Shown one piece after another: positions 1-27,961 of a stretch of DNA of 27,961 bases. The position numbers were made by a program, and so were the translations under genes. The stretch is taken from the IMG/VR virus record IMGVR_UViG_3300042460_000591, positions 1-27,961 of that record; one strand, written 5' to 3'. A model generated the notes under the pieces. The model saw only the letters and a program-made list of their open reading frames with translations, made no database searches and was not told the origin of the DNA. The stretch is from a virus. Every line of letters starts with the position of its first letter. Within the stretch, counting starts at the first letter, position 1.

Positions 1-1338
1 AGTTGGTATGTGTAGTTTAAAGTTTCTTGCTTGTCCTTGAGTATTTTCAGGATTTGCACTATCATAAGGTTCTAAAGCAAATTTCTCACCATAGAAAAAA
101 TCAATAGTCTGATTTGTATAATGTATAATTGATATTGCTTTTTGTTCTTCAGCGGTTACAACCATTTTTTCACCAAAAGAATTATAATAATAAACATCAT
201 CTGTCGATGTTTGACCATTAGATGAATTATATCCAAGATACTCTTTTGTTCCAATATAATTTATTGACCCAAATTTATCATACCCATTAAATTGAGTTGG
301 GAAAAGTCCTGCTGGATTTTCAGTCCAAGGAATGTTCATATTCCAAACTTTAACATCAAACTGATCCGTATCACAAATAGATTCAAAATCAATTACATTT
401 CTATCCCAATGTGGTTCAGGTGTGAAACTATCATAAAATGGAACCATTTGGGCCGGATATATTAAAGTTCTTGCTAAACAATCGGAAGATAAGTCACTAA
501 AATCTGGTGTATTTCTATCTAACGTAAGTTTATTCTCACAAACTGCAATAATTTTATAAGTTAAAATAGAAAAACAACTATAAACCTCCATATTACAGTC
601 AGGTGGTGGCGGTAATGGACACTGAGCACTTGGTGTTGGAGTAAAACAAGGTGTTTGAGTTGGTGTTGGTGTTGGTGTTGCCGAAGAACAAGGGTCTGTT
701 GATGACGGTGTCGGTGTTAACGTAACGGTTGGTGAATTACTTACAGATGGTGTTGGTGTTGGTGTTGGCAAATTAACACAACTACAGTTTGTTGTTGCTC
801 TACCATCATAGTATATCGTTATAAAATCACCAACTTGTGGTGTATTGTTATTTTGTGAATTACAATCAAGTCTTTCAACATTTATTTCATTTATACCAAT
901 TAATGACGACATTCTAACAACATAATTTGGTGTTGTAACATATTGGTTATTAACTAACGCTTTCCATTCTATTGTCGACGCTGAAGTAATGCCAGAGAAA
1001 AATCCTCTCATTGCGGCTCTGTTATAAACGGGATCTACGGTGGAATCCATAAATGGTATTCCAAATATGTTAGTCTGCCCTTCATCAACCAAATATGGAT
1101 ACTTAACATATTGTCTATTTGATTCAGGAACTCCAGATGAATTTTGAGCGTTAAATTGTGGTTCTAAAATCAAGCTATTTGTTTGATTATAAGTGGTAGG
1201 TAATTCATTATATGAAACTTCACTATCACCAATGGTAAAATATACGATATTAAATTTACCCTCAGATAATCTTTGTCTACCTGTATCAGTAACTCTAGTA
1301 TTTACTAACCCCGACGTATTTTTAAGTATGTATGCCAT
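1..1338 (-). CDS. Virion/tail-fibre-like protein with Thr-Pro linkers (3' end cut by window edge)
   Basis: An open frame starts at the ATG whose complement is 1336-1338 and continues for 446 codons to the left edge with no stop, so the C-terminus is missing. The protein begins MAYILKNTSGLVNTRVTD, followed by a stretch reading GDSEVSYNELP; this looks like the start of a phage structural protein, but I cannot name the family. Residues about 186-246 form a Pro/Thr/Ser-rich linker of TPTPTP runs broken by Cys-containing pieces, ending in PLPPPPDC. After it comes a mixed hydrophilic domain (about 250-446) with aromatic motifs. The gene ends the tail-tip/adhesin region and lies 23 nt downstream of a gene for a repeat-bearing adhesin-like protein. 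A TATTTAT motif lies 7 nt before the start. A role as a tail fibre or tip protein is inferred from position and composition only. Confidence 0.75.
   Translation of the reverse strand, partial: MAYILKNTSGLVNTRVTDTGRQRLSEGKFNIVYFTIGDSEVSYNELPTTYNQTNSLILEPQFNAQNSSGVPESNRQYVKYPYLVDEGQTNIFGIPFMDSTVDPVYNRAAMRGFFSGITSASTIEWKALVNNQYVTTPNYVVRMSSLIGINEINVERLDCNSQNNNTPQVGDFITIYYDGRATTNCSCVNLPTPTPTPSVSNSPTVTLTPTPSSTDPCSSATPTPTPTQTPCFTPTPSAQCPLPPPPDCNMEVYSCFSILTYKIIAVCENKLTLDRNTPDFSDLSSDCLARTLIYPAQMVPFYDSFTPEPHWDRNVIDFESICDTDQFDVKVWNMNIPWTENPAGLFPTQFNGYDKFGSINYIGTKEYLGYNSSNGQTSTDDVYYYNSFGEKMVVTAEEQKAISIIHYTNQTIDFFYGEKFALEPYDSANPENTQGQARNFKLHIPT
600..780. repeat. Low-complexity Thr-Pro-coding repeats in the partial left-edge gene
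   Basis: Several clusters of ggtgtt words (for example at about 658-682 and 748-769) encode TPTPTP runs of the left-edge protein, separated by Ser/Thr/Cys-rich non-repeated pieces. They are the same type of 6-base coding repeat as at 4648-4735, here in three or four shorter blocks. Confidence 0.65.
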
Positions 1339-1345
1339 TTAAATG

Positions 1346-1352
1346 ATAAATA
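1346..1352 (-). promoter_or_regulatory. TATTTAT motif upstream of the partial left-edge gene
   Basis: On the coding strand the gap reads AATATTTATCATTTAA and then the start codon, placing the 7-base core 7 nt before ATG. It is one of seven identical cores located in intergenic gaps. Its closeness to the start would mean a nearly leaderless transcript if it acts as a -10 element. Function is inferred from recurrence only. Confidence 0.4.
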
Positions 1353-1361
1353 TTGTTTTAT

Positions 1362-3419
1362 TTAATTTTTTGTTGGAACAGGGTTTATAAATTTTATTTT
1401 ACAACACTTACAATTATTTATTACAGCATTACTGATATATAATTGGTAATTAGGAATTGCATCTTCACAATATCCTGTTGGGTCGTTTATTATTTGATTT
1501 GTCGTAAATCCTGTTATCGTTTGATTACTTCCTATTGTTAAATTATTAAGGTATTGTAGGTTTTGTTGAGCAATATCAATTGGTCCATCCGCGGTACAAG
1601 GTCCTGATAATGGTATCACACTACTTGTTGTATTATAAAGTGTCATTACTCCATAACCATCTATTGTTGTTATGTTATTATATGTTGGGGCTGGACTTAA
1701 TGTTGTTGGATAATAACTAAAGTTTGATGTCATATTCAAATTGAATGATATCGTAACACCTGCCGGTAATGTCGGTGCCGTAACCACAAATGTATCATTT
1801 ATCGTATTTACCGATAATGTTAGGAAATATGTCGTTGATGGTGTTGAGGTAATTTGTATTGTCGTTGTACTACCTACAACATTATTAGAATCCTTAACAA
1901 ATACGTCATAATATCCTGGTGCTAAATTTAAAAATATTGGAGATGTTTGATAGGTTATTCCCCCATCTATTGAATATTGATACGGGGCCGTTCCTCCAAT
2001 AGCACTAACAGAAATACTCCCATCGTTTTCACAAAGAGCGTTATTTTTTGTCACACTAACAGTCACTAATTGATTTACTGAACATTCTCCCGACAAAACT
2101 GTCATTTGTAATACTTCACCAGTACCATAAATTACCCAATTACTTAATGGTGGTGCTGAAGGATCATTATTAACCAAACTAATATTTGTACCGGGATATC
2201 CTGTGAATGTCCATTGGTTTGGTGTTGATCCTGTATTCCAATACATGAAATATTGACTATCAAGAGATGTCCAAGTTGGTTGACCATTAAGGTCATTCGT
2301 TGGTAATACCTCTATTTGTAGTTCTTGTGATAGGTATCCAAGTTCATTACTCCTAATAACTAATGAAACACATAATGGTCCATAATCGGTAGGAACCACA
2401 GGTATCTCACAAGGCCCGACATAAGATTCCGTTATTTGATATAGTGTTGAGGCCGAAACTTGCCAAGTAGATCCTGATGGGTATAAATCGCCATTATCTA
2501 ACAAATAAGAATAGAAGGTTCCGTTTTGACATTCCATTGATTGACAGAATGACCAATATTCGTATTGTGGTTGCCATATAACATACCCTAAAGTAGTTAC
2601 CCCATATGTTAAAATGTAATAAGGTTTACCATTTCTCACTCCTTGTGGTTGTGATGTTATATAAACAACATTCTCTTCAACTATACCTGAAACCACAAAA
2701 CACATTGCAGAATAAACTATTGTTTCTGCTGTTAACACACAGGTCGTAACTTCGGTGAAGTCCCCATAATAATCCGTTACCGTTGCGGTATAACTACCAA
2801 CACTTAAGTTTGTTAATGCCGGAGCATAACTACCTACTTCCCAAAATACTGTATATGGTGGTGTTCCACCAGTTATTAAAAGAGTTGTGGCTCCATCATA
2901 AGAAAATATGCTGGTTGGTTGTTGTGTTAAACATTGTATTTTCATTGGGAACAACGTTATTACATCACATTCGTTTGTTGGTTTTACCGTTGGTAATGTT
3001 GGTGGACATTGATTGTTTTCACATATGTCGGTTACCTTTAACGGTATATTAGATTCCGAATCAAATTGGGGATATATTCTACTACAAAGATTATATGTTA
3101 ATCCGGATATTAGACTTTGAACAACGATATTGTTATCGCAATCAACATATGTAACATCGGTATTTTCAGATTGGGTTTTTATAAAATAACAATAACATAA
3201 TCCCGAACAAGTTGTCCCACTATCAATTGTTATTTCTTCTGTTGGGACACATTCTATCTCACCAATATTTAAAACATAAAAACAACCGCTTGGACTTGTT
3301 ATTCCAGTAGTTTCAATATAAGCAAAACCTGAAGTATATGCGGTTAAACCACTATAGTTTGAAACTATTGGTTCTGAATTACCATTAACAGGATAAAGTA
3401 TGTAACAATTTTCTACCAT
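1362..3419 (-). CDS. SprB-repeat-containing adhesin-like virion protein (685 aa)
   Basis: A probable extracellular, beta-rich virion protein. Two segments match the SprB-repeat pattern (GGT-PPY start, LxxGxYxxxVxD end): residues about 173-232 (GGTPPYTVFW, LSVGSYTATVTD) and about 461-522 (CENDGSISVSAIGGTAPYQY, LAPGYYDVFVKD). In Bacteroidota these repeats occur in the long cell-surface adhesin SprB and other secreted proteins; in a phage they most plausibly form a fibre or decoration domain. Residues about 74-116 hold a Cys module with TYVDCD, resembling a segment of the 163-residue protein encoded at 4458-4949. The protein ends with a Cys-rich tail (NNCKCCKIKF). No signal peptide or membrane segment is evident. 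The start at 3419 follows a TATTTAT motif by 8 nt. Host-receptor binding is an inference. Confidence 0.75.
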   Translation of the reverse strand: MVENCYILYPVNGNSEPIVSNYSGLTAYTSGFAYIETTGITSPSGCFYVLNIGEIECVPTEEITIDSGTTCSGLCYCYFIKTQSENTDVTYVDCDNNIVVQSLISGLTYNLCSRIYPQFDSESNIPLKVTDICENNQCPPTLPTVKPTNECDVITLFPMKIQCLTQQPTSIFSYDGATTLLITGGTPPYTVFWEVGSYAPALTNLSVGSYTATVTDYYGDFTEVTTCVLTAETIVYSAMCFVVSGIVEENVVYITSQPQGVRNGKPYYILTYGVTTLGYVIWQPQYEYWSFCQSMECQNGTFYSYLLDNGDLYPSGSTWQVSASTLYQITESYVGPCEIPVVPTDYGPLCVSLVIRSNELGYLSQELQIEVLPTNDLNGQPTWTSLDSQYFMYWNTGSTPNQWTFTGYPGTNISLVNNDPSAPPLSNWVIYGTGEVLQMTVLSGECSVNQLVTVSVTKNNALCENDGSISVSAIGGTAPYQYSIDGGITYQTSPIFLNLAPGYYDVFVKDSNNVVGSTTTIQITSTPSTTYFLTLSVNTINDTFVVTAPTLPAGVTISFNLNMTSNFSYYPTTLSPAPTYNNITTIDGYGVMTLYNTTSSVIPLSGPCTADGPIDIAQQNLQYLNNLTIGSNQTITGFTTNQIINDPTGYCEDAIPNYQLYISNAVINNCKCCKIKFINPVPTKN

Positions 3420-3427
3420 CTTATTAG

Positions 3428-3434
3428 ATAAATA
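3428..3434 (-). promoter_or_regulatory. TATTTAT motif upstream of the 685-aa adhesin-like gene
   Basis: The coding strand reads GATTATTTATCTAATAAG before the start codon, giving an 8-nt gap. The motif lies immediately after the TGA stop (3436-3438) of the glycosyltransferase gene, squeezed into a 16-nt gap. It belongs to the same recurring set as the other TATTTAT sites. Confidence 0.4.
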
Positions 3435-3435
3435 A

Positions 3436-4416
3436 TCAAATATTTGATTTTTGGAGATATGATTTCATATTCTCAATATATTTTATTGTTGAACTATTTG
3501 AATCTATATAATCAAAAACGTTTGGGTTTTTTATTAATTCCTCAATTGGGTCTATATTAATATAATCACCTTTAAAAAACTTTGTAGTTTTTAGATCTTG
3601 TGTTACTCCAGCCATATGTAGTATTGGTGTGGTATTGTACTTATTAATATCATCTGTTGCCCAACAAAATTCAAACTCATTTGTTATTTTTGTTTTAAAC
3701 CCATACATCCATAGGTTCCATAAAAGAGACCACATTTCTGCTGTCCAAAATTGTATTTGGCCTGGATTTATTGGGAATCTTTTTTGGTAGTCTAACATCT
3801 TATCATATAATGTGGTTGAATCTTTATAGATTTTATCCCAAAGTTCACAAGTTGTATTTTTGATCAGGTATTGTCCTCCACCTGAATTTTCTTGGTTTTC
3901 TTTTATTGTTTCAACATCAACCCCAATTACTTCAACCATCTCAGACATTAATTGTCCCTTTTCTGAGTTTGGGTGTTTTGATTCATATCTTTTACAACAA
4001 TCCATAATGTAATCATAACCAATATATCCAATGGTATCAGATAAATAACTTACCTCATCGTTTAACAACCGATTAAATTTCGGTAGTTCCCTAAATATAA
4101 TGTCCGCATCGTGTAGGAAAAATATCTTCCCATAATCAGGGTTTGATTGTATCCATTTTGATATTAAATATGGTTTAATACTTGGGATATAATGTTTTTT
4201 AACTCTATTATCAATAAAAAAGTGTGTGTTTATCCCCAAATTAACCAATTCTTTTGCCCCTTTAGATGGTTCTGTTTTACCAAGAACTAAACCTAAAACA
4301 ACGTGTATTTGATTTGGGTCAATACCCTTATCAATAAAGTTGTTAACATAAAGTTTAATTTGCCAAATAAAATAGGGGACATCAGGTTGGGCAGATACAA
4401 ATAAAATCTCTTTCAT
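3436..4416 (-). CDS. Probable GT-A-type glycosyltransferase (326 aa)
   Basis: The best clue is FFLHDADIIF at residues about 99-108: a hydrophobic strand followed by Asp-Ala-Asp (103-105), the DXD motif that binds the metal and nucleotide sugar in GT-A-fold glycosyltransferases. Supporting features are an N-terminal strand (EILFVSAQPDVPYF), a glycine-rich GGGQYLIKN at 179-187, like acceptor-site loops that precede a scorable strand, an aromatic stretch QIQFWTAEMWSLLW (220-233) and ILHMAG at 265-270, where a late His could be the second metal ligand. No signal peptide or membrane helix is visible, so it should act in the infected cell's cytoplasm. It sits between genes for a Thr-Pro-linker protein and a repeat adhesin, so a virion protein or a cell-surface glycan are both possible substrates. 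The overall layout recalls peptidyl-Ser/Hyp glycosyltransferases, but I cannot assign the sugar or acceptor. Confidence 0.6.
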   Translation of the reverse strand: MKEILFVSAQPDVPYFIWQIKLYVNNFIDKGIDPNQIHVVLGLVLGKTEPSKGAKELVNLGINTHFFIDNRVKKHYIPSIKPYLISKWIQSNPDYGKIFFLHDADIIFRELPKFNRLLNDEVSYLSDTIGYIGYDYIMDCCKRYESKHPNSEKGQLMSEMVEVIGVDVETIKENQENSGGGQYLIKNTTCELWDKIYKDSTTLYDKMLDYQKRFPINPGQIQFWTAEMWSLLWNLWMYGFKTKITNEFEFCWATDDINKYNTTPILHMAGVTQDLKTTKFFKGDYINIDPIEELIKNPNVFDYIDSNSSTIKYIENMKSYLQKSNI

Positions 4417-4423
4417 TAGTGAA

Positions 4424-4449
4424 ATAATAAGTGTTGTTTTTAATAAGTG
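4424..4449. repeat. Direct repeat of a 9-base word in the gap before the glycosyltransferase
   Basis: The word taataagtg occurs twice in the 41-nt gap (4424-4432 and 4441-4449), 17 nt apart; the coding strand reads CACTTATTA twice. No TATTTAT core is present in this gap, only the near match TATTATTT, so these repeats could be its regulatory substitute. In such A+T-rich sequence chance is a real alternative. Confidence 0.3.
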
Positions 4450-4457
4450 AATTTAAA

Positions 4458-4949
4458 TTAAGGACAAGGTCCTGAATCTGAGAATGCCCCACTACCTGAT
4501 ATTATTGTTGGGGTGGGTAAAAGGTATCCACAACGATATTCGGAACTAGCAATACCAACCAGAAGTATTTGTAACAACCCATCACAATCTGTATAATCAA
4601 ACGTAGCCCCTGCTGGACCACCCTCAAATAACCAATAAGTATTACAAGGTATTGTTGGTGTGGGAGTTGGTGTGGGAGTTGGTGTAGGTGTTGGCGTTTC
4701 TGTAGGGGTAGGTGTGGGCGTTGGCGTTGTCGGTATACAATATATTTCTTCAAATCTTTCACACCCAATTGAGTCTATTATTAATAAACCAACAGCAGGT
4801 GCGGTATTAAATTGTGGTGGTAATGTTATAGTAATAGGAGGCATTACTCCCGACCCAACATAGACACATTGATTACCATAAACATTACAACAATACGCAC
4901 TAAATGGTGGGGTTAACCCTGAAATTGAAGATATTGTTATTTCGTTCAT
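4458..4949 (-). CDS. Small Thr-Pro-linker virion protein (163 aa)
   Basis: Three parts are visible. Residues 1-72 form a small domain with GLTPPF, four Cys residues and LLIIDSIGCERF, reminiscent of a degenerate SprB-like unit. Residues 73-101 are an almost pure Thr-Pro repeat broken by one Glu. Residues 102-163 form a second Cys-containing module with YTDCDGLLQ, similar to residues about 74-116 of the 685-residue protein encoded at 1362-3419. The coding strand spaces the upstream stop and this start by only 3 nt, so it is probably translated together with the gene encoding the multi-repeat protein. A two-headed connector or small fibre protein fits the architecture, with an exposed, extended linker that is a plausible O-glycosylation target. 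Exact function is unknown. Confidence 0.7.
   Translation of the reverse strand: MNEITISSISGLTPPFSAYCCNVYGNQCVYVGSGVMPPITITLPPQFNTAPAVGLLIIDSIGCERFEEIYCIPTTPTPTPTPTETPTPTPTPTPTPTPTIPCNTYWLFEGGPAGATFDYTDCDGLLQILLVGIASSEYRCGYLLPTPTIISGSGAFSDSGPCP
4648..4735. repeat. Hexanucleotide-based tandem repeat encoding the Thr-Pro linker
   Basis: On the plus strand this stretch is built from variants of ggtgtn/ggngtt words with a period near 6 bases (one codon pair, Thr-Pro). The copies differ at third positions (ggtgtg, ggagtt, ggtgta, ggcgtt), so purifying selection or age has eroded a perfect repeat while the Pro-Thr sequence is kept. Gain or loss of a unit would change linker length without shifting the frame. 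Confidence 0.7.
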
Positions 4950-4952
4950 GTC

Positions 4953-7133
4953 TTATATACAAGTTACACAAGATATTTCATAATCAATAACCAATTTAAC
5001 CGTTATTTCGGTATCTTGTAGTGGATTGAATGGTTGTAAAATACAATCCTTAGTTATTTTTTCACATCCAGATGTTAAGGTAATTCTATTTGATATTAAA
5101 TCTACCGTAACATCTGTAATACCAACATATTCTTCTAATGCTGCAACAATACTATCTGACCAAACAATATCATTTGGATAGTCAGTGGCTCCTGTTGACA
5201 CATAAAATGGTTGTATTTTAATGTCACCATCAACGTCCGTATAAATTGAGAATGTTGCGGAATTTATAATACAATTTGTATCACCACTAGTAAGGTCTCC
5301 AAAACCTTCCAAATACATAGACCTAATGTTCCTTACACCAATAGATCCGTTTGGTTTAAACATGTCCTCACATATTGTATGGAACATATAATCACTATAT
5401 AATTTGGTTCCTAATAATGTAACCGATTTTGTTAGTGTACAACCACTACTATCAGTTATTGTTAAATCGTAAGTACCACTTGTTAGTCCAGTTATTGTTG
5501 ATCCTGTCTGACCAATAACATTTCCACTCCAACTTAATGTGAATGGAGGGACTCCCGAATATATTGTGGTCGATATTTGACCATCATTACCATTCACAGG
5601 ATTAATAGGGTTCAAATCAAAATACATATTTTGACTATAATTGATATAAATTGGGTAAGTTTGTATACACGCCGGAATTCCAGAATCTTGTACGGTTAAA
5701 GTATAATTACCATATAACAGGTTATTAAATATACCTATAGGTCCACTAGTTGTTGATGGATTGTATGTTGGCCCTGTTAACGTAAAGTTATATGGTAAAG
5801 TGCCACCAGTTGATACTGTAACCTCTAAAGATCCATTATTAAATCCACATGTGGTACCAACGGTTGTTGCTGTAACAGTATATTTATTAACCGAAATTAT
5901 ACTTGTAGTTCCTGTATATATACACCCAACTGAAGATACGGCATAAATATAAGTCCCATTTGGTAATCCGTAGAATGTTTGATTTGCATTACCAACAGTT
6001 CCCGTTTGAATAATTCCTGTTGATCCAGATATTTGTATTTGTAAATTAACGGCTGATGTTGCTCCGTTATCAACAATAATTTGGAGTGTCCCGTCGTTTG
6101 TAGAACAGGTGGAATTTGTTGTTATAGCATTTACAGAATTAAATGATCCTGGAGTGTTTAAAGTAACAGAAGCACTATAAGTACAAAGACCAGCATCCAT
6201 AACATAAACATTAAACACGCCTGTAGGTACACCACTAAAGGTAAATGATGTATCAAAAGATATTCCCACTTCACCTGTTGACCCACTATAATAGTATGGT
6301 CCGGTACCTCCAGTTAGAATTGCAATAACTACACCATCATTTTGGAAACAACTTGGTGGTGTTACAATAAATCCAGCACTACCAACGGCCTGTACTTGTG
6401 TTACTGTTATCGCACTTGACGACTCACAATCAATAGGGTTTGTGATTGTTACCGTATAGGTACCAGCGGTTAAACCTGTCATTGTATCCCCTGTTTGTGA
6501 CCCAACATTAGATGACCAACTATATGTATATGCCGAACTAGGCGTTAAACCAGTAATAAATATTTTACCACTTGATGACGCACATCCCGCATCATCAACA
6601 ACATAATAACCGAAATTAAACGGTGTTGATGGGTTGATAATAACAGATGCCGTAATTCCCGTACACCCACCACCATCATTAGCGACTATATAGTATGTTC
6701 CGGCAGATAAATTTGTAAATTCAAAATAAGAGTTTGGTGTTGAACCACTAGACACTACATTATTTAAAATATCGTAGAGATCAAATGTTGCATTACCATA
6801 AACTCCAGAAGTGAATCCAGTTACGGTACCATTATTAAATCCACAGGTAGTATTTGATGAGTCAATTGTTGCGGTAGTCCCTGTTGAAATATAAACCGTT
6901 TGTAATCTTGATGTGGATGACCCATCTATTATTTGTAAAAAATATGTTCCTCCCGTTAAGTTCTCCGCACTATAAGATGTTGTTGATGCCGATGTTGGTA
7001 ACGTACAACCAGATCCAACACATGTAACCCCAAAAGGTGGTGTATCTCCATTTATTAAAAAACTTACTGAACCAACACCTATGTTTTCACAATCACCGGT
7101 TACATTATAACCATATACATTAATATATCCCAT
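4953..7133 (-). CDS. Multi-repeat SprB-like adhesin/fibre protein (726 aa)
   Basis: About seven beta-sandwich-type units of 70-80 residues occupy residues 1-575; the first is degenerate. Typical units start with Cys and an acidic/Gly turn (TCGFNNGTVTG at about 96, CFQNDGVV, CSTNDGTLQ, CGFNNGSLEV), continue with GGT-PYxY, and end with LxxGTYxxxxTDxxGC (for example LTSGTYDLTITDSSGC). This is the signature of SprB repeats (PF13573-type), known from flavobacterial gliding adhesins and other secreted Bacteroidota proteins. Residues about 576-726 form a different C-terminal domain (TFSIYTDVDG, PFYVSTGATDYP, DIVWSDSIVAALEE, YEISCVTCI) that resembles the C-terminus of the 995-residue protein encoded just upstream. 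The start overlaps the upstream stop as TAATG, so translation is coupled. A role as a repeat-built fibre attached to the baseplate through a shared terminal domain is inferred. Confidence 0.8.
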   Translation of the reverse strand: MGYINVYGYNVTGDCENIGVGSVSFLINGDTPPFGVTCVGSGCTLPTSASTTSYSAENLTGGTYFLQIIDGSSTSRLQTVYISTGTTATIDSSNTTCGFNNGTVTGFTSGVYGNATFDLYDILNNVVSSGSTPNSYFEFTNLSAGTYYIVANDGGGCTGITASVIINPSTPFNFGYYVVDDAGCASSSGKIFITGLTPSSAYTYSWSSNVGSQTGDTMTGLTAGTYTVTITNPIDCESSSAITVTQVQAVGSAGFIVTPPSCFQNDGVVIAILTGGTGPYYYSGSTGEVGISFDTSFTFSGVPTGVFNVYVMDAGLCTYSASVTLNTPGSFNSVNAITTNSTCSTNDGTLQIIVDNGATSAVNLQIQISGSTGIIQTGTVGNANQTFYGLPNGTYIYAVSSVGCIYTGTTSIISVNKYTVTATTVGTTCGFNNGSLEVTVSTGGTLPYNFTLTGPTYNPSTTSGPIGIFNNLLYGNYTLTVQDSGIPACIQTYPIYINYSQNMYFDLNPINPVNGNDGQISTTIYSGVPPFTLSWSGNVIGQTGSTITGLTSGTYDLTITDSSGCTLTKSVTLLGTKLYSDYMFHTICEDMFKPNGSIGVRNIRSMYLEGFGDLTSGDTNCIINSATFSIYTDVDGDIKIQPFYVSTGATDYPNDIVWSDSIVAALEEYVGITDVTVDLISNRITLTSGCEKITKDCILQPFNPLQDTEITVKLVIDYEISCVTCI

Positions 7134-10120
7134 TAGTTATTACAATATAATTCAAAGGAAATTCCTACGTTTATTTGAAAGTCGTCAGAGTTTGGTTGAC
7201 AATTATTACTATATACCTGAACCAAATCATTGTCCGTATCTATATTATAACTATATCCTAATGTGAGTAAACTATCTAACACATCTTCTAACGCTACCAC
7301 CCACTGAGTGTCTGTTGGGGCAGATAAATTACCAATACCATTAAAGAAAGGGTATTGTGTTAATGGAACACCATTCAATCTTATATCCACATACCATGTG
7401 GTAACAACTGATGATGGTTGACAAACAGAAGCATTTAAACCATTAACACTATAGAAGTTATCTAGAGTACTATTCAACACAACACCAAATGAGGTTGATT
7501 GTGGATCACTATTCCAAGGATATAGTGGACAAGTTACCTGTTGTATTGGGCAATCATAAACATATAGTTGTGTAGTAAGTGAACAAGGTTTACAAGGAAC
7601 CGGGATAATTTGACACCCAACTTGTCTTCTCCATACAAATTTTTGTCTATGGAATATTGAATTTTCAAGTCTAACACCAGTATTCCAAATTGTGGTTGCC
7701 GGTATCATTTGTTCTACTAATCTAACCCAATAATCCCCCATACCATTTACATAATCAATCATCGTTTGATATGTAAAATTATCGTTAGGAATTCCTATAG
7801 TTTGTCCTGACTCCAAATACTTCCAATAAATAGATTGTAGTGTTGGATACCCTCCAGTTTTACCATCCGTAATGTATTGACGATTTCTAACATTTATCAT
7901 ATTATGCCAAAAAGTTTGAGCAAACTCAAAGAATGTTTTTTGTTTTGGTTTTGGTATAATAACTGTCCAATCTATTCCACCAATTTTTGGGTATGGGTTT
8001 GGTATATTACAAGGTGATGGTGGTGAGTAGAATAGTCCTTGTTCCGGAATTGGGTAATTATATTGTCTTGACATTGTCCAAACATCATAAACAAGACCTT
8101 GTGATGGGTTCATAAACACATCAACATTTTTTACATTAATTGTTAAACATTCTTCTCCAACAGAATAATACGCATTAAATCCACCATCAAAACTTTTTCT
8201 TAATGTTGGTTCATTATTAACCCAACTTTTTTTATTATCAATAACACTTCTTAATTTGAAACCTAAATCCATAAACGGAAATTGTTCATATCGTTGTAGA
8301 TACTCCAGACCATAATTAAATGGTAAAAGTGTTGTTTGAAAATTTGGGTTGTTTCCGGTAAATGTTAAATTGGTTGGTATGAATGCTGCCGGCATTCTAT
8401 GTTCTGGTGTTGATTCAAACCAACCACCACCAATTTGATAAAAATACGTTTCTGATGGGATTGGCATTTGTGGACAACCAAAATCATCAACAGGATAATC
8501 ATTTCGTATTGTTGTTACATTTTCGTTTGATGTAGTTGTTGTAAATCCAGTATATTGTACTCCATGTATTGAAAATACGTTACTAGTTTCATAAACCGAA
8601 AATTGTTGTTGGTAAGTTCCTCCCGTTATTTGGAAAAATTGTTGTTGGAACTCACCCATATTAATTCTTTGGTCGGCAACATAAATATACTCGTTAAAAT
8701 CAATTAACGCCTCAGGCGCACCAACCATCCTTAATAAACACTCAATAGATTTTCTTGTTCCTTTAGACTTAAATAACCAAGCGGAATTTAATATTAGGTT
8801 TCTATAGAATTGATAATTTAATTCTTCTGGTGTTTGACCTATTTGTAATCCGGCAAATGTGTTTGGTTGGTGTGTAAAGACCGCTTGTAATAATTCTTCG
8901 TTTGAAATTGGTGAAAAGTTTGTAGTCCACCCTAATGTTTGAGCTAAATTTTTAAGTAATTGTGATGGTATATCATTTTTAATTGTATAATGAACACTAT
9001 TCATGTTTCCTAATGCGGTAATAAATTGTCTTGTCTCATCAAAACTTCTACCATATATTTGCAACAATTTCTCATATTTTTGATCTGGAGTGTCAAACTC
9101 TTTTAAGGCTCCTGTTGTTAAAAATCTTGAGATTATATTTGTATTGTAGGTATCTAAATTTATTGCGAAGTTATTGATCTTTATCAAATAGTTATCAAAA
9201 CTAACTGACGTAATGTCCAAATTCCAAATACCACTCTTAGGGAAAGTGGCAAACGTACTAGTGATGGTATATGTCCCATCTTCATTTTGAATTGGCACTT
9301 TAAAGGTTGATGTGTAAGCCGGCGTAATTTGTCTGTTAAGTAAGAAGTTCTCAACAGGTGTAAAATCCATGTTAAACACCTTATTTACTTCATAATTGTT
9401 AGGTCTAATAACTAAATAATCGTAAGTTATTTGATTACCCTCGAAAGGATTACCATCAACAATCAACCTTAATTCTGTTGAGGTACTTGTTGTTGGGTAT
9501 AAGTAATTTATAGGATACTCTATTCCATTTAAATATATGACATACTTCTTATAGTTTTCCGTCATATTTCTCAATACGGAAACCTCATTTTCTCTTAATA
9601 AAAAGTTTCTTGTCGCACTTTCAGTGTAATCAATATCAAATGGGTTTCTAATTGATGAAATACTAACCTCTAAGTAGGTCTCATTTTCTGTTTGGTTATA
9701 TGAAATATTATGTGCTGTTTCTTGTGTTGAAAAAGTCGCTGTTTGTGGCGAAACTTCTAAACCAGCCGGAAAAAAATTAATAATCTTCGCTATTGATACT
9801 GAAAATCTTTTAACTAAAGAACCATATTGAGTAAAGTTCGTTACCTGAGATAAGTCATAATTAGGGTAAATCCTATAGTTTTTGGCAATTATTTCTCTTG
9901 ATTCGGCAATTGTATCAATATTAATTGATTCCAAATTAATTGGTTCAGAAAACGCCCCAATAGTAAAAGTTCTATTCTGTTTTTCACTTATTCCGGTGGT
10001 AAAATTAAAATTTGCCTGAGTTAAACCACCACCAGCAACAAGTTGTACCCCAACTAAGTTGTTAGAGAACTGATTTGCTGCACTACTCTGTGGTGGACAA
10101 GTAAATTTATTTATTGCCAT
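7133..10120 (-). CDS. Baseplate protein with P2 gpI / T4 gp7-like tail segment (995 aa)
   Basis: Residues about 340-475 carry the recognisable part: YEKLLQIYGRSFDETRQFI, LLKNLAQTLGWTT, and near 450-475 FKSKGTRKSIECLLRMVGAP. The last fits the xKGTxxAIexLLrxxGAP signature of the Tail_P2_I family (P2 gpI). That protein and its T4 counterpart gp7 pair with gpJ/gp6 to form the baseplate wedge core. The rest is unusual: a long beta-rich N-terminal part, a middle section (about 480-860) rich in aromatic residues, a Cys cluster (CQIIPVPCKPC) near 855, and a C-terminal domain of about 100 residues shared with the neighbouring multi-repeat protein. The start forms TAATG with the upstream stop, and the stop forms TAATG with the downstream start. 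I am fairly confident of a wedge role but less sure that it replaces gp7 fully. Confidence 0.7.
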   Translation of the reverse strand: MAINKFTCPPQSSAANQFSNNLVGVQLVAGGGLTQANFNFTTGISEKQNRTFTIGAFSEPINLESINIDTIAESREIIAKNYRIYPNYDLSQVTNFTQYGSLVKRFSVSIAKIINFFPAGLEVSPQTATFSTQETAHNISYNQTENETYLEVSISSIRNPFDIDYTESATRNFLLRENEVSVLRNMTENYKKYVIYLNGIEYPINYLYPTTSTSTELRLIVDGNPFEGNQITYDYLVIRPNNYEVNKVFNMDFTPVENFLLNRQITPAYTSTFKVPIQNEDGTYTITSTFATFPKSGIWNLDITSVSFDNYLIKINNFAINLDTYNTNIISRFLTTGALKEFDTPDQKYEKLLQIYGRSFDETRQFITALGNMNSVHYTIKNDIPSQLLKNLAQTLGWTTNFSPISNEELLQAVFTHQPNTFAGLQIGQTPEELNYQFYRNLILNSAWLFKSKGTRKSIECLLRMVGAPEALIDFNEYIYVADQRINMGEFQQQFFQITGGTYQQQFSVYETSNVFSIHGVQYTGFTTTTSNENVTTIRNDYPVDDFGCPQMPIPSETYFYQIGGGWFESTPEHRMPAAFIPTNLTFTGNNPNFQTTLLPFNYGLEYLQRYEQFPFMDLGFKLRSVIDNKKSWVNNEPTLRKSFDGGFNAYYSVGEECLTINVKNVDVFMNPSQGLVYDVWTMSRQYNYPIPEQGLFYSPPSPCNIPNPYPKIGGIDWTVIIPKPKQKTFFEFAQTFWHNMINVRNRQYITDGKTGGYPTLQSIYWKYLESGQTIGIPNDNFTYQTMIDYVNGMGDYWVRLVEQMIPATTIWNTGVRLENSIFHRQKFVWRRQVGCQIIPVPCKPCSLTTQLYVYDCPIQQVTCPLYPWNSDPQSTSFGVVLNSTLDNFYSVNGLNASVCQPSSVVTTWYVDIRLNGVPLTQYPFFNGIGNLSAPTDTQWVVALEDVLDSLLTLGYSYNIDTDNDLVQVYSNNCQPNSDDFQINVGISFELYCNN

Positions 10121-11025
10121 TATACGGTTATATTGTTAAATGCTTTTGAAAAATCAATGTTATTACCACGATCTTGTCTAACCTCATACAACAATGCGTT
10201 GAATTGGTCTTTAATTTCGTATAAGTTGTATTGTTTATATATATTATTACTAGAGTCGTAAATCGTATAGATACCATCTTCAATAGATTTGGTTTGATTA
10301 CCATAAAGGGCAATTGCTAATGTCGAAATATCTTGATCTACGATTTCAATTTCAGTTGATATTGGATTAAAATATGTGTTTGTTATAATAATGTTTTGAG
10401 CCGGTTGACCAATAAATGGTGTCGCACTTGGTTTGTTTGTCGGTGATGAAGATGGTGAAAGAGTGCAGAATATTAAGTTAGTATTACCCTCAACATATCT
10501 ATATCTAATTGATTTTTGTATTGTGTTTGTAAGATTTTGAACAACTGGTTCACAATAGAACGATGATGTTATAATTCTAAAGAAATTAGGTATTTTAGTC
10601 CCATCGGAGTTTAAATACTCAACTCTAAACCCAACCAATCCTTGGTTAACAAATTTATTTTTAAATTGTGTTGGAACATTTGTAATATCTATCACAATAC
10701 CCTTAACATTTGGAAGTGAGGATAATACACCACAATCCGTAATGGAAGTTCTAATTTGAGCTGGTCTAATTAAAAGGGTATATATACCAAGTTTATTGAA
10801 TTGGTCTGCAGGTAGTTTAAGGTTATATAAACCACCAAGTATTTCCACTGAACTACCACCTGTTGCCGTATTATTAAAATAGGGTCTTAGAACGTCTTGT
10901 GCGTTCAAAGTTGTTAGGATGAAATTTTGAGTATCATCTCTTGACTCTGTATAAGTCATTATGATTTCTACGTCCTCAGGACTAACATCACTGCCTCTTA
11001 TTACACCATAGTTTCCCGTTGCCAT
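10120..11025 (-). CDS. Unrecognised baseplate-region virion protein (301 aa)
   Basis: I do not recognise this family. The protein starts MATGNYGVIRGSDVSPEDVE, is mostly predicted beta, and has no signal peptide or membrane helix. Residues about 191-207 form a Ser/Pro/Thr-rich hinge (LSPSSSPTNKPSATP) between an N-terminal domain (about 1-185) and a C-terminal domain (about 210-301, with DGIYTIYDSSNNIYKQY). The stop overlaps the start of the gpI/gp7-like gene as TAATG, which suggests stoichiometric coupling and a shared complex. In contrast to the coupled genes around it, it has a 31-nt leader with a TATTTAT motif 23 nt before the start, so it may head its own transcript. A baseplate accessory or connector role is likely from position only. 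Confidence 0.65.
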   Translation of the reverse strand: MATGNYGVIRGSDVSPEDVEIIMTYTESRDDTQNFILTTLNAQDVLRPYFNNTATGGSSVEILGGLYNLKLPADQFNKLGIYTLLIRPAQIRTSITDCGVLSSLPNVKGIVIDITNVPTQFKNKFVNQGLVGFRVEYLNSDGTKIPNFFRIITSSFYCEPVVQNLTNTIQKSIRYRYVEGNTNLIFCTLSPSSSPTNKPSATPFIGQPAQNIIITNTYFNPISTEIEIVDQDISTLAIALYGNQTKSIEDGIYTIYDSSNNIYKQYNLYEIKDQFNALLYEVRQDRGNNIDFSKAFNNITV

Positions 11026-11028
11026 CTT

Positions 11029-11045
11029 AAATTTGTTTTTTCTTT
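11029..11045. repeat. 17-nt leader sequence, identical to 27945-27961
   Basis: The plus-strand word aaatttgttttttcttt is found here and again at the right edge of the window. Both copies lie in the leader of a minus-strand gene, reading AAAGAAAAAACAAATTT on the coding strand. In this copy it follows the TATTTAT core directly, suggesting a combined promoter-plus-leader element. Low sequence complexity reduces its weight. Confidence 0.5.
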
Positions 11046-11048
11046 TTT

Positions 11049-11055
11049 ATAAATA
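11049..11055 (-). promoter_or_regulatory. TATTTAT motif with A-rich leader before the 301-aa gene
   Basis: The coding strand reads AACTATTTATAAAAAAG, then an A-rich leader to the ATG 23 nt downstream. This is the best-spaced copy for a -10-like element: initiation 6-8 nt later would leave an A-rich 5' leader of about 15 nt, typical of Bacteroidota ribosome loading regions. It has the same AACTATTTAT context as the copy at 20520-20526. Confidence 0.45.
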
Positions 11056-11056
11056 G

Positions 11057-12232
11057 TTATGTGGACACTTTTTTAATCGTAAAATATTTGTATCCATACT
11101 TTTCTAAATCACCCATATTATCAACTTCCCCTATTCTCATCACATTTTCTAATGGAGTGTTTTTACCCCTCTCAATATAAAGATTGGTAATAACCTCAGG
11201 TTGGTCAATAACATTTAATAAGGCCTCGTTTTTTGTTAACCCGGTCATTATTATCTCACCAGGAACATAACCATAAGAGTCAGTGACGTAAACCGTGTAA
11301 TCATCATAATCAAGATAATTTACCCCATTGATTGTATATGCACTGTAAAGACCCGATGGATCAACACCCCAATAAGTTCCAACGGCTCCAGTGGTACCCG
11401 TTACTTGTATTCCTAATTTATATTTTCCTCCTGACAAATATATTTTTGGCCCAAACTGAGCAATATCATTTAAAGTGGATGTCGTATACCCACTAACCGG
11501 AAACGGCACTGATGTATAGTTGTATGAATAAAAGTCGTTAATATTCGTATTTGAGTCTCCCGAAAAGATATAATCATAACTGATAGGAGTTCCACTCCAA
11601 CTGCCACCCGCAGGATAGAATACCATATTTCCTTCGGGGTTTGGGATAGTTACATTTGTGAACGGGGTGGTTACCGTTTTTTGAACTATTGATTTTCCCC
11701 AAGGAGAATTAGAGGTTAAAGTAATTGTATATGTGTTGTTTGCTGCAGGGTAAGTGTGACTGAGTGGTGAAATACCCAAAACCAATTGTTCTGGTGATCC
11801 ATCCCCCCAATTTAAAGTATATGTTACCAACGATAAGAACTTTATGAGTTCAAGGTCTGAGGTGTTATAAAATATATACGTATATGGGTTAATTGTGTCT
11901 GCCGTTGTAATAAAATTATTCAACACTTCCTTTTGTAAAATAGCACCATCAAAGGGAGAATAATACCCTATATCAACAGTGCTTTCAGTTAACAAAAGAT
12001 TAACAGTAAGTCCCGTTAGAAATGAAGTCCCTCCAGTATTTCCCGATAACACATAACTCATAGGTAGATAAACACCTGTAGTTCCTGTGGTAACGGTAAT
12101 TGTTGTTGCTGATGTTAAACAACAAGGGTCAATAATGGTCGTTATGTCTGTATCGCCAGTATAGTTAACAAAAACGATATCTGATTTAATATTCTCAGGA
12201 GAGACTATGAACTTATATTGTTGTAATTCCAT
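11057..12232 (-). CDS. PKD-domain virion protein (391 aa)
   Basis: Residues about 100-175 contain the hallmark of a PKD (polycystic kidney disease) Ig-like domain: LNWGDGSPE at about 134-142 followed by LSHTYPAANNTYTITLTSNSPWG. PKD domains are beta-sandwiches found on secreted adhesins, S-layer proteins and some phage tail proteins. The N-terminal 100 residues hold Thr-rich strands (SATTITVTTGTTGVYLP), and the C-terminal part (about 180-391) is beta-rich and ends with a more charged segment (MRIGEVDNMGDLEKYGYKYF). No signal peptide is seen, as expected for a protein assembled into virions from the cytoplasm. The start overlaps the upstream stop as TAATG. A baseplate-decorating or host-contact role is inferred. 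Confidence 0.7.
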   Translation of the reverse strand: MELQQYKFIVSPENIKSDIVFVNYTGDTDITTIIDPCCLTSATTITVTTGTTGVYLPMSYVLSGNTGGTSFLTGLTVNLLLTESTVDIGYYSPFDGAILQKEVLNNFITTADTINPYTYIFYNTSDLELIKFLSLVTYTLNWGDGSPEQLVLGISPLSHTYPAANNTYTITLTSNSPWGKSIVQKTVTTPFTNVTIPNPEGNMVFYPAGGSWSGTPISYDYIFSGDSNTNINDFYSYNYTSVPFPVSGYTTSTLNDIAQFGPKIYLSGGKYKLGIQVTGTTGAVGTYWGVDPSGLYSAYTINGVNYLDYDDYTVYVTDSYGYVPGEIIMTGLTKNEALLNVIDQPEVITNLYIERGKNTPLENVMRIGEVDNMGDLEKYGYKYFTIKKVST

Positions 12233-13041
12233 TATGGGTTAACGTATTCATACCATTTTATCGGTGTTGTCGCACCACCAACCCTAAGATTGGTTGCCGT
12301 TGAGAACACTTCGTAAGTTTTAGTGTTGTAATCTAATTTAACTTTGTAGTAATAATAATCTGCATTGTTAAAGTTAAATTTGTTTGGTGTTATTTGAGTT
12401 TGTGGTGTGTTTGTCATTTGAACAAATACTCCGAGTCTTCCGTCAAAGAACTTACCTGTCATAAAAAATTCATTAATATCAACAAACTCCCTATTTCTTA
12501 ACCAATAAATAAAGAACCCTTCTTTATCTCCAATATAATCCAATACCATTTGAGGTTTTTTAATTTCCACAGGTGGTAATGTTGGTGATAAAGTTACCGT
12601 TTCAGTTAAACCTTGTTGTACGGGTAATATTATTGATAAAAATATTTGTTGAGTCTTTTCGTTGTCAGTATCATAAAAATCTAATTTAAAAAATGATTTG
12701 GTAAAAGGTTTTGAATAGTAATATACATCCTGAACCGAAAACCCTTCATTTAAATATGACATACCCCAATTGGCACTTGTAACCGTAACCGCACTAATAG
12801 GACTTGCATTATCATAAAAATTAAATTCGTAGTTAATTGAGGTATCCTGATTTAAATCAATGTTATTTGCAAATCTTGCAATTTCAAAATCATTTGCCGA
12901 CCCAATAACCTCTTTTATCATTTCAACCTCATATTCCTCAATACTATCTTCACGACCTAAGAAGTCCCAAGTCATGTTGATCGGAATATTCACATATTGA
13001 TCTAAATCAGCTTTTACTATTTTTATTTTATTCGCATTCAT
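12232..13041 (-). CDS. Unrecognised baseplate-region virion protein (269 aa)
   Basis: No family is recognised. The N-terminus (MNANKIKIVKADLDQYVNIP) is followed by acidic and aromatic beta-rich sequence; residues about 147-163 form a short Pro/Thr hinge (VTLSPTLPPVEIKKP), and the C-terminal part (about 165-269) is aromatic (NFNNADYYYYKVKLDY). The gene start lies inside the end of the upstream gene (14-nt overlap) and its stop overlaps the next start as TAATG, so it is locked into the same translational chain as its neighbours. Position between genes for a large 610-residue protein and a PKD protein suggests a baseplate component that forms a defined-ratio complex with them. Nothing in the sequence indicates an enzyme. 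Confidence 0.65.
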   Translation of the reverse strand: MNANKIKIVKADLDQYVNIPINMTWDFLGREDSIEEYEVEMIKEVIGSANDFEIARFANNIDLNQDTSINYEFNFYDNASPISAVTVTSANWGMSYLNEGFSVQDVYYYSKPFTKSFFKLDFYDTDNEKTQQIFLSIILPVQQGLTETVTLSPTLPPVEIKKPQMVLDYIGDKEGFFIYWLRNREFVDINEFFMTGKFFDGRLGVFVQMTNTPQTQITPNKFNFNNADYYYYKVKLDYNTKTYEVFSTATNLRVGGATTPIKWYEYVNP

Positions 13042-14860
13042 CTACTGCCGGGTCTGCTATTGTTGTTATGTTCGGTGGAACCAATCCTATTGTTGCATAA
13101 TCACTTGGTATATTATATGCCTCAGGGGTAACTCTAAATATTGTATTCTCATATGGATAATGTTTTCCGTTTAAGAATGGGTAATCAACCCCAATCCCAT
13201 CAGTATCTACATATCCATATGGATACTTATCTCTCCATCTAAAAAGTGCGGATAATGTTGAGTAATATGCGTAATCCGGAATACCAACAACATTAACACC
13301 ACTTCCTTCCTCTATATAATCGGAGAAGGATGATATTTCTATTGGGTTGTGTGGTTGATAGAAATAACCAGGTTGATTTTCGGGTGGCAAATCATTGTCC
13401 AATATAAACCAATTTTGGTTGTATTTTATTTTATGTTGGTGTGTTGAAATAACTCTCTCTAATTGTTCAAAATCATTCCATTCACAATAATCACCATCTA
13501 AGGTGTCTCCAGTTGTTAATAACTCATTATAAAAGAATTCGGTAGGAACATTATTAAATGTTGCATCACCAATCGCCGTGTAGTAAAATGATTGTGGTAT
13601 GTTAGTATTTGAATTAACATTATTTTGATCCCACCATATTTGTGGTTTTCCACCCTCCAAATAAGTGTTAAAATGCCAACCTTGTTTCATATTACTTGTC
13701 CACCCCAAATATCCTCTCCAAATTGTTGTGAAAAATAAACTTGTTAATGGTCTTCTTTGGTTGTCCTGCAATCCGTTAATATCGATATCGCAATTAAATG
13801 AAAGGGTGTATGATCTAGCGCCTTCCTTTACAGATGTTCTTGCCTTTTGATTTGGTGTTAATGGTTTAATCTCACATTTTGTTTTATCACCATAAATGTT
13901 TTGTTCAAATCCAGCATTTACCAAAACAGAACACTCAGGAGTAGTTAATATTTTATGTCTTCTTATGTAATAAGAACTTACCGTATCTGAAGAATTTGCA
14001 AGATTTATAATCCTTTTGAAGGTTCCTTGTGTAAATTGTTGGAAAGTTGTTCCTATGTATCCAACATTTGCAATATTAAATATGTAGTCTTCAGATCCCG
14101 ATCCACTATCCCCCAAACTTGAGACTTGGAATGAGTCTTGCGTTCCATAACTAATTGATAGTTGGACAAATTCCCCAACACTTAATCCATGCATCATAGG
14201 ACACTTAAATGATATTTCTCTTAATTGGGCGTTTGACCCATTTAAAACTATGAATGGTAATCCATCACTGGCAACCCAAGTCCAATTAAATAATGTGTTG
14301 GGTTCAACAGCATATAGTGTTTTATTGTAATCATTTTCAAATGGATAGCTCATATAATGAGACCAATTATATGTTGTCGCACTAACATTTTTAAAAAGAA
14401 TGTGGTTTTGTGGTGGTATTGTATATCCCGGAACATTATTATCTGTTCTAATAAAATCAAACTCAGGGTATTGTGGAAACCCTTCCCACGGAATTGTAGT
14501 CACAAACGGGTTTGGTGGCACATTAGAGGTATTACCAGTAGTACTAATACCTCCTGGGTAAGCCAAAATAGAATTACCTAAAGCATTTGTATAATATAAG
14601 TTATCCCTAAATGGTGAATATATTGATGTCCCAGTTAAGGCATTTTCAAATAAAACCGTAAATTTCGTAACCGGCCTAAATGTTGTCGATTCTTGTCTTT
14701 CTTGGTCAAATACTTCGGCAAGATTTAAATCAACAGATCTATCAAACTCAACAAGATTTTTACTTGTTTGTTCCAAAGGCACATTTATAAACTGATCGGT
14801 TCTTGGTGCCTGTTGATATCTTTGGGTAGATAATATTATACGACTAGTTGGGTCAACCAT
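13028..14860 (-). CDS. Unrecognised large baseplate/tail-region virion protein (610 aa)
   Basis: A large, soluble, aromatic- and Asn-rich protein with no signal peptide, membrane helix or catalytic motif I can name. The N-terminal region (LSTQRYQQAPRTDQF, VDLNLAEVFDQERQ) looks like an extended binding arm. A central segment at about 325-400 is better ordered (GDKTKCEIKPLTPNQ, then SYTLSFNCDIDINGLQD). Trp/Tyr-rich sequence follows (GYLGWTSNMKQGWHFN). The start overlaps the stop of the giant 1880-residue gene as TAATG. In T4 the comparable position downstream of gp6 holds gp7 and gp8; I see no sequence evidence that this is gp8. It is best described as a virion structural protein of unknown fold. 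Confidence 0.65.
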   Translation of the reverse strand: MVDPTSRIILSTQRYQQAPRTDQFINVPLEQTSKNLVEFDRSVDLNLAEVFDQERQESTTFRPVTKFTVLFENALTGTSIYSPFRDNLYYTNALGNSILAYPGGISTTGNTSNVPPNPFVTTIPWEGFPQYPEFDFIRTDNNVPGYTIPPQNHILFKNVSATTYNWSHYMSYPFENDYNKTLYAVEPNTLFNWTWVASDGLPFIVLNGSNAQLREISFKCPMMHGLSVGEFVQLSISYGTQDSFQVSSLGDSGSGSEDYIFNIANVGYIGTTFQQFTQGTFKRIINLANSSDTVSSYYIRRHKILTTPECSVLVNAGFEQNIYGDKTKCEIKPLTPNQKARTSVKEGARSYTLSFNCDIDINGLQDNQRRPLTSLFFTTIWRGYLGWTSNMKQGWHFNTYLEGGKPQIWWDQNNVNSNTNIPQSFYYTAIGDATFNNVPTEFFYNELLTTGDTLDGDYCEWNDFEQLERVISTHQHKIKYNQNWFILDNDLPPENQPGYFYQPHNPIEISSFSDYIEEGSGVNVVGIPDYAYYSTLSALFRWRDKYPYGYVDTDGIGVDYPFLNGKHYPYENTIFRVTPEAYNIPSDYATIGLVPPNITTIADPAVDECE

Positions 14861-17800
14861 TATTCTTGTGGTGTTTGAACATAAAGTTTATAGAATCTGT
14901 TTATCGCAGTTTTTCCATTATTTAAACCAAAGTAGAAGTGGTATGGTCCACCAACAACCACAGCGTCATCAGGTAATCCACTATCTTTACCATCTAAAAC
15001 AATTCCTCCCCCTGGTTGAGGTTGTGGTATACCATTAATATCGTAATTTGCGATAAAACCTAATTCGGTTGTTTGGGTTTTATATTTTTCATTAGAACTC
15101 GTAAAATTCAAAGACTGATATTGTTTTTTGAAAAATCCCCCATTATAATCCGCACCAGCGGTATCGGTATACCAATTATTATCTTCAGTTCCAAATATGT
15201 TTTGAGCACTAACATTAGTTGGGGCACTTGGTTTGATTGACCACTTATAACTAGGGACAACTTGTGATTTAGGATATCCAAAGTTTTCTTCAATTAGAGG
15301 GGTAAAACTAAACGTTTCAATACCAGGAGATGCAATCTTTCTATATCTTAAATCGTTATCGGGTGTTTGGAAGAATAATCCCATAACAGGTTTTATGTCA
15401 CTAGCGTTAGCGGCCCCATTATCTCCAAAATATATATAATCATTTGGGTTAGGTTGGGGTAAGTTTTCGGTAATAAATGGCAATACTTCCCACTCAGAAT
15501 TTATTGATAACATTTGAGCCCAATCACCATCAATTCTATAGGCTCCTCTCGTACTATTAAAGAATTGTTCAATCCCTTTTCCTTCACTATTATTCCCACC
15601 TACACTTATTGGTATCATTCTTTGTCTAACACCATCATTTAATATTCTTGACAAAAACCCTAACTGAACAATATCCGAATTATCTTGATATGATGTTGAT
15701 TTTAATTGGTCAGCATAATATGATCCAAAATTACCTCCACAACATATTTCATTTATAAAACTATCTCTTGGACCTAAATCAACAACCGTAGTTGGGAATT
15801 GTATTTGTTTTACATTATACCCATACCCAGGGAATACCGATAAACTTGGTAGTAATGACGTTATTGTTGGAGAATTCTTACCAATAAATTTATCTGTTAC
15901 GTCGTTCCAAGGAGAAGACCTATAGTAGAAATTATTACTTATATCATTATATACGATTACATCGTCACAATAGTTATAGGTTGGGTTATTGGCAGTCAAA
16001 CCGTAACTTGTTTGTTTGTTAAAATTAAACATATATAATACACCATTTACCCAGTTATTTTGAAAAACTTGGGCGAATACCCCTCTACAAGCAGCAAAGT
16101 TCATAGTGAATCTAACTTTCCATTCTAAGAACAATCTTGCGTCGTCATCAAATTGGGCTAAGTATGTTTTATTTAACAAACAATAACAACCATTTATCAT
16201 TCTATTTGCAGGTATAGAGCATTGACCACTAGGAACAACACCAACATTTGAACCTGATCCGGTATAACACTCTAATGGAACCATTCCTTCACAAGATAAA
16301 GTACTTGTAAGTCCTGATGTGATTGGGTCTTGATCCGAACTTTCACCACTTGGTAAATCACCACCTGCACTTATTGTTGGTGAGTCTAACGCACCACTAG
16401 CAGCATAAACCGCAAAGTTATTATTTTGGTGAAGAGCATAACCTGTTTGGGTTTGGGTTCCATCTTCAACAGCTGTTGATGTTGGTAACCTATCACTTCT
16501 CATAACCATATTAACTGGGTTATTGAAGTTTATTGCGGGTAAACCATATCTATAGTAAGCCGGTGAATACGCAGCACTTAAATTACCATGAACATTTCCT
16601 CCATTAAACCATCCACTAAGATAATTGTAATATTGACCTATCTGACAATCTTGATCACAACTAGGTGAACTACCATTATCATTAGTATGTAAGGTCATAT
16701 TAAATGGTATGTTTAAGTCCCAAGCAGCAAAAGTACCACCACCAATGTAATCAGTTTGTTGTCTAGGTAATGTAAAATTAGATCCACCAAGTAATTGGTA
16801 AAGATTGCCCCCTTGTGTTATTTGAGATATTGTCTCCCACCCTAATATTGGTGTATATGGTGCTGTATTTGAACCTGGGGTATTATCGTCTGTCGCTAAA
16901 TAAAAATATGGTAAGTTTGATGTAAATCCCGAATATGCATTACCGTCAGGAGTAAATGTAAATGATGGGAAATATAAGTTAGCACTTGTATTTGTACCTG
17001 TATTATGACTTAGCGTTGCTTTACCTGCGGATGTCCCTTTAATAGGTTGGTTCATATAATACTGACCTGTAACTGATATGTTCAATGCAGAACCAAATGC
17101 CGATGTTTGTCCAAAAATTCTTGCTAAATCATATTTTATTGTTTGTGGTACCGTATTTGGGTCAACACCTCTAACAAATATACAAACCTCATATGTATCA
17201 TGATTAGACATTGTTTTTATAACATCAGGAACCGTATATATGTAAGAATTATTAATGGGTATGGGTAACAAAACATCACAATCGGGTACCGCAACTTGTA
17301 CGTCATGGAATAGATATGAACTTTCATAATATCCTGGAGTTGTCACTGATGATCCCGAAAATTGACTTACAGTCATACCAGTTATGAGTTGAAAATATTC
17401 TACGTCTGTTGCGTATTTCAAATAAGATTGTTCAACATTAGGGTTACCAGGTACTGGTAACTGACTTGATGGTGGTTGGTTAATCATAACAGTTGCACCT
17501 CCAGGAAAATTACTATTTCCGTTTGGATCTGCTGGGTTCGCATATTGTATAACAATCGGTATTGAACTACCTGTTACTGTTGTCCCTGTGATTGAGTTGG
17601 TTCCAAATTGATTAAGTGTTGCACCAGTTAAGTTAATTAACCTATTAGATGACCCAACGTCAGTATAATTAGGGTCTTGGAAACTACATAGTCCTCCAAT
17701 ACCTAATTGTGATGTGGTTCCTTGTTTCATTAAGATAACAACAACTTGATCTAAAAATGGTTGAGATCCAGGAATCTGTGGGTTAACAGTTGTCTGTATT

Positions 17801-20502
17801 CTATTAACACCTGTAAAATATTTATTTCTTAAATTAAACTCATTTAATTTCTGAGGGAATGTATCTGTAAGTGGATACGCAAAAAATCGTCTATCAGGGG
17901 TATTATCACCTAATTCTTTATCAGCCGCCCATAAGAATGGTTGAGGTGCATGTAATAATAACGACTCATCATTTGTGTATCTATTAGGGTCTGTAGAACT
18001 TAAAACATCATATCCCGATATTACTCGTTTAAAATCTAAAGTAGCTCTTACGGCAATTTCAACAGCTAAGTCCTGATCTCCAATTATTGTTGCAAATGAT
18101 TTAAAATTTCCATTAAAACCAGGACCACAATCAAATGGATCATCGTCAGGATCACCATTAACTGTAGTCCAAATTAAATTTGGGTGATCTATATTATACG
18201 AACCAGCAGAGTTGACAGGTGCGATCACACTATTTGCTGGTACCAAAGTTAAATTATACGCCCCACTAGAGGTTGATTGTGCGGCGGCATCTATAGATTG
18301 TTGCACACTATTTGTATCAAAATCATCATCTAATTCGGCATTTCCACAATCACAATCACAACTTGTACAATCAGGATATGAAATCATCGGTAGACCAATT
18401 CTTGGGAATCCTTTAACTTTAATCGCAGCAAGTACTGCAAATGCGGTAAATGCCGCGGCTAATGCTATTTTAAACGCCGCAATGGCAATCTGAGCAATTC
18501 CCCATAATAAATTCCTTATTGTTTCGGCTAACAAACCCGCATTAACGACAACCCCAAGTCCAACACTAAGTACCCCTAACGCATCATTTATCGCCGCAAG
18601 TCCTGTTTGGATTGCCTCAAGTCCCGACACAACAGCATCATAAGTTAAAAAAATACCTAACACAATAAGAAGGTATTTTAATATAGGCCACATAAATGCA
18701 ATTAAATGCGCGACAAATAAAAGCGTTAATATTGGAAAAGTTAGTATATTAATTAATATGTTGAATACGAAGAATATAAAATCAAAATTTCTAATTATGT
18801 CATTAACAGGGAACGTGTTAACATTTGATTTACACGTTCTATTATCAATTTCCTTAATTCCTAAGTGTCTTGCCCTACCAATACCATTTTTATATCGGTC
18901 AAGGAACATTGCGGTTGTATAAACTTTATTATATTTAAATTCATAAAACGTGTCTTCACAATTTATAGCTTCTTGTGGGTCATAATAGTCATCCCAATCT
19001 AAACTAAAAGCGTAAGACCTTAAAAGACTGAATAAGGCTTGTGGATATTGTGTAAATGTTAAAGTTTGAGGTTGTAATGGGTCAATAGGTGTTGCAACTA
19101 TTTGGAATGTTTGTCCAGCCGGTACCGTAATTGACTCTATGGTCCCCAAATAAATTTGACCATTTATATATATCTGATAACTGGCAACGTTATTAGTTGT
19201 TAGTGGTACTAACCCTATAGTTGATCCAAACACTATTGTATTACCACTTGTTGTCCCAACAGGTAATGTTGGATAACTATATGTTGTTGTTGATTGATTT
19301 AATGGGTCAGTATTTGAAGAAACCCAACCGTGTTCCTTAATGTTAGGAACTAAAAAGTTAGCCCTTAAAAAACTACCTTGTAGTCCCTGTTCATTTTGCC
19401 ATTTGAATTTAAACCTATATTTTCCTTTTGTTGGTATTCCTTTTTTAGGGTCAGTTGAGAATGCTTGTTCCCCAAATTCGTTAGTATAGATATAATCCAG
19501 ATTCATTGGGACATTCGCAACAAATGTTCCATCGGCATCAATAATTTTTGATCCTCCCTCAAATGAGTATTGTTCAAGTATTGGTAATCCCAATGAGTCA
19601 GAATTTATGGTTTGTCTAATTGCCAACACCTCACCAGGACCAGCAACTAATTCACATAAGTTACCTGTATTGTTTTTTGGTTTACAACTTACTTTAAGAG
19701 CATCATCATCGGTTGTTGAGATGATTGACCCCATAAATATAGATGTGGGTTGTATGTTAATATTTGCCTGTTTTGTTAAATCAAAATCAACACGGGTAAT
19801 ACCCACCTGACAAAGATCGGCTTCACCCCAGAATGGACGAACATCCACATCAAATACCAAGTTTTTAATTTGTGGTAATTCCCTAAGATTTGTTGAGGTT
19901 TTAAATGTTGCACCATCAACTTGCGATTCTGTCGCTAAACCTTGTTGTATTAAATCTTGTGGTGAAAGTGAAAAACACCCCATGTCCGATAGGTCAATGT
20001 CCATTACGATTGTTTGGTTTCCAACTGGAACACCCATTATCATAAAGTCACCACTTTCATTTGTCTTAACAGTAAAACGATAATATTTATCAAAAACTTC
20101 AATATATGAAGAATCCATTAATACATCTCCCTTATTTGGAAATGATCCAGTTGATTGATGTCCCCTATATGATGGTAATTTTGGCAATAGATTATATCTA
20201 TACCCCTCCTCAGTTGTATCTCCGATTGTTTTAAACGGATAAAGTTCGGCAATAAATGGGTTTAACGAATCGGCATCATCCAATGGAATAAACACAGATA
20301 CCTTAGCATTTGGTAATCCGTAACCACCATTAACAAAAACCCTACCAACAACAACCCCATAATCGGCACAAAAACGAGTATATACGTCATTTCCAAGAAT
20401 CTTTAAAGAAAGTATCTCTAATTGTTCCCAATCTTGTTCTAAGTTAAGGTTAATATATTTGTCAACCCCCACTTGGGTTCTTATTCTATATGATTTAGAC
20501 AT
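14860..20502 (-). CDS. Giant virion protein with carboxypeptidase-regulatory-like domain and hydrophobic core (1880 aa)
   Basis: The largest gene here. After MSKSYRIRTQVGVDKYINLN, residues about 45-165 resemble a carboxypeptidase-regulatory/Ig-like fold: VVVGRVFVNGGYGLPNAKVS, then FTVKTNESGDFMIMGVPVGN. Residues about 567-700 are strikingly hydrophobic, with several membrane-helix-length stretches (FDFIFFVFNILINILTFPI, WPILKYLLIVLGIFL, then Ala-rich AAFKIALAAAFTAFAVLAA). Directly after them lies a Cys cluster, CTSCDCDCG (about residues 711-720), and an acidic stretch. The remaining 1100 residues are Gly/Asn/Ser/Thr-rich, beta-type sequence. The gene follows gp6 and is coupled to the next gene by TAATG. 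A tail-tip or baseplate protein with a segment able to insert into membranes during genome entry is possible, but the hydrophobic block could also pack inside a multimer. It is larger than T4 gp7 (1032 aa), and I see no alignment to it. Confidence 0.7.
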   Translation of the reverse strand: MSKSYRIRTQVGVDKYINLNLEQDWEQLEILSLKILGNDVYTRFCADYGVVVGRVFVNGGYGLPNAKVSVFIPLDDADSLNPFIAELYPFKTIGDTTEEGYRYNLLPKLPSYRGHQSTGSFPNKGDVLMDSSYIEVFDKYYRFTVKTNESGDFMIMGVPVGNQTIVMDIDLSDMGCFSLSPQDLIQQGLATESQVDGATFKTSTNLRELPQIKNLVFDVDVRPFWGEADLCQVGITRVDFDLTKQANINIQPTSIFMGSIISTTDDDALKVSCKPKNNTGNLCELVAGPGEVLAIRQTINSDSLGLPILEQYSFEGGSKIIDADGTFVANVPMNLDYIYTNEFGEQAFSTDPKKGIPTKGKYRFKFKWQNEQGLQGSFLRANFLVPNIKEHGWVSSNTDPLNQSTTTYSYPTLPVGTTSGNTIVFGSTIGLVPLTTNNVASYQIYINGQIYLGTIESITVPAGQTFQIVATPIDPLQPQTLTFTQYPQALFSLLRSYAFSLDWDDYYDPQEAINCEDTFYEFKYNKVYTTAMFLDRYKNGIGRARHLGIKEIDNRTCKSNVNTFPVNDIIRNFDFIFFVFNILINILTFPILTLLFVAHLIAFMWPILKYLLIVLGIFLTYDAVVSGLEAIQTGLAAINDALGVLSVGLGVVVNAGLLAETIRNLLWGIAQIAIAAFKIALAAAFTAFAVLAAIKVKGFPRIGLPMISYPDCTSCDCDCGNAELDDDFDTNSVQQSIDAAAQSTSSGAYNLTLVPANSVIAPVNSAGSYNIDHPNLIWTTVNGDPDDDPFDCGPGFNGNFKSFATIIGDQDLAVEIAVRATLDFKRVISGYDVLSSTDPNRYTNDESLLLHAPQPFLWAADKELGDNTPDRRFFAYPLTDTFPQKLNEFNLRNKYFTGVNRIQTTVNPQIPGSQPFLDQVVVILMKQGTTSQLGIGGLCSFQDPNYTDVGSSNRLINLTGATLNQFGTNSITGTTVTGSSIPIVIQYANPADPNGNSNFPGGATVMINQPPSSQLPVPGNPNVEQSYLKYATDVEYFQLITGMTVSQFSGSSVTTPGYYESSYLFHDVQVAVPDCDVLLPIPINNSYIYTVPDVIKTMSNHDTYEVCIFVRGVDPNTVPQTIKYDLARIFGQTSAFGSALNISVTGQYYMNQPIKGTSAGKATLSHNTGTNTSANLYFPSFTFTPDGNAYSGFTSNLPYFYLATDDNTPGSNTAPYTPILGWETISQITQGGNLYQLLGGSNFTLPRQQTDYIGGGTFAAWDLNIPFNMTLHTNDNGSSPSCDQDCQIGQYYNYLSGWFNGGNVHGNLSAAYSPAYYRYGLPAINFNNPVNMVMRSDRLPTSTAVEDGTQTQTGYALHQNNNFAVYAASGALDSPTISAGGDLPSGESSDQDPITSGLTSTLSCEGMVPLECYTGSGSNVGVVPSGQCSIPANRMINGCYCLLNKTYLAQFDDDARLFLEWKVRFTMNFAACRGVFAQVFQNNWVNGVLYMFNFNKQTSYGLTANNPTYNYCDDVIVYNDISNNFYYRSSPWNDVTDKFIGKNSPTITSLLPSLSVFPGYGYNVKQIQFPTTVVDLGPRDSFINEICCGGNFGSYYADQLKSTSYQDNSDIVQLGFLSRILNDGVRQRMIPISVGGNNSEGKGIEQFFNSTRGAYRIDGDWAQMLSINSEWEVLPFITENLPQPNPNDYIYFGDNGAANASDIKPVMGLFFQTPDNDLRYRKIASPGIETFSFTPLIEENFGYPKSQVVPSYKWSIKPSAPTNVSAQNIFGTEDNNWYTDTAGADYNGGFFKKQYQSLNFTSSNEKYKTQTTELGFIANYDINGIPQPQPGGGIVLDGKDSGLPDDAVVVGGPYHFYFGLNNGKTAINRFYKLYVQTPQE

Positions 20503-20519
20503 TAAATGCTCGTTTTTTC

Positions 20520-20526
20520 ATAAATA
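20520..20526 (-). promoter_or_regulatory. TATTTAT motif before the giant virion gene
   Basis: The coding strand reads AAACTATTTATGAAAAAAC, then the ATG 17 nt after the core. The context AACTATTTAT and the following GAAAAAAC are shared with the copy at 11049-11055. It lies in a 74-nt gap after gp6, just downstream of a 20-nt-period direct repeat, and is the candidate promoter for the long coupled virion operon. Confidence 0.45.
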
Positions 20527-20538
20527 GTTTATTTCCTA

Positions 20539-20575
20539 TTTTAGAAAAATAATCTTCTTTTCAGAAAAATAAATC
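20539..20575. repeat. Two imperfect direct repeats, 20-nt period, in the gp6-giant gene gap
   Basis: The words ttttagaaaaataatc (20539-20554) and tttcagaaaaataaatc (20559-20575) share tt-agaaaaat with one mismatch, and their cores start exactly 20 nt apart. The pair lies about 13 nt upstream (in coding direction) of the TATTTAT core, where an activator binding on one face of the helix could sit. Low complexity makes this tentative. Confidence 0.4.
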
Positions 20576-20576
20576 G

Positions 20577-22418
20577 CTAAGAGAAGTTTACCGTTTTTAG
20601 GTTAAGAACTCTTATGTTAATGTCCTTATTTGGATATCTAATTTGGTATATTTGTGTTGGTGTTGCAAAGATTGTATCAGCAGTTGGTTGAATCTGTTTT
20701 GTTACTGGATCAGAGTAAGGCATTGATGTTTGACTTGACGAATATTGTCCTCCAACTTGGTTAAAGAATCTAACATCGGACACACTTACAATACCATTTT
20801 CCGATTGGACTAACCTTTTTAGTTCTGATATATTAACATTTTCACCCAATTGTCTAACAAAAGGATTAAAAAAGGTTGTTACGATGTCAATAACTTTTGC
20901 AACAATAGATCCTTGATTTTGACTATTATCCAAAACAACATCAACATCAACCACCAAATCAATTGTCTCAGCCGCTTGTATTGATATATAATCGTTTATC
21001 ATTCTATAGTTTGACAGATAGTTCGCAACATTTTGTTTTAGTGTGTTAGAAACAACATTTGATAAACTACCATTTAAATCGTAAGACAACATTTTAATCG
21101 TTATCTTATTATTTTCTTCAGTGATGGCAACCTTTGCTGGTGCTCCGAACTGAGATGGCATTGTTCTAATAATTGAATTATAATCATTTACCGTAACAGC
21201 TCTGTGTTGTGCGGCAAAGTTAAATGAAACCAAGTTTCTAACATCTTCTGTTGTTGGTGGGTTAGCTCCCCCAATTGCCGCAGTCACATTATTACAACTT
21301 AAACTATTAATAACACTTCTATTTACAGAATCAGATGGTCCATTTATCGCAAATGACACGGTACCAATTTGGTTTATTGTATTTATACCTAAATTACTTC
21401 CCAAACCACCACCAATTCTATATTGAACAAATAATGTTGTATTTACGGGTAAAGCAGCCCCTAAAGCTAAGTTATTTGTATATCTACTTAAATCAAATCC
21501 TTTTCCGTCACGAGCAAACTCTCTAAGTTGAGCTTCAGCAGAAATATTACCACCACCATAAGTCATTTTACAGAATCCTTCAGGGGTATACTCACTAATA
21601 AATTTTTGCGATGTTGAGATATATCTACCAACTTTAATACCAGGTTGATCCGAAACTTTAGTCGGGTCTTCAATGAATACCCTATCCTGAACTAAGGCGT
21701 CTACCTCAAACCATCTATCAGGACCTACCGTAATAAAATCTTGCGGTTGTGGAATTGTTGAGTATTGTGTCCCACTTTTTAACAATACACTTGTTATTCC
21801 TAAAACATTTTTTTCAGGTAAGAACAATTCCATATAAGGTCTATTATCATTAGGTGTAATTACTCTCTTATATACCTTTGTGATACCATTAACAACAACT
21901 TCTCTTTTTGTTATTGTATAGTTAATTAATTTACCACTAGAATCAAAATTTGGAACCTTAACCCTATTTGGTGCCCCATCACCATTTATTGGTGATGCAA
22001 AATCAATGTCGTAAACCGTTTCAAATGGTTGTCCAGCACCACTAACTTGTGACCCCCTTCTTAAAACCCCACAATATCTTAAATCTTCTCTATCACCAAA
22101 GGCCGGAACCGTAATTGAGAAATCAATTAAAGCAACAGATGGTCTTTGTCCTGGAACTTTTAAACCATACGTTCTTGCTATATTATAAACCGAAGATTTT
22201 TGTTGAGCGTATTGTAATACAGTTTCTTGTATACTTCTATCTATTTGAAAGTTTAGATTATCTGTAACAGCGGCGTTCATATCCAACATAACCGAGAATA
22301 TACCCGCATCGTTAAAGTTTTGAACTAAATCGGGGTAATAAGTTTTTGTAAAATTAATTAACTCCGTCCTTACACCTTGAAAATCCCTTACGGTATAAGA
22401 TATTTGTTTTTCTGCCAT
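20577..22418 (-). CDS. 6: Baseplate wedge protein, T4 gp6 / Baseplate_J-like (613 aa)
   Basis: Length (613 versus 660 in T4), position next to gp25 and sequence pattern fit gp6, the wedge subunit that dimerises to form the inner ring of the contractile baseplate. The N-terminus reads YTVRDFQGVRTELINFTKTY, then PDLVQNFNDAGIFSVMLDMN, a pattern typical of gp6-like proteins: an early 'F..vr..L' helix, then a 'vMldm.A...D' helix. Residues about 395-600 have the gpJ-like C-terminal layout: AAQHRAVTVNDYNSIIRTMP, APAKVAITEENN, ANYLSNYRMINDYISI, then INISELKRL-type helix (ENVNISELKRLVQSENG) and VSDVRFFN. Upstream gp25 is separated by 6 nt, so the two are one transcript. It should bind the gpI/gp7-like protein encoded at 7133-10120. 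Confidence 0.9.
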   Translation of the reverse strand: MAEKQISYTVRDFQGVRTELINFTKTYYPDLVQNFNDAGIFSVMLDMNAAVTDNLNFQIDRSIQETVLQYAQQKSSVYNIARTYGLKVPGQRPSVALIDFSITVPAFGDREDLRYCGVLRRGSQVSGAGQPFETVYDIDFASPINGDGAPNRVKVPNFDSSGKLINYTITKREVVVNGITKVYKRVITPNDNRPYMELFLPEKNVLGITSVLLKSGTQYSTIPQPQDFITVGPDRWFEVDALVQDRVFIEDPTKVSDQPGIKVGRYISTSQKFISEYTPEGFCKMTYGGGNISAEAQLREFARDGKGFDLSRYTNNLALGAALPVNTTLFVQYRIGGGLGSNLGINTINQIGTVSFAINGPSDSVNRSVINSLSCNNVTAAIGGANPPTTEDVRNLVSFNFAAQHRAVTVNDYNSIIRTMPSQFGAPAKVAITEENNKITIKMLSYDLNGSLSNVVSNTLKQNVANYLSNYRMINDYISIQAAETIDLVVDVDVVLDNSQNQGSIVAKVIDIVTTFFNPFVRQLGENVNISELKRLVQSENGIVSVSDVRFFNQVGGQYSSSQTSMPYSDPVTKQIQPTADTIFATPTQIYQIRYPNKDINIRVLNLKTVNFS

Positions 22419-22424
22419 ATAATA

Positions 22425-22886
22425 TTAAATATTGATTATTATGAAATCACTTGATTCAAATGCCGAATCTGTAATTTTATAATCTATTTTTATTTTTGCG
22501 GTGTGCTCTAATTGACTAATGTTAGTCACCCTAAATTCCCTTTCTCCGTATTTATTTACAGTATTACCTTTATCTTCCAAACCCGCAGATCCAGGTTCTA
22601 CCGTTATTGTGGTTACTTGTAGATTTGGCATATATTTACCAATAGAGTCTCTAATTTCAGATTCTATATCAGAAAATGTTGGCCCGTCTAATGGTTCAAA
22701 AATATATTCATATAATCTACTACCAAAATCAGGTAAAAAATATCTTGATCCTTTTCTTGTTAATAATAAATGAACCAAGTTACTTCGTATCTCAGCTTCA
22801 GTTGTGTTATTAACATCTAAATACCTACCATCAAATGAATCAACAAAAGGAAAATTTATACCATATGTAATACCATTATTTGCCAT
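22425..22886 (-). CDS. 25: Baseplate wedge protein, T4 gp25 / gpW-like lysozyme-fold protein (153 aa)
   Basis: A gp25-family baseplate protein (T4 gp25 has 132 residues) that contacts gp6 and starts sheath polymerisation. The conserved core is visible: EAEIRSNLVHLLLTRKGSRY (about 30-49), FLPDFGSRLYEYIFEP (50-65; 'PdFGs.L...iFep' is the family signature), DIESEIRDSIGKYMPNL (73-89) and VTTITVEPGS. Despite the family's historical name this fold has no lysozyme activity. The C-terminal extension (REFRVTNISQLEHTAKIKI) is a beta pair. The gene comes first after a terminator, with the start 5 nt from a TATTTAT motif; the leader also contains AGGA, a weak Shine-Dalgarno candidate. gp6 follows by 6 nt. 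Confidence 0.92.
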   Translation of the reverse strand: MANNGITYGINFPFVDSFDGRYLDVNNTTEAEIRSNLVHLLLTRKGSRYFLPDFGSRLYEYIFEPLDGPTFSDIESEIRDSIGKYMPNLQVTTITVEPGSAGLEDKGNTVNKYGEREFRVTNISQLEHTAKIKIDYKITDSAFESSDFIIINI

Positions 22887-22891
22887 ATCCT

Positions 22892-22898
22892 ATAAATA
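22892..22898 (-). promoter_or_regulatory. TATTTAT motif before gp25
   Basis: The coding strand reads CACTATATTTATAGGAT directly before the start, with only 5 nt between core and ATG. This copy is embedded in the near-palindrome CTATATTTATAG. It lies about 40 nt downstream of a strong terminator, so a promoter is needed in this gap, which gives this copy independent support. Confidence 0.45.
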
Positions 22899-22931
22899 TA
22901 GTGTTGTATTTTTTTAAGTAAAAATTATAGA

Positions 22932-22962
22932 AATAAAAAAACCCTCCTTTGTGGGGAGGGTT
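22932..22962 (-). terminator. Rho-independent terminator after the 182-aa gene
   Basis: On the coding strand, AACCCTCC (22955-22962) pairs perfectly with GGAGGGTT (22940-22947) across a 7-nt loop, followed at once by TTTTTTATTT. The 8-bp stem is G+C-rich in an otherwise A+T-rich region. The plus strand has no comparable T-run directly after the stem, which supports the minus direction. It starts about 20 nt past the stop of the 182-residue gene. Confidence 0.92.
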
Positions 22963-22981
22963 AATAATATTTTTCTTTTTT

Positions 22982-23530
22982 TTAGTATCTTCTATTTCGT
23001 CTATAATAACTTTCATTAGTGTTAGATTTATCTTTAGCCAATAGTTTTGCTAATCCCATTAATAAAGCGGTAACCCCCCAACTAATTGCAAATCCCGCAA
23101 TCATAGGTGCTCCAACAGTTCCAGCTAAAAGACCGCCAATTACTATTGCTGCCGGAACTCCACCCCAAGCCGCAATATTTGCTTCTCCTATTCCGTGTAG
23201 AATATTGGCAACTTTTTCTTTTGGATCCATATTCTCATCACCTTCACTCATTTCACCACCAATATTATCAGCTACATTTTGAACTGCGGCATGAGCTTCT
23301 TTTGGTGAAGTATATGCGTTGATACCCAAATCATTTAAAGACGATTCAAGTTTTCTTTTTTCGTCATCACTTAGATTAGAATAGATATCTTCAATTTTCA
23401 TTTCAACTTTAGGTTTGTTAAGAATTGACTCAACATTACCAGCAATTTCATCTTGTTCTTCTTCTTCTTTAATAACCCGTCTAACAAGTCTAGATAAATC
23501 TCTTTCTGTTAATCTTACAATTTTTCCCAT
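22982..23530 (-). CDS. Small protein with conserved N-terminal peptide and C-terminal hydrophobic segments (182 aa)
   Basis: The first 22 residues (key piece RLTERDLSRLVRRVIKE, 6-22) nearly match those of the preceding gene product; 21 of the first 32 residues are identical. A charged, probably helical middle (ESILNKPKVEMKIEDI, SDDEKRKLESSLNDLG) follows. Residues about 117-140 and 143-165 are two hydrophobic, Gly/Ala-rich stretches (VPAAIVIGGLLAGTVGAP, MIAGFAISWGVTALLMGLA), and the tail is basic (YYRRNRRY). Two helices plus a charged C-terminus could fit a holin, but the long soluble N-terminal part and the shared leader suggest another membrane or virion-associated protein. The start is preceded by TTAAAAAATT, as in the paralogous gene 6 nt away. 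Function unknown. Confidence 0.65.
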   Translation of the reverse strand: MGKIVRLTERDLSRLVRRVIKEEEEQDEIAGNVESILNKPKVEMKIEDIYSNLSDDEKRKLESSLNDLGINAYTSPKEAHAAVQNVADNIGGEMSEGDENMDPKEKVANILHGIGEANIAAWGGVPAAIVIGGLLAGTVGAPMIAGFAISWGVTALLMGLAKLLAKDKSNTNESYYRRNRRY

Positions 23531-23536
23531 AATTTT

Positions 23537-23881
23537 TTAATTTCTTCTTCTTTTATTATATCTTTCGGATAATTGTTCATCTCCCATTCCACCGTCTTCA
23601 TTATTACTTCTATTTTTGTATCCTGCAGATTGATTGCTAACACCTAATTGATTTCTTTCTATTCGAATAGCATATTCTAAAGCCTGAAGATCTTTTTCAA
23701 TATCGTCGTTATTTCTAGATCCCAAACCACCACCGTTTGATTCTAAAAATTCACTAACAGTGTCCATTGCACTTTTAGTTGAGGAGTTACCTCCTATTTC
23801 AGATTGGTCATCCATTTCATGGATTGCTCGTCTAACTAATCTTGATAAATCTCTTTCTGTTAATCTTATTGTTCTTCTCAT
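23537..23881 (-). CDS. Small protein sharing the RLTERDLSRLVRR N-terminus (114 aa)
   Basis: The N-terminus (MRRTI followed by RLTERDLSRLVRRAIHE) is almost the same as in the next gene downstream; after residue 32 the two diverge. The rest is hydrophilic and low in aromatic residues (ESNGGGLGSRNNDDIEKDLQ, with ALEYAIRIERNQLG), with a Gly/Asn-rich stretch and a basic end (RYNKRRRN). Similar leader peptides of the pattern RLTExDLxxxVxR occur at the start of many proteins of large phages, to my recollection, usually without a known role. The sequence directly before the start (AATTAAAAAATT) is shared with the paralogous gene. It is the first gene after a terminator and has its own TATTTAT motif. 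Possible internal virion or capsid-targeted protein; unproven. Confidence 0.65.
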   Translation of the reverse strand: MRRTIRLTERDLSRLVRRAIHEMDDQSEIGGNSSTKSAMDTVSEFLESNGGGLGSRNNDDIEKDLQALEYAIRIERNQLGVSNQSAGYKNRSNNEDGGMGDEQLSERYNKRRRN

Positions 23882-23898
23882 AATTTTTTAATTTACAT

Positions 23899-23905
23899 AT
23901 AAATA
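23899..23905 (-). promoter_or_regulatory. TATTTAT motif before the 114-aa gene
   Basis: The coding strand reads GGTATATTTATATGTAAATT, then the A-rich leader to the start 17 nt after the core. The preceding transcript ends at the terminator directly upstream (23911-23943), so a new promoter is required here; this makes the motif a good candidate. Confidence 0.5.
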
Positions 23906-23910
23906 TACCA

Positions 23911-23943
23911 TTAAAAAAAAAAATCACTAATTTCTTAGTGATT
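23911..23943 (-). terminator. Rho-independent terminator overlapping the stop codon of the 76-aa gene
   Basis: The coding strand has AATCACTAA, loop GAAA, TTAGTGATT: a perfect 9-bp stem (23935-23943 with 23922-23930) closed by a GNRA-type tetraloop and followed directly by a run of eleven T. The TAG stop of the small Cys-protein gene (23927-23929) lies in the 3' arm of the stem. The stem is A+T-rich, compensated by the tetraloop and the long U-tract. It separates the replication/metabolism genes from the next unit. Confidence 0.9.
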
Positions 23944-24157
23944 CTTGTATATTTTTACTTCCTTTTTGATAAATAGGTTCGTAAGGGCAATGTTTGCATT
24001 TTGATCCGCAACAACTTCCTCTTTTTATATGGTATGATTCTGTCATAACAAATCTACCATTATCATCTTTATAAAAGTCAGGTTCAGGAGACTTCTTTTT
24101 TGTTATCTCCTGAACATATAACTGTTGTATCCAATCGTTTGATGAATTTACTTTCAT
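23927..24157 (-). CDS. DUF5522-like small Cys-motif protein (76 aa)
   Basis: The core reads RFVMTESYHIKRGSCCGSKC followed by KHCPY: Cys49, Cys50, Cys54 and Cys57. This matches the DUF5522 pattern (G-x-V/F-M/F-T-x-x-Y-H-x-x-R-G-x-C-C-G-x-x-C-x-H-C-P-Y), a small family common in Bacteroidota whose Cys arrangement suggests metal binding; its function is not known to me. It lies 2 nt after the ribonucleotide reductase stop and is therefore co-translated with it. In bacteria and phages, thiol/metal proteins often accompany reductases, so a redox or metal-delivery link is possible but only suggested by adjacency. The transcript terminates within its stop codon region. Confidence 0.8.
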   Translation of the reverse strand: MKVNSSNDWIQQLYVQEITKKKSPEPDFYKDDNGRFVMTESYHIKRGSCCGSKCKHCPYEPIYQKGSKNIQESLRN

Positions 24158-24159
24158 TA

Positions 24160-26019
24160 TTAAGCAATTTCACACCCATTAGCCCCACAAGCAATCTCTC
24201 CACGCAAATCGGTATTATCTTGAAGTTCTGTTATTTTTGTAAGGTCAACATTTTTTAATGTTTTAACCAATCTTTCAAAATCCTCTTCCGTACAATCCTC
24301 AAAAGGTGCTTGAGTATAAGTTCCCCCATTATAAGGTAATACGGACAATCCATTATATGCTTTTCGATTATCCCACATCCATTCACCAACTAAATCCCAT
24401 TCATCTTCTTTAATTGAAACTGTTGCCGATACATTATGAGTATTTTGTCCCGTTCTATGTCCTGGTCTAACCCATTCTTGAGCTACCTTCTTAACACGTT
24501 CTAACATTTGGAATACGGATTCATGTCTTATTATAGCCCCTTTTGGTGCTTTTTGTGGTATACCAATAACGGCAGTATCGTGAGGTCTAAAAAATTCATC
24601 TTCAACCAATTCGGGGTGGTTATTTAACAAGTAAGGGTATATAGACTCGTTTTTTCCAACACGGATTCTTCTGATGTAGTAATCATTATGCCAAGCGTGA
24701 ATACCAGAAGATGTTCCTAACACCAAAGATGAGGTTCCTGATGGTTTAACGGTGGTTGATCTTGCGGATTTATTAATACCAATTAATTCGGCAACTCTCT
24801 CGTTTTCTTCGTTCACTACCTTAGCGGCCTCTTTCATATCATACCCTAAAACAACTCCAGACCCAATGCCTGTCATTCCGATACCAATAAGAGCATCTTT
24901 CTCGGTTGTTCTTTTCCATACATCTCTTAAGTAATGGAAGTCGGTATATCCCGCTTGTAATGTTCCGATAAATGCCGCCCCCTTAACTCTCTCATTAAGA
25001 TCTTCTTGTGATTCAATATCTGACGCATTTACTTCACATAAATTACAAAATTGATTTGGTCGTAGCGCAATTTCACAACACGGATTAGTTCCATAATCTT
25101 TATCGTTTGATAAATAAATTCCCGGTTCTCCCGCTCCTGACAACTCAATACGTTTCCAAAGACCCATAAAGAATTCTTTAGTTATTTTGTGACGAAGAAG
25201 TACTACTGAGTTATTTGCTCTACCTCTTTGTGGATTTTGTTCCCACCAATTTCCTGATTTACAAGAAATCATTTCTTCATCATCTGCACTAAATAAGCTA
25301 ATGAGTGCCGCTCTACGAATTCCGCCCGCTAATACCGCATCAGCAATATGACATATAATATCGTGAGTTTCTATTGGTGTTAACCTTTCACCATCTTTTT
25401 TAGAATCCAAAACTTTTGTAATGTTGTGAATACAATCTTTTAGTGGTTGAGGTCCTGGAGCCTTACCACCAGATGTTACAAGCATCGCACCTTTTTGTCT
25501 AATATCTGAAAAGTCAAATATGGGAGTTGATGATTTATATCCCAAATAAGATTCCATTAACACTTTAATTGAGTCTGCCCATCCTTCAATAGAGTCCCCA
25601 ATTAGGTAACGTCTTGTTCTTGTTGGGTTTGGCCTTTTAATTTCAGGTAGTTTTTCAACGTGATGTTTTTGAACTGAGAATCCAACACCTGTTCCACCTA
25701 ATAATAGGAACATTGTTTCAGAAAAAGAATCTACGTGGTCAATTGGCGTGTAAGCACAATTATAAATTCTATTTGGTGAAATCTCAATCGACTTACCCCC
25801 AAATTGTAAGGATCTCATTGATGGAAGAATTTTCTTATCATACACCATTTTGTATACTTCCTCAATATCGTTTTTAATATGTGGGTATTTCTTAATATGC
25901 ATATCCTTATTTCGTGTAACTAATTCTTCCCATGTTTCCCGTCTATTAAGTTCGGGAACAAATTTAGCGTATTTCATATACACTGTAATGTCACTCAGTA
26001 TTCTTTGTGAAACGTCCAT
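24160..26019 (-). CDS. nrdJ: Class II (adenosylcobalamin-dependent, monomeric-type) ribonucleotide reductase (619 aa)
   Basis: Converts ribonucleotides to deoxyribonucleotides, raising DNA precursor supply during phage replication. Visible landmarks are PSMRSLQFGG (66-75); NCAY with Cys88, the likely first redox Cys; NPCCE at 312-316, the N-x-C-x-E active-site motif with radical Cys314 and Glu316; Cys325 eleven residues later, the usual spacing to the second redox Cys; PSGTSS (426-431); and a C-terminal CGANGC (611-616), the mobile thiol pair that re-reduces the active site. This set fits the monomeric class II enzymes typified by Lactobacillus leichmannii RTPR; 619 residues is shorter than that enzyme (739). 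No small-subunit or NrdG-type activase gene is nearby, consistent with class II. The enzyme would need host cobalamin. It lies between genes for the helicase and the DUF5522-like protein. Confidence 0.88.
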   Translation of the reverse strand: MDVSQRILSDITVYMKYAKFVPELNRRETWEELVTRNKDMHIKKYPHIKNDIEEVYKMVYDKKILPSMRSLQFGGKSIEISPNRIYNCAYTPIDHVDSFSETMFLLLGGTGVGFSVQKHHVEKLPEIKRPNPTRTRRYLIGDSIEGWADSIKVLMESYLGYKSSTPIFDFSDIRQKGAMLVTSGGKAPGPQPLKDCIHNITKVLDSKKDGERLTPIETHDIICHIADAVLAGGIRRAALISLFSADDEEMISCKSGNWWEQNPQRGRANNSVVLLRHKITKEFFMGLWKRIELSGAGEPGIYLSNDKDYGTNPCCEIALRPNQFCNLCEVNASDIESQEDLNERVKGAAFIGTLQAGYTDFHYLRDVWKRTTEKDALIGIGMTGIGSGVVLGYDMKEAAKVVNEENERVAELIGINKSARSTTVKPSGTSSLVLGTSSGIHAWHNDYYIRRIRVGKNESIYPYLLNNHPELVEDEFFRPHDTAVIGIPQKAPKGAIIRHESVFQMLERVKKVAQEWVRPGHRTGQNTHNVSATVSIKEDEWDLVGEWMWDNRKAYNGLSVLPYNGGTYTQAPFEDCTEEDFERLVKTLKNVDLTKITELQDNTDLRGEIACGANGCEIA

Positions 26020-26040
26020 TTTTTGTTTAATTTTTAAAAT

Positions 26041-27435
26041 TTAATTATTAGTTGAGGTCTTTTCGGTTTCCCTCTGTCTCCTTTTTTCAAAGACTTCCTT
26101 AACTCTCTGTCTTTGTCTTTCTTCCTTTTGTTCTTCAATACCTAAGAACGTCATTGAACTTTCAGTGTCAATATCTATCATTGCGTTATCAAACTTACAA
26201 TTTTCAAACACAACCCCATCGTCACCGATTCTTGATTTTGTTATAGCTATTGTCGCCAACTTCAGCTCCTTTTGTTGTAGGGTCTTGGCCACTGAAATAA
26301 TTACGTGTCCAACTTGTGCTTTTTTGATGGATCCCCCCATTTGATCTGTAGTTACGACCTCTGATGAAATAGACGCTCTATTACCTTGAGTTGCTGTCCA
26401 TCCTACCAAATTAAGTTCGTGACACATCGCCTCAAATCCCCTCATAACCGATCCTTCACTTTTCCATTCGTCACCCAAATTCTTATCCGGAACAACACAA
26501 TCAATGTAATCCAACACAACCATATCAATCTTAATCCCATCAGCAACCATCTTTCTAATTTGATTTTTTAATTGTAACATCGTTACTGTGTCCGATGGCA
26601 ATTTTTTCATAATTAGTTTGTTTGGCATACTATCTTCAATCTCTCTAACTTTAGTCATTACCTCTTCTTTTCTCTCTGACAAATCATCAGGGTGGATTTT
26701 TGTCCACAAAGTGTAGTGTTTTCTCTGTATTATTTTTGGATTATCCTCAAAAAACACTTGGAGAACGTTATTACCTAAGTTAAATGCGTGGTTGGCAATC
26801 TTAGTTAAAATCGTAGACTTACCCACACCTGTTGGTGCTAAAATAACTCCAATTTCACCTCTTGCTAAACCACCTTTCAATAGTCTATCAATACCTGGTA
26901 TTCCCATTGGAATTGGGTGTCTATAATCATCATCAAGAACTTGTTCAAGATTTGAAAATACATTCATCATTGATGTGTCTTTTGCTCCCACTTGTAATGC
27001 CTCTCTAACCAATTCTTCAAGAGTGTCATAATTTTCAAACTCACCTCCGTCAATAATCTTTTGAGCCTTACCCATCACCTTTTGAAGTTCCTGTTGTTTA
27101 CAAAACTTTAACGCCTTTTCTTGGACAAAACCTACACCATCGATAGGTGCGTCTTTAATCTTCTTAATAGTGTCAAGAACAATTTTTGACGCAATTTCTT
27201 GTTGTAGTTCTGATTTTGTAACCTGTTCAAGTGTCTCAAAAGATGGTGTGTGATCAAACTTAACATAATACTCTCTAACCATCTGTATTATTATTTTGAA
27301 GTATTTGTTTTCAAAATAGTTGTTCTCTATTACATCGATTATTGAGTGTGAAAAATCCTTATCTAATATAATTTGATTTAGTAGTTGTAACTGAAATGTG
27401 TTACCTAAATATTCAAAATTTTTGCCCGTCGCCAT
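26041..27435 (-). CDS. 41: Replicative DNA helicase, DnaB / T4 gp41-type (464 aa)
   Basis: The hexameric helicase that unwinds the replication fork; T4 gp41 has 475 residues. The RecA-like motor is clear: Walker A APTGVGKST at 200-208, a catalytic Glu in VFFE (230), Walker B DMVVLDYID at 304-312, a sensor motif TATQGNR (347-353) and the KSR/G segment AITKSRIGDDG (397-407), which corresponds to the arginine-finger region of DnaB. Residues 1-150 form the N-terminal collar domain (FEYLGNTFQLQLLNQIILD). The C-terminus is a charged helix (EEQKEERQRQRVKEVFEKRR) ending in a flexible tail, a likely loader or primase contact. The coding strand has GAAAGGA about 9 nt before the start, one of few Shine-Dalgarno-like signals here. 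Confidence 0.92.
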   Translation of the reverse strand: MATGKNFEYLGNTFQLQLLNQIILDKDFSHSIIDVIENNYFENKYFKIIIQMVREYYVKFDHTPSFETLEQVTKSELQQEIASKIVLDTIKKIKDAPIDGVGFVQEKALKFCKQQELQKVMGKAQKIIDGGEFENYDTLEELVREALQVGAKDTSMMNVFSNLEQVLDDDYRHPIPMGIPGIDRLLKGGLARGEIGVILAPTGVGKSTILTKIANHAFNLGNNVLQVFFEDNPKIIQRKHYTLWTKIHPDDLSERKEEVMTKVREIEDSMPNKLIMKKLPSDTVTMLQLKNQIRKMVADGIKIDMVVLDYIDCVVPDKNLGDEWKSEGSVMRGFEAMCHELNLVGWTATQGNRASISSEVVTTDQMGGSIKKAQVGHVIISVAKTLQQKELKLATIAITKSRIGDDGVVFENCKFDNAMIDIDTESSMTFLGIEEQKEERQRQRVKEVFEKRRQRETEKTSTNN

Positions 27436-27460
27436 GTTTTTTTTCCTTTCGTTTGTAAAG

Positions 27461-27467
27461 ATAAATA
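27461..27467 (-). promoter_or_regulatory. TATTTAT motif before the helicase gene
   Basis: The coding strand reads TAGTATTTATCTTTAC, then a leader with GAAAGGAAAAAAAAC before the start; the core is 25 nt from the ATG. It directly follows the stop of the upstream gene. The overlapping TATCTTTA is also one base from the Bacteroidota sigma -7 consensus TAnnTTTG, so a host-type promoter is an alternative reading for this copy. Confidence 0.4.
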
Positions 27468-27470
27468 CTA

Positions 27471-27920
27471 TTAGTTTTTAATAAATTCTGGATATAAAAA
27501 ATTAAAATCTTTACCTGAAAAAATGTCAGTAAGTGTTGAGAGTATGTTTTTCAACTTGGGTCGTAGGTCAACGGTATATCTCACCTTTGGAGGGTATGCT
27601 TTAGCGTTAAACGCTCTATGACAAATTGTCAGGTCTCCCAATTTAATTAGTAAATTAAAAACCTCATCACCATCCGTAATTGACGTGTTTAATACTTCAG
27701 GATTTTCCGTAATTTCATATTGATTATCTAACATATAACTAACGGTTCTCATCTTTAGATTATGTTGAAGTTCTGCGCAAAACACCCTTATATAGTCGTA
27801 AAACTCCTCAGATTTGTGGGCATTTCGGTTGAAATTCCTAACATTAAAGAATCGTTGGACAACGATATTATCATTACACATTAACAAAAACTCTAATTTT
27901 GTTATTTCTTGTTCTTTCAT
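27471..27920 (-). CDS. Probable head-vertex assembly chaperone-like protein (149 aa)
   Basis: A small soluble protein. Residues about 14-33 read MCNDNIVVQRFFNVRNFNRN. To my recollection this 'NdIivQRyFNVrnfn' pattern is typical of the small proteins annotated as head vertex assembly chaperone (T4 gp40-like) in T4-type marine phages. In those genomes the gene often lies directly before the gp41 helicase gene, as here, 35 nt away. The middle (EEFYDYIRVFCAELQHNLKM) is helical, and the end (LKNILSTLTDIFSGKDFNFLY) is also helical. No membrane segment is evident, although gp40 is membrane-associated in T4. The leader is strongly A-rich with no Shine-Dalgarno. The recognition is from memory of one motif plus synteny, so treat it as probable rather than certain. 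Confidence 0.55.
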   Translation of the reverse strand: MKEQEITKLEFLLMCNDNIVVQRFFNVRNFNRNAHKSEEFYDYIRVFCAELQHNLKMRTVSYMLDNQYEITENPEVLNTSITDGDEVFNLLIKLGDLTICHRAFNAKAYPPKVRYTVDLRPKLKNILSTLTDIFSGKDFNFLYPEFIKN

Positions 27921-27944
27921 TTTTTTGTTTTACTTTTGTTTTTA

Positions 27945-27961
27945 AAATTTGTTTTTTCTTT
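27945..27961. repeat. 17-nt leader sequence, identical to 11029-11045 (window edge)
   Basis: The last 17 bases of the window, aaatttgttttttcttt, repeat the leader of the gene starting at 11025. On the coding strand this is AAAGAAAAAACAAATTT, about 25 nt before the start of the probable chaperone gene. The match reaches the window edge, so its true extent is unknown. Confidence 0.5.

Follow-up and report, generated by a model that had tools for sequence, protein, structure and literature searches.

Organization of the locus

The window, that is, the whole 27,961-nt stretch of DNA analysed (IMG/VR virus record IMGVR_UViG_3300042460_000591), carries a structural cassette in which a gp25-like gene is followed by a gp6-like gene, five more genes, p995 and the gene for a 726-aa protein, SprB726 (Table 1). 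Homologues of the gp6/Baseplate_J-like protein were found in Flavobacterium phage immuto, Mel-JY01 and LR756508. The junction of SprB726 and p995 was a 1-nt overlap (TAATG). The ORFs for SprB726 and a 685-aa protein (SprB685) were both present as the earlier note on this DNA had given them, and the interval 1362-7133 was found to code also for a 163-aa (PT163) and a 326-aa (GT326) protein, both lacking SprB repeats. The position of its gene points to a tail-fibre protein for SprB726.

Table 1 Features of the cassette in the window
Feature	Position (nt)	Strand	Evidence
gp25-like baseplate wedge protein, structural cassette start	22425..22886	-	PF04965, E 2.3e-13
gp6/Baseplate_J-like baseplate wedge protein	20577..22418	-	phrog_219, E 2.4e-20
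p995, baseplate-module protein directly upstream of SprB726	7133..10120	-	Identity profile, adjacency, immuto/Mel-JY01 homologues, junction sequence
SprB726, putative fibre-shaft gene: seven SprB-type Ig-like units and conserved C-terminal domain	4953..7133	-	PF13573, unit HMM, AF2 model, homologues
SprB726 unit 1 (residues 6-82)	6888..7118	-	Unit HMM
SprB726 unit 2 (87-166)	6636..6875	-	Unit HMM
SprB726 unit 3 (174-244)	6402..6614	-	Unit HMM
SprB726 unit 4 (252-325)	6159..6380	-	Unit HMM; PF13573 match 256-287
SprB726 unit 5 (333-412)	5898..6137	-	Unit HMM
SprB726 unit 6 (419-497)	5643..5879	-	Unit HMM
SprB726 unit 7 (503-573)	5415..5627	-	Unit HMM
SprB726 C-terminal alpha/beta domain (575-726), homologous to p995 C-terminus	4956..5411	-	hhalign
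PT163: short N-terminal domain, Pro/Thr linker (nt 4653-4733), Cys-rich tip module (nt 4461-4649)	4458..4949	-	Sequence, tip HMM, homologues
GT326: GT-A-fold glycosyltransferase-like protein (phrog_4417), between fibre genes	3436..4416	-	AF2, Foldseek, HDAD motif
SprB685, second fibre-like protein: Cys-rich module (nt 3003-3197), two SprB-type units (nt 2715-2939, 1848-2069)	1362..3419	-	PF13573, unit HMM
p446: further fibre-type protein, Pro/Thr linkers, runs off contig	1..1338	-	Domains common to immuto/Mel-JY01 fibre-region proteins

SprB-type units and their fold

About seven tandem SprB-type units had been noticed from the sequence alone in SprB726 and two in SprB685. An HMM of bacterial units confirmed this, detecting exactly seven units in the former (E 4.3e-57) and two in the latter (E 3.6e-23), far above the top scores among 500 shuffles each (15.4 bits and 7.7 bits, respectively); these bacterial units had first been gathered with a phage-derived HMM, so that the test is not fully independent. 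PF13573, the family against which the earlier note had proposed to check the units, gave 29.8 bits for SprB726 and 37.2 bits for SprB685, both above the Pfam gathering score of 28 bits, and was matched by all 18 scanned homologues at E 0.01 or better. A beta-sandwich, also proposed as a check, was supported by the AlphaFold2 model of SprB726, in which each unit had seven beta-strands (mean pLDDT 78, units mostly 75-90), and by Foldseek matches of this model to Ig/FN3-type chains; at a pTM of 0.36, the model does not predict how the domains are arranged.

Signals for secretion were not apparent in SprB726. The T9SS sorting domain PF18962 reached 18.4 bits against a cut-off of 27, at an internal position (113-155) and with no stretch passing alone, and direct reading of the N-terminus, MGYINVYGYNVTGDCENIG, revealed no basic/hydrophobic signal stretch, unit 1 beginning at residue 6.

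Conservation of seven units among related phages

Relatives of SprB726 ranged from 719 to 1413 aa, which had raised the suspicion that repeat number varies. This was rejected, as nearly all of the length difference was due to C-terminal extensions. Exactly seven units were present in 77 of 77 relatives found via SprB726 (metagenome contigs, partly redundant and chosen by similarity to SprB726), all encoded directly downstream of p995, and in each of the 24 homologues found via p995. Of the stretches that matched in one scan, at least 598 in number, 571 encoded a relative. Comparison between phages revealed that the units were orthologous by position, with 133-155 bits for the same position versus 34-63 bits for other positions. 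The constant place behind p995, the fixed count and the positional orthology together argue for an old shaft of fixed length and against an adhesin array that was borrowed recently or is still expanding; with the lack of T9SS sorting signals added, the units look like a structural shaft. Mean identity was 42-59% for SprB726 units versus 56-65% for p610, p269, p391 and p995, and by this measure the units appear to evolve only somewhat faster than the adjoining structural genes. The phages concerned constitute an abundant, uncultured freshwater group, very probably with Bacteroidota hosts; ribonucleotide reductase, which was examined for the host, gave no clue.

Relationship of SprB726 to p995

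An identity profile of p995 delimited a conserved core (331-839) and a C-terminal domain (about 840-995, nt 7136-7603) in common with SprB726. Alignment of the two C-terminal domains by hhalign gave a probability of 92% (E 5.6e-7), as against 1.2% or less for eleven controls, which suggests a common virion-docking fold. Homologues of p995 were found in immuto and Mel-JY01; in immuto, genes annotated as tail fibre and tail spike come after the homologue, as do fibre-region proteins sharing domains with p446. Searches of Pfam, PHROGs and PDB profiles gave no firm assignment of the p995 family (best PDB E 0.3; one of 14 members matched Tail_P2_I, at no better than E 0.34), and three distant homologues likewise matched no informative family. 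Searching 395 and 299 Bacteroidota genomes with p995 gave two matches, both of them marginal (E 2e-4 and 5e-4).

Extensions, exchangeable tips and neighbouring proteins

An extension beyond the C-terminal domain was present in 19 of 67 distinct SprB726 proteins. It mostly began with a Pro/Thr-rich linker and ended in modules that differed, including DUF285 repeats (E 6.9e-109), PKD-like, Cys-rich and other modules. Contigs L009 and L038 differed only by a swap of the tip, the DNA being 97.3% identical upstream and 97.7% downstream with no match across the tip, and L010 (99% p995 identity) had no tip. A tip HMM revealed that the Cys-rich tip was common to four fibre-gene families, those of PT163 and SprB685 included. 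Since the majority of SprB726 proteins, including the copy in the window, lack an extension, in these phages either the tip must be on another protein or the end of the shaft must bind. It is likely that the far-end modules, and not the seven repeats, are the part that grips the host.

Homologues of PT163 varied from about 71 to 719 aa. The AF2 model of GT326 (pTM 0.78) matched UDP-sugar glycosyltransferases in the PDB by Foldseek with prob 1.00 and E about 1e-4, at a modest TM of 0.37-0.40, and in its HDAD motif H102, D103 and D105 were invariant. With a predicted GT-A fold and an acidic nucleotide-sugar motif, GT326 is a putative glycosyltransferase. Relatives of p446 were 829-1115 aa long, and its N-terminal and C-terminal domains were both common to fibre-region proteins of immuto and Mel-JY01.

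Bacterial relatives and origin of the units

All 80 bacterial relatives of the units that were kept, out of 84,980 genomes, belonged to Bacteroidota. The phage units were 24-33% identical to bacterial proteins, and 4-42 units were detected at the bacterial loci. Five of the seven positions formed clades in the tree of units, and the tree of phage and host repeats that the earlier note had called for fits, on its 72 columns, one or several origins. The nearest-unit count (104 of 168 bacterial) was left unused because the bacterial pool was much larger. The proposal that the phage had taken host adhesin modules for its fibres stands as regards the SprB type, the exclusively Bacteroidota relatives and the fibre-like gene position, but a single recent capture from the host is unsupported at this identity to bacterial units. 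Capture of the repeats from a host is plausible but would be old, its direction not being proven.

Comparison with known systems

SprB726 resembles SprB (PF13573) proteins of Bacteroidota in domain type, Cys/NDG starts, GGTxPY cores, tandem layout and association with Bacteroidota. Unlike the SprB gliding adhesin, it has exactly seven units, non-homogenised and encoded within a structural operon of a phage; it lacks a T9SS sorting domain, and its C-terminal domain is one that also occurs in a baseplate-module protein. The best PDB folds for SprB726 were fragments of GhpA, the grappling-hook protein of Aureispira sp. CCB-QB1 (E 2.2e-18 over 720 columns of tandem domains), with a sequence identity of only 15-18%. 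GhpA acts as a long tether (PMC11205867); unlike SprB726, it is cellular (Aureispira being a Bacteroidota predator), T9SS-secreted, heptameric and much longer, its fragments being numbered beyond residue 4000. A link between the seven units and the heptamer was dropped, as one is a domain count and the other a subunit count.

Among phages, crAss-like members carry tandem repeats of the BACON domain in tail proteins, for which host binding has been proposed (PMC6949934). These are likewise arrays of a Bacteroidota-associated domain in phage tail proteins, but BACON is another Pfam domain and the crAssphage arrays arose by duplication or single-domain transfer (PMC6949934), whereas the shaft of SprB726 is fixed at seven units and it is the tips that are exchangeable. 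The best viral fold match to SprB726 (E 1.2e-52, 30% identity, 714 aa) was with A0A6J5LD72 and A0A6J5LDA4, "SprB repeat" proteins from uncultured Caudovirales phages. That name is already given by UniProt, apparently automatically; in the literature searched, nothing was found that describes a fixed count, the position or an exchange of tips for such proteins. The 642-kb huge phage LR756502 has a 1670-aa SprB-repeat ORF with 14 PF13573 matches, more units than SprB726, and a p995 homologue was absent from the 41 kb examined; members above 634 kb of the set including LR756502 are predicted to infect Bacteroidetes (PMC7162821).

Proposed role of SprB726

Judging from the repeats observed, their constant number, the order of the genes, the homology of the C-terminal domains and the exchange of tips, SprB726 is probably the fibre shaft, with exchangeable receptor-binding tips, of a large Bacteroidota myovirus, mounted on its contractile tail or baseplate. 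The seven SprB-type Ig-like domains, which may descend from host adhesin domains, would form a shaft of fixed length, and the p995-related C-terminal domain would probably dock or assemble it on the virion. In some phages the protein continues past this domain into a Pro/Thr-rich linker and a module that varies, and such modules, also borne by PT163, SprB685 and p446 and exchanged between phages, are likely receptor binders. A wider scheme, possible but distinctly more speculative, would have the tether shaft design of Bacteroidota (SprB/GhpA-type Ig chains) turned into a fixed seven-domain tail fibre in a widespread phage group, with several fibre proteins drawing on one pool of tips via Pro/Thr-rich hinges, the repetitive hinge DNA serving as recombination joint and the glycosyltransferase of the operon glycosylating the hinges.

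It is unlikely that SprB726 is instead a fibritin-like neck-whisker or collar protein that aids fibre assembly or retraction, with the repeats as a spacer. In T4, the whisker gene wac lies just after the baseplate genes, a comparable position, and constant length would fit a whisker. Single-protein sequence searches of the PDB gave no matches, and the sole significant PDB sequence match was that of one SprB726 unit to the putative neck-whisker protein 9occ (E 2.8e-4); however, no more than a single Ig-like domain is covered by it, SprB726 and the baseplate-module protein p995 have their C-terminal domain in common, and a whisker would not need swapped tips. Still less probable is a capsid or tail-tube decoration whose exposed Ig-like domains weakly bind environmental glycans, with no role in host recognition. 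Ig-like domains are a common decoration of phages, and weak matches (E 0.001-0.13) were obtained to the phage decoration proteins 5lxk and 8zvi, that to 5lxk (E 0.001 to 0.03) covering a single domain, but the gene lies in the baseplate/fibre cassette beside p995 in every relative and, to judge by the contigs, at a distance from the head genes, and the swapped tips suggest a specific ligand. Least probable is the earlier suggestion that the gliding machinery or its glycan ligands are what the units bind or mimic, a reading which the repeat type and the 37 to at least 150 SprB-type matches per Bacteroidota genome might favour, but which finds no support in units that are fixed in number and position, non-homogenised, only somewhat faster evolving than adjoining structural genes and without T9SS signals, given that the swapped parts lie beyond the shaft and that SprB repeats are also known in many other secreted proteins, such as toxin-associated T9SS substrates (PMC7073777).

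Implications for Bacteroidota phages

For Bacteroidota phages that have not been cultured, it is difficult to identify the receptor-binding proteins. Reading SprB726 as a fibre shaft offers a signature, namely a shaft of seven SprB units encoded behind p995 and, following a Pro/Thr linker, the tip modules, by which candidate host-range modules could be picked out in hundreds of metagenomic contigs. It would also extend the theme known from BACON and crAssphage, that Bacteroidota phages use domains typical of host surface proteins, with the testable difference that here the host-type domains are apparently a structural shaft and not the binding head.

Repeat units in SprB726 and SprB685

The claim of the earlier note that SprB-type repeats occur in both the 726-aa protein (SprB726) and the 685-aa protein (SprB685) was borne out by PF13573 (the Pfam SprB repeat), two unit HMMs and shuffled sequences. 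Both proteins exceeded the PF13573 gathering score. An HMM built from the SprB726 units and their homologues detected seven units (ca. 70-80 residues each) in SprB726 and two in SprB685, and a second, built from 80 bacterial loci with one unit each, detected the identical seven units in SprB726 (E 4.3e-57) and two in SprB685 (E 3.6e-23); with 500 shuffled controls per protein, the maximum was 15.4 bits and 7.7 bits, respectively. The AlphaFold2 model of SprB726 (18 sequences; mean pLDDT 78, pTM 0.36), which does not predict how the domains are placed relative to each other, folds each unit into seven strands and ends in a C-terminal alpha/beta domain. Its best PDB fold matches were cryo-EM fragments of GhpA (E 2.2e-18), followed by many Ig/FN3 chains; GhpA, the grappling-hook protein of Aureispira, a predator belonging to Bacteroidota, is a heptameric, T9SS-secreted prey tether (PMC11205867). 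Among viral proteins, the best fold match (E 1.2e-52) was 714 aa long, came from an uncultured Caudovirales phage and was already called 'SprB repeat'; the naming of such phage repeats is therefore not new. The nearest precedent for these phage repeats comes from crAss-like phages, whose tails carry the BACON tandem repeat (PMC6949934).

Gene order and coordinates

The window, 27,961 bases in length, corresponds to a single linear IMG/VR virus record, with all long genes on the minus strand. In order of transcription these are a small ORF, a DnaB-like helicase, a class II ribonucleotide reductase, DUF5522, two small ORFs, a gp25-type and then a gp6/Baseplate_J-type baseplate wedge protein, p1880, p610, p269, p391, p301, p995, SprB726, PT163, GT326, SprB685 and p446; the series comprises a myovirus tail module and then an apparent fibre module.

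Coordinates of features in the window and on related contigs
Feature	Contig	Position	Strand	Description
p446	window	1-1338	-	fibre-type protein, truncated
SprB685	window	1362-3419	-	two SprB units
GT326	window	3436-4416	-	glycosyltransferase fold; phrog_4417, unknown function
PT163	window	4458-4949	-	Pro/Thr-linker protein
SprB726	window	4953-7133	-	seven SprB units
p995	window	7133-10120	-	baseplate-module protein
Small protein	window	22982-23530	-	N-terminal motif RLTERDLSRLVRR
Small protein	window	23537-23881	-	N-terminal motif RLTERDLSRLVRR
DUF5522 protein	window	23927-24157	-	E 4.8e-18; Cys-rich C-terminal half
Ribonucleotide reductase	window	24160-26019	-	class II
GT326-SprB685-p446 block	L033	16024-22593		inverted relative to SprB726; also in L196
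ca. 201-aa gene	L047	11214-11819		regularly after p446 in relatives (equivalents elsewhere)

The motif common to the two neighbouring small proteins, possibly a targeting tag, recurred only once among 1012 ORFs in the second relative set. The ribonucleotide reductase was 68% identical to that of Microcystis phage Mel-JY01 and 61-63% identical to those of short Vibrio and Oceanospirillum phages, annotated there as 'recombinase'; it is far closer to these phages than the structural genes are, which makes gene exchange probable. The ca. 201-aa gene carries KVLGLDxSTKTIGWALFDI near its start and, by eye, resembles RuvC-type nucleases.

A seven-unit array of constant length

With p995 as query, 37 viral contigs with conserved gene order were found, and exactly seven strong units were present in all 24 distinct full-length SprB726 homologues. 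A second scan, with SprB726 as query, gave matches in at least 598 stretches and confirmed 571 of these as relatives; among its best 80 loci, the 77 intact homologues scored all had seven units and all directly followed p995. There is overlap between the two sets, and similarity to SprB726 was the criterion for choosing the second. Median scores were 133-155 bits between units at the same position in different phages and 34-63 bits between different positions, and units inside one protein scored 27-50 bits. In a unit tree (72 columns), five positions formed clades, and units 3 and 7 nested together. Such position-specific units, together with the constant count, indicate that the seven-unit array predates the divergence of the phage group and has not been homogenised, unlike an array of Flavobacterium resistens, where runs of matches have equal scores.

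C-terminal domain shared with p995

The p995 and SprB726 genes overlap by 1 base (TAATG). In profile comparison, residues 575-726 of SprB726 aligned with the last 158 columns of p995 (probability 92%, E 5.6e-7), whereas eleven control alignments, the rest of p995 among them, gave probabilities of 1.2% or less. Mean identity of p995 across the group was 65%, with 78% in the core (561-840) and 48% in the C-terminal part, equal to that of the SprB726 C-terminal domain. From this homology we infer that the common domain may serve in docking or assembly. Flavobacterium phage immuto has a p995 homologue (E 7e-4) followed by genes annotated as tail fibre and tail spike, a gp6 homologous to the gp6-type protein of the window, and the end domains of p446 in adjacent fibre-region proteins. 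No PF13573 match was found in the immuto or Mel-JY01 genomes. Mel-JY01 (L129, PP395634.1), filed as a cyanophage, has gp6, gp25 and a p995 relative in common with the window's group and Flavobacterium phages, and its host entry may deserve checking.

Origin of the repeats and probable host

A scan of bacterial genomes kept 80 relatives, all from Bacteroidota (24-33% identity). Per genome, five such genomes had between 37 and at least 150 matches to PF13573, and 14 control genomes had none. DUF5522, which the phage also encodes, is a family often met in Bacteroidota genomes; it was present in 47 of 60 genomes from the class to which a freshwater Bacteroidota MAG belongs, and in 0 of 14 control genomes. 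Fourteen PF13573 matches were also found in a 642-kb phage, which belongs to a set with predicted Bacteroidetes hosts (PMC7162821). On these grounds, the host of the window's phage is likely a member of Bacteroidota.

Putative glycosyltransferase and exchangeable tips

GT326, lying in the fibre cluster, has a predicted GT-A fold (pTM 0.78) with an invariant H-D-x-D motif, and matched UDP-sugar transferases including the collagen enzyme LH3 (prob 1.00, E ~1e-4; TM modest, 0.37-0.40). Its homologues were in 74 phage records, with hosts mostly Firmicutes (mainly Enterococcus, Lactobacillus, Staphylococcus and Lactococcus) and one Chryseobacterium. Hypothetically, this putative glycosyltransferase might glycosylate the Pro/Thr linkers.

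At least 100 residues extended beyond the C-terminal domain in 19 of 67 distinct SprB726 proteins, mostly via a Pro/Thr-rich linker. The extension included DUF285 repeats in L009 (E 6.9e-109) and PKD-like and DUF285-like modules in L033 (weak match); Cys-rich or other repeat-like stretches, judged by eye, were seen elsewhere. A single Cys-rich module, from seeds picked by eye, was found in SprB685, PT163, SprB726 extensions, p446 and unassigned ORFs. An aromatic C-terminal peptide, QDGDDFFFMDYxIYQFQ, recurs at the ends of fibre-cluster proteins, namely PT163 homologues (L016, L019, L020, L023 and others) and SprB726 of L014 and L017; in L006 the ending is also repeated but is another one, LLQESGFYLLQEDGSKIIIT. 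Between SprB726 and GT326, the number and kind of genes differ among relatives. Over the 15.2 kb that run as far as the linker start, L009 and L038 were 97.3% identical; they had no aligned sequence in the tip, and were again 97.7% identical from the gene end. L010 had no extension despite 99% identity in p995.

The SprB repeats are best read as an ancient fibre shaft of fixed length and Bacteroidota type, a putative virion component. Exchange of the distal part while the shaft stays constant is typical of receptor-binding regions, and host recognition more likely resides in the exchangeable tips.

Follow-up and report, generated by a model that had tools for sequence, protein, structure and literature searches.

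Gene organization of the window

The window analysed here comprises 27,961 bases, the entire length of an IMG/VR virus record, and its long open reading frames (ORFs) all lie on the minus strand. The gene order is DnaB-type helicase, adenosylcobalamin-type ribonucleotide reductase, gp25-like protein, gp6-like protein, five unnamed proteins, protein B, protein A, protein C, a 326-aa protein and a 685-aa SprB protein (Table 1). The matches of the helicase and the reductase are both below the NCBIfam cut-offs. Protein B is encoded downstream of the gp25-/gp6-like baseplate genes, with five genes between the gp6-like gene and B. The gp6/gp25-like genes suggest a phage with a contractile tail, and A and B are probably tail proteins of an uncultured bacterial virus, presumably located in the virion.

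Table 1. Positions of the genes and protein parts discussed in the text
Feature	Position	Strand	Support or remark
685-aa protein	1362-3419	minus	one SprB repeat (E 2.2e-9); Cys-rich end (CKCCK)
326-aa protein	3436-4416	minus	phrog_4417 (unknown function), E 1.5e-66
C protein, tip module, residues 107-163	4461..4631	minus	related to the A-fused tip module of L018
C protein, Thr/Pro linker, residues 73-106	4632..4733	minus	sequence, linker mask
C protein, N-terminal ~72 residues, small, conserved (PPFSxxxCxVYGNxC)	4734..4949	minus	
A protein, 726 aa	4953-7133	minus	ORF list
A copy of the shared domain, A residues 575-726	4956..5411	minus	hhalign, AF2
A shaft, Ig-like/SprB-type repeats, residues 1-574	5412..7133	minus	Pfam SprB E 4.5e-7
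One-base overlap of B stop and A start (last base of B = first base of A)	7133..7133	minus	
B protein, 995 aa	7133-10120	minus	ORF list
B copy of the shared domain, B residues 851-995	7136..7570	minus	hhalign, AF2
B core, conserved, residues 1-850	7571..10120	minus	putative baseplate protein
1880-aa protein	14860-20502	minus	long hydrophobic stretch mid-protein, odd for a baseplate region
gp6-like baseplate protein	20577-22418	minus	TIGR02243, E 2.3e-14, below its cut-off
gp25-like protein	22425-22886	minus	weak TssE match, E 0.0039
182-aa and 114-aa neighbouring proteins	22982-23881	minus	near-identical N-terminal peptide RLTERDLSRLVRR

The shaft of A matches the Pfam SprB model (PF13573) with 29.8 bits, above the gathering cut-off of 28. 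The terminal domain that A shares with B has no Pfam, PHROG or NCBIfam match in either protein of the window. It starts between residues 561 and 597 in nearly all relatives of A, and at residues 627 and 695 in two distant ones. In relative L010 (11003-13252) the A gene is present as two ORFs (174 and 491 aa), and L025 and L030 have a single 749-aa ORF; the split is a frameshift or sequencing error.

The core of B gave no credible Pfam match in the 20 members scanned, the stray matches being PriCT_1 and vWF_A, in one member each. B had been called gpI-like in a first-pass annotation; its position downstream of the gp25-/gp6-like genes agrees with that name, but no gpI-type Pfam match was found at E <= 0.1 in the 20 members. 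Mean pairwise identity per 50 residues is 0.51-0.81 in the core and 0.41-0.51 in the domain, and 8 of the 13 cysteines of the window's B fall in residues 831-995. Several distant B proteins are longer than that of the window (up to 1125 aa in L266-L278; B 844-1119 in L298-L300), and in some of them the extra length precedes the domain, which starts at residues 960-978 as compared with ~851.

Protein C, of 163 aa, has no Pfam match in the window. The 326-aa protein has no sequence match in the PDB and contains the motif HDADI, suggestive of the DxD motif of glycosyltransferases; it could be a modifier of the Thr/Pro linkers. Similar proteins are found after the tip genes in several relatives. 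The 685-aa SprB protein is a possible further shaft or fibre. For the 1880-aa protein, searches of Pfam and PHROG gave nothing at E <= 0.1 and a search of NCBIfam nothing at 0.01. The 182- and 114-aa proteins look unlike one another beyond their common N-terminal tag.

Conservation of the A and B pair

Relatives were collected in five scans of viral contigs, all of metagenomic origin, yielding loci L002-L264 and L266-L316, with several loci per contig in places. Three of the scans kept the best 80 of 388, the best 80 of 281 and the best 80 of 561 relatives, and the counts given below refer to that sample. The phage group is common, with at least 561 related stretches in IMG/VR. The domain is present in all 111 distinct full-length B relatives, and an A protein with its own copy directly follows B in all 101 cases with at least 2,600 nt behind B. 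The pairing is constant in the sample, and the one-base offset between the two genes is identical in 76 of the 101 adjacent pairs. Part of the loci was fetched with the domain itself as the query; among those fetched with the whole of B only, the domain is found in 96 of 96 and A is next in 87 of 87.

No third copy of the domain reached E <= 0.01 in the 15 scanned contigs, 91-273 kb in length (selected from the longer ones, and possibly incomplete), in which the A profile also finds the B neighbour in 6 of 15 and the B profile the A neighbour in 10 of 15. The other ORFs of L002-L264 likewise have no third copy, the best whole-protein E-values being 0.4 (B profile) and 2 (A profile). Genome contigs searched with alignments A3 or A4 contained no relative, and a search of phage records gave no match for the A copy and one weak match for B. 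A tree built from 64 copies of each type places the A set and the B set on opposite sides of a branch supported 100/100, and the duplication is therefore older than the sample. We also looked for recombination that would have exchanged the entire A shaft relative to B and saw none: distances of the A repeats and of the B core correlate with r 0.91 (484 pairs with a B-core distance below 0.2).

Homology of the terminal domains

The first-pass annotation had noted by eye that the last ~100 residues of the two proteins resemble each other. The resemblance from the window's own pair alone is borderline: the Smith-Waterman score is 105, as compared with a shuffled mean of 59.6 (sd 10.4), and was reached in 1 of 2000 shuffles; two-sequence BLASTP gives E 0.007, and phmmer, with the A copy as query and the 18 proteins of the window as targets, finds B at a non-significant E of 0.73. 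The homology becomes clear once relatives are added. Queried with the A copy of the window, phmmer retrieves B from L013/L029 at E 2e-4. The profile-profile comparison that had been proposed as a check was run with HHalign on 64 A and 69 B rows and returned Prob 96.2 and E 2.2e-9 over 95 columns, aligning A residues ~619-723 with B residues ~898-994. With 20 rows on either side the values are Prob 92.4, E 5e-7 (local) and Prob 79.5, E 1.8e-6 (global), and with 82 on either side Prob 96.7, E 3.9e-10.

Controls for the comparison of 64 and 69 rows were negative: reversed profiles reached 0.1-0.2%, the best of 100 column shuffles scored 21.9 as compared with 59.0, and stretches of B 150 columns long, with a start before column 800, stayed at or below 0.7%. 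When each A copy was compared with the B copy of its own locus (96 distinct pairs), the median z was 5.7 and the lowest -0.3; shuffles scored as high in at most 1 of 300 for 83 of the 96 pairs, and in at most 15 of 300 for 90. As controls, a stretch of the B core gave a median z of -0.8 (maximum 1.2) and the reversed B domain a median of 0.05 (maximum 3.8). The C-terminal domains of A and B are homologous. The span first proposed for them, 4956-7400, does contain the shared domain, but its right border falls short, as the B copy extends 170 bases past position 7400.

Six cysteines of the A domain (alignment A4) and five of the B domain (A5) are invariant or nearly so. They include, invariant in both alignments, the cysteine after strand 4 (C116 of A in the motif SGC; C124 of B in NNC) and, as the annotation had described, a cysteine in the last strand (C148 of A, C143 of B). 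HHalign with 82 rows on either side pairs C124 of B with C123 of A and not with C116; the SGC/NNC pairing of the earlier reading is favoured by the distant A proteins of L293 and L299, which have no hairpin insert. Disulphides may form among the conserved cysteines.

Predicted fold

AlphaFold2 (AF2) models of the A and B copies have mean pLDDT values of 78.9 and 87.4, respectively, residues 1-20 of the A construct being below 50. The elements of the A model are H29-40, E45-60, E63-72, H81-92, E98-104, E109-114, (E117-121, E124-128) and E136-149, and those of the B model E10-15, H28-42, E50-65, E68-79, H87-100, E106-111, E116-121 and E131-143. Compared by order, the two predicted folds agree in the succession alpha-beta-beta-alpha-beta-beta-beta, including a first helix that lies outside the sequence alignment. 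The A model has an extra beta-hairpin (residues ~691-702), a stretch that is absent from the distant A proteins of L293 and L299, and the first strand is listed in B alone. The homology, the same predicted element order and the 100/100 split in the tree bear out the earlier description of a duplicated domain.

The best match of the B model in BFVD is a 714-aa phage protein named "SprB repeat" (17% identity, E 1.5e-5, TM 0.66 over the query), followed by a 985-aa protein resembling B itself (E 3.3e-4). Name and length suggest that these are A-type and B-type proteins, respectively. Foldseek against the PDB found no match at E <= 0.001 for either copy, and sequence searches of solved structures gave weak and scattered matches, the lowest E of 0.018 belonging to a metal-binding plant protein (32 positions aligned). 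The VIA-align rows (Z <= 5.1) mix flagellin, sheath, T7-type nozzle, T4 gp11 and DNA polymerase. The domain may be of T7-nozzle or sheath type; because these rows are weak and mixed, no fold family is claimed. For T4 gp11, the B model gives Z 4.3 with 1el6 (91 aligned, 3.9 A) and Z 4.4 with 5iv5_AF (88 aligned, 3.9 A), in the range of common arrangements and below the VIA-align caution line of Z 8; no T4 gp11 row is present among the 50 VIA-align matches listed for the A model.

Sequences that follow the domain in A

The extension past the domain in 107 distinct complete A proteins is at most 5 residues in 58, 6-40 residues in 10 and 41-789 residues in 39. A Thr/Pro linker is present in 32 of the 39 long extensions, beginning within 40 residues of the domain in 29, and is absent from the other seven; it is followed by one or more tip modules. 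Pfam matches above the cut-off were obtained for 3 of 10 tips scanned (DUF285 in L003, 4e-145; DUF285 in L076; LRR in L288). The other seven have none, and a PKD match in L076 is below the cut-off. DUF285/LRR repeats in phages are not new, as the gene table of a Vibrio jumbo phage names DUF285/BspA LRR proteins (PMC7765460).

A genes that share 85% or more DNA identity across 1,800 nt were compared, 61 pairs in all. Nine were open-ended and left out, 5 have the same extension, 39 have no extension and 8 are closed with differing length. In four of the last eight, from two lineages (L003/L004/L032 and L191/L197), whole tips differ and the DNA breaks between -8 and +35 nt of the last domain codon: at +35 in L003/L032, exactly at that codon in L003/L004 and L004/L032, and at -8 in L191/L197. 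The DNA matches again behind the tip in all four. L003 and L032, for example, are 99.0% identical up to the border and 97.6% over 4,279 nt behind the tips; the tips themselves, of 514 and 202 residues, match in the Thr/Pro repeats only. The border between constant and variable sequence lies at the A copy of the domain. Thr/Pro repeats invite misassembly of metagenomic contigs, but the agreement of the flanking DNA on either side makes simple chimeras less likely.

The remaining four pairs are of other kinds. L008 and L012 differ by a 32-residue extension, with a break at +2. In L017/L018 and L018/L033 the break is at +29 and a 94.8% match resumes within 59-122 nt; what parts these pairs early is thus an indel in the linker, and the module in which they differ comes later. 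L080 and L082 break at +191, inside the linker. Of the 39 pairs with no extension, 13 break at +96 to +241, either inside the C gene or past it, and six more stop there solely because contig L062 ends. We note a second breakpoint zone at ~95-250 nt past the A domain, in or behind the C gene (L044, L050, L058, L084 and others), where close relatives carry different segments, as long as ~2.7 kb in some cases.

Tips on B and C

In 108 of the 111 distinct B proteins, no more than 9 residues follow the domain. The other three (L298, L300 and L302), which belong to one distant clade, run on into TPTPTP and a tip; the B protein of L299 is identical to that of L300. Since a tip is found in only 3 of the 111, the case for a mounting role in B is a slim one. 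When A lacks a fused tip, the next gene usually encodes the small C protein, which may carry a linker and tip of its own, as in the window, L002, L060 and L065.

Tip modules are common to the different carriers. The tip of L302 B is 62% identical to the end of the L017 A tip over 55 aa, the L039 A tip matches the L003 C tip with 77% over 132 aa, and the tip of the window's C matches a module in the A protein of L018 with 42% over 50 aa. Single-linkage clustering at E 1e-4 sorted 72 tip segments into 24 clusters, 14 with several members and 10 of single segments. More than one carrier type is present in 5 of the 14, one of which includes B; the cluster with the tip of the window's C holds three C segments and one A segment. 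The suggestion of interchangeable tips made in the first-pass annotation is supported in altered form: the domain itself is not the tip, but tips located behind it differ between close relatives, and tip modules recur behind A, behind B and in the next gene.

Comparison with known systems

The arrangement is of a kind already known from phage T4, in which gp10, gp11 and gp12 are encoded by sequential genes, have a common fold and interact as products (PMC3004832). As in T4, neighbouring genes encode products with a domain common by descent, probably at the baseplate periphery and fibre connection, and the trait of sequential genes that share a domain recurs in A and B, adjacent in every one of the pairs examined. 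The relation of the T4 proteins is visible in structure and not in sequence, whereas here it is still visible in sequence, and Thr/Pro-linked tips are not described in the available part of the T4 account (PMC3004832). The branched tailspike of Ackermannviridae (CBA120 TSP1-4) is similar in that several receptor-binding proteins with exchangeable binding parts are joined via special modules (PMC8825819, PMC8432352). By comparison of the accessible descriptions, the assembly part of TSP4 is N-terminal, whereas the shared domain here closes the constant part. A resembles the SprB repeat adhesins in its shaft repeats, unlike in the shared domain itself, to which no Pfam, PHROG or NCBIfam model corresponds in the A and B of the window.

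Microcystis phage Mel-JY01 (PP395634) has adjacent homologues of the gp25-like (E 3e-10) and gp6-like (E 8e-45) proteins, and B residues 346-480 match one of its hypothetical proteins (E 3e-10; tblastn against all phage records, E 6e-5), the E-values other than that of tblastn being calculated for 14 proteins. A scan of 14 gene products of this phage detected neither domain copy (best E 0.034), which would fit a gain of the domain in the present lineage. Literature searches on gpI-type wedge proteins, SprB in freshwater and modular tips, covering titles and the beginnings of abstracts with most subscription journals outside their scope, brought up nothing on this system; within the same kind of coverage, SprB repeat combined with phage and tail surfaced a paper on Bacteroidetes toxins.

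Proposed role of the shared domain

We lean slightly towards the view that the shared domain serves as a tip mount that has been duplicated: a compact alpha/beta unit with which the constant part of each of the two neighbours closes. In this view B is probably a baseplate protein, and A is a shaft of Ig repeats whose gene comes directly after that of B. Beyond the final strand of the mount, the polypeptide would either stop or continue, usually by way of a Thr/Pro linker, to a tip that can be exchanged and that presumably binds the host. The fold of the domain itself may be what lets foreign tips attach. In the window both mounts would be bare, and the next gene, C, would carry the tip on its own small base and Thr/Pro linker.

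That the likeness of two small, Cys-containing and beta-rich domains arose by chance or convergence is very improbable. The non-significant phmmer result within the window and the lowest z among the own pairs would allow it, but the family comparison reaches E 2e-9 where shuffles, reversals and B windows fail, and in the contigs of 91-273 kb the sole cross-hit at E <= 0.01 is the neighbouring gene; the HHalign and own-pair controls rule this explanation out. A docking function of the kind suggested in the first-pass annotation, in which the copies bind one another or their own kind and thereby anchor the A shaft to B, the tips behind A being incidental, has an appreciable chance of being correct, though a less than even one. 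The constant adjacency of A and B with its frequent one-base overlap speaks for it, as do the divergence of the B domain, much faster than that of the B core and at the pace of A, and the interacting T4 proteins with their shared fold and sequential genes (PMC3004832). Co-divergence of the two domains beyond background is nevertheless weak, with a partial r of 0.32 that drops to 0.12 when the repeats of A are held fixed; control proteins H, F and G give 0.29, -0.08 and 0.08 against the B domain, and there is no peak along A. Docking alone also does not explain a linker and tip right behind both copies, but it is compatible with the tip-mount reading, and the two are not mutually exclusive.

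It is somewhat unlikely that each copy acts as an oligomerisation cap, trimerising or capping the end of its own protein, with tips located there merely because it is the C-terminus. T4 gp9, gp10, gp11 and gp12 are trimers (PMC3004832) and more than half of the complete A proteins stop at the domain, as such a cap would lead one to expect; the related tip modules behind A, B and C are compatible with it but not accounted for by it.

Extended to the three tandem carriers, the tip-mount reading leads to a more speculative and rather doubtful proposal. The mount, duplicated onto the baseplate protein and the shaft, would together with the small third base protein form a dedicated tip-exchange system, in which one lineage shuffles a common pool of Thr/Pro-linked tips among three carriers to give a combinatorial host-binding array at the tail. 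The locus provides a case, visible in sequence, of a probable baseplate protein and a neighbouring shaft that share a duplicated domain, as in T4, in an uncultured group. With the site of tip exchange marked, tip swapping and the assignment of hosts become testable from sequence.
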